Assembly: GCA_007753675.1 (NCBI GenBank)
Contig: CP036432.1
Coordinates: 7,504,233 to 7,568,232 of the forward strand
Source: Stieleria magnilauensis
GTDB lineage: Bacteria; Planctomycetota; Planctomycetia; Pirellulales; Pirellulaceae
Direction of reading: 5' to 3'
Length of the DNA: 64,000 bases
The translations under genes and the position numbers were made by a program. Under the pieces are notes generated by a model that was given only the letters and a program-made list of their open reading frames with translations, did not search any database and was not told the origin of the DNA. Positions 1-64,000 of the stretch are shown one piece after another (within the stretch, counting starts at the first letter, position 1; the number at the start of each line of letters is the position of its first letter).

Positions 1-49
1 GGTCACGCGGAGCGTGACGTAGGGCAAGCTGGAAGCTTACCCCACTTGG

Positions 50-1501
50 TTAGCCTTCCAGGGCGAATTGCAGCCGTGGATCGTCCAGACCCAGACGCTT
101 CATCTTTTTGTAGAGCGTCGTGCGATTGATCTCCAAGGCATCGGCCGTTGCGGCTCGGTTCCAATTGTGGCGGCGGAGGGAATGCAGGATGATCTCGCGC
201 TCGGGGCCTTCGAGTGCTTCGCGTAGACTCTTGTTTTGATAACTGGCCGGTGTCATCGCGAACGGCTTGACCGTGTTTTCGCCGGCGGCCTGTGGGATCG
301 CCGATGCCAGCGGATCAGCCACGCGGCCCAAGATCTCCGGCGGCAGATCTTCCAGTGTCAGCACGTTGTCGCGAGAGAGCAGCACCGCACGTTCGACGAC
401 GTTTTGCAATTGTCGAACATTGCCGGGCCAACGATACGATTGCAGGGTCGCCATGGCGTGTTGATCAAAGCCTTCGATTTCCCGACCGCACGTTTCAGCC
501 GCCTCGCGCAGGAAGTGGTCGACCAACAAGGGAATGTCGCCGACACGCTCACGCAGTGATGGCAGGACGATGTTGACGACGTTGATCCGGTAGTACAGAT
601 CCTGTCGAAACGAACCCTCGGTCACCGCACGGGACAGGTCTTCGTTGGTCGCCAGGATCACACGGGTATCGACCGAGTGTGTGTGCGTGCCGCCGAGTTG
701 TTCGAATTGAAATTCCTGAAGCACACGCAGCAGTTTGACTTGCATCGCCGCGGTCGCGGTTCCGATTTCGTCGAGAAACAAGGTGCCCTTGTCGGCCAAT
801 TGAAACTTGCCGACCCGGTCGCCGCTGGCACCGGTGAAGGCGCCTTTGACGTGGCCGAACAATTCGCTCTCGAGCAGATTGTCCGGTAGTGCCCCACAGG
901 CGACTTCGACGAACGGTTTGCCACGGCGGGAACTACGTTCGTGGATCGCGCGGGCGATCATGCTTTTACCCGTTCCGTTTTCGCCGGTGATCAGGATCGA
1001 TGCCCTGGCATCGGCCACACTGTCGATCACATCGAAGATTTTCATCATTCGATAGTCGTGACTGAGAATGTTCTCCAGCCCGCTTCGGCTATCGAGCCGC
1101 TGACGAAGCTTCTGGTTCTCCAGCGTGATGTCTCGTTGAGAAACGGCGCGGCTGATCGCCAAGTTCAATTCGTCGTCGATCAGCGGCTTGGTCAGCAAGT
1201 CGAACGCGCCGGCTTTGATCGCTTCGATCGCCGTGTCGGGGGTCGCGTATCCGGTCATCACCAGCACCGTGGTTTCCGGGTGCTTTTGCCGTGTGTGGTG
1301 AATCAGCTCGAACCCGTCTTCGTCACGCAGGCGGAGATCCGTGATCACCAAGTCGAAGCGATGTTCATCCTGGCTCGCCTTGGCGCCGTTTAAACAGTCC
1401 GCAATGTGGACCGTGTGCCCGATTTCCCGCAGCCATTCGGCCATCGACTGGACCAAGTGCCAATCATCGTCGACAAGCAAAATGGAGGCGGGTTGATTCA
1501 T
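50..1501 (-). CDS. NtrC-family sigma-54-dependent response regulator
   Basis: A 483-residue three-domain transcription activator. The receiver domain (about 1-120) has the acidic pair near residues 11-12, phosphoacceptor Asp55 (in VITDLRL) and Lys105 (LLTKPL). The central AAA+ domain (about 145-380) has Walker A GENGTGKS (173-180), the sigma-54 contact loop GAFTGA (220-225) and Walker B TLFLDEIG. The C-terminus has a Fis-type helix-turn-helix (RAATADALEINRTTLYKKMK). The family binds enhancer sites and drives open-complex formation by sigma-54 RNA polymerase. No histidine kinase gene is visible in the window. Candidate -24/-12 promoters upstream of the nitrate and cytochrome clusters make those operons plausible targets, but this is inference from position. 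Confidence 0.95.
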   Translation of the reverse strand: MNQPASILLVDDDWHLVQSMAEWLREIGHTVHIADCLNGAKASQDEHRFDLVITDLRLRDEDGFELIHHTRQKHPETTVLVMTGYATPDTAIEAIKAGAFDLLTKPLIDDELNLAISRAVSQRDITLENQKLRQRLDSRSGLENILSHDYRMMKIFDVIDSVADARASILITGENGTGKSMIARAIHERSSRRGKPFVEVACGALPDNLLESELFGHVKGAFTGASGDRVGKFQLADKGTLFLDEIGTATAAMQVKLLRVLQEFQFEQLGGTHTHSVDTRVILATNEDLSRAVTEGSFRQDLYYRINVVNIVLPSLRERVGDIPLLVDHFLREAAETCGREIEGFDQHAMATLQSYRWPGNVRQLQNVVERAVLLSRDNVLTLEDLPPEILGRVADPLASAIPQAAGENTVKPFAMTPASYQNKSLREALEGPEREIILHSLRRHNWNRAATADALEINRTTLYKKMKRLGLDDPRLQFALEG

Positions 1502-1807
1502 GTCGGGCGTGGGGATCGTGCGAGGAATGGGGCCGAGCGCGGTGCAGCGCGTTCTCTCTCACGTTTTCCTAGGTCGCCGTTAGCGTCAGGGCAAAATCCA
1601 AATCACGCGTTTCATTCTGCCTGCCCCCCGATCTTACCCCTGCCGTAGTGAACTTGTACTTATTTTAGGGGGTAGGGGTGGGGCGATATGCGAAAAATTC
1701 TCGTATTAACCCCACACTCCAGGCGCAAATACGCCATTTTTAGGAGTGTTCGCTCCTGGCGTTTGCAGGAGCGGTTTGGAATCAAAACAGAGGCACGTAG
1801 GATCGCA
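1502..1807. other. Divergent intergenic region between two response regulator genes
   Basis: About 300 bp separates the leftward NtrC-type gene from the rightward LuxR-type regulator, so it should hold promoters for both. The visible structure is a perfect 7-bp hairpin (GCTCCTG at 1752-1758 with CAGGAGC at 1766-1772), overlapped by an alternative AGGAG/CTCCT pairing (1742-1746 and 1753-1757). These lie in what would be the leader of the LuxR-type gene. No convincing -35/-10 pair was identified. Confidence 0.4.
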
Positions 1808-2449
1808 ATGTCGTTAAAAACGCTGGTCGTCGACGACCATGAAGCAGCTCGTCTCGGGCTCATGGAATTATTGGTCGGGACGGCGATCAGTGTCGCGCAA
1901 ACGGTTCCCGACGGTGAGAGCGCGCTGCGGTATCTGGACGAAGACCGCTTCGACGCGGTGCTGATCGATGTTCAGATGAAGAAGATGGATGGTTTGACGC
2001 TGTTAACGTCGATTCGCCAAGCGCATCCCAACTTGCCGGTCGTCCTGATCAGCGCGTACGACTACCCCGTTTACCTTGCCCGCGCGGTTGCCAATGGGGC
2101 TCACGATTACGTGCTCAAGAGTGATTCGGCAACCAAGATCGAACAGACGCTCAGTCATGCGTGTGAGAACGGATCGGCGTACCCGGGCGGTCGTCTGGAC
2201 AACGTCCGCAAAAAGATGTCCGAGACGATCCGCTCGACACAACTTCCGCCGGAATTGCCGGTGACGTCTCGCGAGGCCCAGGTGCTCCGTCACATCGCGT
2301 TCGGGTTGAGCAACCGGGAGATCGCCAAGTCGTTGGGGATCAGTGTCGAGACCGTCAAGGAACACGTGCAGAACATCTTGCGCAAGACGGGGGCCTCGGA
2401 TCGCACCGACGTTGCGGTCCGGGCCGTTCGTCTGGGGTTGGTCGACTAG
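1808..2449 (+). CDS. LuxR/NarL-family response regulator
   Basis: A 213-residue two-domain regulator. The receiver domain has the acidic pair at residues 9-10, phosphoacceptor Asp54 (VLIDVQM) and the conserved Lys (YVLKSDS). The C-terminal LuxR-type helix-turn-helix spans roughly 150-213 (SREAQVLRHIAFGLSNREIA, then SVETVKEHVQNILRKTG). The open frame extends 40 codons upstream, but the receiver fold begins at the ATG at 1808, which is the start chosen. Its stop is 5 bp from the convergent end of the nitrate operon. No cognate kinase is visible. NarL-like regulators often respond to nitrate/nitrite, but here that is only suggested by position. Confidence 0.9.
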   Translation: MSLKTLVVDDHEAARLGLMELLVGTAISVAQTVPDGESALRYLDEDRFDAVLIDVQMKKMDGLTLLTSIRQAHPNLPVVLISAYDYPVYLARAVANGAHDYVLKSDSATKIEQTLSHACENGSAYPGGRLDNVRKKMSETIRSTQLPPELPVTSREAQVLRHIAFGLSNREIAKSLGISVETVKEHVQNILRKTGASDRTDVAVRAVRLGLVD

Positions 2450-2454
2450 AAGTC

Positions 2455-4071
2455 TTAATACACGTCGCGGACGTAGCGTTTCTCTTTGCTCAGTTTCGCG
2501 ACATAGTCGGCGGCGGCCTGTTCGGACAGCCCGCCTTGGGAGGCGATGATCGACTTGAGCGTGCGATCGACGTCGACGGCCATGCGGCTGGCGTCGCCAC
2601 AAACGTAGAAATGGGCTCCCGCTTGCAGCCAGCTCCACAGTTCGGCAGCGTTCTGCTTCATGCGATCTTGGACATAGACTTTTTCCGTCCCGTCGCGACT
2701 GAACGCCGTGTCCAACCGGGTTAACAATCCGGAGTCGAGGTACGACTGCAATTCCTGCTGGTACAAGAAGTCGGTGGCGGCATGTTGGTCGCCGAAGAAC
2801 AACCAATTCTTGCCCGTCGCCTTGGTCGCCTCTCGATCTTGCAGAAACGCCAAGAACGGAGCGATGCCGGTTCCCGGACCGACCATGATCATCGGCTTGG
2901 TGGGATCGGCAGGGACGGTGAACCCGCCGTGATTGGCTTGCGTGAACACGCGGAGGGTCGCTCCGGGTTCCAAGCGATCGGCGAGCATCGTGCTGGCGGC
3001 GCCCTTTCGCAATCGTCCGTTTCGATCGTAGGTGACTTTGCCAACGGTCAGATGGACCTGGTTGCCGACGCACGCTTGGCTACTGGCGATCGAATACAGT
3101 CGCGGGTTCAAGGGCGAGAGTGTTTCGAGAAACTCGGTGGCACTGATCGGCACATCGCCTGCCAGCTGCAAGACATCCAAAACGTCAAAGCCCTCCGGTG
3201 CACCTTCTTCGAGCATTTGTGAGAGCTGCGATTTTATTTCTGGATCGGAAACACGGCTCAGTGCCAGTTCCAATAACTCGTCGCTCGGGTCTCTCAGGCA
3301 AAAGTCTTCGCGGAGCGCGTTGGCGAGTGATTTGGGGTCGCCCGCCGGGGTGACGGTCAGCAGATTGGGATCGGCGCCGATGGCCGCGACGATGGTTTCG
3401 ACCAATTCGTCACAGTTGGTCGGGTAGATTCCCAGCGCGTCACCGACGTCGTATTTGATTCCTGAATCTGCCAGATCGATGGCGATGTGTCGTGTGTCTT
3501 TGGCCGAGCCTTCACCGTTAAGCGGTCTCGATTCGATCAACTTGGCTACGTACGGCGTTTTCCGCGAGTATCCCGGTTGCGACGACCCGTTGGCCGCGCT
3601 GCCGTTGGCCGGTTTGACGGGCGATGCGCCGCTGTCACCGGATTCCTTGAGCACCTGTTTGATCATTTTCGCGGTTTCTTTCCCGCCGGGACTGCAGAGC
3701 GTCAGGTTGGTTTCTTCCCCCGATGCGATGGCTTCGCTGTAGGACTTGCAAAGGTAGCCGCAGGAACCACAATCCAATTGCGCCATCGCCGCCATCAAGC
3801 GTCGCTCGACGGGCTTGCCGTCGGCCAACTGCATGCGATCGACGATCGGCAGTGAATCGTCGTGCCAGGGAAAGTCTTCCTCTTCTTCCTTGTTCTGTTC
3901 GACAACACCCGGCAACGCGTCGGCTGAAAGGCCGGCGGCGTTCATCACGGCCGAGGCGTCGCCGCCGGGTTGCATGCCCATCATGCCTGAGAAAAAACCG
4001 TTCAGCCAGGCACGTTGTTCGTCGTTGAAAGGTGCCGTTTCAGGAATAAAGCTGGTTGTCATGGCGGTCAA
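2455..4071 (-). CDS. CysJ-like NAD(P)H:FAD reductase with N-terminal [4Fe-4S] domain
   Basis: Likely supplies electrons from NAD(P)H to the neighbouring nitrite reductase (inference from context). The C-terminal two thirds match the FAD/NADP module of CysJ: FAD motif RLYSIASS (about 324-331), NADP motif VGPGTGIAPF (about 397-406), LFFGDQ, YVCGDASRMAVDV, and the C-terminal KRYVRDVY ending in an aromatic residue. The flavodoxin domain of CysJ is absent. Instead residues 101-126 carry Cys101, Cys104, Cys108 and Cys126 in the pattern CGSCGYLC...EAIASGE...CSPGG, typical of the RnfB-type Fe-S domain. Residues 15-30 resemble the NirA N-terminus. It is the last gene of the operon, 46 bp after nirA. 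Automatic pipelines would probably call it sulfite reductase alpha subunit. Confidence is high for the enzyme type and moderate for its role. Confidence 0.85.
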   Translation of the reverse strand: MTAMTTSFIPETAPFNDEQRAWLNGFFSGMMGMQPGGDASAVMNAAGLSADALPGVVEQNKEEEEDFPWHDDSLPIVDRMQLADGKPVERRLMAAMAQLDCGSCGYLCKSYSEAIASGEETNLTLCSPGGKETAKMIKQVLKESGDSGASPVKPANGSAANGSSQPGYSRKTPYVAKLIESRPLNGEGSAKDTRHIAIDLADSGIKYDVGDALGIYPTNCDELVETIVAAIGADPNLLTVTPAGDPKSLANALREDFCLRDPSDELLELALSRVSDPEIKSQLSQMLEEGAPEGFDVLDVLQLAGDVPISATEFLETLSPLNPRLYSIASSQACVGNQVHLTVGKVTYDRNGRLRKGAASTMLADRLEPGATLRVFTQANHGGFTVPADPTKPMIMVGPGTGIAPFLAFLQDREATKATGKNWLFFGDQHAATDFLYQQELQSYLDSGLLTRLDTAFSRDGTEKVYVQDRMKQNAAELWSWLQAGAHFYVCGDASRMAVDVDRTLKSIIASQGGLSEQAAADYVAKLSKEKRYVRDVY

Positions 4072-4117
4072 TTGGGGGAAGGAGTCGAATCTTCTTGGGT
4101 TGTCAGTGGAGAGCGGT

Positions 4118-5932
4118 TCAAACCAAGGCTCTGGCGAGGGCCTTCAATTCGTCATCGGAGGATCGAGACGTGAATTCAACAAACGTCTCGCCCTCGTGTC
4201 GTTGTTCCAGATAACCGCCGATGATGGCGGAGACCAGGTCAGGCAAATCTTCGTACGCGACCGATTCAAAGATCAGCCGAGCGATGCCCTGGCGGTCGCC
4301 CCAGCCGCCGCCCAGGTGCACGTGGTACCCGTCGACCATGTCGTCGCCTTTCTCGACCTTGCAGCCGAGCAGACCGATGTCACCGATGTAGTGCTGGGCA
4401 CAACTGTGATGGCAACCGGTCAGATGGATGTTGATCGGGCTGTCGAGTTTGAATTGAGACTCAAGGTGCCGGGCCAACGCCATCGCCTGGGTTTTGGTTT
4501 CTGCCGCGGCGAATTTGCAGCCGCCGCTACCGGTACAGGCCACCAGTCCGGCTCGAAAGCTGCTCGCTTCGTAACCGAGTCCGAGTTCGGTCAGTCGTTC
4601 CTTGACCGCATCGATGTCTTCGTCGGCGAGATTGGGGATCAACAGGTTTTGCCAGACCGTCAGACGGATCTCACCGTTACCAAACTCGTCGGCGATTTGC
4701 GCCAGCCCGCGAGCCTGGTCACTGGTCATGCGTCCGACCGGCAACACGACGCCGACGTAGTTCTTCTTCGTTTGGGCTTGAGGGTGAAACCCGATATGGG
4801 CCAAACGGTCCTCCGCGACCGATCGGGTCAATTTAGATTCGTCGAAACGGCCCAGTGTCCAACCGAGTTGTTCTTCGACGGCGGCGACAAATTTGTCGAA
4901 TCCCCAGTCGTCCAGCACATACTTCAGTCTCGCTTTCTTGCGATCGGTGCGATCACCGGATTTGACGAAGACGCGAACGATGGCGCCGGCGACGGCCAGG
5001 CATTGGTCGGGGCGAAGCAAGACGCCGGTCGGACGGGCGAAGTCTTTGTGCCCGGTGATGCCGCCGAGGGTGAGTTGAAAGTACACGCCGGCGGGAAAGT
5101 CGGCCGTCGCGTGTTCTTCGTCGATGCGGACCGCGTGAAAGCCGATGTCGTTGGTGTCGTCCAGGGCGCTGATGGTGCCCCCGCCGTCAAACGCGATGTT
5201 GAATTTTCGCGGCAGCCCATACATTTCTCGACTGTTCAAAATGTAGTGGTGCATCCGCTTGGCCAAAGGAATCGTCTCGATCAATTCGCACGTGTCGATA
5301 CCCGATAGCGGACTTGCCGTGCAGTTGCGGATGTTGTCACCGCCCGAACCGAGGCTGACGATATCCAATTCACGCAACCCGTACAGAATGTTCATCGCTT
5401 GATCGGCGGGGATCTCGCGGTATTGCAGGTTGGCCCGAGTGGTCACGTCCATAAAACCGCCGGCCGAACGATCGGCCAGGTCAGCCAGCCCTGACAGTTG
5501 CCAGGCCCGAAGCGATCCACCCGGAATCCGCATGCGGCACATGTAGCTGTTCTGTGCCGGCGCGACGTAGAACAGACCGTGGAATTTTTGCAGGAACACG
5601 TCGGTCCCTTTGGGGAACTCGCCGGCATCACTACGGGCCTGCATCTCGTCCCAGATGTCCAGCGGGTTCTTCTCTCGTTTGGCGAGTTCTTCCTTGCAGA
5701 GTGTCTTGCCGGCGGACTCAGTTTCTTGCTGGGCGATCAGTGCGATCTTTTCGGGGCCGACCGGCAGCGTCGTCGTCGTGGTGCTGCCGACGGTGATCGA
5801 TGCATCGCCGCCGCAGCTGCTGCCGTTGCTGATCACCGGCAATCCGCTGACGGCGCGCGCCACATCCGCGCCGAACGCGAATCCGGAAAGAAATTGTTTT
5901 TGTTCCTCGGTGAACGCTTTATCGTTGGACAT
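4118..5932 (-). CDS. nirA: NirA-family siroheme nitrite reductase
   Basis: A 604-residue nitrite/sulfite reductase of the ferredoxin-type fold, expected to carry out the six-electron reduction of nitrite to ammonium in the cytoplasm. The siroheme/[4Fe-4S] cysteines are visible in the two canonical blocks ACTGSGGC (C-x5-C, about residue 475) and GCHHSC (C-x3-C, about residue 513), followed by AQHYIGDIGLLG. Substrate-site arginine motifs (MDVTTRANLQYR, NIRNCTASP) are present. An N-terminal extension of roughly 60 residues contains FTEEQKQFLSGFAFG, similar to the start of the downstream flavoprotein. It sits 18 bp after the nitrate reductase gene, which favours nitrite over sulfite as substrate. 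Confidence 0.92.
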   Translation of the reverse strand: MSNDKAFTEEQKQFLSGFAFGADVARAVSGLPVISNGSSCGGDASITVGSTTTTTLPVGPEKIALIAQQETESAGKTLCKEELAKREKNPLDIWDEMQARSDAGEFPKGTDVFLQKFHGLFYVAPAQNSYMCRMRIPGGSLRAWQLSGLADLADRSAGGFMDVTTRANLQYREIPADQAMNILYGLRELDIVSLGSGGDNIRNCTASPLSGIDTCELIETIPLAKRMHHYILNSREMYGLPRKFNIAFDGGGTISALDDTNDIGFHAVRIDEEHATADFPAGVYFQLTLGGITGHKDFARPTGVLLRPDQCLAVAGAIVRVFVKSGDRTDRKKARLKYVLDDWGFDKFVAAVEEQLGWTLGRFDESKLTRSVAEDRLAHIGFHPQAQTKKNYVGVVLPVGRMTSDQARGLAQIADEFGNGEIRLTVWQNLLIPNLADEDIDAVKERLTELGLGYEASSFRAGLVACTGSGGCKFAAAETKTQAMALARHLESQFKLDSPINIHLTGCHHSCAQHYIGDIGLLGCKVEKGDDMVDGYHVHLGGGWGDRQGIARLIFESVAYEDLPDLVSAIIGGYLEQRHEGETFVEFTSRSSDDELKALARALV

Positions 5933-5950
5933 GGTCAGACGGGTCGTTGA

Positions 5951-8227
5951 TCAGTGGGTTGAGGCGGATGAGGCTTTGCCGATCGCCACGGCACAGTCCT
6001 TGAAACTCGGTTGCCGTGAATGGGGATCGAAATGCCGCAGTGTCAATTCATTGATGATGTCGTAGTGCATCGGGATGAACGCTTGATTTTGCTGGACGGT
6101 GGGTGTGACCATCGCGGTGACGAAGACTTCGCCGCGACGCGAACGCACCGACACCATGTCACCGTTGTGAACACCGATCAAACTGGCGTCGGTCGGATGG
6201 ATTTCGACATACGGCCGCTCGGGGTAGAGCTTTCGCAGAACCTTGCTCTTGCTGGTTCGTGTTTGCGTGTGCCATTGGCTGACCGTGCCGCGACCGGACA
6301 TCAACAGCGTCGGGTAGTCTTGGTCCGGCGGTTCGGGCATCGGAGTGATGTTGTCCACGATCAATCGCGCCTTGGCGTCCGGATGACAGAACGATCCGTC
6401 GGCAAACAGTCGACGTTCCTGGGGCGGCGTCGCGTGTGCCGCTGCGTCTTCACGCGACCATGGCCACTGGATGCCGCCGCATTGATCCAGCTGCCGATAG
6501 CCCTTGATTCCACTGATGTCACAGGGGCGGCCTTCGCTGGCCGCTTGCATTTTTTCGAACACGGCTTCGGGGTGTGTCCAATCAGCAAACATGGCTTCGA
6601 CACCCCAGTAGGCGGCGATGGCACGAAAGATCTGGAAATCCGCCAGCGCTTCTCCGGGGGCTTTGCGGACTTTCTTGAGCAGCCCGTACCGCCGTTCGCT
6701 GTTGATGAACGTGCCTTCTTTTTCGCCCCAACCCGCCGCCGGCAACACCAAATCGGCGTGTTGTGCGGTCGCGGTGGATGCGTACATGTCTTGCACCACC
6801 AGGAAGTCGAGCTTGTCGAGCAACTCCTTGAAGTCGCCTCGGTCGATCCAGCTGTGTGCCGGGTTGGTGGCAATCACCCACAGCCCTTTGATTTCGTCGT
6901 TGCGGATCCCTTCGACGATTCGGTCGTAGGACCAACCGGTTTCGGTGGGGATTTTGTCCACATCGATCCCCAAGATGTCGGCGACACGTTGGCGATCTTC
7001 GGCCGATTCGAACTTGTGGTGGCCGAATAGGTTGGTCGTGCTGCTCCACAACCGCGAGCCCATCGCGTTGCACTGTCCGGTGATGCTGTTGGCCCCGGTT
7101 CCGGGACGTCCGATGTTGCCGGTGATCAAGGCGATGTTGATCATCGCCTGGGCGGTTCGAGTTCCCTCGTAACTTTGATTGACGCCCATCGTCCACCATA
7201 GCGACGCCGCCTTTGCCTGACCGATCGATTCGGCGGCGCGACGAATCTCGTCGGCGGAGATGCCGGCAGCGGGGCCGACGGCGTCGGGGGTAAACGCTGC
7301 GACGTGGGCGGCCAGATCATCGTATCCGGTCGTGTGTGCCGCGATGAATTCGTGATCGATCAAATCCGATGCGATCAGGTGCTGGGTGATCGCATACAGA
7401 ATGGCCAGATCGTTCTTGGGACGCAGCTGCAAATGCTGGGTCGCGGCCATCGCCGTTTCGGTCCGGCGGGGATCCAGCACAATGATCTCGGGCGAATTGG
7501 GATTGCGGAGCACGCGTTCCCACATGATCGGGTGCCCGATGCAGGGGTTTGCGCCCACGAAAACCAGACAATCGCTCTGTTGGAAATCGTCATAGGTGTA
7601 TGGCGGCGCGTCGAACCCGAACGATTCTTTGTAGGCGGTCACGGCGGTGGCCATGCACTGCCGCGTGTTGCCGTCGCCGTGCAACATTCCCATCCCGAAC
7701 TTTGCCAGCGCGCCGAGGAACGCCATCTCTTCGCAGGGGATTTGCCCGGTGCTGAGAAACGCGACCGAATCGTTGCCGTGTTCGGATTGGATGGCCTTGA
7801 AACGTTCGGTAAAGGTCGTCAGTGCGGTGTCCCAATCGACTCGTTTGAGTTCGCCATGGGAGTCGCGCAGCAACGGGTGGGTCGCTCGGTCATCGGCGTC
7901 GAGCACCTCCAGGGCTTCCCACCCCTTGGGGCAAGCCATGCCCAGGTTGACCGGGTAATCGGTTTCGGGAGTCAACCCGACGGCTTGTCCGTCGCGGACG
8001 TGAAGCCGTAGTCCGCAACCTGTCGCACAGTAACCGCAGGCGGCCACGGTGGTTGTTTCGGCCCGCAACGACTCGGGTGTCATCCCCAGCCCATGATCGC
8101 CCGGGTTGAGCAGCAGTTCGCGGGTCATCTTGCCCGTGCGAGCCTGCAGCAGCTGGGGAAGCTCAAACGACTTCGGGCGACGCTCTTCGCTTAGTTGCGT
8201 CAATGATTTGGGGGTTCCAATGCTCAT
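5951..8227 (-). CDS. narB: Assimilatory nitrate reductase, molybdopterin catalytic subunit
   Basis: A 758-residue molybdenum bis-MGD oxidoreductase of the NarB/NasA type. The N-terminal [4Fe-4S] ligands are Cys64, Cys67, Cys71 and Cys99 (CGYCATGC ... ACPKG). A probable Mo-ligating Cys lies in NTRQCMATA. The middle has WTMGVNQS and [15 protein letters not shown], and the C-terminus carries the molybdopterin dinucleotide-binding fold ([17 protein letters not shown]). There is no Tat signal, so the enzyme is cytoplasmic. It does not have the C-terminal 2Fe-2S extension of some NasA proteins. It lies 12 bp after the DmsBC fusion and 18 bp before nirA, consistent with nitrate reduction feeding directly into nitrite reduction. 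Confidence 0.9.
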
Positions 8228-8239
8228 TGCGGTGGTCTC

Positions 8240-9952
8240 TTAAAGTGTGCCCGGCATGCGGTCGTAAACAACGCTTTGGAAATACAGCAGACGTTCCAGG
8301 TTTTCACCGGCGATCCAAACGGCGGCCGACAGCGCGGCACAGCCCGCACCGACCAGGGGCAAAAACGGACACAACATGAACGCCAGCCCGGCCAGCAGCG
8401 TGGCGACGACGGCACTGAAGTTTCTCATCCGCAACGTCTCGCCGAGATGCTGATGCACCAGCCGCCGCGAACGCCGGTCATAGGGATCCTCGGAACCGTC
8501 AGGGGCGCGATACAACCGACGTTCACGCGTCCATTTCCACCAGCCCGCAACGGCACCGGCCAAGCACAACAACGCGGCGGTGACGCCGAATCCGGTCAAC
8601 GCAAACACGACCGCCGCGACGATCGGTCCGCAGGTCAGCGACGTGCCGAAGAAACGCGGCAACGTTCGCCCGCTTCGCCAAGGCCGCCGCTTGGTGGCGA
8701 TGTAAATCATCGCGCTGCAATACAACCCCGCCAGCCCGACCGGAATCGACGCGACCAGCAACGCCCGTCCGGCCCAAGCGGGGATCCATTCGGTCGGAAT
8801 CCATTGTTGGATCGATGTCGGGATCCAATCCCAGACCACCGGCAGCAACAGCAGCGCGATGGCACCCGCCAGCAGCCCCATGAATTTGCCCAGGACGACG
8901 GCTTCGCGACTGAGCCAACTGGTTTTTAATCCCAAGAACACACGCCACATGCGAAGCGGTTGTCCGAGGTGCAGCGGTGCGATCCCGAGGCCCATGTTGC
9001 CGATCGCGAATGCCGAAAGCGCCGCGGCGATCGGCACGGCGTCAGGGACGCTGATTCCCACCGCGGTCAACACCAAGGTGGCGAGCGATTCGGCGATCAG
9101 AATGCCGACGGCGATCTGCGTCGCGACCAGCATCACGGCCAACGGCCAATGACTTTCGGCAACCTCGTCGACGTTCTCGTCTTGGGGACGTGTCAGCGCG
9201 GGATCGAGCGAGGTTTCCGCAACATAACGTGTGGTCGGTCGCGTGATGACTGACGACGGTGACGAGGGGACGAGCGTGTCTTGCCCGGCAACTTCGACAT
9301 CCCCGGTGGGAACCACGGTGATGCGAATCGCCTCGTTCGGACAGGATTGAACGCAGGCCGGTGCTTCACCAACGCTCAATCGTTGGTGGCACATGTCACA
9401 CTTGCGAACGATGCCCAAGCGATCGCTGTATTGCGGCACTTCGTAGGGGCACATCATCGTGCAGTATTTGCATCCGATGCATTGGTCGTCCAAGTGGCGC
9501 ACGATCCCCGTGACCGGGTCTTTGTCGTAGGCCTTGACCGGGCACCCGTTCAGGCATCCGGGGTCTTCGCAGTGGTGGCAGGCGGTGGTGACATGTTGGA
9601 TCGCGGCGGCGTCGGCATAATCGGGATCGCCGATCAGCAGCGTCCCGACTCGGCGCCAGGATTCGTCTTCCTCCAATCCGTTCAGCGTGTGGCAGGCCAC
9701 CACGCAGGCTTTGCATCCGCTGCACGCATTCAGATCAACTTCGAAGGCGAATTGTTCGTTCGGTCCTGGGGCCGTCGCCGGCAACAGGCTGCGATAGTAT
9801 TTTTCTTGTGCCGGTGCGGTCGTCGTGCCGGACGACTCGTGGTCGGTGTGCCAGTCGCTGAACTGTTCGACGGCGCTGAGCTGTTGTTGCTCATGCAGCA
9901 GTTGCCCGACCAGTTCGGGTTGTCGGTTGACGACGGGAAGCATAGTGCTCAT
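8240..9952 (-). CDS. DmsB-DmsC fusion: four-cluster ferredoxin plus membrane anchor
   Basis: A 570-residue fusion. Residues about 65-240 form a DmsB/NrfC-type ferredoxin with four cysteine blocks: CSGCKACVVAC, CHHCEDPGCLNGC, CIGCKYCTMMC and the fourth with CDMCHQRL plus CVQSC. Residues about 270-560 are hydrophobic with around eight membrane segments, resembling the DmsC/NrfD quinol-oxidising anchor. The family passes electrons from menaquinol to a molybdoenzyme. The gene lies 15 bp after the GAF gene and 12 bp before narB, so it is the obvious partner of the nitrate reductase. Having a quinol-linked module beside an assimilatory reductase is unusual, since known partners are ferredoxin, flavodoxin or an NADH flavoprotein. 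Confidence 0.85.
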   Translation of the reverse strand: MSTMLPVVNRQPELVGQLLHEQQQLSAVEQFSDWHTDHESSGTTTAPAQEKYYRSLLPATAPGPNEQFAFEVDLNACSGCKACVVACHTLNGLEEDESWRRVGTLLIGDPDYADAAAIQHVTTACHHCEDPGCLNGCPVKAYDKDPVTGIVRHLDDQCIGCKYCTMMCPYEVPQYSDRLGIVRKCDMCHQRLSVGEAPACVQSCPNEAIRITVVPTGDVEVAGQDTLVPSSPSSVITRPTTRYVAETSLDPALTRPQDENVDEVAESHWPLAVMLVATQIAVGILIAESLATLVLTAVGISVPDAVPIAAALSAFAIGNMGLGIAPLHLGQPLRMWRVFLGLKTSWLSREAVVLGKFMGLLAGAIALLLLPVVWDWIPTSIQQWIPTEWIPAWAGRALLVASIPVGLAGLYCSAMIYIATKRRPWRSGRTLPRFFGTSLTCGPIVAAVVFALTGFGVTAALLCLAGAVAGWWKWTRERRLYRAPDGSEDPYDRRSRRLVHQHLGETLRMRNFSAVVATLLAGLAFMLCPFLPLVGAGCAALSAAVWIAGENLERLLYFQSVVYDRMPGTL

Positions 9953-9967
9953 TGCGTTTCTCTTCCC

Positions 9968-10819
9968 TTACAGCAACAACGTCAGGATATTCGTCATGCG
10001 ATCTTGTTCAAAAAACGGGATCGCGACACCTTTACAAGGCGATCCACCGCGGAAGGGACGACCCGAGTAAACGATGTCGGGATCCTCGCTGATCGTGGCG
10101 ACACCGGACGTGTAGGCCAGACCGGGAAGCGTGCCTTCCAACGGTACGGTCTGGTCGACCTCGTACATCAGCGATTGTTCCAGGCGTTGATAGGCGCGCG
10201 ATTCCAACAGCAAGTGGTCCTCGGCGCACCGCCAGACCTCGTACCCGCGAGCGATCGGGGCGGAGTCGGAGCTGATCAGAACGGCCGTCGCCAGAAAGTC
10301 TTCGCCGAAGACCGGGAGTCCGATCGCGACTTGCAACGATTCGGCGGACGCACCGGCGGCACGCAGGAAGCCGGGATGACTGGGAAGGTTGTCGTGGATG
10401 ACAAAGCTGAGGTTGCGCCAAACCTGTCCGGGCAATCCCATGCCCTTTTCGAAACGCACGAACGAGCTGACGTTTTGGAATCGATCCAGCGGACCGTAGT
10501 AGCCCTGCGTGAGGTTCAGATCATCGAATTCGCTAATCGGCTGCCAGATCTCCATCACCCCGACGGTCTCGTCGCTGGCGCTGCCGACCCAAACGATCAC
10601 TGAAGCGATCTCTTCGCAGCGATAGATGGGAACGCACATCGCGACCGCGTCTGCTTCGCCCTCGACGGACTGTTTGATCGTGGGCAATCCTGTCTCGAGC
10701 GAGGCGGCGATCGCGCGATCGGCGACCGGGATCGAGCAAGTTGGTGACGCACCGCTGTCGTCGATCTCCAACACGATCATGTTGGTCAAGAACGAATGAT
10801 TAGATGTGGCTGTGATCAT
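9968..10819 (-). CDS. GAF-domain protein of the nitrate operon
   Basis: A 283-residue soluble protein. The centre (about 130-220) reads like a GAF domain: FEKGMGLPGQVWRN, then FLRAAGASAESLQVAIGLPV and a following strand ATAVLISSD. The N-terminal part (VAMCVPIYRCEEIASVIVWV) and the C-terminal part (SPCKGVAIPFF) may form additional GAF-like half-folds. No catalytic or DNA-binding domain is visible. It lies between an ATPase gene and the DmsBC fusion with spacings of 21 and 15 bp. GAF domains bind small ligands, so a sensing or regulatory role in nitrate uptake or reduction is plausible but not demonstrated. Confidence 0.75.
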   Translation of the reverse strand: MITATSNHSFLTNMIVLEIDDSGASPTCSIPVADRAIAASLETGLPTIKQSVEGEADAVAMCVPIYRCEEIASVIVWVGSASDETVGVMEIWQPISEFDDLNLTQGYYGPLDRFQNVSSFVRFEKGMGLPGQVWRNLSFVIHDNLPSHPGFLRAAGASAESLQVAIGLPVFGEDFLATAVLISSDSAPIARGYEVWRCAEDHLLLESRAYQRLEQSLMYEVDQTVPLEGTLPGLAYTSGVATISEDPDIVYSGRPFRGGSPCKGVAIPFFEQDRMTNILTLLL

Positions 10820-10840
10820 AGTGTTCCTACGGCTTCGCGA

Positions 10841-11692
10841 TTAAACGCCGACCGCTTCGGGCTCCTGCTCGGCTTGTTTTTTCGCCTCCAACGCTTCCGC
10901 ATCGGCTTTTAATTTCTTGTGGTCTTGGTCCTCGAGGAACTGAATCATGTCGCCCCGCAAGTCGTAGTACTGGGGATGATCGAGGACTTCGGCGCGGACC
11001 CTTGGTCTGTCAAACGGCATTTCAAACACCTTGCCGACGCGTGCCCGCGGACCGTTGGTCATCATCACGACCCTGTCGCTCATGAACAGCGCTTCGTCGA
11101 CATCGTGCGTGATCATCAACGTGGTGACTTTGTCGCGGACGAGGATCTCCAACAGGATTTCTTGCAGTTCCATCCGGGTGAGCGAGTCGAGCATTCCGAA
11201 CGGTTCGTCCAACAGCAACATCTTCGGTTTCAAGGCAAACGCCCGCGCGATCCCGACGCGTTGCTGCATGCCCTGGCTGAGTGCCGAGGCCCGCGTGTGG
11301 AGGCTATTGCCGAGACCGACTAGGGTCAGGTAGTACCCGGCGATGTCGTGCCGTTGGGCCTTGGTGCCGTGCGGATAAACCTGGTTGACGCCCAGCAGCA
11401 CGTTCTCCATGGCCGTCATCCATGGCATCAAGCATGGCGATTGAAAGACCACGCCACGGTCCGGACCCGGCCCTTCGATTTCGTGGCCGTCGATGACGAT
11501 GCCGCCGTCGCTGATCGGGTTGAGTCCGGCGGTCATGGTCAACACGGTGCTTTTACCGCACCCGGAATGGCCGAGCAGACAGATGTACTCGCCTTTCGCC
11601 ATGTTCAAGTTGAATTCTTCGACAATGACCGCGGGCCCATTGGGCGTGTCGTAGGTCTTGCCGAGACGAAACATTTCTACATAACCGGCCAT
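10841..11692 (-). CDS. nrtD: Nitrate ABC transporter ATP-binding protein (NrtD-like)
   Basis: A 283-residue ABC ATPase with Walker [10 protein letters not shown] (about 42-50), signature [14 protein letters not shown], Walker [13 protein letters not shown] and the H-loop THDVDEA. It belongs to the nitrate/sulfonate/taurine group of importers. The C-terminal tail (about 250-283) is charged and alanine-rich ([20 protein letters not shown]). It lies 21 bp upstream of the GAF gene and 245 bp after the other ATPase gene, with a palindromic repeat between them. Assignment to nitrate is by operon context. Confidence 0.88.
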
Positions 11693-11937
11693 GGGTCCGC
11701 CTTGTGGGGTTCTGTGGTTGTTCGTGTTGGTGTGTGGAAGGAGTCAAGCCGGTACGGGGCCGGATGACAGGCGGGAAACCTTTCCCGCGGGAGTCAGCCC
11801 AATGCCACTTGCTTTGGCACGACAGGCGTTAGCGGCACGGCGCGAGCCGTCCGATTTGACCGTGAAAGACCGGAGGGCTCGCGCCCTGCCGCTAACAAAA
11901 GTTCCCCGGTTGGCGTGAAAGTAAGTGGCATTAATGA
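11693..11937. repeat. Long imperfect palindromic repeat between the two ATPase genes
   Basis: The 245-bp gap is largely filled by a 132-bp nested inverted repeat at 11801-11932. The outer 15-nt arms (11801-11815 and 11918-11932) differ at one position, and a second pair of about 26-nt arms (11828-11853 and 11871-11896) differs at two. It would fold into a very long hairpin in the transcript. It resembles the dispersed palindromic elements elsewhere in this window and may dampen expression of the distal operon. Confidence 0.7.
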
Positions 11938-12870
11938 TTAACCGGCCCGTCCGCGAGGAACTCGCAGACTTCGCGGTTGCAGTTCGGGTAATTCGATGGG
12001 CGGCGCTTCGGACGCCAACGCTTCGTCGTCACGCGACTTCTGTCGCACGGCGACCAGGTAATTGGTGACCGCGTTTCGCAACCCCTTGAAGGTCTCGTTG
12101 TGGTTCAGCGCGGTCTTGTCTCTGGGACGCTCCAGCTCCACCGAAAATGCCGGGCCGAGCGATGCGTTGGGTCCCGGGTTCAGCGGGACAATCCGATCGG
12201 CCAACAAGATCGCTTCGTCGACGTCATTGGTGATCAGCAAGCATGTCTGCCGTTCTTCTTCCCAGATCTTGAGGATCTCTTCCTGCAGCACGCTACGGGT
12301 CAGGGCATCGAGTGCGGACAATGGTTCATCGAGCAGCAGAACGTTGGGTTTCATCGCCAGGGTTCGGGCCAACGACACCCGTTGACGCATCCCACCGGAC
12401 AACTCGTGGGGACGACGATGCACGGCGTGTGACAAGCCGACCATTTCAATGAATTTTTCGACATGGTCGCGTCGCTCGCCGCGTGACCAATGCTTGAACA
12501 CTCGATCGACCGACAGGGCGATGTTGCCGCGAACGGTCAGCCAGGGCAGCAGCGAATAGTTTTGGAACACGATGCCGCGTTCTTGGCTCGGCCCCTTGAT
12601 GATTTCGTTGTCCATCACGATCTCGCCACTGTCCGGGATCTCAAGTCCGGCCAGCAACTTGGTCAACGTTGTTTTTCCGCTGCCGGAGAAACCGACGATC
12701 GCCAGGAATTCGCCCTTGCGCAGATTCAGATTGATATTGCTGAGTACTTCGTTGCGCGTGACACCACTCCCATACCCTTTGCAGACCGCCCGCATGGAAA
12801 TCAGCGGGTCGGGCGGCGCGGGTCTGGCAATCGCTTTGGATCGGGGTCGATCAAGAACTGCGACGCTCAT
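11938..12870 (-). CDS. nrtC: Nitrate ABC transporter ATP-binding protein (NrtC-like, single-domain)
   Basis: A 310-residue ABC ATPase with Walker A GFSGSGKTT (about 60-68), Q-loop in VFQNYSLLPW, signature LSGGMRQRVSLARTLAM, Walker B LLLDEPLSALD and switch region TNDVDEA. Cyanobacterial NrtC carries an extra C-terminal NrtA-like domain; this protein does not, having only a proline/arginine-rich tail. The switch Asn replaces the more usual His (TND instead of THD), which could lower ATPase activity in this subunit and may make the two ATPases a non-equivalent pair. It lies 41 bp after the permease gene. Confidence 0.88.
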   Translation of the reverse strand: MSVAVLDRPRSKAIARPAPPDPLISMRAVCKGYGSGVTRNEVLSNINLNLRKGEFLAIVGFSGSGKTTLTKLLAGLEIPDSGEIVMDNEIIKGPSQERGIVFQNYSLLPWLTVRGNIALSVDRVFKHWSRGERRDHVEKFIEMVGLSHAVHRRPHELSGGMRQRVSLARTLAMKPNVLLLDEPLSALDALTRSVLQEEILKIWEEERQTCLLITNDVDEAILLADRIVPLNPGPNASLGPAFSVELERPRDKTALNHNETFKGLRNAVTNYLVAVRQKSRDDEALASEAPPIELPELQPRSLRVPRGRAG

Positions 12871-12911
12871 CGTTTTTCTGGGGGTGTGAGGATTCGAGAG
12901 AAAAGAATGGG

Positions 12912-14027
12912 TTAGGCAGCTTGCGGGTCACCGAAGCTGACCAGGTTCCGCATGAAGATCATGATTCGATCGAGCAACAGTCCGATCAAACCGATGATGA
13001 TCACGCTGAACGCGATGCGGGCGTAGGTCTGGCTGCTACCGTTTTGAAACTCGTCCCAGACGAACTTGCCCAAACCGGGGTTTTGGGCCAGCATGTCGGC
13101 GGCGATCAACACCATCCAACCGACACCCAAACTGATCCGCAGTCCTGCGAACATCAGCGGCAAACTGGCCGGCAGAATGATCTTGAACAGTTGTTGGCTC
13201 CAGGAAAGTTTCAGCACGCGAGCCACGTTCATGTAATCCTTGTCGACGCTTGCCACGCCGAGCGTGGTGTTGACCAGCGTCGGCCACAAGGAACACAACG
13301 AGACCGTGATCGCGGAAATCAAAAACGCTTTGTCGAAAAAGTTCTCGCCGGGTTTGGTGCCCGAGTAGGCCCAGACGATGATCAGGAAAGCCAGTGGCAA
13401 CCAAGCCAGCGGGCTAACCGGTTTGAAGATTTGGATGAAGGGTGTGAGTGCCGCGTTGCACCAGGGGCTCATGCCGCAGAGTACGCCGATCGGGACGGCG
13501 ATCAACGTCGCGATGGCGAATCCGACGAAGACGGTTTTCAAACTGGTGATGATCTGGTCGACGAACGTCGGGGCGCTCGACGGACGATAGTTGGCTGCTT
13601 GAACCGCTTTCTTCTTCAGCACCAAGGCGTTTGCCAGCAGTGTTTCCTTTCGCTCGCCGGTTGCCGATTCGGCCTGCTTGGTCACCGAGTTGGCTTGGGC
13701 CAGCAACGTGACCGCTTGCATCGTTTTTTCCTGCTTGACCTTCAGGTCCTCGGCACGCTGGGCCGAATGCATGGCGAACAATTCCTTGCCGGCCGTCCAG
13801 GTGTCGGTCGGGCTGGGCAGTTGCATGCTGTCGGTGACCACCGTGCGGGCGGCAGCCGACCACAGCAGCAGGAACACGGCGACGGCCGCGACGGGCAGGA
13901 CCACGAATTTCGCGATCCCTTTGAGTTGTTCTTTGACGTCTTCGCCGGCGAGCAGTCTGACGAACGGTTCCAGCGCGGGAAGCCCCGCGACGTCACAGAA
14001 CTTCAGTGCGTTTCCTCTCCAATTCAT
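12912..14027 (-). CDS. nrtB: Nitrate ABC transporter permease (NrtB-like)
   Basis: A 371-residue inner-membrane permease of the nitrate/taurine importer family. The C-terminal about 230 residues contain the transport core with helices and the ATPase-coupling EAA loop (YMNVARVLKLSWSQQLFKII). The protein is longer than usual family members (about 250-280). After a first membrane segment near residues 40-60 there is an insert of about 80 residues, hydrophilic and helix-prone (RAEDLKVKQEKTMQAVTLLA). The open frame continues upstream for 52 codons of proline/arginine-rich sequence with no domain, so the ATG at 14027 was preferred. Next in the operon are two ATPase genes. Confidence 0.85.
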   Translation of the reverse strand: MNWRGNALKFCDVAGLPALEPFVRLLAGEDVKEQLKGIAKFVVLPVAAVAVFLLLWSAAARTVVTDSMQLPSPTDTWTAGKELFAMHSAQRAEDLKVKQEKTMQAVTLLAQANSVTKQAESATGERKETLLANALVLKKKAVQAANYRPSSAPTFVDQIITSLKTVFVGFAIATLIAVPIGVLCGMSPWCNAALTPFIQIFKPVSPLAWLPLAFLIIVWAYSGTKPGENFFDKAFLISAITVSLCSLWPTLVNTTLGVASVDKDYMNVARVLKLSWSQQLFKIILPASLPLMFAGLRISLGVGWMVLIAADMLAQNPGLGKFVWDEFQNGSSQTYARIAFSVIIIGLIGLLLDRIMIFMRNLVSFGDPQAA

Positions 14028-14093
14028 ACGATTCGCTACAAGGTGGTTGGGTATAGGAGTGTGGGATGGTTTCAGTGTTCGGGATCCACGGCC

Positions 14094-14131
14094 GGGTCGG
14101 ACGTCTGGCACCGGACCGAGACGTCCGACCC
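14094..14131 (-). promoter_or_regulatory. Intercistronic stem-loop after the nitrate-binding protein gene
   Basis: A perfect 13-bp stem (14094-14106 with 14119-14131) closes a 12-nt loop, and a further CGGCC/GGCCG pair extends it. There is no T-run, so it is not a classical terminator. A hairpin after the binding-protein gene is a common way to stabilise its mRNA and produce more binding protein than permease. The remaining bases of the 219-bp gap show nothing else clear. Confidence 0.55.
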
Positions 14132-14246
14132 GAATGGCCGCTTCCCGAACATGCAACGGCGAGGCGGTCACCGCGGCATGCACATTTCAAGAGGCTTGGT
14201 CGGCGCGACCGACGTCCGTGCAACGTCGATCGCGCCGAAGGGTGAT

Positions 14247-15749
14247 TCACTGCTTCGCCAGCGATTCGGGATCTTTATTGCCGATCTCAAATCCGTTGAC
14301 GTAGCCCACCGGGTCTTTGGCGTCGTATCGAGTGCCATCGATGAATTCCGTCGTCGCAGCTCGGTAGCCGTCGTAGTCCTCGGCGGGAAAGTCTTCGGCA
14401 GACGCTTTGCCCTCGGCGACCAACATCGCCGCGGCCTTGCGATAGATTTCGGGTTTGTAGATCTCCTTGGCCGTTTCCGCGTACCAACTCGCGGGTTTGC
14501 CTTCGGTGATCTGGCCCCAGCGCCGCATCTGCGTCAAGAACCAGATGCAGTCGCTGTAGTGCGGGTAACTGGCGTAGTATTTAAAGAAGACGTTGAAGTC
14601 GGGCATCGGGCGGACGTCGGTTTCCTGGAACACGAACGTGCCGGTCATGCTGTTGTCGATCACATCTTCGTCCGCTCCGACGTAATCTTTCCCCGACAGA
14701 ATCTTGGCGGCTTCTTGGCGGTTGACCAGCACGCCGTTCTCATCGGTTGCGTCGAGCCATTTGCCGGCGCGGATCAAAGCCTTGATCACCGCGAGGTGCG
14801 TGTTGGGGTGTTTCTCGTCCCACTCTTTGGTCACGCCGAAGACTTTCTCGGGGTTGTTCTTCCAAATGTCATAGTTGGTGGTGACGGGAACACCGATGCC
14901 TTTGACGACGGCTTGTTGATTCCACGGTTCGCCGACGCAGTAACCGAGGATCGTCCCTGCTTCCAGCGTGGCGGGCATCTGGGGCGGCGGGGTCACCGAG
15001 AGCAACACGTCGGCGTCGACGGTCCCTTGGATGTTTTCTTCGGTGTACATCCCCGGATGAATGCCCGCGGCGGCGAGCCAATATCGAATTTCGTAGTTGT
15101 GCGTGCTGACGGGGAAAACCATCCCCATGTTGAAGTCCTTGCCCTCTTGCTTGTACGAATCAACGATCGGTTTGAGCGAGGTCGCGGGAATCGGATGCGG
15201 CGGGGTATCCGATTTCAGTGCCGGGTCATTCTCCTGCATCTGTTCCCAGATTTCATTGCTGACGGTGATCCCGTTGCCGTTGTAATCCAGGCTGTAGGCG
15301 GTGATCACGTGAGCTTGGGTGCCGAACCCGATCGTCGCACCGATCGGCTGACCGGCCAGCATGTGGGCGCCGTCGAGTTGGCCGTCGATCACTCGGTCCA
15401 GCAAAACTTTCCAGTTCGATTGCGCTTCGATTTCGACGTTCAGACCTTCTTCTTCGAAGTAGCCCTTCTCTTTCGCAATCACCAACGGGGCGCAGTCGGT
15501 CAGTTTGATGAAGCCGAATTTTAAGTTTGGTTTTTCGACGTCCAGTATTTCCATCACCGCGGCGCCGGCTTCGCTGTCGTCGCCTGGGGTGGTTTCAAGT
15601 TTCGCTGCGGCGGCTTCGAGGTCTTCCAAGGAGATGTTGGAATCAGAACAGCCGACCAGCAGGGTGCTAATCGAAATCAGCGTGCAAGAGAACAACGCTG
15701 TCGAGAACAGACGCCGCAAAAGTTGAGAGGGAACGGATTTCAAAGGCAC
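14247..15749 (-). CDS. nrtA: Nitrate-binding lipoprotein, NrtA/CmpA family
   Basis: A periplasmic substrate-binding lipoprotein for nitrate (or, in the CmpA branch, bicarbonate). The mature sequence begins the family fold at [20 protein letters not shown] and continues with a type-II binding-protein pattern ([17 protein letters not shown]). The signal peptide ends in the lipobox LLVGC. Two starts are possible: ATG at 15776 without a visible ribosome site, or the in-frame GTG at 15749 preceded by TGGGAG nine bases upstream; the latter is chosen and gives a more typical lipoprotein signal. The protein is about 500 residues, somewhat longer than the family. It is the first gene of the nitrate operon; nitrate is preferred as ligand from the downstream reductases. 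Confidence 0.87.
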
Positions 15750-15872
15750 TTGGATATACTCCCAGTGGAGAATCATGGAAAAGGTGTGGCATTTTCCGAT
15801 TCAGCCGCGCTTGGCATCGATGGGATGAATCAGAGACGCAGGACTACTGCATCGTCTGTCGGGGTGGGCGAG

Positions 15873-15887
15873 GCACGCCTTGTGCCA
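15873..15887 (-). promoter_or_regulatory. Candidate sigma-54 promoter for the nitrate operon
   Basis: On the minus strand the sequence TGGCACAAGGCGTGC has GG and GC separated by ten bases and matches the -24 element TGGCAC exactly; the -12 element is GTGC instead of TTGC. Transcription would start near 15861, about 110 bases before the GTG start of the binding protein. Because the motif is palindromic it also scores on the plus strand, but that start would be over 450 bp from the channel gene. Confidence 0.35.
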
Positions 15888-16332
15888 AAGCCGATGTCAA
15901 GATCGGGGGGGATCGACAACGTGAGGGAGGTGCGACACAGTGGCCGAGCAAGGTGGAACGATTCACCATAAAGCCAATTGGCGTGAATTCACTTGACAGG
16001 GTGTGGTGGTGGTGATCTGCACCCATTGCGAGCAGCTTCTTGGAGCCCCTGCCCAAGAATCGTGCGAGGGGATTGCTGCTCGTTCCTGAACGTTCGGCAC
16101 GCGACTTTAACGATTGTCGTGACTGTTCACGGTTCGAAAGATTCTTCACCAATCGACGTCATCGATGAGACGATAGAGCACGACATGACGCTCGGATTCG
16201 CCGGAGCCGACGCAGATGTTCACCTGGATGGATTGAAACCGATTGCGACAGGCGGTTGCACGGCTGGTTTCGACCCATCAGGGAGCTTGACATTTCATTC
16301 ATCGTCACCTTCATGGTGACTTACCGTTCCGT

Positions 16333-16342
16333 AAGGAAGGAG
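16333..16342 (+). promoter_or_regulatory. Ribosome-binding site fixing the channel gene start
   Basis: AAGGAAGGAG lies nine bases before the ATG at 16352. It rules out the longer open frame that begins at 16256. Its first bases pair with CTTAC at 16319-16323 in a possible small hairpin that could mask the site. Confidence 0.7.
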
Positions 16343-16351
16343 TCCTACGTG

Positions 16352-18082
16352 ATGCCTCCACATCAACACGCTCGCCGGCGCACCCTCGCGTTGGCGCTAC
16401 TTGCCGGCTTGACCGCCGCCCCCGCGGCATTCGCCGAAACCCCTCACGGCCTCGTCGAGACCGTCGTGCTCGACGCGACCGACACGCCCCAAGGCAACGT
16501 CCAACTCGTCGTCGACGCACAGTACGGTGATGAACAGTACGATGGCGCACGGTACGATGGTGCACAGTACATCGCATTTCAGGATGAGCCCGCGCCACTG
16601 GTGGATGCCCCCCAAGCGGCCCCGCCGGAGCCCGTCGCGATCGACGAGCCGGCTGCCTCGGCGACGGTCGATGCCGCTTCGATGGCCGCGCCCGTGGTGA
16701 CGAGTTGCAATTGCTGCACCACGCCGTGTTGCACCAAGGCCAAGAAAGCCGCCGCGACCGCAGCGATGAAAAGTGCTTATGCGGGTGTGTTCTACGCCAA
16801 CAACTTTAGCTATCTCAACGACCCCTGCTACGACGGCCCCTCGTTCTTTGGCGACTCGCTCAAGGGCATGATGGGCGGCAAGTTGGACATCGGTGGTGAA
16901 GCGCGGATGCGTTACCACTACGAGAACAATCACCGCGGTCTCGGGCTGACCGGGGTCGACGACGCGTTCTTCCTGACCCGCTACCGCATGTTCGCGAATC
17001 TGCGAATCAACGAGTACTTCCGTGCCTACGGTGAGTACCTGTACGCGGATTCGGGCGGCGAGACCTTCAACAACCGACCGATCGAAGAGAATCGCGGTGA
17101 AATCCAAAACCTGTTCTTGGACACCAAGCTGACCGAATCGCTGAATCTGCGCTTGGGACGGCAAGAATTGTTGTTCGGCGACGAGCGATTGATTTCACCA
17201 TTGGATTGGGCCAACACCCGACGCTCGTTCCAGGGCGTTCGCGGAACGTACAAGGGCGATGCCTGGACCGTGGACGGATTCTTCGTCAACCCGCTCAATC
17301 GCAATGCCGCCAACGAAAGCAAGATCGACGACGCCAACGAAGATGTCGACTTCTATGGCGTTTACGCCAGCAACAGTGGGACCGCTCTGGGGACCGTTGA
17401 CGCCTACTACCTGGGATTGAACAACCAGGTGCTCGATTTCGACTACCACACGCTCGGATCTCGCGTCGCCGGGGCGTCCGACGCCGGCGTGCTCTATAAC
17501 GTGGAAGGTGGCGTCCAGTTCGGTTCCAACAGCCCCGGCTATGGCGACCACAGCGCCGGATTCTTTACCGGCGGCTTGGGCAAGCAGTTGAGCATCTGCA
17601 CCGGTTGTGGCGAGTGGAAACCGACCGTTTGGTTCTGGTACGACTGGGCGTCCGGCGGTGACGATTTCCCGGCCGCACGTGGCGACGACAGTTTCGACCA
17701 CCTGTTCCCGCTGGCTCACAAGTACCTGGGTCTGATGGACTTGTTCGCACGTCGAAACATCAATGACGTCAACTTCCAGTTCATCACGCCGGTTTTGGGT
17801 GACAAGGTCAAGCTGTTGGTGTGGTACCACCACTTCTTCCTGGATCAAGCGACCACGCCGTATGGTGTGACCGAGGCACCGTTCAATGCCGTCGCCGCCG
17901 CCGGGGACAAGGAGCTGGGCCAGGAGATCGATTTGGTGCTGACCTGCGGAATCAACCCGCGGACCAATGTCCAGATCGGCTATTCGCACTTCCGCGCCGG
18001 CGACTACTACGACACCACGGCGGGAGTACCGACCAACGCCGACGCCGATTTCTTCTGGACGCAGTTCCAGTGGCGATTCTAG
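16352..18082 (+). CDS. Outer-membrane beta-barrel channel of the alginate-export fold
   Basis: A 576-residue exported protein. A signal peptide (about 1-27, LALALLAGLTAAPAAFA) is followed by an acidic, alanine/proline-rich spacer, a cysteine cluster CNCCTTPCC near residues 116-124, and then a long barrel-forming region from about residue 170 rich in alternating aromatic and polar residues. RMRYHYENNHRG, RYRMFANLRIN and LRLGRQELLFGDERLISPLD match the alginate-export outer-membrane family. Members of this family are often general anion or nutrient channels. Divergent position beside the nitrate importer suggests outer-membrane nitrate entry. The cysteine cluster is unusual for a porin and might bind metal or crosslink. 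The rho-independent terminator follows directly. Confidence 0.8.
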   Translation: MPPHQHARRRTLALALLAGLTAAPAAFAETPHGLVETVVLDATDTPQGNVQLVVDAQYGDEQYDGARYDGAQYIAFQDEPAPLVDAPQAAPPEPVAIDEPAASATVDAASMAAPVVTSCNCCTTPCCTKAKKAAATAAMKSAYAGVFYANNFSYLNDPCYDGPSFFGDSLKGMMGGKLDIGGEARMRYHYENNHRGLGLTGVDDAFFLTRYRMFANLRINEYFRAYGEYLYADSGGETFNNRPIEENRGEIQNLFLDTKLTESLNLRLGRQELLFGDERLISPLDWANTRRSFQGVRGTYKGDAWTVDGFFVNPLNRNAANESKIDDANEDVDFYGVYASNSGTALGTVDAYYLGLNNQVLDFDYHTLGSRVAGASDAGVLYNVEGGVQFGSNSPGYGDHSAGFFTGGLGKQLSICTGCGEWKPTVWFWYDWASGGDDFPAARGDDSFDHLFPLAHKYLGLMDLFARRNINDVNFQFITPVLGDKVKLLVWYHHFFLDQATTPYGVTEAPFNAVAAAGDKELGQEIDLVLTCGINPRTNVQIGYSHFRAGDYYDTTAGVPTNADADFFWTQFQWRF

Positions 18083-18112
18083 GCTAGACAGTCGCTGATC
18101 AATGAAACGTTG

Positions 18113-18154
18113 AAGCCGCTTGCGAAGTACGATTCGCAAGCGGCTTTTCTTTTC
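18113..18154 (+). terminator. Rho-independent terminator of the channel gene
   Basis: A 14-bp perfect stem (18113-18126 with 18133-18146), a 6-nt loop and then the T-rich run TTTTCTTTT, 30 bases after the channel stop codon. Confidence 0.9.
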
Positions 18155-18160
18155 GCAGTG

Positions 18161-18400
18161 TTTGCCCAAAGGGCATCGACAACGCAGCCTGGGGTCAGGG
18201 AACGAGCGCAGCGGAGTGACCGCCACCCCAGGAAAGAAAGCCCAAACGGCCTCTCCCCCATTCGATCGGCCGGCGGCAAAGCCGCCGGCCGATCGAATGG
18301 GGGAGGTTTTCGGTTGGTCACAGACCTGGGGTTACGCCCGGATTCGCTGGGGCTCATCCGGTCTCACCCCAGGCTATGTTGTGGATGCCCTTTGGGCAAA
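18161..18400. repeat. Nested palindromic element between convergent genes
   Basis: A 240-bp element with 34-nt terminal inverted repeats (18161-18194 and 18367-18400, three mismatches) enclosing a perfect 25-bp hairpin with a 3-nt loop (18253-18277, AAA, 18281-18305). No reading frame of note. The structure is like a MITE or large palindromic intergenic repeat. It lies between the convergent ends of the channel and globin genes, where it could also act as a bidirectional transcription stop. Confidence 0.75.
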
Positions 18401-18414
18401 CGTGTCCCCCGCAA

Positions 18415-18849
18415 TTAGCCGGCCGCTGCCGTGGACGCATCGCTTTCATGTGCGGCGTCCAACATCACGTTGCTGAGCGTGACGTAGGTGATCGTCCAGG
18501 CCTGCTTGACCTCGTCGGTAAAGGCCTCGGCAAGCCCTTGCTGGAGCGTCCAGAGCAACGCCTCGCCGACCGTCTGGTAGCTTTCATCGGGGACGCCGTA
18601 CTTCACGTGCCGCCGCCCCAGTTCTTGGACCGCCGGCAGGATGTCTTCCAGTTTGGTCAGTGACGTGACGGCCAAATTTAACGTCGCCATCAGCTTCTTG
18701 CCCTGCTCTTTCATGTCACCCTTGAAGAGCGGTTTCAGGGAGGGATCGAGCTCAAACAGGCGGCCATAAAACAGTTCTGCGGCTTGCTCGGAAATCGGTT
18801 TTACCTTTTCCCAAGAAGACTGAACCAAATCGATTTGCTGAGGAGTCAT
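18415..18849 (-). CDS. Single-domain globin
   Basis: A 144-residue haem globin. The proximal haem ligand is the His of RRHVKYGV (about residue 85), the B10 Tyr is in LFYGRLF, and a Gln (KEQGKKLM) lies at the distal E7 position. This Tyr/Gln distal pocket is that of flavohaemoglobin and Vitreoscilla-type globins, which bind oxygen and detoxify nitric oxide. No reductase domain is attached. It is the last gene of the cytochrome cluster, 87 bp after the haem lipoprotein gene, which makes nitric-oxide scavenging during nitrite metabolism a reasonable hypothesis. Confidence 0.88.
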   Translation of the reverse strand: MTPQQIDLVQSSWEKVKPISEQAAELFYGRLFELDPSLKPLFKGDMKEQGKKLMATLNLAVTSLTKLEDILPAVQELGRRHVKYGVPDESYQTVGEALLWTLQQGLAEAFTDEVKQAWTITYVTLSNVMLDAAHESDASTAAAG

Positions 18850-18936
18850 ACGTCGTTCACTTGTGGTTACGAGTTAATAACAGAGGGTGGGATGCATCCA
18901 TGCGATTGATGTAGCGAAGGTTGGGTTGAGTGGCGA

Positions 18937-19554
18937 TTAAAGTGGGACGCGGACCAGCACACCGCCCATCACGTCGTCTTTGCCGAATTCGGGATAGTCG
19001 TCGCCGCGATTGGGGTGTTCGTTGTGGCAAGACCAGCAGGCCTCGGCGACGGCACGGTCGGGGTAGACGGCGACGAAGTACTTTTGGTCGCCGAGTTCTT
19101 CTTCTCCGTAAAAGTTCTCACCGGGGTTGTCGCTCAGGTAATCGAGCGCTGTCTGTTCCAACTCAGTCTTGGCCTGGTGCTGTTCGTTGAGCGGCCATTT
19201 ACTGCGAAGGGCGTAGGTGAAACCGGCTTCCGGATTTTCGTCGACCAACTCGGCACCCATGCGGAACATTTGCGCCGGCAACGGAATCGAGTTCTCGGTG
19301 TCTTCCCAGTATTCGAACGCTTTGACGGGGGCGTCCTGTTTTTGCAGATTCGTCACGACGTGCGTCGCGTACACGGTCCGGTCGGCCATCATCACCGCAT
19401 GCACGCCGTCGGCAAATTGTTGGGGCGTGATTCCACCGGACGGTGTCGAACTCGCTTCGCTGCTGGTGCAGCCCGGTAGCGCGGCCAGTGGCAGTAGCGT
19501 GCACACCGAGAGTGCCGCCGCGGCGAGTTGTTGGTTGCGATTCAATTTCATCAT
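18937..19554 (-). CDS. Tll0287-like (DUF3365) haem lipoprotein
   Basis: A 205-residue protein with a lipoprotein signal (lipobox LPGC, about residues 26-29) and one c-type haem site CWSCH near residue 174. The middle resembles the DUF3365/Tll0287 fold, a PAS-like haem domain found in signalling proteins and periplasmic proteins (ALRSKWPLNEQH, FVAVYPDRAVAEACWSCHN). It should be anchored in the periplasm or outer-membrane inner face. It follows the multihaem cytochrome by 46 bp. It could be an electron carrier or a redox or gas sensor; neither can be decided from the sequence. Confidence 0.8.
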   Translation of the reverse strand: MMKLNRNQQLAAAALSVCTLLPLAALPGCTSSEASSTPSGGITPQQFADGVHAVMMADRTVYATHVVTNLQKQDAPVKAFEYWEDTENSIPLPAQMFRMGAELVDENPEAGFTYALRSKWPLNEQHQAKTELEQTALDYLSDNPGENFYGEEELGDQKYFVAVYPDRAVAEACWSCHNEHPNRGDDYPEFGKDDVMGGVLVRVPL

Positions 19555-19600
19555 GAAAATCCTTCAAGGGAACGAGGCAAAAAAAGAGAGAAAAACAGGG

Positions 19601-21019
19601 TCATGGTTTTTGAAGACGCGCCTCGCGTTTGGCCCGACGCTGCTCGAACCACTGGTGCGCCATCTGCACACTTTCGATTCGTTCGGTCGGGGCATCGCCG
19701 AAGCACGATGTGATCGATCGGGGATCGGCCAACGCGCTGAGTGAATATTCCAGTCCGTGGCAGTGGGTGCAGACCTGTCGGGCCATCGTTTCATTGGGAC
19801 GCAGGCTCGCGTTCTGGTCATGGTTGACCCAGATCCCGGTCTCGCCGTCGATCCGGGGCAGATGACAGGTGGCACAGGAAACGCCGCTGCCGACGGCACC
19901 GCTGCCGGCCAATTCGTCCTGCCACAGCGTGGCGTGTGAGCTGTCGCGGTAAGCCAACGAATGGTCATCGGCGTGACACTGAAGACAGGCTTCCGCGGCG
20001 GCGAATTGCGTGTCGAATCGATGGCCGGGATGACAGGCGTTGCAATCGAGTTTGGCATGGGCCTGGCCGGCATGCATCGGCAATCTCGCCTGGTCGGGCG
20101 TCATCGCGGGCATCCCCACGGCCAACCGCATTCCGTGTTTGCCGGTTTGGAAGCTGGCGACTTGGTCGGCATGGCATCGCTGGCAGCTTTCCATGGCGAC
20201 AGTCTCGGACCATTGTGAATCATCCTTCCCGCCGTGGCAGTGCGTGCAGTTGACGCCTGCGAGTGCGTGGGCGGTTGTCGCCCAGTCGTCCAGCACGCGT
20301 TGATCGACGGCTTCGGCGGGAGGATGGTCGGCTTCATCGATCCCCAGCGGGCGGTCAGGACGAAAGACGCCCGAGAGCGATGCAGCGGTCGACCGTCGGG
20401 GCAGTGAAGCGAGTTCTAGATGATCGGGCTGTCCGTGATGATCATCGAGGTACTTTTCATAAAGCGCACGGTTGTCGTGGTAATTGTGACACCCCGCGGT
20501 CGCACAACTGTCGTACGCCATGTCGCGGTGGCTGGGGCGTGAATCGGCGACCTCTTGATGACAATGCCAACAGTAATCGGCCGGCATGGTCAGCCCCATC
20601 GTGAGCGTCTGTTCGGGCACGTGTTCTTGATGGCAACTCAAGCAGTTCTGTGCGTCGAGCACCGCCAGTCGCTCGGCGTTGGTCGGGTCGCGGAATTTCT
20701 TTGCCGGGTGTGTGTCCTTAGCAAGATCCAACTGTTCGCCATGACAGCGGATGCAGGCATCTTGCATGACGTCGGATCCACTCGGCCCGTCCGCCGATCG
20801 CCCCGGGTCATGACAGGCGTTGCAGTCCAATTCGATCTGATAGTGTCCGTGCGTCGTTTCACCGGGCAGCCAAGCGGTCGAGCTGATCGAAGCGGGAGCG
20901 ACCAACCCGAACCCGAAGTAGACGGCGATCGAGAGATTGATCGCCGCCCACGTCAACCATTTCGGTGCGTGGGGAGACTGGCGAAACGCGTTCCAGATCG
21001 ATCGGATTTGAATGCTCAT
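19601..21019 (-). CDS. Membrane-anchored multihaem cytochrome c, 11 haem sites
   Basis: A 472-residue protein with an N-terminal membrane segment (about 22-48) and ten CXXCH motifs (CNACH, CIRCH, CLSCH, CWHCH, CTHCH, CQRCH, CNACH, CLQCH, CATCH, CTHCH), plus one expanded CX4CH site, CATAGCH. Numerous extra His residues can supply distal ligands. The open frame extends upstream into the preceding gene; the ATG at 21019, one base after that gene's stop region, is used instead. Multihaem proteins of this size move electrons in the periplasm or reduce nitrogen or sulfur oxides. Its tight coupling to the FAD/cytochrome-b fusion suggests that is its electron partner. It does not match the NrfA haem pattern (no CXXCK). 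Confidence 0.88.
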   Translation of the reverse strand: MSIQIRSIWNAFRQSPHAPKWLTWAAINLSIAVYFGFGLVAPASISSTAWLPGETTHGHYQIELDCNACHDPGRSADGPSGSDVMQDACIRCHGEQLDLAKDTHPAKKFRDPTNAERLAVLDAQNCLSCHQEHVPEQTLTMGLTMPADYCWHCHQEVADSRPSHRDMAYDSCATAGCHNYHDNRALYEKYLDDHHGQPDHLELASLPRRSTAASLSGVFRPDRPLGIDEADHPPAEAVDQRVLDDWATTAHALAGVNCTHCHGGKDDSQWSETVAMESCQRCHADQVASFQTGKHGMRLAVGMPAMTPDQARLPMHAGQAHAKLDCNACHPGHRFDTQFAAAEACLQCHADDHSLAYRDSSHATLWQDELAGSGAVGSGVSCATCHLPRIDGETGIWVNHDQNASLRPNETMARQVCTHCHGLEYSLSALADPRSITSCFGDAPTERIESVQMAHQWFEQRRAKREARLQKP

Positions 21020-21021
21020 GA

Positions 21022-23133
21022 TCAATCGCTGAACCAATAAAAACCGAGCACATGAAGCGCGATCAAGATCGGCAACGGCCAGGTCACCCAGAGGTGAATG
21101 CGGGTCAATCGGGGACGCCAGCGGCGAATCCACATCCCCAGATTTCCCGACGCGCGGCTCTCCATGCTGCTGGCGATTCCGGCCACCGCGCCCAACGCCG
21201 CGGCGGACAAGAAGCAGACCGCGAGCAAGAAATTCAGGTTGTGTCCCAGCCGCATCCCGGTGTGAATGGCGACGCCGAACAGCACGGCCATGCCCAGCAC
21301 GCCGTGCGCGGCCCGCCAAAACCCGTACGAGCCCCAATGAAACCACGTCAGGCGTTTGCGGAGCGAAAAGACGAGCCCCAGCAGCGTCAAGCCGACCAAG
21401 GTGAATCCACTGACCTGGCGACCGAGATCCCCGCGCCAAATTGTCTCGATGTTTCGCCACGACGATTGCACGCTGTCAGTCAGCGGGATCGGCGGAACGA
21501 CCAGCCAAGCCAGACTGGCCAACAACGCGATCACGCTGGCCACCCACATTGTCTTGGCCCCGGGGACCGTGATCGGTTCCGCCGCTGCGGCGCCCGCCAA
21601 CTGGCCGACCAGACCGCGACAGCTGCCGCAGGCGGTGGACGCACCGCATGCCGACGCGATTTGTTCGACGTCTTGTTTGCCGTCATCGATCAATTCGACG
21701 ATCGTTGATTTGCTGACCGACAAGCACGAACACACGATCGCGTCGGCCGGCCAATCGGTGACCGGCATCGCCCCGCCGGGGGACCACGGGGATCCCGTGT
21801 TTAAGAATCGTTTGCGTTGCCAAGGCCACAGTCGCGCCCGTTTGGCGATCGCCTGTCTGACTTGTGGCAATTCATCCCACGGGCCGACACACGACGCGCC
21901 GACGATTCGCCCCCGCTCGGTCAACAGTTTTCGATATCCCGATTCGTCATGGTGTGTCACTACGTTGCCGCCGGCAAATTCACCGATCGTCGTGCCCAGC
22001 GTGGCGACTTGCACCCCCATCAGTTTCAGTTCTGCCGATTCGTCGGCACCCGCGAACGTCGTCTCACCGCCGGCCAGTCGCTGGGCCAAGACATCGGCCA
22101 TGCGAAAGCAAGGTGCCGCGAGTCCGAAGACGTGGTCGTGGAACGAGGCGCACTCGCCAATCGCAAAGATGTTCGGATCGCTGGTCTGCAAACACTCGTT
22201 GACCTTCACGCCGCGGCGCGGTCCGATCTCAAGCCCCGCTGATTCGGCCAGCATGTCGTTGGGACGCACGCCTGCGGCGATGACCAGCAAGTCGACGTGC
22301 AGATCACTTGCGTTGGAAAACTCAATGCAAATCCCGTTGTCGACGACAGCGATCGATTCGGTGCGGCGGACGAGTTGAACGTCCACGCCCATGCTTTGAA
22401 TCTTGCGTTTGAGTAGCCCGGCCGCGTCGGCATCGAGTTGCCGCGGCATCAATCCCGGTGCCATCTCAATCACGCTGACCGACAAACCCAGATCCATCAG
22501 GATTTTGGCGGCTTCCAATCCCAGCAAGCCTCCGCCGATCACGCCGCCGCGACGCACGTTTCGTGACGCGCAGTAGTCGCGAATCGATTCCAGGTCGGCG
22601 ATGGTGCGATAGACGAAAACTCCTTCGCTATCAGATCCCTTGATCGGAGGCACGAAGGCGTGGGATCCGGTCGCCAACACCAATTGGTCGTAGCTATAGA
22701 ACGAGCCGTCCTGATCGAACACCATGCGCTGCTCGCGATCGATCCGCTCGATGCGACGCCCTGTGATCAGTTCGATGCGATGTTTTTGGTACCAATCCCG
22801 CGGTGCCAACAGCAGTTCATCGGCCGATCGACCATCAAAGTAAGTCGACAAGTTGACTCGGTCATACGCCGGCAGCGGTTCGTCACCGATGATCGTGACG
22901 TCATAGCCCTGGATCACGCCGCTGCGGACGAGGCGATCGCAGAGGCCAAAGCCCGCCATTCCGCCTCCGACAATCACCAACCGGGGGCGTTGTGGGGGCG
23001 TGACGTGACGCTGGGCGGCGGTTGGACCAACCTGTTGACGATTCGCGAGAGGGGCGTTCAGCGCGGCAACCATGTCCGGGTGGAGGTGAAACCGGGGGAA
23101 GAACCGAGGAGATCGACTTCGGTTGACCTCCAT
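21022..23133 (-). CDS. NirB-like FAD/NAD oxidoreductase-BFD-membrane cytochrome b fusion
   Basis: A 703-residue fusion. The N-terminal part (about 50-370) is a pyridine-nucleotide disulfide-type flavoprotein like NirB/rubredoxin reductase: FAD motif VIVGGGMAGFGL, NAD motif GGVIGGGLLGLEAA and a second FAD motif IFAIGECAS. Next is a BFD-like [2Fe-2S] domain with CSCLS and CGSC (about 495-535). The siroheme part of NirB is absent. Instead, about residues 545-703 form five membrane segments with His residues in AAHGVLG, AIHTGMRLGH, RIHLWVTW and ALHVLGF, suitable for b-type haem. The start at ATG 23133 fits a 37-base leader from the candidate promoter; an upstream TTG at 23157 is possible. The likely role is electron transfer between NAD(P)H and the periplasmic cytochrome c. 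Confidence 0.85.
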   Translation of the reverse strand: MEVNRSRSPRFFPRFHLHPDMVAALNAPLANRQQVGPTAAQRHVTPPQRPRLVIVGGGMAGFGLCDRLVRSGVIQGYDVTIIGDEPLPAYDRVNLSTYFDGRSADELLLAPRDWYQKHRIELITGRRIERIDREQRMVFDQDGSFYSYDQLVLATGSHAFVPPIKGSDSEGVFVYRTIADLESIRDYCASRNVRRGGVIGGGLLGLEAAKILMDLGLSVSVIEMAPGLMPRQLDADAAGLLKRKIQSMGVDVQLVRRTESIAVVDNGICIEFSNASDLHVDLLVIAAGVRPNDMLAESAGLEIGPRRGVKVNECLQTSDPNIFAIGECASFHDHVFGLAAPCFRMADVLAQRLAGGETTFAGADESAELKLMGVQVATLGTTIGEFAGGNVVTHHDESGYRKLLTERGRIVGASCVGPWDELPQVRQAIAKRARLWPWQRKRFLNTGSPWSPGGAMPVTDWPADAIVCSCLSVSKSTIVELIDDGKQDVEQIASACGASTACGSCRGLVGQLAGAAAAEPITVPGAKTMWVASVIALLASLAWLVVPPIPLTDSVQSSWRNIETIWRGDLGRQVSGFTLVGLTLLGLVFSLRKRLTWFHWGSYGFWRAAHGVLGMAVLFGVAIHTGMRLGHNLNFLLAVCFLSAAALGAVAGIASSMESRASGNLGMWIRRWRPRLTRIHLWVTWPLPILIALHVLGFYWFSD

Positions 23134-23181
23134 GGCCAGACCCGCCTTGCCTAGCAAGGGCCGACCGAGTCACCGCCGCAC

Positions 23182-23196
23182 GCAATCGTTGCGCCA
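23182..23196 (-). promoter_or_regulatory. Candidate sigma-54 promoter for the cytochrome cluster
   Basis: On the minus strand, TGGCGCAACGATTGC matches the sigma-54 consensus with one substitution in the -24 element and a perfect TTGC -12 element, GG and GC ten bases apart. The predicted start near 23170 gives a leader of about 37 bases to the ATG at 23133. The window also encodes a sigma-54 activator. Confidence 0.5.
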
Positions 23197-23500
23197 ATCC
23201 GCACAACTAGGAAAGTTCATTGCTGCGGCGCTGGTCGAATTCGACACAGAGCAAGGCGAAGGTTTTAAAAATATCCCTTAGCGTGCAGGTTTTTGTGAGC
23301 GGCCGGGAGACGGCGTCCGTTCTCACCAGCGCGAAACGAGTGCAGGTCCGGGCGGGTCTGCCTAAGATCGCGGCAGTGGATGGTCGATGACCCGGCGTTG
23401 GACGGGAATTCTCGCAAACTGATCTGGAAACGCGGGGGAAGATTCCGCTAGACGTGATCCTTGACCGTTCACCCGCTTGATTTTCGCACGAATCCGTCAT

Positions 23501-23505
23501 GGAGG
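23501..23505 (+). promoter_or_regulatory. Ribosome-binding site selecting a GTG start
   Basis: GGAGG lies six bases before the GTG at 23512. The open frame begins earlier at a TTG (23461), but only the GTG has a ribosome site and directly precedes the membrane segment. Confidence 0.7.
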
Positions 23506-23511
23506 ACTGTC

Positions 23512-24849
23512 GTGCAAACGATAAAAACCGCCGCTGTTGTCGTTCTGATGCTGACCGTCTTGTACGGCGGTTATGTGTCGTTGACCACTCCGCCCGAACC
23601 GCTGCCCAATGAGATCGAGGAGATCTTGGTCATTGAAGAAGCCGGCGGATCGGCCTTTGGGTCCGGCGAAGCGGTGGCAAGCGGATTGCAACTCGATGAG
23701 CCCCCGCCGGGCGTTTTGACTCCGTCGACCGACGCCATGGCACAGCCGGCTCCGCTGCCGAGCCCAGCCGCCAACTCGGTCGTCAGCGGGCCCTTCAACC
23801 CGGCACCGCGGCCGACTCCCGCAGCCAATCCCAATCCCAACACCTTCGGCAGTTCCTTCGCGGATCTACCTCCGAAACTGGAATCCTCCGCCGATCGCGA
23901 GTCGTCCGGCTCGGCGACCATCACCAAGCTACCCGCGGTCGATCCGAATGCACCCGGCGTGACACCCGGACCGGTGGACTCGTACGCTACGACGCCCGGT
24001 GAGTTCCGCTTGCCCGATCCGACGGCCGCCGCTGCGACCTTCGATCCGACGCGTGGTGCTGCGTTTGAAGGGGGGCCGGCCGGATTCACGATGACCGACA
24101 AATCGCCTGCGACGGCGGTCGAAACGCTGGGGAATCCCCCCGCCGAGGAAAACCGTGGATTGATCAATGCGTTCAAGACGGCCGACACGATGTTTGTCAA
24201 GGGCCAGCTGAAAGAAGCGCTTGCCACGCTGAGCGTCTTTTACGGGATGCCGAACTTGTCGCCCGATCAGCGGCAACAATTGCTCAGCCGACTCGATCCC
24301 CTGGCCCGCGAAGTGATCTACTCGCGTCGGCACTTGCTCGAGCCGCCGCACCGCGTGACCGCCAGCGAAACGTTGCTGGAGATTGCGGACAAGTACCAAG
24401 TGCCCTCGCAATTGCTGGCCAACATCAATCAGGTGGATGATCCGGTCACGGTGCTTCCGGGAACGGAATTGAAAATCGTCCGCGGACCGTTTCGCGCCGA
24501 GGTTGATTTGAGCGGCCAACAACTGACGCTGTTCCTCGGCGATCTGTACGCCGGGCGTTTCGAAATCGGTGTCGGCAATGATCCGGCGCCCAAACCGGGG
24601 ACCTACACCGTCCAAGAGAAACAGACGTCGCACGTGTACTACGACCGGACCGGTGTGCCGGTTCCCGCGGGTAGCCCCAACAACCCCTACGGCAAGATGT
24701 GGCTGGACCTGGGGGGACAGATCAGCATCCATGGCAGCCCCAACACGGTGCAGCCGACCGACGCCGGGTGCATCAGTGTCGCCGGTGACTACGCCGATGA
24801 CATCTACGGGATTCTCAGCCAGGGTTCCTCTGTGACGATTCGCCGATAA
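23512..24849 (+). CDS. LysM-L,D-transpeptidase (YkuD) with N-terminal membrane anchor
   Basis: A 445-residue envelope protein. An N-terminal hydrophobic segment (about 8-25, AAVVVLMLTVLYGGYV) is followed by a long proline/alanine-rich low-complexity linker (to about 215), a helical region, a LysM peptidoglycan-binding domain (about 280-325, HRVTASETLLEIADKYQVP) and a C-terminal YkuD domain (about 330-445). The catalytic pattern is visible as IHGSPN followed by DAGCISV, with the nucleophile Cys near residue 422. Such enzymes form 3-3 crosslinks or attach proteins to peptidoglycan, which is notable because planctomycetes were long thought to lack it. The start is set by the GGAGG site. Confidence 0.9.
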   Translation: MQTIKTAAVVVLMLTVLYGGYVSLTTPPEPLPNEIEEILVIEEAGGSAFGSGEAVASGLQLDEPPPGVLTPSTDAMAQPAPLPSPAANSVVSGPFNPAPRPTPAANPNPNTFGSSFADLPPKLESSADRESSGSATITKLPAVDPNAPGVTPGPVDSYATTPGEFRLPDPTAAAATFDPTRGAAFEGGPAGFTMTDKSPATAVETLGNPPAEENRGLINAFKTADTMFVKGQLKEALATLSVFYGMPNLSPDQRQQLLSRLDPLAREVIYSRRHLLEPPHRVTASETLLEIADKYQVPSQLLANINQVDDPVTVLPGTELKIVRGPFRAEVDLSGQQLTLFLGDLYAGRFEIGVGNDPAPKPGTYTVQEKQTSHVYYDRTGVPVPAGSPNNPYGKMWLDLGGQISIHGSPNTVQPTDAGCISVAGDYADDIYGILSQGSSVTIRR

Positions 24850-24994
24850 CAATGCCCACACAGGCAGCTCGTTTGCCTGGTAAAAGGGGTCAGGCCTCTT
24901 TTTGGCATCCATCGGGATCGGTCAGGCCGGCAACGGCCTTGACTGACAGAACGTAGGCGCCCCCGAGGCGCCAAAGCACGTAGGTAATCATGGC
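24850..24994. other. Short intergenic region with hairpins upstream of pyrE
   Basis: The gap contains GGCGCC-N5-GGCGCC near 24957-24973, capable of forming a short GC-rich hairpin, and a second dyad around CAGGCCGGCAACGGCCTTG. They could end the transpeptidase transcript or form a pyrE leader. No T-run and no clear promoter. Confidence 0.3.
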
Positions 24995-25552
24995 ATGACG
25001 TACAGCAAACAAGCATTGATTGAACTCCTGGGTTCCGAGGCACTTCAGCGTGGCGAATTCACGCTGGCGAGTGGAAAGAAGGCCTCGTACTACCTTGATT
25101 GTCGGCGCATCACGTTGCATCCCCAGGGCGCCAATCTGGTCGCCGCCGGGATGTTGGCGGAGATTCAGGCATCCGGTCCGCTGCCGGCCGCGGTTGGCGG
25201 GATGGCCATCGGCGCCGATCCGATCACCGCCGCGATCGTCACCGTGGCCGGGCAACAGAATCTTCCGCTGAAAGGTTTCATGGTCCGCAAGGAGCCGAAG
25301 GGACACGGCACGGGCAAACAGGTCGAAGGACCGGTCGAACCCGGCCAGGAAGTCGTGATCGTCGAAGACGTGATCACCAGCGGCGGCAGCGCGCTCAAAG
25401 CCGTCGAGGCGGCCGAAGCGTTCGGTTTGAAGGTCCGTGAAGTGATCGGAATCATCGACCGGCTGGCCGGTGGCGAAGCCGCGTTTGCGGCCCGCGGATT
25501 GAAACTCAAGACGCTGACCACCATTCGCGATTTCGGGATCGAGCCGGAATAG
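24995..25552 (+). CDS. pyrE: Orotate phosphoribosyltransferase
   Basis: A 185-residue enzyme converting orotate and PRPP to OMP in pyrimidine synthesis. The PRPP-binding motif VVIVEDVITSGGSALKAV (about 125-142) and the active-site region FMVRKEPKGHGTGKQVEG are both present, as is FTLASGKKASYYLDCR near the start. It is at the short end of the family (about 180-215). Its stop codon overlaps by one base the GTG start of the next gene. A second pyrimidine gene, pyrD, begins at the right edge of the window. Confidence 0.95.
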   Translation: MTYSKQALIELLGSEALQRGEFTLASGKKASYYLDCRRITLHPQGANLVAAGMLAEIQASGPLPAAVGGMAIGADPITAAIVTVAGQQNLPLKGFMVRKEPKGHGTGKQVEGPVEPGQEVVIVEDVITSGGSALKAVEAAEAFGLKVREVIGIIDRLAGGEAAFAARGLKLKTLTTIRDFGIEPE

Positions 25553-26214
25553 TGGAAACGTCGCTGCATCAACAGTTGAAACTCCACTACGCCTGCGACG
25601 CGTCGCAAACGGAAGTCGTCGTCGGGCGTTATCGGATTGATGCAGTTCGAAATGATGAATTGATCGAAGTGCAATGCGCGTCGCTTTCGGCGATCAAATC
25701 CAAAATCAACGCGCTGTTGAATCGCCACACTGTTCGGGTGGTCAAACCGATCATCCTGCGAACTCGGATCGCCAAGAAGAAGAACGCCCGCGGCAAAGTG
25801 ACGTCGCGGCGGATGAGTCCCAAACGCGGTGACACGTTGGATCTGTTCGAAGATCTGATCTATTTCACACGTGTGTTTCCGCATCCGAACCTGATTTTAG
25901 AATTGGCGTTCCTGCACGTGGAACAAACACGCGTCCCCGGTCGCCGACATCGTCGCCGCTGGCGCAAAGACTATCGCGTCGCGGATGTTTCACTCGAACA
26001 GATCGAATCGACGTTGGAACTTCGCAGTGCCGAGGACCTGTTTGAACTGGTCGGACTCGATCGCCAGACCGAGTCGTTCACGACCGAAGACATCGCCCGC
26101 GTGACCGGCCGCCCCAGGTGGTTCGCCCAAAAGATCGCCTACGTGCTCAAGCACACCCAGGCGATCGAGCCGATCGGACGCAACCGATCCGGCATTCTGT
26201 ATCGCGCGGCGTAG
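25552..26214 (+). CDS. Conserved protein translationally coupled to pyrE
   Basis: A 220-residue soluble basic protein of unrecognised function. It starts with GTG overlapping the pyrE stop (TAGTG), so coupling is likely. The first 75 residues (YACDASQTEVVVGRYRIDAV, then DELIEVQCASLSAIKSKINA) have the strand-E-x-Q pattern of restriction-endonuclease-like nucleases. A charged middle (RGKVTSRRMSPKRG, RRHRRRWRKDY) suggests nucleic-acid binding, and the C-terminal 70 residues look like a winged helix (FTTEDIARVTGRPRWFAQKI). A nuclease-like or DNA-binding role is inference only. Confidence 0.75.
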   Translation: METSLHQQLKLHYACDASQTEVVVGRYRIDAVRNDELIEVQCASLSAIKSKINALLNRHTVRVVKPIILRTRIAKKKNARGKVTSRRMSPKRGDTLDLFEDLIYFTRVFPHPNLILELAFLHVEQTRVPGRRHRRRWRKDYRVADVSLEQIESTLELRSAEDLFELVGLDRQTESFTTEDIARVTGRPRWFAQKIAYVLKHTQAIEPIGRNRSGILYRAA

Positions 26215-26380
26215 CGCATGCCAATGGCTGGCATCCCTCCGCGACCCTCTCAAACACGCAAAATTCGCGTCGTGGCCGGGAAAAGCTTATGAAATAGCTT
26301 GAAACGTCGAGTGAAAGGTGGGCTCTTTCCAACCCGTGAGCAACGTTTTGGCTTCTGACGTTCCGTCGAGACCCACCGTG

Positions 26381-29300
26381 ATGACCGTTTTTATCGCTAT
26401 CACCATCGTTTGGATCATTGTCACGCTGGTCGGCCATTTGTCATGGCTGGCCGTCGCGGCACTCTTCCACGCGATTGCGGGTCGCGACGAGGCGGCGACA
26501 ACAGTGATCGATCGCGGCGAGGATGCTCAGGCCGCAAACCGTGTGATCAGCCGCATGGCCGCGGCGCTGCTGATCAGCCCCGCCGAAGCGCAGAAACTCC
26601 GCGGCAAGATCAACCAGCTCGATCACGCCACCTGGCAGAGCACCGCCCAGCCGACAGAAGTCCAGCGGGATCTCGAAGGTCAAACCCCGGCCGCGGCGTC
26701 TGAGGTTGCCCCGATCGCTTCGTCCGCGGCTGCACCGTCGGCACGCATCAAAAACGATGCCGCCGGCGCGCGACAACCTACCCTCGACGAGTTTTTAGCG
26801 CCGCGTCCAACTGCCGCCGCCGCCACGCCCGCCGCCGCCGACACGCCCGTCGCCGAACATTCCCAAGCGACGGCCCAACCGGTTTCTCAATCGCCGACCG
26901 TTTTTTCGCCGCGTGCGTCGCTCGGCCAATCGCTGGCCGAATTCTTGGCGGCACACAACATCCGTTGGGGTGAGTTGATCGCGGGGCTGCTGATCGTCGT
27001 CTGTTCGATCGGACTGGTGATGAGTTTGTGGACCACGATCACCCAAATGCACCGCGTGATCCCCTCGTTGATTTTTCTGACCGGCAACACCGCGATCTTT
27101 GGCGCCGGGTTGTACACGCTGTTTCGCTGGCGGTTGCAGGACACCAGTCGGGCGACGCTCGTGATCGCGATGCTGTTGGTGCCCTTGGGGATCTTGACCG
27201 GGCTATCGACCGGAGGGATCGACGATGCGTCGGTGATGCTCAACGATCCGATCACCGTGTTGTCGATTCTGGGTGCCGGCGCGATCTACATCACGTTGAT
27301 TTGGCAGTCGAGTCGCGCGCTGGTCGGTTCGTCCGGCGCCCTGGCGATGACGCTCGGTGTCGCCGGCCCGGCCGCCGTGCTGCCCCTGGTGCCTGCCGCG
27401 GTCCGCGTTTGGGACGCGTCGGCTGGATATGTCGCGTACGGGGGATCGATTGCCGTCGCGCTCGCGATCACGTTGTTGATTCCACGAAACGCCGACGGGC
27501 GACTGAAAGGCAACACGTCGTGGCGCCGCGCGCTGGTGATCGGTGTTTCCACGTTTACCCTGGCCGTGCTTGCCGGATACGTCGCCTTCATGTTGCGGAG
27601 CTTTGAATCGGGTTGGCTGGGGATCGCCGTGTCGACGCTTCCCGGCGTGGTGCTGTTGGCGGCGGCGGCAGGCTCTTTGGCGGGCGATCGCCGACGCCCA
27701 AAACTGGCGCTCGCGGGAACGGTGATGGCGTCACTGGGGCTACTGGCCGGCGGTGCGCTGTTGATCCCGATGATGACATCGTCGCAGTGGCTTTGGACCT
27801 GGGCGGTTTCATTTTCAGTTGCCGCTGTGCTGGCGGCCTTTCTTCTGAATGCTCCGCGTTGGACGGTGATCGCATCGGTCCCGGTCTCGATGGCGTTCTT
27901 GCTGAGTTCGCCGGCGTGGGCCACGGATCTCGCCTGGTCGCAGTTTCCGATCTGGAAGCGTTTGGTCGGTGGCGAACCGATGTTGGCGTCGCTGTGCATC
28001 GGTGTGGTCACGATGGGGATCGCGTTGCTGTTGCGTCCGGCGGATCAACGCAAGGCAATGACCTGTACCGCGGGCGCGTGGTTGGCCTACGCAACCGCCA
28101 ATGCCGCCTTGTTGACGGTCGCTCCGACGAGCTGGATGGGAGCGATTCCCGGTTGGGTGTTGCCGGTGTTGCTGGGGCTGGCCGCCGTTGCCCTGGTCGT
28201 CGCTGCCACCCGGATCACGTTGCCGATCGATGCCAAGCTGGTCGCGGGAATCGGTTCGGCGGTGATGTTTGCCTTTTGGTTATCGATACTGAAACCGCTG
28301 GTCATCGGACAACCCTTTCCGGGTTGGATTCCCGCGATGTGGACGCTGCTGGCAACCGCGGGTGCGGGGATGGTTGCCGCGGAGACCTTGTGGAAACAAA
28401 GCACGTTGGCGACGGCGTTTCGGGCGACGGCATCCGGATTCCTGCTCGGTGCCGCGGCGGTTTCGATTTTGTTGGTGTTTGAGGCGACGGACGTTGAGGC
28501 CGTTCATCATGCCAACACACTCAAAGCGATCGCCGTGTCGTTTTCCTGTGTGCTCGCCTGGCTCTGGATCGGACTGACCGATCGTAACACGCTGCATCTG
28601 TCTTATGCCCGGTTTCACCTCATCGTGACGGCCGTCATGGTGGGCCATTATTGGTTCAATGATTCCTTGCTGACCGTTGCGGCATGGCGCAGCGGCGAGG
28701 CCTTGTGGGCGTGGTCGGGACTGGGTTGGTTGGTGGTCGTCGCGATCACCGGCCGGGACGCCCTGATCGGAGCGTTGAAAAACGTTTCGGAGGGATCGCG
28801 AGTTTCATCCTTCGTCGCTCGTTTCAGTTGGTACAACTCGGCCGAACACCCGTGGGACGTCCTGACTCGAGGGTTGGTCATTCAGACGTCAACGGTGTTA
28901 TTGGGATTGGGGGCCGCGTTGGGGTTCGGTTCGTTGGTGGTCACCGTCGGTTCGGGAACGGCGACGAGCCTGTTCAACGGATTGACACTGCCGATCGCCG
29001 TGCTGTTGGTCAGCGGTCTATTGTTGCACGGGCCGGTGTTGCACGGGCCGGTGTTGCACGGGCCGGTGTTGCACGGGCCGGTGTTGCACGGGCCGGTGTT
29101 GCACGGGCCGGTGTTGCACGGGCTGGCGTTGCATGGGCCGGTGTTGCGTGGGGGCGGCCGCCGCGACGCAGTGTTCTTCGGCCAGCGATCGGTTTTACCC
29201 TGTCTGCATTGGGCCAGCGGATTCGGTTGGATCGGATGGCAGGTCGGGATTCGGATGTTGGTCGACCCGTCGGAACAACTCGTTTTGGCGACTTCATTGG

Positions 29301-32300
29301 CGGCGGCGGGTTGCTTTGCCATCGAGGTATTGCGACGTGAATCCGAATCCGGCGATCACGCTTTTGTGTTGGGCGGTTCGACCGCCGGCGGTGTGTTTGC
29401 CGCCATTGGATTGGCGTTCCTCGCTGTGTCGTCCGGTTGCCTGTTGAGCAGCGGTTGGGTGCCGATGGTGCAGCAACGTGTTCGGCCAGATCAATTCGTC
29501 ACGCTGTCGGTCGCGGCCTGGTGGGCAACCGCTGCGATTCTGTCCGGCTGGCTCGGCCACCGCAATCGCAGCGGCGTGTTGGCGATCGTCTCGGCAATGC
29601 TGGTTCCAGCGGTGGTGATCCTGGTGATGCCGCTTTGGGTACCGGCCCAGTGGTGGGTTTGGATTCAATCCGCGGCGATCGCCAGCGGCGCGTATGCCGT
29701 CGCGTTGCGATTCATTCCTCCGCGTTTACGATCCGATCCCGATCAACCGATGCTGCCTCGGGCGATCGATGTGTCGCTGGTGGGCTGTACCGCCGTTGCG
29801 ATGGTGACTTCGCTGGGCTTGATCACGGGCATCGTGTTGCGAGACGCATCGTGGATGCAGTTGCATCATCCGACGGGATGGGTGCTGTCGACGATGACCG
29901 CATGCCTGATGCTGTTTTGGAATCGACTTGCCGGTCCGGCACTGCGGCTGGCCGGGCCGATCTCGTGGCCGATCATGCTCAGCTTGATGTCGGGCCACGT
30001 CGCGATGTGGTTCTCGTTGCTCGCGGCGCCATCGATGTTGCCGCATCAATGGTTGCCGATGGTCTGGACGACGGTGGCAGCGGTTTCGATTCTCGAAGCT
30101 TGCCGCGTTGCGTTTTGGCAGAATTCATCGGTTCGTCTGGACCGATGGCACGCCGGGCTCTTGATCGTTGGGGCGACGCTGTTGTGTTTATTTGACGGTT
30201 CGATGACCCGTGATGCCACGGTCGGTTTGATCGCCAGTATCGCCGGCGGGATCCTGGTCACGACACGTGCCGTGTTGGCCAACGGGGAGGTTCGACGCGG
30301 GCTGTCGATCACGAAACGATCGACGGTGATCACGCGGATGTTCAGTTGGTACGCGGTCGCGAGCGGGTCGGTGTTTGTGTTTCAAATCGTCGAAGCAAAT
30401 TCTCAATCGGAGTTTGTGCTTTGGACGATGCTGCTGTCGTGGATCGCGGCCTGGGTTTTGGTTTGGCGATTGGGCTGTCCCGACCAAGAGTCGGTCGAAC
30501 CGGATGCGCGGCGGAGTCGTGCGATGTTGCCCGACAGCGAGGCCGCGATGTTGGTGCTGGCGGCGTTGTCACTGGAGTTGTTGGCCGTGATGATTTCGGC
30601 GGTCGATTTCGCCCCGTTGGCGGTTGTGGACGACCCCTTGCTGTGGCTGCGATTGGGGATCGGTCTTGCCGTCGCCCTCTCAGCCAGTTTTCGGCAGGGA
30701 CGTGCCTCGGTCGGCGAGACAGCGGTGGCGACCGTTCTCGTTTCGGCGACGCTGCTGGGGATCCGAATCGGAGTCGACCGGTTCGCCCGCAGCGAAACCT
30801 TGCTCACCCTCGTTTGCCTGGTCGCACCGATGACGCTGGCCGTGATGGTGTTTTCCGCAGCGGGAATTTGCCGCGTGATCAATCGGATCGGCGTCCAGTG
30901 GAGCGGCTTGGTGGCCGAGGGGCAGCGACCGGCGTCGATTTCGATTCCGCGTTTCGCAGGCGTGTTGACCCGTGTTGCGACGGGCACGGTGATCTTGGTC
31001 GTCGCACTGACGAGTTATTTGTTGTTCGAATACAACTCCAACACCATGGTTCCGGTTGCGATCTGCGGCGTCGCCTTGTTGGCCGCTTCGCTGGCGGAAT
31101 TGGCCGAGCGGACGGGGCGTGAGATCGTTCGACACGTGGCAATGTTTGTCGCGTTGGCATCGATCGCGATGTGGGCCAGTGTGAACGTGGGCAATGATGC
31201 TCATCCGATGGTTTCGCTCTCCACACGTTGGTTCGTGGGCTGGGTATTCGTCGCGATCGGATTGTCGTTCGGCGTACCCAAGTTGCTCGGTGCGGACATC
31301 TTGGAACGATGGAAGAACGCCGTTCGAAGCGGATTTGTTTTGGCGATCTCACTGGCGATGGTGTCGTTGGTCGCGACGTTGGTCCAAGAAGCGGTCGTTC
31401 GGGTTGCCGGCCAAACTGACCAGCTGGTCAAACCCCTGATGTTGGGAATGGCGGCGACACTGGCGCTGTTGAGCGTGATGTCGACGTTGGCGGGGATTTT
31501 GAGTGGACCGGGGTATTCGTACCGAGACGCCTGGAAACTGACGGATCGGCAACGCGCCGCCTTGGTCGTTGCGGCGCAGGTGTTTGGCGGATTGACCTGG
31601 TTTCATCTGTTCCTGTGCAAGAGTCCGTTGGCGAGTCTGGGGTTGCGAGCGTATTGGCCGTACGTCGTGATGACGTTGGCGTTTGCCAGTGTGGGAATCA
31701 CCGAATGGGCGCGGCGCCGTGGCGATGAAGTGCTTGAGAAAACGCTCAAGCAGACCGCTTTGTTTTTGCCCTTGGTTCCCGTGATCGGGTTCTGGCTGAG
31801 CGGATCGTGGGTGTCGTCACTGTTCGGCGAATCCGACGGCAGTCGATGGACCTACATCCAGGGCCGCGTGTCCTATCAAGGTTTGTTGATTGCGGCGGCG
31901 CTTTACTATGGCGTCGTGTCGTTCCTGTGGAAGAGCGACCGGGCGCGGCTGGTTTCGATCATGATCGGGAACGTGGCGTTGTGGGTGATCTTGGTCCAAA
32001 CGCCGAACTGGGACTTCCTTTCCCATCCACAGGCTTGGTTGATCCCGCCGGCGGTCTGCGTGTTGGTCGCGACGCATTTTCACCGGGATGCACTGGGGGC
32101 AAAGACCGCGGCCGCGATTCGTTATGCGGCGACGTTGACGATCTATGTGACCAGCACGGCGGACATGTTGGTTCAAGGGGTCGGTTCGACGATCCTTGGC
32201 CCGATCGTCTTGATCGTGCTGGCCTTGCTGGGAGCGGGCGCCGGTGTGGCTTTGCGTGTCAAACCGTTCCTGTACCTGGGGACGACGTTCGTGTTAATCG

Positions 32301-32470
32301 GCGTGACCAGCATGGTCTGGCATGCCCAGCAACAAATCGGTGCCGTTTGGCCCTGGTGGGTCTTCGGCATCAGCAGCGGCGTGATGCTGATGGTCGGGTT
32401 GATGGCGATCGAAAAGAACAAACCGAAGCTGCGGCGCATCGCGACGGCGATGCAGCAATGGGATGCTTAA
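26381..32470 (+). CDS. Giant polytopic membrane protein with internal tandem repeat
   Basis: About 2030 residues. A first membrane helix (FIAITIVWIIVTLVGHLSWL) is followed by a soluble alanine/proline-rich stretch (about 40-205), then several dozen hydrophobic segments to the C-terminus. No catalytic motif is recognised; it resembles large multi-spanning proteins of unknown function common in planctomycetes. Residues about 880-925 consist of a near-perfect pentapeptide repeat LHGPV encoded by a 15-bp unit. The start is uncertain: GTG at 26318 or 26336 and ATG at 26381 are in frame, none with a clear ribosome site; the ATG is used because it opens the first membrane helix. Confidence 0.8.
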   Translation: MTVFIAITIVWIIVTLVGHLSWLAVAALFHAIAGRDEAATTVIDRGEDAQAANRVISRMAAALLISPAEAQKLRGKINQLDHATWQSTAQPTEVQRDLEGQTPAAASEVAPIASSAAAPSARIKNDAAGARQPTLDEFLAPRPTAAAATPAAADTPVAEHSQATAQPVSQSPTVFSPRASLGQSLAEFLAAHNIRWGELIAGLLIVVCSIGLVMSLWTTITQMHRVIPSLIFLTGNTAIFGAGLYTLFRWRLQDTSRATLVIAMLLVPLGILTGLSTGGIDDASVMLNDPITVLSILGAGAIYITLIWQSSRALVGSSGALAMTLGVAGPAAVLPLVPAAVRVWDASAGYVAYGGSIAVALAITLLIPRNADGRLKGNTSWRRALVIGVSTFTLAVLAGYVAFMLRSFESGWLGIAVSTLPGVVLLAAAAGSLAGDRRRPKLALAGTVMASLGLLAGGALLIPMMTSSQWLWTWAVSFSVAAVLAAFLLNAPRWTVIASVPVSMAFLLSSPAWATDLAWSQFPIWKRLVGGEPMLASLCIGVVTMGIALLLRPADQRKAMTCTAGAWLAYATANAALLTVAPTSWMGAIPGWVLPVLLGLAAVALVVAATRITLPIDAKLVAGIGSAVMFAFWLSILKPLVIGQPFPGWIPAMWTLLATAGAGMVAAETLWKQSTLATAFRATASGFLLGAAAVSILLVFEATDVEAVHHANTLKAIAVSFSCVLAWLWIGLTDRNTLHLSYARFHLIVTAVMVGHYWFNDSLLTVAAWRSGEALWAWSGLGWLVVVAITGRDALIGALKNVSEGSRVSSFVARFSWYNSAEHPWDVLTRGLVIQTSTVLLGLGAALGFGSLVVTVGSGTATSLFNGLTLPIAVLLVSGLLLHGPVLHGPVLHGPVLHGPVLHGPVLHGPVLHGLALHGPVLRGGGRRDAVFFGQRSVLPCLHWASGFGWIGWQVGIRMLVDPSEQLVLATSLAAAGCFAIEVLRRESESGDHAFVLGGSTAGGVFAAIGLAFLAVSSGCLLSSGWVPMVQQRVRPDQFVTLSVAAWWATAAILSGWLGHRNRSGVLAIVSAMLVPAVVILVMPLWVPAQWWVWIQSAAIASGAYAVALRFIPPRLRSDPDQPMLPRAIDVSLVGCTAVAMVTSLGLITGIVLRDASWMQLHHPTGWVLSTMTACLMLFWNRLAGPALRLAGPISWPIMLSLMSGHVAMWFSLLAAPSMLPHQWLPMVWTTVAAVSILEACRVAFWQNSSVRLDRWHAGLLIVGATLLCLFDGSMTRDATVGLIASIAGGILVTTRAVLANGEVRRGLSITKRSTVITRMFSWYAVASGSVFVFQIVEANSQSEFVLWTMLLSWIAAWVLVWRLGCPDQESVEPDARRSRAMLPDSEAAMLVLAALSLELLAVMISAVDFAPLAVVDDPLLWLRLGIGLAVALSASFRQGRASVGETAVATVLVSATLLGIRIGVDRFARSETLLTLVCLVAPMTLAVMVFSAAGICRVINRIGVQWSGLVAEGQRPASISIPRFAGVLTRVATGTVILVVALTSYLLFEYNSNTMVPVAICGVALLAASLAELAERTGREIVRHVAMFVALASIAMWASVNVGNDAHPMVSLSTRWFVGWVFVAIGLSFGVPKLLGADILERWKNAVRSGFVLAISLAMVSLVATLVQEAVVRVAGQTDQLVKPLMLGMAATLALLSVMSTLAGILSGPGYSYRDAWKLTDRQRAALVVAAQVFGGLTWFHLFLCKSPLASLGLRAYWPYVVMTLAFASVGITEWARRRGDEVLEKTLKQTALFLPLVPVIGFWLSGSWVSSLFGESDGSRWTYIQGRVSYQGLLIAAALYYGVVSFLWKSDRARLVSIMIGNVALWVILVQTPNWDFLSHPQAWLIPPAVCVLVATHFHRDALGAKTAAAIRYAATLTIYVTSTADMLVQGVGSTILGPIVLIVLALLGAGAGVALRVKPFLYLGTTFVLIGVTSMVWHAQQQIGAVWPWWVFGISSGVMLMVGLMAIEKNKPKLRRIATAMQQWDA
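29024..29143 (+). repeat. In-frame 15-bp tandem repeat (LHGPV)
   Basis: Eight consecutive copies of TTGCACGGGCCGGTG, the first six identical, the seventh with three changes and the eighth with one, followed by a decayed ninth. Each copy adds five residues and keeps the reading frame of the giant membrane protein. Confidence 0.95.
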
Positions 32471-32706
32471 CGACATTGATCGATCCCCCAACGCTGCGTG
32501 ATGAATCATTCGCAAGGCCATCTCTGCTGAGACTCGCCCTGTGACGGCTGTTCCGAACGAACGTTCGCTGCAAATCACATGCCCTCGATTTCGGCTGTGG
32601 GGGCAGCCCGAATCACGTCATGGCGGAGAGACAACGTGCATTTCCGCACGCGATTGATTCCACCGGGCACAGTGGACGCGGCTGCGAGTACAAGGCCACG
32701 GGATCG
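32471..32706. other. Intergenic region between convergent genes
   Basis: About 236 bp between the convergent ends of the giant membrane protein and the caspase-like gene. I see no gene, terminator with T-run or repeat here. Confidence 0.4.
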
Positions 32707-34185
32707 CTACTGAGCTAACCATCCCGATTCGGCTGCGACGAGCGCTTCGTATTGTGCGATGCGTTCTTCGTCGCCCAGTCGCCTCAGGTTTTCCGCCAAC
32801 AGCACGTTGTCGGCGACCCGGAGAAAGCGATTGTACTTCACGTTTTGCTTGGTCGAATCCGGTTTGGGCGTATCGGCCAGTTCACGATACCGTTTGTAGT
32901 CTCGATGCTTCTCGATCGCTGCCACAAACTCCCCAGCACGTGACGTCATCAATTCAATCGAAACGGGATTGACAACATTGGCCAGTTCCGGCCACCTGCG
33001 TTTCAAATTGTCGGCGATCTTTCGTCGTAACTGTTCCGACGACGATTCGGGGGCACGGCGGCGGGAACGTCCGCGGCGGCGTCCCTCCTCGAGCGCCTTC
33101 CAGGCGTCGACCAACCGATCGTTTCCTGTCAGGTTCAGCTGTTCGGACAGGCCTTCGAGGATCGCTGCTTGCGTCGTGGTGGCCAGGCTGAGTACCAAGT
33201 CATACGATTCTTCGTTGGAGAGAAGTTCTGAATCCCCTTCCGCGAATTTACTGTACTGGCTTAGAAACTCGCCCGATGTTTTGATCGGCAAATCAATCGT
33301 GTCGGCGGTCAAAATCGTGTAAGCATGGGCCTCGTCGAACGAAACGACGCCGTCGTGGTTGTAATCGGGCGGGTTGATCGGATCGCCCGTTCGCGACCGG
33401 CCGGACAGTGCTGCCCAAAAATAGGTGCTGTATTCGACATAGCTCGATTCGTCGACTTCCGGTGTGCAACCGGCCGCGGGGCGATCGTGGACGGTTGCGA
33501 AGAACGCGCAGCGACGTTGCGGAGAAAGCCCCCGATCGGGTTCACCGCCGTTGTAGATCAGTTTGGCGAACCCGCCGGAGTGGCACTGAACCATGATCGC
33601 GACCACGTCCACTCCGACCGCAAGCCCATCGAGCAGGCTAACAAACTCCCGCATCTTGATCGATGAATTGTTCCACGTTGCGATCGTCGTGTTGTACGGA
33701 TCCTTCGAGTCGGCACTTCGGTTGCCGTGGGCGGTGACGAACAGCAGCAGCCGATCGCCAGCGGTCATCGTGACGCCGATTTCGTCGAACCACTTGCGAA
33801 TGTTTTCCGGTCGTGTGCTGCCGCGCACTTCTGGGATGCGATGATTGCGATACGACAATCCCAGTGATGATCGACTGCCGAAGAATTCTGCCATCAAACG
33901 ATTCGCTTTGGGAATCGTTTGTGGATCCATGACCTGTACGTCCGCGCCGTTTGCGCTGCCGTCGGAGAAATAGACGTCGTTGTGCGTCTGGTCCAGATTC
34001 GTCTCGTCCAACACCCGCTGAAAGAACAGCACGTTGTTTTCCAGCGACGCTTGATTGCCCGACGGGGAGTATCCGCCGCCGATGGTCAGAAAGTAATCGG
34101 CCGCCCGCGCCGGCAGCGGTGCCAGCAGTGCCGACGCGACCGCACAACAGGACAACCGAATCGTTCGAGAGGACGTTCGTCGCAT
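32707..34185 (-). CDS. Secreted caspase-like (clan CD) peptidase with EF-hand-like loop
   Basis: A 492-residue exported protein. The signal peptide ends near residue 28 (ASALLAPLPARAADYF). The catalytic dyad of clan CD cysteine peptidases is visible: His in LLLFVTAHGNRS (about 150) and Cys in VAIMVQCHSGGF (about 196), the arrangement of legumain/C13 and caspases. A calcium-loop-like segment DYNHDGVVSFDEAH (about 272-285) follows, then a basic linker (GRRRGRSRRR) and a helical C-terminal domain. The ATG at 34185 directly precedes the signal peptide; an extra 23 codons upstream are unlikely. Substrate unknown. Confidence 0.75.
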   Translation of the reverse strand: MRRTSSRTIRLSCCAVASALLAPLPARAADYFLTIGGGYSPSGNQASLENNVLFFQRVLDETNLDQTHNDVYFSDGSANGADVQVMDPQTIPKANRLMAEFFGSRSSLGLSYRNHRIPEVRGSTRPENIRKWFDEIGVTMTAGDRLLLFVTAHGNRSADSKDPYNTTIATWNNSSIKMREFVSLLDGLAVGVDVVAIMVQCHSGGFAKLIYNGGEPDRGLSPQRRCAFFATVHDRPAAGCTPEVDESSYVEYSTYFWAALSGRSRTGDPINPPDYNHDGVVSFDEAHAYTILTADTIDLPIKTSGEFLSQYSKFAEGDSELLSNEESYDLVLSLATTTQAAILEGLSEQLNLTGNDRLVDAWKALEEGRRRGRSRRRAPESSSEQLRRKIADNLKRRWPELANVVNPVSIELMTSRAGEFVAAIEKHRDYKRYRELADTPKPDSTKQNVKYNRFLRVADNVLLAENLRRLGDEERIAQYEALVAAESGWLAQ

Positions 34186-34317
34186 CGTTCCGCCGCTTTT
34201 GTATCGGTGAGGGTTCTGGCCAAAAGGTCGCGTGAGTCGCGTCTCCGATCCCATTGTAACGCCAATTCAATCCGCGTTGCGCCGAAATGATCCAACAGCC
34301 GAGTCGCCAAACGGTCG

Positions 34318-34992
34318 TTACCGAACGCTCCGATCGGATTCGCGACGGAGCGGGACGATCTGGATCGCGTTGAACATGGAATAGGAACTTCCGTCGCGAT
34401 GGCTGATGAATTTGACGTCGTTTCCACGCCAAACGTCGAAGTCGAATGTCACGTATTGAATGCCTTCGGTCATCGGCTGCGACCGATAGCCGTGGGAGCC
34501 GTCGTTTGCCGTCGCCTTTTTGCCGATGCTTTCATCGGCGATTCTCAACTCGATGTTGGCGTTCTGATCGGGTGCGTCGCCATGGGCATACACGTACGCC
34601 CGATAGTGTCCCGGTTCCAAATCCAGGATCGTCACTTCCAAATCCTTGCAGCGGCAATTGTCATAGATGTAGCCATGGAAAACGCCCGACTGGCCTGCGA
34701 TCCCCCACGCTCCGTCGTGTCGTGAAATGCGCAGACGCGCCGTGCTCGGACGCATGTCACTCAGCCGCATGAAGTCTTTGGCCGTGGTGCCGACGCTGAC
34801 GAAGTTCCAGACGTCTCCGCTTGATCCGACGACGCCATCGTAGTGCCCGACGCCGGGGTCATGGGCAAAGCCGATATTCAACATGCCTGTCGACCGTGAC
34901 TGGGCCGACGCGCCGACGCCGCTGACGAGCGACGTGATGATCGCGAGCCCAGCGTGTAACAAGCCGTGGCGTAACTTGAAGGAACACAACAT
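34318..34992 (-). CDS. Secreted hypothetical beta-sandwich-like protein
   Basis: A 224-residue protein with a signal peptide (about 1-31, AIITSLVSGVGASAQ). The rest is rich in beta-prone segments (FVSVGTTAKDFMRL, VFHGYIYDNCRCKDLEVTIL, GHYRAYVYAHGDAP, ELRIADESIG), resembling carbohydrate-binding or other extracellular beta-sandwich domains. The CRCK pair is the only notable cysteine feature. It lies 132 bp upstream of the caspase-like gene on the same strand. Function not recognised. Confidence 0.6.
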   Translation of the reverse strand: MLCSFKLRHGLLHAGLAIITSLVSGVGASAQSRSTGMLNIGFAHDPGVGHYDGVVGSSGDVWNFVSVGTTAKDFMRLSDMRPSTARLRISRHDGAWGIAGQSGVFHGYIYDNCRCKDLEVTILDLEPGHYRAYVYAHGDAPDQNANIELRIADESIGKKATANDGSHGYRSQPMTEGIQYVTFDFDVWRGNDVKFISHRDGSSYSMFNAIQIVPLRRESDRSVR

Positions 34993-35198
34993 TGCACCAA
35001 CCTGTTGAGCGAGGTGTCAGAAGAAGTGAGGTCCGGCCAGTGATCCACGTCCGGTCTCCAGTTCACACCCTTTTTTGATAACAAAGTGCATTCGATCTGA
35101 TGGGCCCGAAAGCTCTAAAATCAGAAAGCTTTTACATTTCACCGCCAGTCCCGAGTCTCCATGCGGCGTGCTCAGTGCGGCATGCTCAGTGCGGCGTC
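34993..35198. other. Intergenic region with a short direct repeat
   Basis: A roughly 12-bp segment (GCTCAGTGCGGC) is repeated at about 35169 and 35184 next to the convergent neighbour. No gene or terminator recognised. Confidence 0.3.
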
Positions 35199-38100
35199 TC
35201 AGTGCCGAGTGAGCTTGATGCCCGAGAGGACAGGAACGCCTTGCTTGGCGATGAAGTTGACCTGCAATTCGTTGCGGATCTCGACGTCGTGGAACGTCAG
35301 CGTGGACGTGGTGTGGTCGACGCCGTCGATCGTGACGTTTTCGGCGACGCGTTTGTTTTGCAGATGGACGTCAAACACGCGAACCTCTTTCTCGCCCGGT
35401 TCGGGAGCCGCAAAGACCAGTTCGATGGCGTAGCGTTTCGCTTCGCGCACTTCCTGCTGCTCGCTGGGGGCATCGTCTTTGTCGGTCAGCACCAGTGCCA
35501 ACCGCAGTTCCGTGATGCCGTCGGCTCCCGAGGCTGCGACCCACGGCCGATCGGCGAAGGGGGCGGTGGACGAGTGGCGGGAGAAATAACGTGTGTCCGG
35601 GTTCGTTGTGACTGAAAGTGGTGGTGAATCGCCGGCGACGACGGGGTGTTCCAACCACAACATGCCGTCTTCGTCACGACGATCGCCGGGGGCGCCAAAG
35701 TTGATCGCCAGGTTGCGAATCATTTCGCCGGGCCGGGTGTCCGAGGCGCCATTGTGCACGCTCCACGTTTCGATCTCCGGCATGTGGACGAGCGCCAACG
35801 ACGTTTGGTTTTGATAGGCGCAGCTGCACGTGCGGGTGTAGTCGGGGGCGTTCAAGACGCCGTTGGCAACGACCAGATTGGCCGTGCAACCGGATTTGAA
35901 TCCGCCCAAGTTTCCCGTCCCCGAATGGGTCAGTAAATCGTAGAAGCCCGCCGCGCCGGAGCGGAACGTTAGCAGGTTCTCGCTGGCGATGATGTTGTTG
36001 CAGCCGTACGCACGGGTGATTTTCCACGGTTCCGATTCACCGGTTAGCGGATTTTCGAGCAGCTTGGGCTTGCCGGTTTCTAAGAAAAAAGCACCGGCGG
36101 ATTCGGAGTAAGAGTTGGCGTTGGTGATGATCAAATCGTTGTGCAAGATGCACGGTCCGGAATACTGCAACGACGGATTGCTCCATTTCACCGATCCGTC
36201 GTCGCCGTGGTAGACCGCCATGCCCGCGGCGACCTCGTCGGCCAACCGGTCGCTGGCCTTGGCACCGGCCTGGAGCAGCAAGTCATGTTGCTCGGAATAA
36301 CCCAGCCAACTGCCGAAGATGTTGTCGCTGATTTCCCAGGCTTGCTCTCCGGTTTGAAAGTCAAAGGCCACGATGCGGTAGGTGTCGCTGCGTGACCGAC
36401 CGCGACGCAGCAACGTGTCGGCGATTTGTTTGGGCGTGCGATCGAGGCAATAGACTTTACCGCCACCGGCGACGATTCCGTTGTGCCAAAAACTGTGACG
36501 GGCGTCGACTTGCCAGAGTTGTTTGCCGCTGTGCCGATCAAATCCGACGAGCGCCACGCTGGCGGCGCGATCATAGCTTTTGGATCCGAAACCGGCTTTG
36601 TTGGATTTCAGTTTCTTGTCGGAATCGAAGGAGAGATTGTTTCGCTCGCGATACATCGCGAATCCGAGGCCGCCGATCAAGACGTCTTTGTAAACCCCCA
36701 GATAACCCCACTGCTCTTGCGCGCCGGTCGGTGACGGTGGAAGCTGGAAATCGGTGATCAACTCTCCCGTCGCCGGATCAAGTGCGTGGCAAACGCTTCC
36801 TTCAACGATGTAGACACGGTCCTCGGTGACGACGTAATTCGTGCCGCGAGCATTCGCACCAGGGATATGCACCTGGTTGTACTTCGGATCAAGCGGCAGG
36901 TTCTCGTAGGTCTGGTCGTAGTAAACGTCATAGGTGCCCAGGTCGGCGAAGTCGCGTTTCCAGAGGACGCGGCCGGTGTAAACGTCGCGGGCGCTCAGCG
37001 AGTTCATGCCCTGAATAAACAAGCGGCCGCCGACCACCTGTTCCGGTGGACCGTGCCCGTGTCGCGGCAGCACGTCCATGTTGCTGCTGCCCCCGAACCA
37101 CAGCACACCCAACGGCAGCTTGACACGGGAGTCGTTGGATTTGACGGTGTTGGCGATGTCGCCGTATTGATGGGTCCAGTCGGCTGATCCCGGCAGGGCA
37201 CCCGCGCGGCGCACGACCACGCCGTGCGAGCCGGTCGTGACGACGGCTTGTTCCAGATTCATCGCATCGACGCGTTGTGCGATCGCAGCCTGATTGTCGC
37301 GACCGAGCAGATGCATGACGCCGCCGTAGGGGCGTACGGATTGATAGATGGATTGGATTTCGGCTTCGTTGAGCGTTTCCGAATCCGCAACGAATGCCAT
37401 GTTCGCGACGTAGTTCGGTGGTTGGAATGATCGGGGATCGCCGTGGTGGACCGTGACGCGGCCGTAATAGCCGGCGGCGTCCAGACGTCGGCGCGTCCGA
37501 TCGATCGCGGCGGCATCCGTGTCGACGATCGCCAGTTGCACAAACGGTGACTCGGCCGCCAGGGCCATCGCCGTCGGATCGTCGCAGCGACCGAACCAGA
37601 ATGCGTATCCGGAGGCATCGCCGGTGGCCAGTAGTTCGTGAACGATTCGATGCGCGGAGTCGGAAACGTTCCGCGGACCCGTCGGCAGCAAGTTCAGTTG
37701 CACACGTCGCGGATAGGTGTTATTGCTGCGGCGACCGTACGCCAGCAGTTGCCCGTCGATCGAAACGGCAAACAGTTTGCCATCGGCAACGATCAATCGC
37801 TCGATCGGCTTGTCGGTCGGAATTGATTTCACGATCCTTGCGGGGCGGTCTTCGTCGGGCAATTGAATCACGGTGATCTGATTTGCCCCGGCCGCGATCA
37901 ATTGGTGGCCGGCCAAAATCAAATCGCCGCTGCCGTCGGCCTCGATTTCCCAATCCAGTTTTTGATCGGCTCGGTAGGCTCGTACAAGGCTGCGATCGTC
38001 TTTGGATTCCGCGGAATAGACGGTGCCGTCGTGCAGCACGGGTTCGTTGGGCATGAACGCGGTTTTGACGCCGTCGTCCAGCTTGAAGGCACGCGTTCCT

Positions 38101-38987
38101 TTCTTGCGCGTGTGAACATAGAAGTGTTGGTGGTCCGCGGCGACGAAGGAACCACCGGTTCCTTTTCCCCCGGCGTTTAGTTCGAAGTAACGCATTTCAC
38201 CATCGCTGCGCTGAAACACGGCGGGGACAGAGCGACCTCCCGGCACGATCAACAGCGACTCGGTTGCCACCAATGCCCCCTGTGGCGCAACCCCGGCAAA
38301 CGACGGGGCGCTGTGCGGCTGTTTGATGTACTGCGAGCCGGTGCGATCGTTGACCCAGCGGACTTCGCCGGTCTGTGCATCGAGTGCGTAAATGAATGTG
38401 CCCATGAAGGGCCAAATGCTGGCGGCAAAGTAGACGGTGTCGTCACGCACGACCGGACCACCGCGGGCCGGCCAGGCCGAGGTCAGCCGCCGATTGCCGA
38501 TCGCGTGCTGTGAACTCGGCGCGCCGTTGAATTTCCACCGCAGTTTTCCGTCGGCGGCATCGACGCAGTACAAGTAGCCGTCGTCGCTGGTGAAGTAGAC
38601 CTGCCCTGCCGATCCCACCGGTGGCATGCGGACGGGGGCTTCGGTGTAAAACGTCCAAAGCTCTCGGCCGGTCTCGGTATCCATCGCGACCACCTTATCG
38701 CGGTCGTTGAATCCGATGATCAGGCGACCGTCGATGACGATCGGTTCGAAGACCCGGTCATACGTCATCAAATCCAGGTTCAGCGGATCATCCCAAGCCT
38801 GAGTGCGTTCGGAGAACTGTTTCTCCCAAATCAGGCCCAATTCGCTGTCCAGCTCGTTCGGGCTGGCAGCCGAGCGGGCGGCGTCGTATCGCCACATCGG
38901 CCAGTCGTCGGAGACAACGAGGGACGACGTCAGGATGATCAGGAGGACCAGGCGGGAGACGTAGTTCGCGAGCCTGCGAGCGGTCAT
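35199..38987 (-). CDS. PQQ-type beta-propeller protein with embedded methyltransferase-like segment
   Basis: A 1262-residue exported protein. After a signal segment (about 5-22) come repeated propeller blades with Trp-docking motifs (RELWTFYTEAP, GKLRWKFNGAP, GEVRWVNDRTG), resuming later (GRVLWKRDFADL, KQLWQVDARHS, EQAWEISDN). Between the two sets, about residues 490-620, is a segment that reads as a Rossmann/SAM-methyltransferase-like fold (FVQLAIVDTDAAAIDRTRRR, then GYYGRVTVHHGD). The C-terminal about 180 residues look like a beta-sandwich (AIELVFAAPEPGEKEVRVFD). The ATG at 38987 precedes the signal; the open frame continues 28 codons upstream. Likely periplasmic; substrate unknown. Confidence 0.8.
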   Translation of the reverse strand: MTARRLANYVSRLVLLIILTSSLVVSDDWPMWRYDAARSAASPNELDSELGLIWEKQFSERTQAWDDPLNLDLMTYDRVFEPIVIDGRLIIGFNDRDKVVAMDTETGRELWTFYTEAPVRMPPVGSAGQVYFTSDDGYLYCVDAADGKLRWKFNGAPSSQHAIGNRRLTSAWPARGGPVVRDDTVYFAASIWPFMGTFIYALDAQTGEVRWVNDRTGSQYIKQPHSAPSFAGVAPQGALVATESLLIVPGGRSVPAVFQRSDGEMRYFELNAGGKGTGGSFVAADHQHFYVHTRKKGTRAFKLDDGVKTAFMPNEPVLHDGTVYSAESKDDRSLVRAYRADQKLDWEIEADGSGDLILAGHQLIAAGANQITVIQLPDEDRPARIVKSIPTDKPIERLIVADGKLFAVSIDGQLLAYGRRSNNTYPRRVQLNLLPTGPRNVSDSAHRIVHELLATGDASGYAFWFGRCDDPTAMALAAESPFVQLAIVDTDAAAIDRTRRRLDAAGYYGRVTVHHGDPRSFQPPNYVANMAFVADSETLNEAEIQSIYQSVRPYGGVMHLLGRDNQAAIAQRVDAMNLEQAVVTTGSHGVVVRRAGALPGSADWTHQYGDIANTVKSNDSRVKLPLGVLWFGGSSNMDVLPRHGHGPPEQVVGGRLFIQGMNSLSARDVYTGRVLWKRDFADLGTYDVYYDQTYENLPLDPKYNQVHIPGANARGTNYVVTEDRVYIVEGSVCHALDPATGELITDFQLPPSPTGAQEQWGYLGVYKDVLIGGLGFAMYRERNNLSFDSDKKLKSNKAGFGSKSYDRAASVALVGFDRHSGKQLWQVDARHSFWHNGIVAGGGKVYCLDRTPKQIADTLLRRGRSRSDTYRIVAFDFQTGEQAWEISDNIFGSWLGYSEQHDLLLQAGAKASDRLADEVAAGMAVYHGDDGSVKWSNPSLQYSGPCILHNDLIITNANSYSESAGAFFLETGKPKLLENPLTGESEPWKITRAYGCNNIIASENLLTFRSGAAGFYDLLTHSGTGNLGGFKSGCTANLVVANGVLNAPDYTRTCSCAYQNQTSLALVHMPEIETWSVHNGASDTRPGEMIRNLAINFGAPGDRRDEDGMLWLEHPVVAGDSPPLSVTTNPDTRYFSRHSSTAPFADRPWVAASGADGITELRLALVLTDKDDAPSEQQEVREAKRYAIELVFAAPEPGEKEVRVFDVHLQNKRVAENVTIDGVDHTTSTLTFHDVEIRNELQVNFIAKQGVPVLSGIKLTRH

Positions 38988-39256
38988 TCGAATTCCAGGA
39001 GGGTTGAGTGGCGGGAGCGCCAATGTGATGGCGCTGGCTCTGAGGGTCCGTCCGCATTCTCGGCCTTTCAAACAGGGCAGGAGCGGACAACGGCGGGAGG
39101 AAGGACGGGTGGGCGGATAGGCTGTCTGTCACGTATTCCTGCCACCGATCTCGGACATCTTACCCGGCAACGACTTGGCAATCAGCGCGAAACCTTAAGA
39201 ATGAAGGCATCTTCATTCCAATTCGGATGCCGTCGACACATCAAGCGGAATTTCAA

Positions 39257-40639
39257 ATGTTTTTTTCCAGATCCCTTCTCGTTGCGATCGCGATTTTCGC
39301 CTTGTGGCCGGTGTCGCTATCGGCCCAGTCGGCCGGCGACTCCGGCAGAGATTCCTCCCCGCCCGCCGTCCGAATCAACGACCCGCAGATCCCGATCGAT
39401 CGATTGCAGATCAAGGTCAAACCGATGACCAAATCGGAGCTCCAACGCGAGGCCGACGCGTGGTTTCGATTGCTGCGAAAAAAGGGCGGGCAAATCGCCG
39501 AGGCTCGCTTGGGGGTGAAGCAGGTGATCAGCGATCTGGAAACCACGGCTGCTGAAGCGACCGACGCTGCCGGAGCGACGACGGGTTCGGAAACGGCGGA
39601 CGCCGGCGCCGAAGTCGAGATGGCGGAAGCGAAGCAAGGTCTGCTGGCAGACGTCAATGTCCTTCAGGATGAGCGGACGGCACTGAGCGACCGGCTGGAA
39701 GTTGTGCTCACGTCGCTGGAACGAAAGGGAGGCGACGCTGAAGAGTATCGCAGCTACATCGCCGCGGTCTCGGGAATCGAATTGGACACCTCCGATATCG
39801 AAGCGGCTTGGTCGGGGTTTGTCGGTTGGTTGTTGTCCAAGGAAGGCGGTCAGCGTTGGGCTTGGAATCTGGCCCAATTTGTTGCCGTACTGCTGATCAC
39901 GGCCATCGTCTCGCGAATCATCGCCAAGAGCGTCAACTGGGTGCTCGATCGCAGGGTCAAGATCTCTCAGTTGGCTGAGCGGATGATTTCCAATTCGATC
40001 AAGAATGTGGTGTTTGTGATCGGGTTTGCGGTTGCACTGACCACGCTGGAGATCGATATCACGCCGATCGTGGCGGCGATCGGGGCAACCGGACTGGTCG
40101 TCGGTCTGGCCCTGCAAGGCACGCTCAGTAACTTTGCCAGCGGATTGATGATCCTGGTCAATCGTCCTTTCGATGTCGGCAACGTCGTCACGGCCGGCGG
40201 CATCACGGGGACGGTCGACAAAATGAATTTGATCTCCACCACGTTCCGGACCTTCGACAATCAAACGATCCATGTGCCCAACAATTCGATCTGGAACAAC
40301 GTCATCACCAACATCACGGCCAACGAAAACCGTCGCGTCGACATGGAATTCGGGATCGGGTACGGCGATGACTTCGAGCAAGCCGAACAGATCATCCTGG
40401 AGGTGGTCAAGTCGCACGACCTGGTCTTGGAGGATCCCGCACCAGTCGTCGTGACCCATGCCCTGGCGGATTCGTCGGTCAACATCGTCTGTCGACCCTG
40501 GGCCAAGACGAGTGATTGGTGGCAGGTCAAAACCGACGTCACTCGCGCCGTGAAGCGTCGCTTCGACGAAGCCGGTATCTCGATCCCGTTCCCCCAACGA
40601 GACGTCTACGTGCACCAAGTCGATGCGTCGGCGAAGTAG
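39257..40639 (+). CDS. MscS-family mechanosensitive channel
   Basis: A 460-residue inner-membrane channel. A signal peptide (about 1-24) leads into a roughly 130-residue helical periplasmic region, followed by membrane helices from about 205. The pore helix is recognisable as VAAIGATGLVVGLALQGTL with the following NFASGLMIL. The cytoplasmic beta domain follows (FDVGNVVTAGGITGTVDKMN, TFDNQTIHVPNNSIWNNVI) and then the vestibule domain. MscS channels release solutes on hypo-osmotic shock. The longer N-terminus than E. coli MscS places it among the larger MscS homologues. An ATG ten codons upstream is in frame; 39257 gives a cleaner signal peptide. Confidence 0.9.
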   Translation: MFFSRSLLVAIAIFALWPVSLSAQSAGDSGRDSSPPAVRINDPQIPIDRLQIKVKPMTKSELQREADAWFRLLRKKGGQIAEARLGVKQVISDLETTAAEATDAAGATTGSETADAGAEVEMAEAKQGLLADVNVLQDERTALSDRLEVVLTSLERKGGDAEEYRSYIAAVSGIELDTSDIEAAWSGFVGWLLSKEGGQRWAWNLAQFVAVLLITAIVSRIIAKSVNWVLDRRVKISQLAERMISNSIKNVVFVIGFAVALTTLEIDITPIVAAIGATGLVVGLALQGTLSNFASGLMILVNRPFDVGNVVTAGGITGTVDKMNLISTTFRTFDNQTIHVPNNSIWNNVITNITANENRRVDMEFGIGYGDDFEQAEQIILEVVKSHDLVLEDPAPVVVTHALADSSVNIVCRPWAKTSDWWQVKTDVTRAVKRRFDEAGISIPFPQRDVYVHQVDASAK

Positions 40640-40734
40640 TCGTGATTGAGGGGCAGCGGAACGAACCTCGCAAAACACCCGGGAAAAATGCTTCATCGCG
40701 TTGCCCACTCGCGATCAATCTGAGAGACGCGTTT

Positions 40735-41173
40735 CTAGGAACCCGTTTGTGTTAGCAATTCGCCGTCGTTGGAAATCAGCTTGGAAAGCTCAGGAAGCTG
40801 TCTCGTCCTGAGCTGATCGTAGAGCGTTTCGCGATCGTCACCTAGCGACTCGAGAAACGTCTTCCGCGTCGATTCAAAGACGCTCTCGGTGCCTTCGGTG
40901 ACCGACCAGCCCGACTTCTTCCAGATACCTGGGCGGATACATCTTTGCTTCCTGCAGGCAAATCGCCGCGGCGCGTGCCTTCCCAGACTCGTCGAGCGGT
41001 TTGAGCACGTCGTGGTATCGACCGGGCGGAAGTGCATCGCGATGAAAGACAAGCGTAGCGCCGGAATAGTCGCGGAACGATCGCAGCAGCGAATCGAGCG
41101 TTGGTTCGCTCGCGATCGTCGATTCGAACGCCAGCGATGCAAACAGGAATACCAGAAAACCGATTCGTTTCAT
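40735..41173 (-). pseudogene. Frameshifted small secreted protein gene
   Basis: From ATG 41173 the frame encodes a signal peptide (MKRIGFLVFLFASLAFEST) and about 86 residues up to PPRYLEE, then turns into a short basic tail and stops at 40874. A second frame, overlapping at that point, continues with protein-like sequence (WSVTEGTESVFESTRKTFLE, then LYDQLRTRQLPELSKLISND) to a stop at 40735. A single one-base indel near 40905-40925 would join them into one product of about 145 residues. Either a genuine mutation or a sequencing error. Family not recognised. Confidence 0.6.
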
Positions 41174-41700
41174 CGTCGTCTCGGCAGTCGAAATTGATGA
41201 GATCAGGTGACGTTTCCATTGCATGGGCACCCAGCACGTTGCATGGGCACCCAGTTCGCTAAAAATTATAAACGATCTTTGACGCTCCAAGCCGTGCTTC
41301 GTGCAACGGTTACGTCGACTGGGCTTTTTGATTTAGACAAAGCGGCTGGATTATCGGCCGCACACCGTCGATTAACGTTATAGTGTTCAGTGTCGTGATT
41401 CATGGTGCAGGCCGACGAGTGTTTTTACACAGCCTGCACCTCCGCGACCCAGGAAGATTGAGAGAGCTTTGGAAAAGTAGTTTCGGACAGTTGTTGTAAC
41501 GGATGAGTTGGATTTTCGTTCCGGGCTGAGCTTTTCAAGTTCTCTGTGATTGATCCTTTCGATTCTTCTGGCGCTCGAGGCTGGAAATATTGGGTGCACC
41601 GCACCTCTTCTGAGTCCACGATCCATCGATCGCGGACCTCTCTTTTGACTCCTGAAACGTTTCCGTGAACACGGATAACACCTCAAAAAGGAGTTCAAGT
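41174..41700. promoter_or_regulatory. Long region upstream of the RRM protein with stem-loops
   Basis: About 530 bp without a supported gene. At 41405-41439 an 8-bp perfect stem (GTGCAGGC/GCCTGCAC) encloses a second small stem GTGT-TTTT-ACAC. Near 41617-41638 is another hairpin built on TCC-CGATC/GATCG-GGA. TATAGT at 41379-41384 could be a -10 element, giving a leader of about 310 bases. A structured long leader is common for cold-induced RNA-binding proteins. Confidence 0.4.
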
Positions 41701-41976
41701 ATGAACATTTATGTTGGAAATCTTAGCTTTGACGCTACCGAAAACGACGTCGAAACAGCCTTCGGCGAGTACGGCGACGTGAAGTCGGTCAACGTGATCA
41801 AAGACCGTGAAACCGGTCGTTCACGCGGATTCGGGTTTGTCGAAATGCGAGACCGCGAAGCCGGCTTGGAAGCGATCAGCGGCATCGACCAAAAATCGAT
41901 CTGCGGCCGCGACGTGACGGTCAACGAAGCCAAACCGCGCGAAGAGCGTGGCAATGGCGGTGGCGGACGTTGGTAA
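41701..41976 (+). CDS. RRM-type RNA-binding protein
   Basis: A 91-residue single RNA recognition motif. RNP2 is IYVGNLSF at residues 3-10 and RNP1 is RGFGFVEM at about 43-50. The short tail ends glycine-rich (GNGGGGRW). AAAAAGGAG seven bases upstream fixes the ATG at 41701. Comparable to cyanobacterial and planctomycete Rbp proteins, which are cold-inducible and bind single-stranded RNA. A long structured leader precedes it. Confidence 0.95.
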   Translation: MNIYVGNLSFDATENDVETAFGEYGDVKSVNVIKDRETGRSRGFGFVEMRDREAGLEAISGIDQKSICGRDVTVNEAKPREERGNGGGGRW

Positions 41977-42267
41977 CGACCGCTGAGGAAAAATTGAACG
42001 CGACGTGAATCGTCGCGTGGCATTCGCGTTTTGGGCGCCGCTGGCAAACGCCGCCGCCCACCACGCATGCCGACCGCCTGATCACCCGTGTGTGCATCAG
42101 CGGACTTCTTTTGTCAAAGCAGGTGCCGTCTTGGTGCGTCGCCGCGACAACGAACGATCGCCGAGTCCGTCGTCCAGCGACGCCTCCATCGCGACGTTTG
42201 ACGGGCGTGTCCGATCGACCGCCCGCAACTTGTCCGTCATGGCCTGCGAGCCGGCGGATGTACCCGA
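41977..42267. other. Intergenic region with stem-loop after the RRM gene
   Basis: A perfect 8-bp hairpin ACGCGACG-TGAAT-CGTCGCGT at 41998-42018 follows the RRM stop codon but lacks a T-run. The remaining 250 bp show no gene or conserved signal. Confidence 0.4.
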
Positions 42268-42708
42268 ATGAAGAGATTGGCCATGGCAAAATACCGACAC
42301 CGAACGTTTGAAATGTTTGAGTTCCATGACGAGGCCGCGGCCGCCCTGGCGGTCAAACCGCGTGAACCGGTGCGTCCCCTCGGCAACCTGGATGGAGAAC
42401 CGATGGAGAGCCTGAACATCGCGGTTCTGGGGCCGATTCTCCATGTCCGGTTCGATCCCGACGTCCTGGACGGCGAAGAAGAATCGGAGAGCCAACTGCG
42501 CGGTGACCTGACGCGGCTGGCCAAATGGCTGCAGAACGACAGCCGCGTGATCGTGGATTTCGACGGGCTGAGTCTTTTCTCGCCGGCGTCGATCGAAGCC
42601 CTGGAAACGTTTTATCAGCGGCTCAAAGCTAAGGGCAGCCGGCTGGTGCTCTGCAATTTGGACGCCGACGTGAAAGCCTCGTTTTATCCATCGCGCCTCC
42701 CGCGCTGA
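42268..42708 (+). CDS. STAS-like domain protein
   Basis: A 146-residue soluble protein. Residues about 48-140 (LNIAVLGPILHVRFDPDVLD, then RVIVDFDGLSLFSPASIEAL and GSRLVLCNLDADV) follow the strand-helix order of STAS/anti-sigma-factor-antagonist domains, with a Ser-Pro-Ala-Ser stretch near the usual phosphoserine position. An in-frame ATG at 42283 is an alternative start. A role in partner-switching regulation is plausible; no anti-sigma kinase is adjacent. Confidence 0.6.
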   Translation: MKRLAMAKYRHRTFEMFEFHDEAAAALAVKPREPVRPLGNLDGEPMESLNIAVLGPILHVRFDPDVLDGEEESESQLRGDLTRLAKWLQNDSRVIVDFDGLSLFSPASIEALETFYQRLKAKGSRLVLCNLDADVKASFYPSRLPR

Positions 42709-42801
42709 TGTCGATGCCGATCGAGTTGCCGGCGCGGCTGAGAAGGGTCTGCTAAAATCGGCTCTTGCTTTAGCCCGATTCCCTTCGATGCACTGTCCGA
42801 C

Positions 42802-43947
42802 ATGGCAACTGGTACCCCATCGCCTGCGTTCTCGTCATTCCAGCTGCGAGATTCCTGGAAAATTCTGGCGTACGTTGTCCTCTGGTGCGTTTTGACACTC
42901 AGCGCCGCCGACGTCGTCGCGCAGGGAGCATCGATTCCTGAAGCACAGATCGTTCTGTTCACGCCCAGCGATGTTCAGCCGCCACCGCGCGCTGGCTATT
43001 TGAATCGTCTGAATCAATTCGGTTTATACGCCGAACAGTTTTTCCATCAAGGGCTGACCGATTGGGGGTATTCGCCGGCACGGAAGGAAATCTTCAATCG
43101 CGATGGTGACGGCAACATCGCGGTGATTCACGTGAAGGGAGAGTTGCCGGCCGCCGGCGGCGCCTACAAGAAACAGTGGATCAGTCGGCAGGTCCACGAC
43201 AAACTGAAACGCGACCACGGCATCAAGATCGCCGGGAACCTGTATTGGATCTTCGTCTACGTCGGTGATCCGCCGGTCAGGCATGACAGCTATCGCGGAT
43301 CGGGCAATTCCAAAGACGGCGGCTGGGCTGTCTTGAACTACACCAACCTGCCGGGAAAAATTTCACCGCGCAGCCCAATGGTCACGCCGCTCAATGACAA
43401 GCTGACGCTGAAGGGGTGTATCCACGAGTTCGGTCATGCTTTCGGGTTGCCTCACATCGGACCGAAAGTTGAACTGGGCAAGGGCAATACATTGATGGGA
43501 CCGGTCAATCGAATTTACGCCTCCCATAAAATGCCGAACCGGACCCAGGCGTACCTGTCCGAAGCCAGCGCCGCGATTCTTTCCACCCATCCCGTCTTCA
43601 CCGGTGACCCGACGGCGCGAAGCACGCTGCCCAAGACGAATTTTCGGCAAGTGAAGGCGGACTACGATCGCAAGTCCCACACGATTGAAGTTCGCGGGCG
43701 ACTGGAAACCGATTTCCCGGTTCATCGTGTCGTGGTGATCGATGATCGCGATGACAAAATCGGTGGCTACTGGGTCAAGGGCTTTGTCGCCGAAGTCGAC
43801 CCGCAATCGCGTTTCTCCGTCTCGATTCCCAATCCGGGTCGCAAGGGACAACTGAAAATACTGGCCGTTTACAAGAACGGTGCCTTTACGGGTAACGGGA
43901 CCAAACGCGGGATCGACAGCGCAACGCTCGTGCCGTATCGCTTTTAG
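42802..43947 (+). CDS. Secreted metzincin-type metalloprotease-like protein
   Basis: A 381-residue protein with an N-terminal signal/membrane segment (about 18-38, ILAYVVLWCVLTLSAADVVA). The zinc-binding metzincin signature HEFGHAFGLPH lies near residues 211-221, preceded by a catalytic-domain-like region (SRQVHDKLKRDHGIKI) and followed by NTLMGPVN, where Met could be the Met-turn. The last 100 residues form a beta-rich domain. A secreted zinc protease is likely; the substrate is not evident. Confidence 0.75.
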   Translation: MATGTPSPAFSSFQLRDSWKILAYVVLWCVLTLSAADVVAQGASIPEAQIVLFTPSDVQPPPRAGYLNRLNQFGLYAEQFFHQGLTDWGYSPARKEIFNRDGDGNIAVIHVKGELPAAGGAYKKQWISRQVHDKLKRDHGIKIAGNLYWIFVYVGDPPVRHDSYRGSGNSKDGGWAVLNYTNLPGKISPRSPMVTPLNDKLTLKGCIHEFGHAFGLPHIGPKVELGKGNTLMGPVNRIYASHKMPNRTQAYLSEASAAILSTHPVFTGDPTARSTLPKTNFRQVKADYDRKSHTIEVRGRLETDFPVHRVVVIDDRDDKIGGYWVKGFVAEVDPQSRFSVSIPNPGRKGQLKILAVYKNGAFTGNGTKRGIDSATLVPYRF

Positions 43948-44027
43948 TGCTCGTCAACGTTTAGATTGAGGGTGCCGCGGAACAGGGGGCAGGCTGTAAC
44001 TTGCGGAAAGGTGAGACGATTGATGGG

Positions 44028-44099
44028 CCCACGGATGGCAGCGCGAACCCACGGATTTTTGCACCCTGTCATCCGCGGGTTCGCGCTGCTATCGGTGGG
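44028..44099. repeat. 29-bp inverted repeat (hairpin)
   Basis: Arms 44028-44056 and 44071-44099 differ at three of 29 positions and enclose a 14-nt loop with a T-run. It lies between convergent genes and may be a bidirectional terminator or a dispersed palindromic element; the rest of the 43948-44203 gap shows nothing else. Confidence 0.65.
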
Positions 44100-44203
44100 T
44101 AAACTTTTCGATCGATAGCCCGGTAAAATTGCCGGATTTCTTCGTCAGAGTTGAATGTAGCTCGAGCAAGAGTCGTGGCAATCTGCGAGCTTTTCCGCTC
44201 CGG

Positions 44204-44710
44204 TCAATCGCCATCGGTTAGGTGTTGGATTTGAACTCGCTGGTTCTTTTTCAAGACCAAAGCAATCCACGACGCGATTTCGTTGTTGATCTGGTTGGGG
44301 ACATAGGTCAGTTTGACGAGATGCTTTTCGGACGGGTCGTCGCCGATGATCGAACCCACGACGAGCTTCAATCCCTCGGCTCGCGTTCCATCGGCAAGCT
44401 GCCAGTGGTAGTGAAAGTGGCGTTCGAATTGGTATCGGCCGTAGCGCTGCGATTCTCCGGAGACCGAGTGCCCCATGGCCATCGGCGGATCGATGGGATT
44501 GGCGGCCTGGAGTTGATCCATCACGCTGGGGATTTGCATCAGACGCCGACTGAGTTCGCTGTCCAGCGCTGCGACCTGATCGTCAAGTTCCTCGAAGGAC
44601 GTTTGATGAAGTCGGCGTTTTTCCTTTTGGTTTGCGATCAGCAGGCTCCAGGCGACCGCAAGGCCACACACCGTGACCAGGACGAGCAACGTGCGTAATC
44701 GAAATTTCAT
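44204..44710 (-). CDS. Small membrane-anchored hypothetical protein (planctomycete type)
   Basis: A 168-residue protein opening with MKFRLRTLLVLVTVCGLAVA, a membrane-anchor type frequent in planctomycetes. A helical segment (HQTSFEELDDQVAALDSELS) and a beta-rich C-terminal half follow (YGRYQFERHFHYHWQLADGT). The ATG at 44710 is preferred over upstream starts because it opens the anchor. Function not recognised. Confidence 0.6.
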   Translation of the reverse strand: MKFRLRTLLVLVTVCGLAVAWSLLIANQKEKRRLHQTSFEELDDQVAALDSELSRRLMQIPSVMDQLQAANPIDPPMAMGHSVSGESQRYGRYQFERHFHYHWQLADGTRAEGLKLVVGSIIGDDPSEKHLVKLTYVPNQINNEIASWIALVLKKNQRVQIQHLTDGD

Positions 44711-44930
44711 CGGTTCTGCCGGTGGTTTTTGCACGGATTCCGCTACTGGAACGAACGGTATTACGGTCCGTTTTAGCGGGCCGGCCGGCGGGATGACATC
44801 TTGATGCAGAAAAAACATCACTCAGCTGAATAGACAAAGTGTCTTGAATGCCTGTCGCGCAGCGGGTAGGCTGAACACGAATCTCATCGAGGTCTGAATC
44901 AGAACCGTCCCCATCTGCCGGAGTTTCGTG

Positions 44931-45845
44931 ATGAGTCAAACAACGTCGCCGTGGCTTGTGGCGGGCGGGCTTGTCGGGCCTCGATGCGTCGTCGGGCCTC
45001 GATGCGTCGGGGCCGGCTGGTTGGTGCTGGTGTTGGCCGTTTGCGTGATGGGGCCTGCGGAAGCGGACGATGCGACACTTGATGCGACGGGGACCGAGGC
45101 TCGTGTCGCCGATGCCCTTCGGATCACCACGGACGCGGCTCGTCAGTATGACATGCAGATCGCCGGGTCATCGCCGCGGACCCTTCGACTGCATCCGGCA
45201 TCGATCTTAAAGTGGTCCAATCCGGTTGCCGGAGAAGTTTACGGCAACGTTTATCTGTGGACCGATCAGGGGCGTCCACAAGTCATCGGCTCGCTCTTTC
45301 AATGGTATTCGCCGATGACACACGGTTCTCACGAATTCCATTCCGTTTCGAGCGAACCGCTGGTCGTCTCACGTGGTGGTGTGCGCGTTTGGACGACATC
45401 GGCTCCAGGGGTGCGATGGCATCCGGTTGCCCAGTCGCCTTCGGTTGCCGATTCTCCGGCGGTCCGACTGCGTCACGCGCGGGCCATTTCCAGGGACTTT
45501 CAAATTGAAAAGACGGACCGGGATGGTGTTTCGCGGCAGCTGCGTCTGCTCGCTCAGCCGGTCTTCCGCTATGGCGGTGACGCGTCCGATGTCATCGATG
45601 GCATGCTCTTTGTCTTTGTCCAAGGCACCGATCCGGAGGTGTTTTTAATGGTCGAGGCAAAACGGGGCGGAGCTAAACCACAGTGGCAATTTGCGTTGGT
45701 GCGAATGAACAGTGTCAGGTTTGTTGCCAGCTATCAGAACCAGGAAGTTTGGCGCACCGAGATCTGGCCGTGGAGCAAAGTCAAGAACGGTCGAGAAACC
45801 TACACGTCCATCGGCCCGTTCGAGCGTGACTCCGTCGGGCGATAA
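44931..45845 (+). CDS. Secreted hypothetical protein
   Basis: A 304-residue protein with a signal peptide (WLVLVLAVCVMGPAEA), preceded by a duplicated GPRCV segment from an 18-bp tandem repeat near 44979-45010. The mature part is beta-rich with many aromatic residues (VYGNVYLWTDQGRPQVIGSL, VFVQGTDPEVFLMVEAKRGG, EVWRTEIWPWSKV). GGAG seven bases before the ATG supports 44931. No known domain recognised. Confidence 0.65.
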   Translation: MSQTTSPWLVAGGLVGPRCVVGPRCVGAGWLVLVLAVCVMGPAEADDATLDATGTEARVADALRITTDAARQYDMQIAGSSPRTLRLHPASILKWSNPVAGEVYGNVYLWTDQGRPQVIGSLFQWYSPMTHGSHEFHSVSSEPLVVSRGGVRVWTTSAPGVRWHPVAQSPSVADSPAVRLRHARAISRDFQIEKTDRDGVSRQLRLLAQPVFRYGGDASDVIDGMLFVFVQGTDPEVFLMVEAKRGGAKPQWQFALVRMNSVRFVASYQNQEVWRTEIWPWSKVKNGRETYTSIGPFERDSVGR

Positions 45846-46143
45846 CAAACGAATCTCAGCCGTCTGGCGCGAGCCCAATACCGCTAAGTGAACATCACTG
45901 ATGGGGCCCGGACGCTGGCGCGAACCGGCTGATATCAAACGAAGATCAGCCGTTTGGCGCGAGCCTACGGGCCCTCCCCTGAGGAAACGACGCTTCACTG
46001 AACGGTGTCGGGGACGGCACGCTGGCGATGCGGAATTCGCTTCCGACTGCGGCGTGTGTTAGGTTGAATGCGACTCGCGGTCTCAATTGCCCGCGAAAGC
46101 TTCTGCTGCGTGACAGGTTTCAGACTCTTTCCGGAGAAGAACG
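45846..46143. repeat. Intergenic region with direct repeats
   Basis: Two copies of a 29-bp segment (45847-45875 and 45937-45965; three mismatches, period 90 bp) containing TCAGCCGT and TGGCGCGAGCC. A third, more diverged TGGCGCGAACC block lies between them. These look like members of a dispersed planctomycete intergenic repeat. The remainder carries GGAG upstream of the next gene. Confidence 0.6.
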
Positions 46144-47694
46144 ATGCAGTTTGACGATCGCCGCCGATTTTTGGCCAAGGTTGGAAGCGGGATGTTGGTG
46201 GGCAGCCTGGGAGCCTCTCTCGCCGGGGATTTGGGAATCTCGTCGGCTTGCGCGGAGGATCACGACGGTCGGTTGACGTTCGGCGACATGGAGCCGTTGG
46301 TCGCGCTGATGCAGGAGACACCGTTGAATCGATTGCAGCGTGTTTTGCTCGATCGCATCGACGGGGGCACTGAGTTGCGGACATTAATCGCCGCCGGGGC
46401 TCTGGCAAATGCACGTACGTTTGGAGGCCATGACTATGTCGGATTCCATACCTTCATGGCGCTTTCACCTGCCCTGGAGATGTCGACGGAGCTGCCGAGT
46501 GAACGACGGGCGCTTCCGATCCTCAAGGTTCTCTACCGAAATACCGATCGGATCCAACAATTCGGCGGGTCGAGCCGTGAAGTGCTCAAACGTCTCGATA
46601 CGTTAAAACATGAGGGGGCTCGACCGACCGGGCACGCATTGCAAGCGGCGACGCGCAAGGCGGATGTGGAGCAGGCGGAGCGGATCATGGCGTCGATGGC
46701 GGACCAACCGGCTCAGCGGATCTTCAACAAGGTGCAGTTTCCCGTTCAAGATGACGCGAACGTCCACCGCGTGGTGCTGGCGTGGCGAGCCTGGCTGGCG
46801 ATCGATCTGATCGGCCAGCAACATGCCAGTACGCTGTTGCGTCAGTCGGTCCAGTTCTGTTTGCAGGATTCCAAGAATCGTCTCGAAAAGGGACGACCGG
46901 ATCCTGAACTATGGGTGCTGCTGCCCAAGCTGCTCGATCAGTACAAGTTGATCGGCAAGCCCGTCGGCACGCGGCGAGGAGACGACCAATGGATCGAGGA
47001 ATTGGCGTGGACGTTTTTCCGGAGCAATCGCAGCCAAGCGGCGGACGCGGCCGCCCAAGTGTTGGCCGAAGGCTACGAGCCGGACCAGATCGGAGAAGCG
47101 ATGTCGATCGCTGCCAATTTGCTGTTGCTGCACGACCCGGGACGGTCACGGGATCAAGACGGTGACAAGGTCAAAGGGTCCGTCCACGGCGCATCGGTCG
47201 GCGTCCACGCGTCCGATGCCGCCAACGCGTGGCGCAACATTGCCGCGGTCAGTGATCAACGCAACACGATGGCCAGTTTGATCGTCGGCGCTTATCACAC
47301 CGCCGGTCAGAGCCCGCATGTCCGCCCGGAACGGTGGCCGTTGAAACAAGACGCCGTGGAAGCGATCGACGATCAATCGGAGCTCTTAAAGATAACTGAA
47401 GGTGCGGTCCGTGGCCGCGATCAAGCGCTCGCCGCCGCTGCCGCACAGCGGTATGGAGAACTTGGTGGTTCTCCGCGGCCGCTGTTTGATGTGCTGCTCT
47501 CCTTTGCGACCAGCCAAGACGGAGCGTTGCATGCGGAAAAGTACTACCGCACGGTGACCGAAGAGTTTGCCAAAACGCGACCGTCGATGCGGTGGCGTCA
47601 TTTGGTCGGGTTGGCCAGGGTTTCGGCCAGCGAATACGGGACGCCCGCGCCGGGGTACGAGGAAGCCTGCGAACTGATGAATGTCGACGCCTAG
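46144..47694 (+). CDS. Tat-exported hypothetical protein
   Basis: A 516-residue protein. The N-terminus has a twin-arginine motif (DRRRFLAKVG) and hydrophobic core (MLVGSLGASLAGDLGISSA), indicating export by Tat. The mature part is mostly alpha-helical with repeated Ala/Leu-rich helices (RVLLDRIDGGTELRTLIAAG, RGRDQALAAAAAQRYGELGG). No cofactor motif is seen. GGAGAAGA shortly before the ATG is a good ribosome site. Resembles planctomycete conserved exported proteins of unknown function. Confidence 0.65.
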   Translation: MQFDDRRRFLAKVGSGMLVGSLGASLAGDLGISSACAEDHDGRLTFGDMEPLVALMQETPLNRLQRVLLDRIDGGTELRTLIAAGALANARTFGGHDYVGFHTFMALSPALEMSTELPSERRALPILKVLYRNTDRIQQFGGSSREVLKRLDTLKHEGARPTGHALQAATRKADVEQAERIMASMADQPAQRIFNKVQFPVQDDANVHRVVLAWRAWLAIDLIGQQHASTLLRQSVQFCLQDSKNRLEKGRPDPELWVLLPKLLDQYKLIGKPVGTRRGDDQWIEELAWTFFRSNRSQAADAAAQVLAEGYEPDQIGEAMSIAANLLLLHDPGRSRDQDGDKVKGSVHGASVGVHASDAANAWRNIAAVSDQRNTMASLIVGAYHTAGQSPHVRPERWPLKQDAVEAIDDQSELLKITEGAVRGRDQALAAAAAQRYGELGGSPRPLFDVLLSFATSQDGALHAEKYYRTVTEEFAKTRPSMRWRHLVGLARVSASEYGTPAPGYEEACELMNVDA

Positions 47695-47750
47695 TGCGTT
47701 GTCCGAACGGGTTCAGGTACGAACATCACAGGCTCACGTCACAAGGGATG

Positions 47751-47856
47751 CAGCGCACGTTGGTGTCAAGCCTTCAGGCGACTCCCTGTCGCTGCTACGC
47801 AGCGAACCGAACGGCTAAAGCCTGCACACCAGCGCAGGTTGGTGTCTAGCCTTTAG
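47751..47856. repeat. Left part of the 79-bp repeat array, cut by the IS element
   Basis: One and a fraction diverged units of the 79-bp array precede the IS. The hairpin TCGCTGC-TAC-GCAGCGA has a different loop from the other copies (GGA) with its stem unchanged. The last bases, TTAG (47853-47856), are the target duplication. Confidence 0.85.
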
Positions 47857-49593
47857 CCCGGATATTGCATCCGCTGACTGGTTGACTCTGATTTTAGACT
47901 GAGTTACGGCGAGGCTGTCCACGATAGCCGGTTTTTGCTGCAATCGATTCGCTGCGGGCAGAGGGCCCCCTACCCCCAGACGACCGGAAGTCGCTGCGCG
48001 GTGCCACACGATGCGATGGGAGTGGCTAATCGCTACGGCACAGACGTGCCAGCACCTGATTGAACAGCGGTTCCCAGGGGCAATGGCTGCAAAGATGAAA
48101 TACCACCCGACGACAAGTCACTCGAACTCGGGCTGCTATTTTCAACAGTCGCAATCGAATCGTGTCCACACGTAGACGACTCTGTTTCGTTCCACTCAGG
48201 CCCAGGCGACGCAACCCATCGAGTAGAACGTAAGCAAATGATGAAAGCATCACGCGGAACTGATTGGCAATAAAACGGGTGCAACTGGTGCGATCAGCGA
48301 ACAGACAAAGCTGTTGCTCTTTGATCCGATTCTCCATCTCGCCACGCATGCAGTAGTGCTCTCGATAAAACTTCTCCGGGTCATAAGCGACAGAGCACCA
48401 TGTCCCTGGAGTCTTAACTTGTAGCGGCTGCCTTTTGCCATCGACCATCGGTCGATGGTAGGTCGTGTCGACAATGTCGTCACTTGAGAAACAGTTTGTT
48501 ACGACGAAGCGAGGATTGGGGCCTTTGGCGGTATACTCTGCTTTGCCGACCACCCAGCGATGGCGGTCCCACGTCCTGCCGGTGCGATAGCGAAACCACT
48601 TGTAAAAGGCTTGTTTGCCACCACGGTGGAATCTCTCGACTCTTGCGCGAGTCATTTCGCAGGCAATTTGCTTGACCAAAACCTTATTCTTGGGCAAACC
48701 AAAGACGTAGTGGACATCGTTTTTGTCGCACCAGCGCATGAGGCGTTCGATCGCAAAACCTCCGTCACCACGAAGGGTGATTTTGACCCGAGGCCATCGT
48801 TGGCGGATCCTTGCAACAAGCAATTTTGTGATTCCGCGTGCGTGATGGCCATCACCGAGGTTGGCTGGACGAAGATACGAGACGAGAAGTTGGTCGCCGC
48901 AAAACACGTACAGAGGTTGGAAGCAATAGCTGTCGTAGTAGGCATTGAAAGCCTTTTTATCTTGATCGCCGTGTACCTTGTCGTCCGTTGCGTCTAGATC
49001 GAGTGTGATTTCATCAGGCGGGGTGTCGAAGCTGTCAAGAAAAATGTCGACGAGGATCTTGCTGAGTTCGAAGAGTTCTTTTTTGGTGATTCGGTTTTCA
49101 AATCGGGAATGAGTCGAGGGGCTCGCCAGAGTGGGATCCCAATCGTCATCCGACCTGTCATTGATTCGAGGGGGCCGTCCGGCGGCGACTTGAAAGGCGG
49201 CATCATCGCGAAGCTGCTGTTGATCGTTTGCGTCTTCGTATCCGGCCGCGATCGCAAAGATTCGACTGATAAGGATTTCCGCTTGAGAATGAACGGTGTG
49301 AATCGGATCACGCGGGTCGTGAATCGCTTGGTCGATCCGCTTGATCAAATTGAGCTTTTTGTCGACTTCGCGAAGCAGGACGAGGCCCCCATCGGAAGTG
49401 AGCGATCCGCCGTCGAAATCTACCTCAACGGCCTGCCTTCTGAGGCGTTTCAATGCGGGACGATTTCGTTTACGCTTTGTCATTGCCGAAAGCCTTGGTT
49501 TTGTGGTCTATGAAGTGTCGTAACTCCAATAGATACACGAACTAAGGCTTTCGCGCTATAGGGGCAGTCGAATAAGCGGATGCAATATCCGGG
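47857..49593 (-). mobile_element. IS1380-family insertion sequence, complete
   Basis: A 1737-bp element bounded by perfect 19-bp terminal inverted repeats (CCCGGATATTGCATCCGCT at 47857-47875 and its complement at 49575-49593) and flanked by a 4-bp direct repeat TTAG (47853-47856 and 49594-49597). It carries a single full-length transposase. The intact ends and duplication suggest a fairly recent insertion. The target is the hairpin arm of a 79-bp repeat unit. Confidence 0.95.
48026..49483 (-). CDS. IS1380-family transposase
   Basis: A 485-residue DDE transposase. Catalytic-acid candidates include TLDLDATDDKVHG (about 180), ITLRGDGGFA (about 250) and an acidic residue in RGEMENRIKEQQ (about 400), the spacing expected of IS1380/IS4-like enzymes. 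The N-terminal VDFDGGSLTSDGGLVLLREVD is typical of the family. The C-terminal part is basic and arginine-rich. The reading frame is intact, so the element could be active. Confidence 0.93.
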   Translation of the reverse strand: MTKRKRNRPALKRLRRQAVEVDFDGGSLTSDGGLVLLREVDKKLNLIKRIDQAIHDPRDPIHTVHSQAEILISRIFAIAAGYEDANDQQQLRDDAAFQVAAGRPPRINDRSDDDWDPTLASPSTHSRFENRITKKELFELSKILVDIFLDSFDTPPDEITLDLDATDDKVHGDQDKKAFNAYYDSYCFQPLYVFCGDQLLVSYLRPANLGDGHHARGITKLLVARIRQRWPRVKITLRGDGGFAIERLMRWCDKNDVHYVFGLPKNKVLVKQIACEMTRARVERFHRGGKQAFYKWFRYRTGRTWDRHRWVVGKAEYTAKGPNPRFVVTNCFSSDDIVDTTYHRPMVDGKRQPLQVKTPGTWCSVAYDPEKFYREHYCMRGEMENRIKEQQLCLFADRTSCTRFIANQFRVMLSSFAYVLLDGLRRLGLSGTKQSRLRVDTIRLRLLKIAARVRVTCRRVVFHLCSHCPWEPLFNQVLARLCRSD

Positions 49594-49597
49594 TTAG

Positions 49598-50138
49598 GCG
49601 CATCCCCACTCGCTGCGGAGCAGCGAAATGGGCGGCTAAAGCCTGCACACCAGCGCACGTTGGTGTCTAGCCTTTAGGCGATTCTCGGTCGCTGCGGAGC
49701 AGCGAAATGGGCGGCTAAAGCCTGCACACCAGCGCAGGTTGGTGTCTAGCCTTTAGGCGATTCTCGGTCGCTGCGGAGCAGCGAAATGAGCGGCTAAAGC
49801 CTGCACACCAGCGCACGTTGGTGTCGAGCCTTCAGGCGATTCCCGGTCGCTGCGGAGCAGCGAAATGAGCGGCTAAGGCCTGCACACCAGCGCAGGTTGG
49901 TGTCTAGCCTTCAGGCGATTCCCGGTCGCTGCGGAGCAGCGAAATGAGCGGCTAAAGCCTGCACACCAGCGCAGGTTGGTGTCTAGCCTTTAGGCGATTC
50001 CCGGTCGCTGCGGAGCAGCGAAATGAGCGGCTGAAGCCTGCACACCAGCGCAGGTTGGTGTCTAGCCTTTAGGCGATTCCCGGTCGCTGCGGAGCAGCGA
50101 AATGAGCGGCTGAAGCCTGCACACCAGCGCAGGATGGT
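49598..50138. repeat. Tandem array of 79-bp units with two hairpins each
   Basis: Seven unit anchors (GCGAAAT) occur at 49623, 49702, 49781, 49860, 49939, 50018 and 50097, exactly 79 bp apart. Each unit contains hairpin 1 (TCGCTGC-GGA-GCAGCGA, perfect 7 bp) and hairpin 2 (arms CTAAAGCC..ACACCA and TGGTGT..AGCCTTTAG around GCGCAGGT). Units differ by a few substitutions. With the part left of the IS element the original array had at least eight units. It ends directly at the stop of the alanine dehydrogenase gene. There are no unique spacers, so it is not CRISPR. Confidence 0.9.
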
Positions 50139-50150
50139 GACGTCGCGATT

Positions 50151-51251
50151 CTACCAGCCGGAATGCGTCATCCCGAAGGCGTTGGCGACGGCCGCGTTGG
50201 TGATGGCGCCTTGGTGCACGTTGACGGCTTCTCGCAAGGGGCCGGCGGCGTCGATCGCGGCTTGGCCGCCGAGTTCCGCCAGGCGGATCACCCAGGGCAT
50301 CGTCGCGTTGCACAGCGCGAACGTGCTGGTGCGGCCCACTGCGCCGGGCATGTTGGCGACACAGTAATGCACGACATCGTCAACGATGTAGGTCGGGTTG
50401 CTGTGCGTCGTCGGACGTGTGGTTTCAATACAGCCCCCTTGATCGACGGCGACATCGATCACGACGCTTCCCGGTTTCATCAAACGCAGGTCTTCCTTGC
50501 GAACCAGTTGAGGCGCTTTGGCACCGGGGATCAGCACCGAACCGACGACCAGATCGGCTCGCTGGATTTGATCCAAGATCGTGTGGCGATCACTGTACAA
50601 CGTATTGACGTTGGCGGGCATGATGTCGTCGAGATAACGCAACCGATCCAGGTCGACATCCAGAATCGCGACATCGGCTTGAAAGCCTGCCGCGATCTTT
50701 GCCGCGTTGGAGCCGACGATGCCACCGCCGAGAATCGTGATGTGTGCCGGCGGAACTCCGGGCACTCCGCCCAGCAAGATGCCGCGACCCATCTGGGGGC
50801 GTTCGAGGTACTTGGCGCCTTGTTGAATGCTCATCCGCCCGGCCACTTCGCTCATCGGCGTCAACAGCGGCAAACGCCCCTTGCTGTCACGCAAGGTTTC
50901 ATACGCGAAACACGTCGCGCCGGTGTCGATCATCGCATCGGTCAACTCGCGGCTGGCGGCGAGGTGAAAGTAGGTGAAGAGCAATTGGCCCGAGCGGATC
51001 AAGGCAAACTCTTCGGGTTGTGGTTCTTTGACTTTCACGATCAGGTCGGCCTGCTCGAACACGTCCGCACCCGACGCGACCATTTCCGCTCCGGCCCGCA
51101 GGTAGTCGTGATCGGGGAGCCCCGATCCCAGTCCCGCGGAGGATTCGACGATCACACGGTGACCGCGGGCCACCAATTCTTCGACGCCGACCGGCAGCAG
51201 GGCGACGCGGTATTCATCGGATTTCACTTCCTTGGGAACGCCAATAATCAT
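50151..51251 (-). CDS. ald: Alanine dehydrogenase
   Basis: A 366-residue NAD-dependent enzyme interconverting L-alanine with pyruvate and ammonium. The N-terminal MIIGVPKEVKSDEYRVALLP, substrate Lys in IVKVKEPQPEE (about 75), catalytic His in FTYFHLAAS (about 96), the NAD Rossmann motif GGGIVGSNAAKIAAG (about 175) and Asp in VIDVAVDQGG (about 270) are all present. Full family length. It can assimilate the ammonium formed by nitrate reduction, although it is 45 kb away from those genes. Confidence 0.96.
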   Translation of the reverse strand: MIIGVPKEVKSDEYRVALLPVGVEELVARGHRVIVESSAGLGSGLPDHDYLRAGAEMVASGADVFEQADLIVKVKEPQPEEFALIRSGQLLFTYFHLAASRELTDAMIDTGATCFAYETLRDSKGRLPLLTPMSEVAGRMSIQQGAKYLERPQMGRGILLGGVPGVPPAHITILGGGIVGSNAAKIAAGFQADVAILDVDLDRLRYLDDIMPANVNTLYSDRHTILDQIQRADLVVGSVLIPGAKAPQLVRKEDLRLMKPGSVVIDVAVDQGGCIETTRPTTHSNPTYIVDDVVHYCVANMPGAVGRTSTFALCNATMPWVIRLAELGGQAAIDAAGPLREAVNVHQGAITNAAVANAFGMTHSGW

Positions 51252-51488
51252 CTATCGAATCTCTGGTGGTTGGTCCGCAATCTTCGCCGCGACAACAGGC
51301 ATCCCGTAGGAGAGCACAGCAAGTCGATGGAGGTTAAGCGTAGCGAGACGCGGCATCGGTTCCAAGGCTCCGCCACAGAACCGCAGGCGAAGTAGGATGG
51401 GATGCCGTTGCGTCCTTCGTAGGGCGAGGCGACGGACGCCGTGCGGCCCCTCGCTAACGCGTGCGGGCTGAAATGGACAGGCCGTCCC
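51252..51488. other. Intergenic region
   Basis: About 237 bp upstream of alanine dehydrogenase, with a GC-rich planctomycete-type repeat-like stretch around 51390-51470. No gene or clear promoter recognised. Confidence 0.3.
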
Positions 51489-52679
51489 TCACTCCACCAC
51501 GTGCCAGCGGACGAGCATGGCCAGGTGCGACAGGGCTTCGCCAGACGTGATGCTGGAGGTGGGGCTGGTGACGGCCACACTACCCGCCAAGGTCCACTTG
51601 TCGGCAACGGTGGCGATGGAAGTGGCCAGCTCGGCGGTTTCCAGTTCTACACGGTCCATCGACTGTCCGGTGCCGAACGTCGCCGCAACGACTTCTTCGG
51701 GGCCAGAGGCGAGTTGGATTCCCAGGTGGAGTCGTCCCTTTTTACCGTCCGCGTCGATCTCCGGTTTGATTCTTCCGAACAGTCCCAGCAGCGGTGAATA
51801 GGTTTCGGGACGGTAGGCGGTCTGATTGCCGGTGTTGACGTCGATGGTTCCGTTGGATCCCACCACGGGGGTCAAGGAAACCACATAACTGCGACGCAAG
51901 CCCGATGAAACTTTCGCGACCCGGTGGTTATCGCAACGCAGCGACAGCCGCGCCGCCGAAGCATCGTTGGCAAGTTTTTCGAGGGACGCCGCGTCCGAGG
52001 CGAGCGCCGTCGCCGATTGCTCGGACCCGACTTCCACGATCCGCACGTCGACTTGAACCGTGGGGCTGGTGTTGTTGCCCACTCGCAGCAAGTCCAACAG
52101 CTGCGTGACCCTGGTGTGGACGGCTTGTGTGTGCGTGACGATCATCATCGATGCGACGATCGACAGTTTGCCACCGGCGCCGTCAATGGTCAGCCACGCG
52201 GTGTCATCATCAGACAGATGGTCAAGCACCACTTGTTCCAAGGCTTCGCGGGTCATACGACTGGGCAGATAGGTTGGACTGGGACCGGGCATTCCCCCCA
52301 TTCCGCCACCCATGCCTCCGTCGAGCTGCGGCAGGATGTTGTCGGGGATTCGGAAGAAGCCACCTCCGCCTCCCATGCCGCCTCCGCCTCCGCCTCCCAT
52401 GCCGCCACCCATGCCTCCCAATCCGCCACCCATTCCGCCGCCAAACCCGCCGACGGACGTCCGAACGGTCTTGCCGGCTTCTTCCGCGTCGTCGGCCAAC
52501 ATGCTAGGGGCGTCCAGTAGATCGGCGATGTTGTAGACCTTGGTCACATACGGTGCCGAGGGGGCGCCCCCGCCGACTTGGGCGTCAGCCGATGTCATGC
52601 CGAGTGTCAGCCAGGCGAGCACAGCGGTAGTCGTCCAGAGCATCCGAGAATTGTTGCTGCGAAGTGTTAGAGCGTTCAT
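51489..52679 (-). CDS. Secretin-like exported protein with glycine-rich segment
   Basis: A 396-residue protein. A signal peptide (about 14-34, WTTTAVLAWLTLGMTSADAQ) is followed by a YNIADLL segment, typical of planctomycete secretin-like proteins, a glycine/methionine-rich low-complexity region (about 75-130), and a domain with SIVASMMIVTHTQAVHTRVTQ and TVQVDVRIVEVGSEQS, the secretin short-domain pattern (N1-type and VEARIVEV). The C-terminal barrel region of true secretins is only partly recognisable. The start is set by AAAGGA before ATG 52679, which lies inside the upstream gene. Confidence 0.7.
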   Translation of the reverse strand: MNALTLRSNNSRMLWTTTAVLAWLTLGMTSADAQVGGGAPSAPYVTKVYNIADLLDAPSMLADDAEEAGKTVRTSVGGFGGGMGGGLGGMGGGMGGGGGGGMGGGGGFFRIPDNILPQLDGGMGGGMGGMPGPSPTYLPSRMTREALEQVVLDHLSDDDTAWLTIDGAGGKLSIVASMMIVTHTQAVHTRVTQLLDLLRVGNNTSPTVQVDVRIVEVGSEQSATALASDAASLEKLANDASAARLSLRCDNHRVAKVSSGLRRSYVVSLTPVVGSNGTIDVNTGNQTAYRPETYSPLLGLFGRIKPEIDADGKKGRLHLGIQLASGPEEVVAATFGTGQSMDRVELETAELATSIATVADKWTLAGSVAVTSPTSSITSGEALSHLAMLVRWHVVE

Positions 52680-53949
52680 GAGGGGTTCCTTTGGAGTCTT
52701 CGATCCATTGTTGAAGGGTGGGTTGAATGTTGGCGAAGTGCATGCGGGCCGAAACGAGTGCCGGCGTCAAATCTTGACGAGCAGCGGCTTGTGCCAAAAA
52801 CGCTCGGGCCTGCGGCGTGTTTCGCGACAGCAGCACCAGGTAGGCGGGCTGGCGAAATCGGCCGCGCAGGATCATGGACGCGAGCACTTGATCGAGCTGT
52901 TCGCCTGGAACCGATGCCAACACAAAGGCCGCGGCGGTTCGTACCGGCGCATTGCGTTCGCGCATGCGCATGATCAGTGTTTGAAGGTGTGACCGATGGA
53001 GTTCTCGAGACGCTGCCCCGACTGCGGACCTCCAACGCGCGTCCTGGGCCAGTTCCAGCAACACCTCGACGCCTTCGGGATTCGGAGACGCTGCAATGTT
53101 TCGGCACAGTCGCGTTCGATCGGGATCGTCTTGCGCGTAGCGAATCAACTCGATCGACTGTCCCACCGTGGCCTCGGTGGCCAAGCGTTCGAAAGCCATC
53201 GCCCGGACCGACCGATGCGACAGCCAATGAAACAGAACCGCGCGTTGCGAATCGGCGGCAGCGGCGCACACCAGATCAAACGCCTTTCTTCTCTGCTGCG
53301 GGTCGACCAGCTGCGGCACGAGCGAAACCGCGGCGCGCTGCGAGCGGGCGTCTTGATGAGCGAGATAGTCGCGTGATTGACGCCACGAATCGCTGTCGAC
53401 TTCTCCGGCTCGATCGACGAATGCGGCGAACTCGGCCAATCGCTGTTCATGATCGATGACGGGCTGACCGGGGCGCGCCGGTGTGCGGGCGAGCTTGGCA
53501 GGTTGAGGGACCGGTTCCGGTCGGGGCGGACTGGATTGAGTCCGTTTGCCTTTGGGGCTGGGCGACGGGGACGGTGAAACGACACCGGCATGCGTCTTGG
53601 GCTGATCGGGGGCGTCGATCGGACTCGGCCGTCGCTGCGCGGTGGCTGCGTCTGCTAAGTCCGTCGGGGCGTGGTTGGTCGACGAATCCGGCACGGTGAC
53701 GGCGGCGACGGAGGTGTCTTGTTGTCCGGGGTCGTTTCGAACCCACATGGCCGCCCCACCCAGGATCACGAACAGCCCCATCGCAGCCAAGCAGAGCGTC
53801 ACACGTTTTCGCCGCACGACACGTCGTCGCGACAACACCGTCCACTGTTGCTCACTTTGACGCAGCAATGGATCGACGGCGCCGGAGTGGTCGGGGGCGT
53901 CCGCCGGATCGCTGGCGCGGAGCAGTTGATCAAGTTTATCTGGATTCAT
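52585..53949 (-). CDS. Anti-sigma-factor-like membrane protein with HEAT-like repeats
   Basis: A 454-residue protein co-transcribed with an ECF sigma gene. A cytoplasmic N-terminus of about 45 residues (LDQLLRASDPADAPDHSGAV) precedes one membrane helix (about 52-71, VTLCLAAMGLFVILGGAAMW), then a proline-rich periplasmic linker and a helical region with HEAT-like repeats (VGQSIELIRYAQDD, NPEGVEVLLELAQDARWRSA, NAPVRTAAAFVLASVPGEQL). Its last 95 bp overlap the start of the secretin-like gene. A TTG three codons upstream is an alternative start. The sigma-binding role is inferred from gene order and topology. Confidence 0.65.
   Translation of the reverse strand: MNPDKLDQLLRASDPADAPDHSGAVDPLLRQSEQQWTVLSRRRVVRRKRVTLCLAAMGLFVILGGAAMWVRNDPGQQDTSVAAVTVPDSSTNHAPTDLADAATAQRRPSPIDAPDQPKTHAGVVSPSPSPSPKGKRTQSSPPRPEPVPQPAKLARTPARPGQPVIDHEQRLAEFAAFVDRAGEVDSDSWRQSRDYLAHQDARSQRAAVSLVPQLVDPQQRRKAFDLVCAAAADSQRAVLFHWLSHRSVRAMAFERLATEATVGQSIELIRYAQDDPDRTRLCRNIAASPNPEGVEVLLELAQDARWRSAVGAASRELHRSHLQTLIMRMRERNAPVRTAAAFVLASVPGEQLDQVLASMILRGRFRQPAYLVLLSRNTPQARAFLAQAAARQDLTPALVSARMHFANIQPTLQQWIEDSKGTPHERSNTSQQQFSDALDDYRCARLADTRHDIG
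52686..52692 (-). promoter_or_regulatory. Ribosome-binding site inside the anti-sigma-like gene
   Basis: On the minus strand AAAGGAA lies six bases before the ATG at 52679. It supports the overlapping start of the secretin-like gene and hence the 95-bp coding overlap. Confidence 0.6.
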
Positions 53950-53954
53950 AGTGG

Positions 53955-54599
53955 TCAATCCCGATCGTCGAGAACAAAGGGCTCGAGCAATTCACGCAGT
54001 CGTTTCCGCGCGGCATGCAAATTGGCGTGAACCGTTTGCGGCGTGATGTCCAGCAATTGCCCGACTTCACGTGCGGTCATGTTTTGCCACACCATCAGAC
54101 CAAACACCTCGCGTTGTCGATCCGGCAGCTCTCGCACGGCCGCCGCAACCACGCTGCGCACCTCGGCGTCGAGCACCTGTTGAGTCGGGCCGCGTTCCGG
54201 GGTGACCAGATTCTCGCTTTGCGAATCGCATCGGCTGTGTCCATCACGCTGGATGTCTGGTGGCGGAGGCAGGTTTTCTTGCCGGCGTCGTTGGGCGGCC
54301 ATCCCATCGCGAACGGCGTGAATCACGATTTTGGTGAGCCACGTGTCGACATGCGATTGGCCTCGAAATTGGCGCCATGATTTGGAAGCTTTCAGCAATG
54401 CGTTTTGAACCGCCTCGGCCGCGATGTCCTCATTTCCGGACAGCCGTCGTGCGATCGCGATCAGTTTGGGCAAACCCGCCGAGACCGCTCGGGAAAATTC
54501 GGGTTCGGTCAGCGATTCTTGCATCGACGCCCGCCGCGTGGATGTGCGTTGACAGACCCGACGATCTTCGAACAGACTGTCAAACGCGGCATCCATCAT
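53955..54599 (-). CDS. ECF-type RNA polymerase sigma factor
   Basis: A 214-residue sigma-70 family protein. Region 2 (LIAIARRLSGNEDIAAEAVQ, then FRGQSHVDTWLTKIVIHAVR) and region 4 (ELPDRQREVFGLMVWQNMTA, then LDITPQTVHANLHAARKRLR) are visible, with a variable linker. An internal ATG at residue 25 is an alternative start. It is followed within 5 bp by the anti-sigma-like gene, a typical regulatory pairing. Confidence 0.92.
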   Translation of the reverse strand: MMDAAFDSLFEDRRVCQRTSTRRASMQESLTEPEFSRAVSAGLPKLIAIARRLSGNEDIAAEAVQNALLKASKSWRQFRGQSHVDTWLTKIVIHAVRDGMAAQRRRQENLPPPPDIQRDGHSRCDSQSENLVTPERGPTQQVLDAEVRSVVAAAVRELPDRQREVFGLMVWQNMTAREVGQLLDITPQTVHANLHAARKRLRELLEPFVLDDRD

Positions 54600-54877
54600 G
54601 AAACTCGGTGGTTAGCGACATCCCCTTAGACCGATCCGGACCCCAAAACCTCAAAAAGAAAATCGGCTGGCAACCGATTTTAAACGACTATTCTATGTCG
54701 CCGCGCGCCGCTGTGGTGTGGCAGCCCCGATCCGGCCGATGACGGCACTCTGCGGCGGGCTGCCAGAATCGGGCTCGCGAACCAGCCCCATCCAGGCCAC
54801 GAAAGACTCCTCACAATGACCCGTGCGATCAAAGCTGTGGCGAAACGAACGAATCAACGACCAAGGTAATCCCTCTC
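54600..54877. other. Divergent intergenic region
   Basis: About 278 bp between the leftward sigma-factor operon and the rightward esterase gene. It contains AAACCTCAAAAAGAAAATCG-like A-rich sequence near 54648 and TTTTAAACGACTATTCTATG near 54678, which could hold an A/T-rich promoter. No gene recognised. Confidence 0.35.
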
Positions 54878-55564
54878 GTGAGCAAATACGTACTACAACT
54901 TTCGTTTGCGTTGACAAGCTTGTTCCTCGGTGGGCAAGCGGTGATGGCACAAGCTCATCCCCTGAGAATCGGATTGATCGGTGACTCGACCGTCGCGACG
55001 ACGTATGGATGGGGTCCCGCGTTTGAAGACCGCTGCACGGAGCAAACGAAAGTGCTTCATTTCGCAAAGAATGGAGCCACACTTGAGTCCTTGTCGAAAA
55101 AATTTGACGAGTTGCTGCAGCAGAAGCCGGACTATGTCATCATTCAATTCGGCCACAACGACCAGAAGCGTTACGGCCCGGACGTCTATCGAACCAAGCT
55201 GACTTCATACGTCGAAAGGGCGAAGCTGGCCGGCGTCAAGCCAATCGTTTTCAGTTCGGTCACGCGTCGGAATTTCGGCGACGACGGAACGATCCTGCCT
55301 CGGGAAGCAACGTTGAAAGCCGCCCTGCCGTCGTACGCCGCAACGGCTCAACTCGTTGCGAAGCAGCAGGGGGTGCCGTTTGTTGATCTGTATGGCATCA
55401 GTGTGAACCATCACAACACAATCGGCCCCCAGGAAAGCCGGCAGTACAACTTCAATCCTAGCGACACCACCCATTTCAGTCCCGCAGGAGCCGCCGCGAC
55501 CGCAGAGCTGATCATCAAGGCGCTCAAAGTCGCGGTGCCCGAACTCAATGGCTGTTTCAAATGA
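54878..55564 (+). CDS. Secreted SGNH/GDSL esterase (rhamnogalacturonan-acetylesterase type)
   Basis: A 228-residue exported hydrolase. After a signal peptide (about 8-24) come the SGNH blocks: Ser in IGLIGDSTVA (block I, about residue 34), Asn in QFGHNDQKR (block III) and Asp/His in DTTHFSPAGA (block V, about residue 200). This order and the HND form match rhamnogalacturonan acetylesterases, which remove acetyl groups from pectic polysaccharides. Starts with GTG at 54878. Confidence 0.85.
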   Translation: MSKYVLQLSFALTSLFLGGQAVMAQAHPLRIGLIGDSTVATTYGWGPAFEDRCTEQTKVLHFAKNGATLESLSKKFDELLQQKPDYVIIQFGHNDQKRYGPDVYRTKLTSYVERAKLAGVKPIVFSSVTRRNFGDDGTILPREATLKAALPSYAATAQLVAKQQGVPFVDLYGISVNHHNTIGPQESRQYNFNPSDTTHFSPAGAAATAELIIKALKVAVPELNGCFK

Positions 55565-55651
55565 GCCGATGAATCTTCCGGCGGGACGGCGACCACTCTG
55601 TACGTGTGGAGCAACCGTTCGCGTCGCGACGACGAGTTTCCCCAGGTGACT

Positions 55652-56143
55652 TCAATTATTCTGGGCCAAACGTCGCCAGATCAGCGCGACGAGCCAAAAC
55701 GAAAAAACCACGGTCGGGGAGTCCCAGTCGGACGTCAGAATCTCCATCTTGCCGCGGCGGGTCAACGGATGATTGGGCCGCATCGTGGCGATTGATTCTT
55801 CGCCTCGCCGTAGCGTATAGCAGCGTGTGAATGCCGAATCAGTGGCCAGCAACAGCGGACCGCCCGGCGCATCGATGTCAAAGGATCGCCAGAACACCGA
55901 TTGTTTTTGCGCCGAGGCGACTTCGGTTCCCTCATGTTCCAGCGTCCAATGTCCACTAAACACGCCCTGTTTCTTGACCGCGAAAACGACGCCGTCGACT
56001 ACGATTGAACCCTGCTCGCTGGACGATCGCAGCCTGGTTTCTCCGTTGAGAACGTCTCCCTTCAGATAATAATTCCACGAACACACGCCTTGCGGCAGAC
56101 ATTGGATTGTCGTGCTCGTCTGGTTTGAAGTCGTGCTGGACAT
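55652..56143 (-). CDS. Tubby/LURP-one-like small protein
   Basis: A 163-residue protein without a signal peptide. Its pattern of beta strands around a hydrophobic C-terminal helix (VFSFWLVALIWRRLAQ) recalls the tubby-C/LURP-one-related fold (FAVKKQGVFSGHWTLEHEG, LLLATDSAFTRCYTLRRGEE). A conserved-looking CSWNYYLKGDVLNGETRLRS segment is near the start. The longer open frame upstream is ignored because ATG 56143 begins the folded part. Weak assignment. Confidence 0.45.
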   Translation of the reverse strand: MSSTTSNQTSTTIQCLPQGVCSWNYYLKGDVLNGETRLRSSSEQGSIVVDGVVFAVKKQGVFSGHWTLEHEGTEVASAQKQSVFWRSFDIDAPGGPLLLATDSAFTRCYTLRRGEESIATMRPNHPLTRRGKMEILTSDWDSPTVVFSFWLVALIWRRLAQNN

Positions 56144-56393
56144 GGACAACGCGCCGACAGGGATGGATGGTGGATGGGATTCGTGACCGAGACTTTGTCG
56201 ACCGGCTGTTCTCACTGGGCCGATTCCAATCGGAAAGGGGGCGCACCATTGCAATGCAGCTTTGGATTGACTGTAGCCGGGGATTCAATGCGCGAGCAAC
56301 CGCATCGTACCAGGCTGCGCCGGCACGCTCACGTCGTTAGAATGGTTCGGACACCAATCTATCGAATCGATCGTTGCAAAACGGGTTGCCCCC

Positions 56394-57806
56394 ATGGCGT
56401 CTGACGCATCACCCAGATCATCATCGTCAAGCAAACGAACCCTCATTGCGCTGATGGTCTGTCTCGGACTCGCCGTCTTGCTGTGCGGCGGTCCGCTGAC
56501 ATGGTGGGCCGCACGACGCTCGGCCGCCAGCGCCGAAGTTGCTGATCGCCGCGAAGAAATCCGTGCGCGGGGGCTGCCGATTGACGACGCATCCATGGAA
56601 GCCTTTCGTGTCCGAACCATGGGGCACGAAAAATCGCAACGCTGGATGAACGTCTTGGAGGAAATCCAGTCGCAGGCGTTTGAGAATTCCTGTCGTGGCG
56701 TCCCCGTGGTTGGCATTACCGAAGAGGATGCCGATTACGTTTATGGTCAACCCTATCGCTTTGACGATGAAGTGCGACAGTTTCTTGGCCAGTGGGCGGA
56801 GCTGCGTGAAGAGATTCATGACATCACCGAGGGGACGGGCCCGATTTGGACGGACATCCAGATGGATTCCTTCAACACCCTGTTGCCATACGTCCAGTCT
56901 TCACGCAGCGTGGCGAGATTGCTGTCACTGGAGTTTGAAGACGCGCTCCGGCGTGATGATCGCCGGCAAGCGTTCGGCAGCATGATGGCCATGCTCGGCG
57001 TGGCTCGGGCGTTCGAAAAAGAGCCGCTCATCATTTCGCAACTCGTGGTGATTGCGATTCACTCCATGGCGTTGAAACACGTCAAGGTAGCGATCGAGCA
57101 TGATCTGTTCGACGAGATGCAGCTGAAAAAAATCCTCGAGCAATTGCGCGCCTTTGACGATTTCGGGACTCGTTACCGGCTCGCCATCGTGGGAGAACGC
57201 GCCATGTCGCAACCGGTCTTCGATGATTTGCAGCGTCTTGGGGAAGACGTCGGGATGCCGCCGGGAGGATTCAACCAACGGCCGATCGATGCCCTCGCTT
57301 CATTGGAGATCATGGAGAAAGCCGAATCGATCACCACCGATGACCTGTCTGACTTCTTTATTCACACGGCCGCACTCGATTCGGATTTCAATCAGCAAAT
57401 CCAACGGGCCGGCTGGCTGAAAAAGCTGGAGACGATCGTGACCAGCCTGACGGTTCCGGCGCTCGGTGCGGCCGGCAAAGCGTTCGTGCGTTCGGCGATG
57501 GAGAATCGGATCGCCAAGATCGGCATCGGGCTCCGGCTGTTCGAAAAACGTCATGACCGCTGGCCCGCCAGTTTGGACGAACTGACTGCCGCGGACTTGG
57601 ACGCTACCTTGGGCCCGATCGATCCGACCGGCAACGTGCCCTTCGGCTTCCGCGTGATCGACGGCAAGGCACAGGTTTGGGGATTTGACCCGCAAAGCCC
57701 CGGCGACAGCACGCCGTCCGAGCCGATCGATGTCGACCAACTCGACGCGCATGAGGAACACCTGAAGTACTGGTCTTGGGAATTGCAGCCGGCCGAGTCA
57801 CCGTAG
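56394..57806 (+). CDS. Membrane-anchored hypothetical protein
   Basis: A 470-residue protein with one N-terminal membrane segment (about 16-40, LIALMVCLGLAVLLCGGPLT) and a largely helical outer part (EVADRREEIRARGLPIDDAS). A C-terminal segment (LRLFEKRHDRWPASLDEL) resembles a planctomycete type-II-secretion-pilin-like motif of unknown function. The last 9 bp overlap the convergent amidohydrolase gene. Confidence 0.6.
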   Translation: MASDASPRSSSSSKRTLIALMVCLGLAVLLCGGPLTWWAARRSAASAEVADRREEIRARGLPIDDASMEAFRVRTMGHEKSQRWMNVLEEIQSQAFENSCRGVPVVGITEEDADYVYGQPYRFDDEVRQFLGQWAELREEIHDITEGTGPIWTDIQMDSFNTLLPYVQSSRSVARLLSLEFEDALRRDDRRQAFGSMMAMLGVARAFEKEPLIISQLVVIAIHSMALKHVKVAIEHDLFDEMQLKKILEQLRAFDDFGTRYRLAIVGERAMSQPVFDDLQRLGEDVGMPPGGFNQRPIDALASLEIMEKAESITTDDLSDFFIHTAALDSDFNQQIQRAGWLKKLETIVTSLTVPALGAAGKAFVRSAMENRIAKIGIGLRLFEKRHDRWPASLDELTAADLDATLGPIDPTGNVPFGFRVIDGKAQVWGFDPQSPGDSTPSEPIDVDQLDAHEEHLKYWSWELQPAESP

Positions 57807-58745
57807 GTGCTGCGGGTTGATCCCATAGACTCGGATCGCGTTGTCACGCATGCCCTTTCGCAGCGCCGAGTCTCCTTTGGATGCCAAGAACTCCTGCACG
57901 ATTCGAACCACATCGTCGACGCTGCCGAAGTGCGTGCTGACGCCCCAGTTGGTCGCAAAGATCACTCGGTCTTCGCCGAACGCCGCAAAGCAGGGTTCCA
58001 GCACAGGGAGGTACGTTTGCAGATCGGTGGGGGCTTGTTCGACGAACGGCTTGGTGCCGGCGAAGTTGACGATGCTGGAGATTTTCATGAAGACGTTTTC
58101 AAACGTCGCGCAACGGGCGACCGCCTGTTTCCATTGATCGCTCACCTTGCCATCGACCATGTTCGCGCGAAAGCAGTGATTGATCACAATCTTTAGCCGT
58201 GGAAATGTGGCGGCCAACTCGGCGACGTCGTCTGCGTGGCTCGGTTCGATCAGCAGATCAACGACCATTCCATCGGTTTGGAGCGTCGCAAGATTCTTGC
58301 GCGCCGTTTCGTTCTTGAGGTAACCGGAAAGTTCATCGAACCGAAATCGATAACCGTTCAGGTAGCCGGTCTGCTTGTACCGCCGGTGATGCGTTTGGAA
58401 ATCTTCCGATGAGAGGTCAGCGCGAGCGACATAGCCGCAAACGAGATCGGACTTGGCTTGATCGAGCAGCCAGTCGTTGAATTGGGGTTGGTCCTGGTCG
58501 ACGGCCTCAACGACCAACGTGGATTGAATGCCCAGTCGATCGGCGAGTTCGCGGTAGTCCTCGGGAACGACGACGTGGCCGAGCGTGTTCTGAGGTTCGC
58601 GTTTGACCGTTTGATTTTCCAGGGCGATCTGCTCGCGACCCTTGAAATGGGTGTGCGGGTCGATGATCCACGGCTGTTCGGCGATCGCCGTGATGGAAGT
58701 CAATGCCAGCACCGATAGCGATGCCGCGAACTGCAGAACGTTCAT
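57798..58745 (-). CDS. Secreted amidohydrolase (TIM-barrel metal hydrolase)
   Basis: A 315-residue protein with a signal peptide (about 1-22, LSVLALTSITAIAEQ). The metal-site motif PHTHFKG (about residues 28-34), the His in KIVINHCFRAN and the C-terminal RVIFATNWGVSTHFG fit the amidohydrolase-2 family, hydrolases or decarboxylases of small aromatic or lactone substrates. The ATG at 58745 starts the signal peptide. The specific substrate cannot be inferred. Confidence 0.8.
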   Translation of the reverse strand: MNVLQFAASLSVLALTSITAIAEQPWIIDPHTHFKGREQIALENQTVKREPQNTLGHVVVPEDYRELADRLGIQSTLVVEAVDQDQPQFNDWLLDQAKSDLVCGYVARADLSSEDFQTHHRRYKQTGYLNGYRFRFDELSGYLKNETARKNLATLQTDGMVVDLLIEPSHADDVAELAATFPRLKIVINHCFRANMVDGKVSDQWKQAVARCATFENVFMKISSIVNFAGTKPFVEQAPTDLQTYLPVLEPCFAAFGEDRVIFATNWGVSTHFGSVDDVVRIVQEFLASKGDSALRKGMRDNAIRVYGINPQHLR

Positions 58746-58950
58746 GAGGGGGGCCAATGTTGGAATACCGGGGCAACGACGGGCGAGGCGATGCCCGTCT
58801 CGACGCAATGATAACCCGAATGCGATGAGTTGGTCCCATTTTGGTCGATCCCGCCCCGACGGACCATCTCACCTCCCAAGTGCAATTCGCGGAACATCGA
58901 TCCGGCGGCGGGGTTACACGGGAGGAAGGTCGCATGCCCAAGGAGTCCCA

Positions 58951-59367
58951 ATGAATCGTTGCAGCCGATATTTGTGTTGTTCAGCACTGTTGCTGGCGTT
59001 GATTGTCGGGTCTGGAAACACATCGGCGCAGGAGCGGTCAGAGTCGACGTCGACGGTTGCCAAGCTGCAAACCCATGCGATTCCCGATGGATTTCCACCG
59101 GACGTTTTAGCCCAGTTTGCATCGGTCGTCCCCGTCGAGAGGATGATTTATTTTGCCGAACGACGCCAACTGGTGGTCTATGGGAAACCAGAATTACAAT
59201 TGGAGGTGATGAAAAGGATAGTCGCCGTTCCCCGCGAACAGCGTCCGCCAACGACAGCCGCAGTAGAACCTCCTGGGCAAGTCAAGGCCCTGTCGTTGCC
59301 GCGCCGCCCCGTGACGATCGTTCATCTGAAAGACCTGGATCTCTTGCTGATTCGATTCGGTCGTTGA
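58951..59367 (+). CDS. Small secreted hypothetical protein
   Basis: A 138-residue exported protein, signal peptide about 1-26 (YLCCSALLLALIVGSGNTSA). The mature part has the pattern RQLVVYGKPELQLEVMKRIV. The ATG at 58951 is preceded by AAGGAG seven bases away, so the longer upstream frame is rejected. Function not recognised. Confidence 0.65.
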   Translation: MNRCSRYLCCSALLLALIVGSGNTSAQERSESTSTVAKLQTHAIPDGFPPDVLAQFASVVPVERMIYFAERRQLVVYGKPELQLEVMKRIVAVPREQRPPTTAAVEPPGQVKALSLPRRPVTIVHLKDLDLLLIRFGR

Positions 59368-59511
59368 CCAGAGTTCCACGTGGTGGGACACACCGCACCT
59401 GCCGAGCGAGCGCGATGTGAGCATCACCGCGCGTGCCCGGTGGCATGCACCGCATGGCCCACGCTGCGACTCGACTAGCCGGCGGATCGGAGATCGTTCA
59501 CAATTGCGTTC

Positions 59512-60708
59512 ATGCATGAAACCTTTCGAATCGATCCGAATGTGTCCGAACAGGGGCTCGGTGAGCAGATCGCCGCTGCTTGCGAGCAGATGGAGGAAAC
59601 GTATGCCGACGGTTTCTATTCCAAGTTGACCGTCTATCGGCATTGGTCCAAGCACAATCCCGAGTTGTCCGGCAAGATCGCCCGGCCGCGCGCCTATCGC
59701 TGGTACTTGCGCCGCGAGTTACTGAAGCTGGCCCGGCGTGGTGCGGAAATCACGATCGCGCGTTCGCGTCCGCGGGTCGATTTGAATTCTCCACAGTTGT
59801 TGGAGATGATTGATGAGACCGATTTTGATTTGACCCGCAAGAAGGTCTTTTTGTTCGGCCCCGAACGCAGCGAGTTGTCGATCAAGCGGCTGGAGCATTA
59901 CACCGGGACCAATGCGGAAGACTTTCAACGTTACGTGCTGTTGACCAACTACAACATGCACATCGCGGCGTTCATTCGTCAGTTTCCGGATTGCGAGCGG
60001 TCCAAGCGTGACGATGTGCAGATGCCGACGCTGCATCATCGGGAACCGGACAATCGCGGCATCAGCATCGTCAACATCGGGGTCGGTCCGTCCAACGCCA
60101 AGAACTTGACGGATCATTTGGCGGTGCTGCGTCCGGACGCGGTGTTGATGGTGGGGCACTGTGCGGGGGTACGGAACCATCAAGAGATCGGCGACTTTGT
60201 TTTGGCATCAGGCTACATGCGGGGCGATCACTTGCTGGACGAAGCCTTGCCGCCGGCGGTGCCGATCACGCCCAGTTTTTTGCTCAATCGCGCACTGGCC
60301 AGCGCGCTCGACGAAGCGGAATTGCCTTACCGGATCGGTGCGGTCTACACGACGGCGGATCGGAATTGGGAGCTTTCGCTGCGCAAGGCATTGGATCATT
60401 TGCGAGTCAGCCGCAGCATCGCCGTCGACATGGAATCGGCCACGGTCGCCGCCAATGGTTTTCGATATCGAATTCCCAACGCCACGCTGTTGTGTGTCTC
60501 GGACAAACCCTTGCACGGGCAACCCAAACTGCCTGGTGCGGCGAGGGCCTTTTATGACGAAACAAAGAAACAACACTTGGCCGTCGCGACCAATGCCATC
60601 GCCAGGATCAAGCAGGAGTATCCCGATGGATTGCCCAATAGCGATATTCGAGCGCCCGAAGAGTCGCTGCTGGAAGGTCCCGACGGGAGTTCCAAGGAAT
60701 CCTGGTAA
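59512..60708 (+). CDS. amn: AMP nucleosidase-like nucleoside phosphorylase-fold enzyme
   Basis: A 398-residue enzyme of the AMP nucleosidase group, which hydrolyses AMP to adenine and ribose-5-phosphate. An N-terminal domain of about 160 residues precedes the phosphorylase fold: NIGVGPSNAKNLTDHLAVLR, VLMVGHCAGVRNHQEIGDFV, and the catalytic glutamate/aspartate region IAVDMESATVAANG with LLCVSDKPLHG. Shorter than E. coli Amn (484 residues). Adenine salvage and adenylate control are the known roles. Confidence 0.85.
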   Translation: MHETFRIDPNVSEQGLGEQIAAACEQMEETYADGFYSKLTVYRHWSKHNPELSGKIARPRAYRWYLRRELLKLARRGAEITIARSRPRVDLNSPQLLEMIDETDFDLTRKKVFLFGPERSELSIKRLEHYTGTNAEDFQRYVLLTNYNMHIAAFIRQFPDCERSKRDDVQMPTLHHREPDNRGISIVNIGVGPSNAKNLTDHLAVLRPDAVLMVGHCAGVRNHQEIGDFVLASGYMRGDHLLDEALPPAVPITPSFLLNRALASALDEAELPYRIGAVYTTADRNWELSLRKALDHLRVSRSIAVDMESATVAANGFRYRIPNATLLCVSDKPLHGQPKLPGAARAFYDETKKQHLAVATNAIARIKQEYPDGLPNSDIRAPEESLLEGPDGSSKESW

Positions 60709-60717
60709 GGAAGCCGA

Positions 60718-61986
60718 TCACCTGCGATTCTGGGCGACGGCCAGGTAACCCGCCGCGACCTGCAGTCCGATGATGCTCCAGTTGAAATTTCGGAACGCTC
60801 GGGCCAGCGGGACGCCGCTGTCTTGGGCGACCGATTGAACGACGCCGTAGACCGGAAGCAGTCCGACCAGCAGCCCCAGTCCCCCGATCAACAGACCGCG
60901 TTTGGAGGTCGGCATCGCAAAGGCGGCGGTGACCGGGACGCACATCAGCGTCCAGTAGAACGCGACCACGGCAGCGGCAAACCAGCCACCGATCGCAATC
61001 GAGTAGATCGCCCCGCCAGCGGCGCAGATCAAACACGATGCCACCAGATTGGATCGCCAGATCATTCGAGACGTCAGCAGGTGACGCCCGAAATGGTGAA
61101 ACCGCAGCAACGTGTTGAAGATCGCGTCGGAGGTCCACGTCAGGACGGCAAACACCATGTATGCCATCAAGATCAGCGGGATGAAGGGCCGAATCCATGG
61201 CACGCTGTCGCCGGCACCACTGAGCACTTGGATCAACAGCCAGGCTCCGAAGATGATCGCGAATTGATGTTTCCGAGAAAGTCGGCTGAGCGCGATGTGG
61301 AACTTTCGGACCGAGCGAAACAGCAGGCTGCGGCTGCTGATCGCGTCGATCATTCCTTCGCGGGCCAGTTCGTTGGTCGGGTCCAATCGCAACGCTTCGC
61401 GGAACGCATTTTGGGCTTCCTGGTACTTGCCCGAGTTCAGTAGTGCCCAGCCGTGCGACGAGTGTGCGTACGAATCGTCGGGGCTGTTCTTCAGGTTTTT
61501 GGCGGCCGATTGAAGCGCTTCTCCGGTGCGGCCGAGACGTTCCAACGCGATCGTGCGGATGTTGTTGCAGCCGGCGGATTCCGGGTCGATGGCGAGTCCC
61601 TGTTCGGACAGACTCAGCGCGGTCGACCAGTCGCGGGTCGCCAATTTAATTTGCGCCGCTTGTGCGAAGTAGTCGGCGTCGTAAGGGTCCAGCCGGATGG
61701 CTTGTGAGATCGCTTCGTAGGCTTCGTCAAAATGGTTCCGTTTCCAAAGCACTCGGCTGCGGACGAAATGCACAAACGGGGCGTCCGGTTCCGCCGCGAC
61801 GGCCAACTCGGCTTCGCGGGTTGCGTCTTCGTAGCGTGATTCATCGGTGGCGGCGCAGATCGCCAACAGCGCATGGGCGAATCCGTCATCAGGATTCTCG
61901 GCCAGCATCTGACGGATCTCACGCTCGGCCATATCAAATCGCCCTTGGCCGATCAGCAGCTGGGCGCGGTCGTAGCGTTGTGTCAT
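60718..61986 (-). CDS. TPR protein with membrane domain
   Basis: A 422-residue protein. Residues about 1-215 are tetratricopeptide-like helices (AQLLIGQGRFDMAEREIRQM, DEAYEAISQAIRLDPYDADY, GKYQEAQNAFREALRLDPTN). Residues about 235-415 contain around five membrane segments (FIPLILMAYMVFAVLTW, GLLIGGLGLLVGLLPVYGVV). Its start overlaps the stop of the AAA ATPase gene by four bases (ATGA), indicating coupled translation and probably joint function. Confidence 0.8.
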   Translation of the reverse strand: MTQRYDRAQLLIGQGRFDMAEREIRQMLAENPDDGFAHALLAICAATDESRYEDATREAELAVAAEPDAPFVHFVRSRVLWKRNHFDEAYEAISQAIRLDPYDADYFAQAAQIKLATRDWSTALSLSEQGLAIDPESAGCNNIRTIALERLGRTGEALQSAAKNLKNSPDDSYAHSSHGWALLNSGKYQEAQNAFREALRLDPTNELAREGMIDAISSRSLLFRSVRKFHIALSRLSRKHQFAIIFGAWLLIQVLSGAGDSVPWIRPFIPLILMAYMVFAVLTWTSDAIFNTLLRFHHFGRHLLTSRMIWRSNLVASCLICAAGGAIYSIAIGGWFAAAVVAFYWTLMCVPVTAAFAMPTSKRGLLIGGLGLLVGLLPVYGVVQSVAQDSGVPLARAFRNFNWSIIGLQVAAGYLAVAQNRR

Positions 61987-63365
61987 CGCTTGATCTTCAG
62001 GTAGTCCAAAATCGGGTCATAAGCACCGCCTTCGTTGGAATAGAGCGCGTGGTTGCGTGCGGTGGAAAACCATTCGCCGGTGCTCGGTCGACAGCGTTTG
62101 ACGGCCGACATCAGATCACCCGTCGTGATCGGTTTGGGCAATCCCGTTTTCACTGCTTCCTTCAATTTCGTTTCAACCGCGGTGTCGACGACCGAGTTCA
62201 AATCCGCACCCGAAAAGTCCGCGGTTTTGGCGGCGAGTTTTTCCAGGTTGATCTTCTCCGTCGGCTTTCCGGCAAGTGCCAGTTTCAAGATTTCGATGCG
62301 AGCTTCCGCGTCCGGCGGCGGGACAAAAATGATTCGATCGAATCGGCCGGGGCGACGAAACGCGCTGTCCAAGTGCCACGGTGCGTTCGTGGCGGCGAGA
62401 AACAAGACGCCGTCATTGTCCGTCTCCACGCCGTCCAGCTCGGACAAGAACTGATTGATCAGATGTCGGCCGCTGCTGCGACGCATGTCCGATCGGCTGG
62501 CACCGAGCGCGTCGACTTCGTCAAAGAACACGACGCAGGGACGGTTGCGACGGGCTTGCTGGAACAGATTGTGGAGGTTCTTTTCGCTGTTGCCGACCCA
62601 CATGTCCAAGACATCGCTGATTCCGATGCTCAAGAATCCCGCATCGATTTCTCCGGCCGTCGCCCGCGCGAGCATCGTTTTGCCACATCCCGGCGGCCCG
62701 TACATCAAAATGCCTCCGCCGACTTTTTTTCCGTAGGCGGCAAACATCTCGGCATGTTGCAGCGGATAGATGATTTTGACGCGGATGTCTTCTTTCACAT
62801 CGGTCATGCCGCCGACATCGTCGAACTTGATCGACGGGGTCTCCAGGTCCGCGAATGATTCGTCGTCGATGTCCTGTTGGTCGAACCCCGCTTCGTCAAC
62901 GTCGTCCAGCCAGCTGGCCGGTGTACGCTGGGCGGACTCGTCGGACTCGGATTCGAAGTTCAGGCCGAGCAGGCTTTCGAACGCCGCATCCGACAGATCG
63001 GGGTCGGCGTCGATCGCGTCTTTGTATTGATTGATCGCCGATCGAGTTTCGCCCTGGCCATGGAGCACACGGGCGTGCAGCAACAACGCCTCGGCCGGCG
63101 GATTTTTTTCGGCGACCAATGTTTCAAGGATTGCCAGTGCGTGCGAAAGCCGATTGGCGCGTCGGTAGCTGTCGGCGAGCCCGAGTTGCAGTTGGGTGTT
63201 GCCGGGGTGATGATGGAGCGCATCTCGATAGACCTGGGCGGCTTCCTCAGCCCGCGACATTTGCAGCAGCGTTTTGGCGAGGTGGTCCGCCAACGCAATG
63301 TTCTCAGGTGCCAAACGAACGGCTTGGAGCAAGGCATCCAAGGCGACTTGGTTGGGGTCATTCAT
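61983..63365 (-). CDS. TPR-AAA+ ATPase
   Basis: A 460-residue protein. The N-terminal 110 residues are TPR-like (SRAEEAAQVYRDALHHHPGN). The AAA+ module (about 190-440) has Walker A GPPGCGKTM, Walker B VVFFDEVDALG, sensor 1 in VLFLAATNAPW and arginine fingers in SAFRRPGRFDR. It resembles spastin/katanin-like meiotic-clade AAA ATPases, which remodel or extract substrates. The operon is a 44-residue membrane peptide, this ATPase and a TPR-membrane protein. Confidence 0.88.
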   Translation of the reverse strand: MNDPNQVALDALLQAVRLAPENIALADHLAKTLLQMSRAEEAAQVYRDALHHHPGNTQLQLGLADSYRRANRLSHALAILETLVAEKNPPAEALLLHARVLHGQGETRSAINQYKDAIDADPDLSDAAFESLLGLNFESESDESAQRTPASWLDDVDEAGFDQQDIDDESFADLETPSIKFDDVGGMTDVKEDIRVKIIYPLQHAEMFAAYGKKVGGGILMYGPPGCGKTMLARATAGEIDAGFLSIGISDVLDMWVGNSEKNLHNLFQQARRNRPCVVFFDEVDALGASRSDMRRSSGRHLINQFLSELDGVETDNDGVLFLAATNAPWHLDSAFRRPGRFDRIIFVPPPDAEARIEILKLALAGKPTEKINLEKLAAKTADFSGADLNSVVDTAVETKLKEAVKTGLPKPITTGDLMSAVKRCRPSTGEWFSTARNHALYSNEGGAYDPILDYLKIKR

Positions 63366-63404
63366 GACGTTTTTCTTGGTGGGTCGATGAACGTGGGCTT
63401 GGGC

Positions 63405-63539
63405 TTATTCACCCAGACCGGCGATCGAGTGCACACAGGCAATGGTGGCAATCAAGCCGATCAGGGACAGCACGATGATCGGCAACCATGACGGGCCGGC
63501 TTTGTCGAATCGATCGAAGAGTCGTTGGGAAGCGTTCAT
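63405..63539 (-). CDS. 44-residue single-span membrane peptide
   Basis: A short frame from ATG 63539 to TAA 63405. Residues about 20-38 form one hydrophobic helix (LPIIVLSLIGLIATIACVHS) preceded by a charged segment with RLFDRFDKAG. It lies 39 bp upstream of the AAA ATPase gene on the same strand, matching operon spacing. Probably a small membrane subunit or anchor; no family recognised. Confidence 0.55.
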   Translation of the reverse strand: MNASQRLFDRFDKAGPSWLPIIVLSLIGLIATIACVHSIAGLGE

Positions 63540-63785
63540 GGATCGTTAGCGGTGGGAAGTTGCCGAGGAAAGGAAACCCGGTCCACGACATGCTAACAGT
63601 TGAGCATGCCAAGTACGACCGGCGGATCGCAGGATCGGTGATCCCAGGCGATGGTTCGACCGTTTTCCACCTGCAGGCCATTTTATGCTTGAGATCGGCG
63701 GTTAGAATGACACACCGGCAGTGCCCTTTCACTCAGTCCAGAGGTCTTGGAAGCGGGGCCGTGAACCACGGTCGCTGATCGCCCC

Positions 63786-64000
63786 ATGATCTATCAACGT
63801 CTCCTTCGTCCACTGTTGTTTCGCTTTGATCCGGAGTGGGCGCACGATCAAGCGATCGCCTGGGGGGCGGTGGCCACGCGAATTCCCGGTCTGCTTCGCT
63901 GTGCGTCACGGATGCATCGCGTCGAAGATTCGCGGCTAAACATCCAGGTCGCCGGAATCTCTTTCGAGAATCCTCTCGGTCTGGCCGCGGGGTACGACAA
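63786..64000 (+). CDS. pyrD: Dihydroorotate dehydrogenase, N-terminal part (runs off the window)
   Basis: The first 71 residues of a class-2 (membrane-linked, quinone-dependent) dihydroorotate dehydrogenase. The N-terminal region (LLRPLLFRFDPEWAHDQAI) and the FMN-binding start of the barrel (FENPLGLAAGYD) are visible. The rest lies beyond the right edge. pyrE is in the same window, 38 kb away. Confidence 0.9.
   Translation, partial: MIYQRLLRPLLFRFDPEWAHDQAIAWGAVATRIPGLLRCASRMHRVEDSRLNIQVAGISFENPLGLAAGYD

Follow-up and report, generated by a model that had tools for sequence, protein, structure and literature searches.

A conserved four-gene haem/flavin cluster beside nitrate-assimilation genes of Stieleria magnilauensis: a possible sigma-54-type transmembrane electron conduit

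Nitrate assimilation is commonly depicted as taking place in the cytoplasm, and the usual NO dioxygenase is Hmp. Promoters of the sigma-54 type frequently serve genes of nitrogen metabolism. A spacing of 14 residues within His pairs is that of stacked b haems, and ferric-reductase-like di-haem membrane domains are exemplified by MsrQ with Fre and by NOX. Among systems described near these processes, a globin and flavoprotein pair encoded inside a Bradyrhizobium nitrate-assimilation operon detoxifies NO, according to the accessible part of the source (PMC4724949), and the undecaheme electron transfer (Uet) system includes tetrahaem and trihaem partners, again in the accessible part (PMC10734462). 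For Tll0287-type haem proteins, an NO-binding member was reported to be a membrane sensor, and a Cys-less protein gave up NO slowly; a stand-alone member lost NO fast even as a Cys-to-Ala variant, and the main text of that study does not discuss genomic context (PMC12889525). Our literature search found the gene set described below under no system name, and nothing on it in work on Rhodopirellula transcripts or in the accessible parts of work on Thiobacillus, Idiomarina and Gallionella cytochromes.

Anatomy of the four-gene set

The window, by which we mean the whole stretch of 64,000 nucleotides analysed, holds a four-gene set spanning 18415-23073 with every gene on the minus strand (Table 1). 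An earlier note, made from the letters alone, had described a four-gene haem/flavin cluster whose cytochrome starts almost on the stop of the fusion gene; all four genes were found, and the cytochrome begins 2 nt past that stop. The nitrate-assimilation neighbours, whose adjacency the note had also pointed out, encode a CysJ-like flavoprotein, NirA, NasA, a DmsB-DmsC-like subunit, a GAF-like protein, two ABC ATPases, a permease and an NrtA-like protein.

Table 1. Positions of the cluster and its surroundings within the window
Feature	Coordinates	Strand	Basis or remark
Fusion gene	21022..23073	-	NADH/FAD module, BFD [2Fe-2S] domain and five-helix di-haem-b membrane domain (predicted)
Pyr_redox_2 FAD/NAD(P)H part of fusion, residues 59-343	22129..22983	-	E 1.9e-54
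BFD-type [2Fe-2S] domain (Fer2_BFD) of fusion, residues 474-517	21607..21738	-	E 1.9e-8
Membrane domain of fusion, five helices, His pairs H618/H632 and H688/H702	21022..21570	-	alignments and model
11-haem cytochrome, N-terminal membrane anchor	19601..21019	-	haem motifs and invariant His
Tll0287-like (DUF3365, PF11845) c-haem lipoprotein	18937..19554	-	E 6.7e-17, CXXCH
Single-domain globin	18415..18849	-	3-on-3 globin match, E 3.3e-16
Sigma-54-like -24/-12 site TGGCGCAACGATTGC	23182..23196	-	~120 nt before likely fusion start codon
Nitrate-assimilation genes	2455..15776	-	neighbours; functional context, outside the conduit
Alginate_exp-family outer-membrane porin	16256..18082	+	context

The longest open reading frame of the fusion reaches TTG 23157 and has its Met29 codon at 23073; Met29 is the probable start, since a 96%-identical relative (locus L034) starts there and residues 1-51 have pLDDT <50. 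The best NCBIfam match was NirB (residues 60-527, 436 bits against a cut-off of 578), covering profile positions 1-471 of 794. Domain search returned Pyr_redox_2 and Fer2_BFD and found the siroheme domain (NIR_SIR) absent, in line with the NirB-type FAD/NAD module and BFD domain lacking siroheme that had been read from the translation. The BFD cysteines 476, 478, 510 and 513 were invariant in 51/51 fusions. (The 51 fusion, 54 cytochrome, 37 lipoprotein and 31 membrane-domain rows used throughout are selections that we made.) Foldseek with the fusion model gave 3nta_A as best match (E 2.2e-34), and the 50 best matches were flavoproteins or similar, uninformative on the membrane half.

The membrane half was modelled with helices at 534-553, 577-602, 611-633, 641-666 and 671-709, the fifth broken near Pro694, and with 10-residue pLDDT means in the helices of 75-97, mostly 86-97. 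H618/H632 and H688/H702, each pair 14 residues apart, were invariant in 51/51 fusions; both pairs were kept in 31/31 membrane-domain sequences aligned separately, and the four His stood at 96% in an unselected 78-row fusion cluster that included NirB paralogues. The five-helix, His-rich domain anticipated earlier is thus borne out, and paired, putatively haem-ligating His, on whose presence the earlier reading had been staked beforehand, occur as two invariant pairs, from which we predict a di-haem b conduit. Against Pfam the window's domain reached 16.3 bits for DUF4405 (cut-off 26.7) and 10.3 for Ni_hydr_CYTB (cut-off 30.1); among the 31 membrane domains, 21 matched DUF4405 and 9 Ni_hydr_CYTB weakly at E <= 1 (best E 5.8e-5 and 1.7e-6, respectively), and a search of PDB sequences with the membrane domain returned no match.

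The cytochrome carries one N-terminal helix and 10 CXXCH plus one CX4CH sites, which upholds the reading of a membrane-anchored protein with 11 haem sites. All 54/54 aligned cytochromes have 11 haem motifs and exactly 11 other invariant His, the motifs and extra His running 5+5 and then 6+6 along the chain. With each haem motif matched by a further invariant His, all 11 haems look bis-His.

The third protein proved to be a c-haem Tll0287-type lipoprotein, as proposed, with a PF11845 match, a CXXCH motif and a lipobox, LPGC by eye. The axial Cys of canonical stand-alone Tll0287/sCache_heme proteins was not seen, there being no invariant Cys beyond CXXCH in 37 members; another PF11845 member of the window's genome (L142) has an extra Cys roughly at the expected ligand place. 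Profile and single-sequence searches of PDB sequences with the lipoprotein gave no match. The fourth gene encodes a 3-on-3 single-domain globin, consistent with the earlier assignment; its nearest solved relatives are 3wfw, 3s1i and 3ubc, and Tyr28, Gln49 and His81 were invariant in 45 aligned globins.

Conservation of the set and its link to nitrate assimilation

Linkage was counted in the top 80 of the 386 relatives of the cytochrome, which by record title come from at least 8 phyla; their tree largely follows phyla. A search for the same gene order in other genomes, proposed with the first reading, showed that the genes stay together: the membrane domain lies <=0.5 kb upstream of the cytochrome on the same strand in 80/80 loci (<=0.2 kb in 79), and 79/80 have the lipoprotein. 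Chance adjacency is therefore out, given conservation of the set across at least 8 phyla. In the 66 of the 80 loci with enough flank (flanks up to 10 kb), a globin was nearby in 54, 7 of which had a truncated haemoglobin instead. Two further genomes found via the membrane domain in an even genome draw (G592 and G611) carry the cytochrome and the lipoprotein. Plasmid-borne spread was also rejected, as no match turned up at E 1e-30 among 72,556 plasmid records. Rrf2-type regulators occur near 6/66 loci. Two variants are informative: in L124 the same membrane domain stands behind BFD and FNR-type FAD/NAD domains, and in L088 it is a free-standing protein of 173 aa, encoded between the MFS transporter and cytochrome genes in the row NasA - MFS transporter - cytb - cytochrome - lipoprotein. 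These variants indicate that the core consists of membrane domain, cytochrome and lipoprotein, with an exchangeable NAD(P)H input.

The sigma-54-like promoter first noticed in the earlier note is real: the site at 23196 on the minus strand fits 9/11 consensus letters, although the window's 64 kb holds 8 minus-strand sites of equal score, so this single site alone is weak. Of 64 loci, 40 have a sigma-54-like site ahead of the fusion (the 64 are those of the 80 with a fusion ORF start and >=200 bases before it; the starts in L035 and L037 were estimated, ORF starts may differ from true starts, and the site coincides with the ORF start in L082 and L105). Such sites were found before 38/416 other ORFs of the loci (mechanical ORFs >=250 aa, not proven genes), 26/223 shared-family ORFs and 348/3000 random pieces, a control rate of ~9-12% in all three sets; this promoter type is enriched before the fusion.

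NrtA, NasA, NirA or NasT genes lie within the flanks (<=10 kb) of 29/66 loci. In the window's taxonomic family, carriers are nearly confined to genomes with the assimilatory nitrate reductase (NasA in 18/19 carriers vs 42/130 non-carriers, p 1.7e-7). A NasA-like match with best E <= 1.9e-95 was obtained in 32/32 carrier genomes tested, which we picked from the 80 loci for being isolates or having larger assemblies; NasA-like matches at 1e-60 are frequent in any case (191/294), and the threshold for the phylum-level figures, the 25 strongest of 294, was set after seeing the list. Assimilatory NirA was present in 14/19 carriers of the window's family, and a NirA-less carrier (G121) has a candidate NirB-like match in a 1031-aa frame, so general replacement of the assimilatory nitrite reductase is ruled out. 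Replacement of Hmp is likewise ruled out because Hmp was commoner, not rarer, in carriers of this family (10/19 vs 25/130), the opposite of expectation; within its NasA genomes the figures were 9/18 carriers and 8/42 non-carriers. The earlier suggestion of nitrogen-oxide metabolism is supported as far as the nitrogen link goes, which promoter, neighbouring genes and NasA make stronger than the letters alone could; nitrogen-oxide metabolism may be the actual job, but the prediction of fewer Hmp under a plain NO-detoxification replacement failed.

Proposed electron flow and competing explanations

The reading we tentatively favour, close to probable but falling just short of it, is that the four genes form a transmembrane electron conduit of the sigma-54 (RpoN) type, linked to nitrate assimilation and perhaps directed against nitrite or NO. 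Electrons would pass from cytoplasmic NADH through FAD to the BFD [2Fe-2S] centre, then to the b haems, one inner and one outer, that the two His pairs would hold, on to the membrane-anchored 11-haem cytochrome acting as an all-bis-His wire, and finally to the periplasmic c-haem lipoprotein of the Tll0287 type. The most likely job of this chain would be to keep a periplasmic haem reduced to bind or reduce nitrite-derived NO during nitrate assimilation, while the cytoplasmic globin may handle NO on the other side of the membrane. The electron wiring and the nitrogen link are well supported. The anatomy suggests the cofactors, the direction and order of flow and NADH over NADPH, and, with the positive-inside topology, it fits the path from NAD(P)H through a membrane b-type centre to periplasmic haems sketched in the earlier note; it hints more faintly at an NO or nitrite purpose. 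In favour of the NO part stand the lack of an invariant axial Cys in the lipoprotein family, seen beside the slow NO release of a Cys-less Tll0287-type protein (PMC12889525), the Rrf2-type regulators, and the Bradyrhizobium globin and flavoprotein pair (PMC4724949). Several observations count against this reading: Hmp is commoner in carriers, the fast NO release of the stand-alone Cys-to-Ala variant (PMC12889525) means that lacking the Cys is not enough to make an NO binder of this lipoprotein, only 29/66 loci are flanked by nitrate-assimilation genes, 42 NasA genomes of the window's family have no cytochrome of this kind, no globin was found in the flanks of 12/66 loci or in the analysed stretches of G592 and G611, the NADH module is absent beside the membrane domain of L088, and the cytochrome, predicted to be all-bis-His, presents no obvious catalytic site.

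Alternatively, the same conduit could supply electrons for a reduction in the periplasm or at the outer membrane that helps the cell acquire nitrogen or metals, such as that of ferric iron or of another substrate required when nitrate is the nitrogen source, with NO incidental. The wiring is of the trans-membrane reductase type, the bis-His appearance of all cytochrome haems is that of general electron wires, and flanking genes encode an Alginate_exp-type porin at 20/66 loci and, at 16/66, a class I cytochrome c. However, a metal reductase would leave the frequent globin unexplained, and no iron-uptake gene was among the 14 annotated recurrent neighbour families; we consider this explanation somewhat unlikely. 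A bolder form of our favoured reading, in which the lipoprotein, reduced by NADH via the b-haem/11-haem wire, would act as terminal reductase for NO (or nitrite) in a new periplasmic nitrogen-oxide defence belonging to nitrate assimilation in at least 8 phyla, is unlikely when taken as a whole.

Inward flow, in which electrons from the periplasm would enter the multihaem cytochrome, cross via the b haems and arrive at FAD/[2Fe-2S] to sustain nitrate or nitrite reduction in the cytoplasm, would suit the resemblance of the FAD-BFD module to the NirB input module above all others and the L088 row, where the free membrane domain follows NasA with no NADH module of its own. We judge it quite unlikely, given that we recognised none of the annotated neighbours as an electron source in the periplasm, that in the window NasA adjoins the DmsB-DmsC-like gene and NirA the CysJ-like flavoprotein gene, and that the exchange of the NAD(P)H module in L124 points to NAD(P)H as the electron donor.

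That the 11-haem cytochrome acts as a periplasmic catalyst in its own right, reducing nitrite or hydroxylamine in the manner of NrfA, ONR or HAO and yielding ammonium for assimilation, is likewise quite unlikely; the presence of NirA in 14/19 carriers of the window's family also counts against it. Its best solved-structure profile matches are an eight-haem nitrite reductase (E 2.5e-11) and NrfA, and Foldseek gave HAO 6t5e as best (E 8e-4), but with a TM of only 0.28; all 11 sites end in CH and none in CK, and no open haem is apparent because the extra invariant His equal the haems in number. A Uet- or Mtr-like conduit for extracellular electron transfer is hardly credible: Uet has 11-haem cytochromes (accessible part of PMC10734462) and one carrier (L082) is titled a biocathode bin, but the cytochrome has a predicted inner-membrane anchor, the promoter is of the nitrogen type, and no second stretch with >=3 CXXCH was found in six frames of the DNA around 80 loci.

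If the favoured conduit reading holds, nitrate assimilation would have an overlooked extracytoplasmic redox arm in Planctomycetota, Verrucomicrobiota, Lentisphaerota, Pseudomonadota and others, namely a sigma-54-type set whose trans-membrane wire has 13 predicted haems (2 b, 11 c). It would offer a testable role for stand-alone Tll0287/DUF3365 proteins and orphan single-domain globins, and an NO or nitrite valve would bear on marine bacterial NO and N2O release.

Comparison with described systems

The Bjgb-Flp arrangement, in which a globin gene neighbours that of an NAD(P)H flavoprotein close to nitrate-assimilation genes, recurs in the window. The narK-bjgb-flp-nasC locus of Bradyrhizobium japonicum thus shares with it a single-domain globin and such a flavoprotein, but Flp is described as a typical cytoplasmic oxidoreductase, and the accessible part of the source mentions no membrane haem b domain, multihaem cytochrome or Tll0287-type lipoprotein (PMC4724949). 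NirB/NasB input modules have the same FAD/NAD(P)H domain and BFD [2Fe-2S] domain; the fusion lacks their siroheme domain and is joined to a membrane cytochrome b domain instead. Octahaem nitrite reductase, NrfA and HAO show weak profile similarity to the C-terminal half of the cytochrome, which differs by its 11 haems, all apparently bis-His, and its membrane anchor. Uet resembles the set in having an 11-haem cytochrome, according to the accessible part of the source (PMC10734462), whereas no further multihaem protein was found in the flanks of the set. With Tll0287/sCache_heme proteins (PMC12889525) the lipoprotein family shares PF11845 with CXXCH and the form of a stand-alone lipoprotein, and differs by lacking an invariant axial Cys. 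Finally, although the window's membrane domain falls below every Pfam cut-off and its donor module and periplasmic partner differ, it resembles cytochrome b561-like and ferric-reductase-like domains in carrying two His pairs spaced 14 residues apart on two helices and in the outward movement of NAD(P)H electrons across the membrane that is predicted here.

Conservation of the gene set

The earlier note had described a four-gene haem/flavin cluster, and this was confirmed more strongly than stated, as a deeply conserved set. A cytochrome profile scan of 84,980 species genomes gave 443 candidate stretches and 386 relatives, of which the best 80 loci, many of them metagenome bins, were fetched and searched for partner genes by tblastn. 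In 80/80 loci the membrane domain of the fusion was found no more than 0.5 kb upstream of the cytochrome, on the same strand (within 0.2 kb in 79/80). The lipoprotein was present in 79/80; the contig of the sole exception, L102, stops 18 bases past the cytochrome. Gene order is not rigid: in 72 loci the lipoprotein lay downstream, and in 7 it preceded the fusion. Globins were counted only in the 66 loci where the cytochrome is flanked by 2.3 kb or more in front and 4 kb or more behind: 54 had one, either of the 3-on-3 kind (47, of which 46 share the strand of the cluster) or a truncated haemoglobin (7, one being Pfam Bac_globin), and none was found in the other 12. No locus had both kinds above threshold; L112 has a weak truncated-globin-like ORF in addition to its 3-on-3 globin. 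Looking for the gene order in other genomes, as had been proposed, thus showed that the genes stay together.

Features of the window
Feature	Position	Strand	Remark
Fusion gene	21022–23073	−	First in transcription order
Cytochrome gene	19601–21019	−	Second in transcription order
Tll0287-type lipoprotein gene	18937–19554	−	Third in transcription order
Globin gene	18415–18849	−	Fourth in transcription order
Assimilatory-type NasA gene and preceding subunit	5951–9952	−	Subunit is a fused DmsB-DmsC-like iron-sulphur/membrane protein, 570 aa
GAF-like protein	9968–10819	−	Inside nitrate-assimilation row; Pfam match below cut-off
Sigma-54-like site TGGCACAAGGCGTGC	15873–15887	−	9/11; the NrtA-like gene's longest ORF begins ~110 nt downstream
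Predicted membrane protein	26318–32470	+	2050 aa; internal run of HGPVL-type repeats

Record titles place 77 of these best 80 of 386 loci in eight named phyla (31 in Pseudomonadota, 27 in Planctomycetota, 9 in Verrucomicrobiota, 4 in Poribacteria, 3 in Lentisphaerota, and a single locus in each of Acidobacteriota, Myxococcota and Nitrospirota); the remaining 3 carry no phylum. A tree of 54 cytochromes needed 8 phylum changes versus a minimum of 7, so the set looks old. The genome carrying the window is a single contig of 10.77 Mb. Among named genomes in the scan, Rhodopirellula sp. SM50 and Stieleria sedimenti stood closest to it, at 96% over the cytochrome.

A membrane-domain profile (E ≤ 1e-6) matched 9/299 genomes of the phylum of G460, 3 near full-length and 6 partially. 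G460 itself, a near-full match, is the genome of L083, already among the 80. In the other two, G592 and G611, the cytochrome and lipoprotein were likewise present, and no globin was found in the 18 and 12 kb fetched. None of the cluster genes was found in G750, the one partial match inspected. The cytochrome occurred in 4/294 Planctomycetota genomes: the window's own, two that had supplied seed genes for the search (G121 and G057), and G220, where the stretch, going by content, appears to be locus L086. In each of the last three the membrane domain is accompanied by the cytochrome, the lipoprotein and a globin. We found no paper describing this gene set in the literature searched, which holds few subscription papers. 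The window's genome has five Tll0287-like domains on one contig (G000:C1); one of the five (L132) lies in a 532-aa protein whose long C-terminal part resembles a signalling phosphatase by eye.

Haem ligands and electron path

Domain search identified Pyr_redox_2 and Fer2_BFD in the fusion, which matched the NirB profile over the first 471 of 794 positions only, scoring below the NirB cut-off. The C-terminal 182 residues of the fusion fold into five membrane helices in a confident predicted model (mean pLDDT 88.2, pTM 0.72). This domain reached no Pfam cut-off, the nearest families being DUF4405 and Ni_hydr_CYTB (prokaryotic cytochrome b561). The paired, putatively haem-ligating histidines expected earlier were indeed present: His618, His632, His688 and His702 are invariant, together with the four BFD cysteines, in 51/51 aligned fusions, and again in a separate alignment of 31/31 membrane domains. 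The partners of each pair are 14 residues apart, a spacing typical of stacked b haems in known di-haem proteins. K601 and R602 are invariant in 51/51 fusions and R681 is near-invariant; these basic residues would place the TM2-TM3 and TM4-TM5 loops in the cytoplasm, with the inner haem predicted to be held by His618/688 and the outer by His632/702.

The window's cytochrome has ten CXXCH sites and one CX4CH site, and exactly 11 C-x(2-4)-CH sites were present in 54/54 aligned cytochromes. Exactly 11 further histidines are strictly invariant in these 54 (59, 104, 133, 164 and 181 near the first five haems; 251, 295, 333, 353, 362 and 400 near the last six), and His194 is near-invariant. The simplest reading of this pattern is that all 11 haems would be bis-His and the protein a wire.

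In L124 the same membrane domain is preceded by BFD, FAD_binding_6 and NAD_binding_1 domains, not by the NirB-type module. In L088 it is a free 173-aa protein encoded between the cytochrome and an MFS transporter that we read as NarK-like; NasA lies upstream, and a NirB on the opposite strand. Because of these two loci we conclude that the core is the membrane b domain, the 11-haem cytochrome and the lipoprotein, and that electron input is exchangeable, which speaks for NAD(P)H being the donor where the conduit has its usual form. Of the path proposed earlier, from NAD(P)H through membrane b haems to periplasmic haems, the wiring is well supported by the invariant ligands, and we infer the direction of flow.

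Association with nitrate assimilation

Sigma-54 −24/−12 sites with at least 8/11 consensus letters were sought within −250 to +30 of the fusion ORF in 64 loci. Such sites were enriched there: 40/64, versus 38/416 among the remaining ORFs of those loci that reach 250 aa (Fisher p = 1.9e-20) and 26/223 ORFs of families shared between loci (p = 1.8e-15), both p values being inflated by related sequences. Random 280-base pieces had one in 348/3000 cases, and at 9/11 or better the counts were 24/64 versus 10/416. Hits were spread over the PVC group and Pseudomonadota. The site TGGCACAAGGCGTGC before the NrtA-like gene suggests that transporter and conduit may be regulated in common.

Nitrogen genes were found near the conduit in 29/66 loci (NrtA-like 23, NasT-like 12, NasA 9, NirA 2). 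Among 149 genomes of the window's family, 19 have the cytochrome and 60 have NasA (E ≤ 1e-150); 18/19 carriers have both (p = 1.7e-7, a statistic that ignores kinship), and the one other carrier, G353, is a bin of 82% completeness. All 4 Planctomycetota carriers were among the 25 strongest NasA matches in the 294 genomes, and a NasA-like protein was found in 32/32 chosen carrier genomes (best E ≤ 1.9e-95). The dependence is one-way only, since 42 NasA genomes of the family have no cytochrome. These results confirmed a deeply conserved, nitrate-assimilation-linked conduit with a sigma-54-type promoter.

The DmsB-DmsC-like subunit would tie the window's assimilatory NasA, in which no clear export signal is seen by eye, to the quinone pool. 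In 5 relative loci, members of a family represented by a GAF-domain protein (L087) adjoin ABC transporter genes.

Nitrite and NO as possible substrates

The purpose is what we infer above all; most likely it is to deal with nitrite/NO on the periplasmic side. The globin falls among the single-domain globins, with Tyr28, Gln49 and His81 retained. A regulator of the Rrf2 type, to which the NO sensor NsrR belongs, occurs in 6/66 loci. Two points were counted against an NO purpose: 12/66 loci are without globin, and Hmp is commoner, not rarer, in carriers (10/19 vs 25/130 in the family; 9/18 vs 8/42 within its NasA genomes). In four of the 7 truncated-haemoglobin loci (L075, L083, L089, L108) an FNR-type Fer2, FAD and NAD reductase, likely a globin reductase, follows the globin.

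No invariant Cys beyond CXXCH was found in the aligned lipoprotein family. According to PMC12889525, a Cys-less, HAMP-linked protein releases NO slowly and is sensor-like, and a Cys-ligated stand-alone protein releases NO fast, still doing so after Cys→Ala; by this analogy the missing Cys would therefore be at most suggestive of NO. PMC4724949 shows that a globin–flavoprotein pair encoded in a nitrate-assimilation operon guards against NO from assimilatory nitrate reduction. By profile, octahaem nitrite reductase and NrfA are distantly similar to the cytochrome (E = 2.5e-11); the predicted model of the cytochrome (pLDDT 80) is only weakly like HAO (Foldseek E = 8e-4, TM 0.28).
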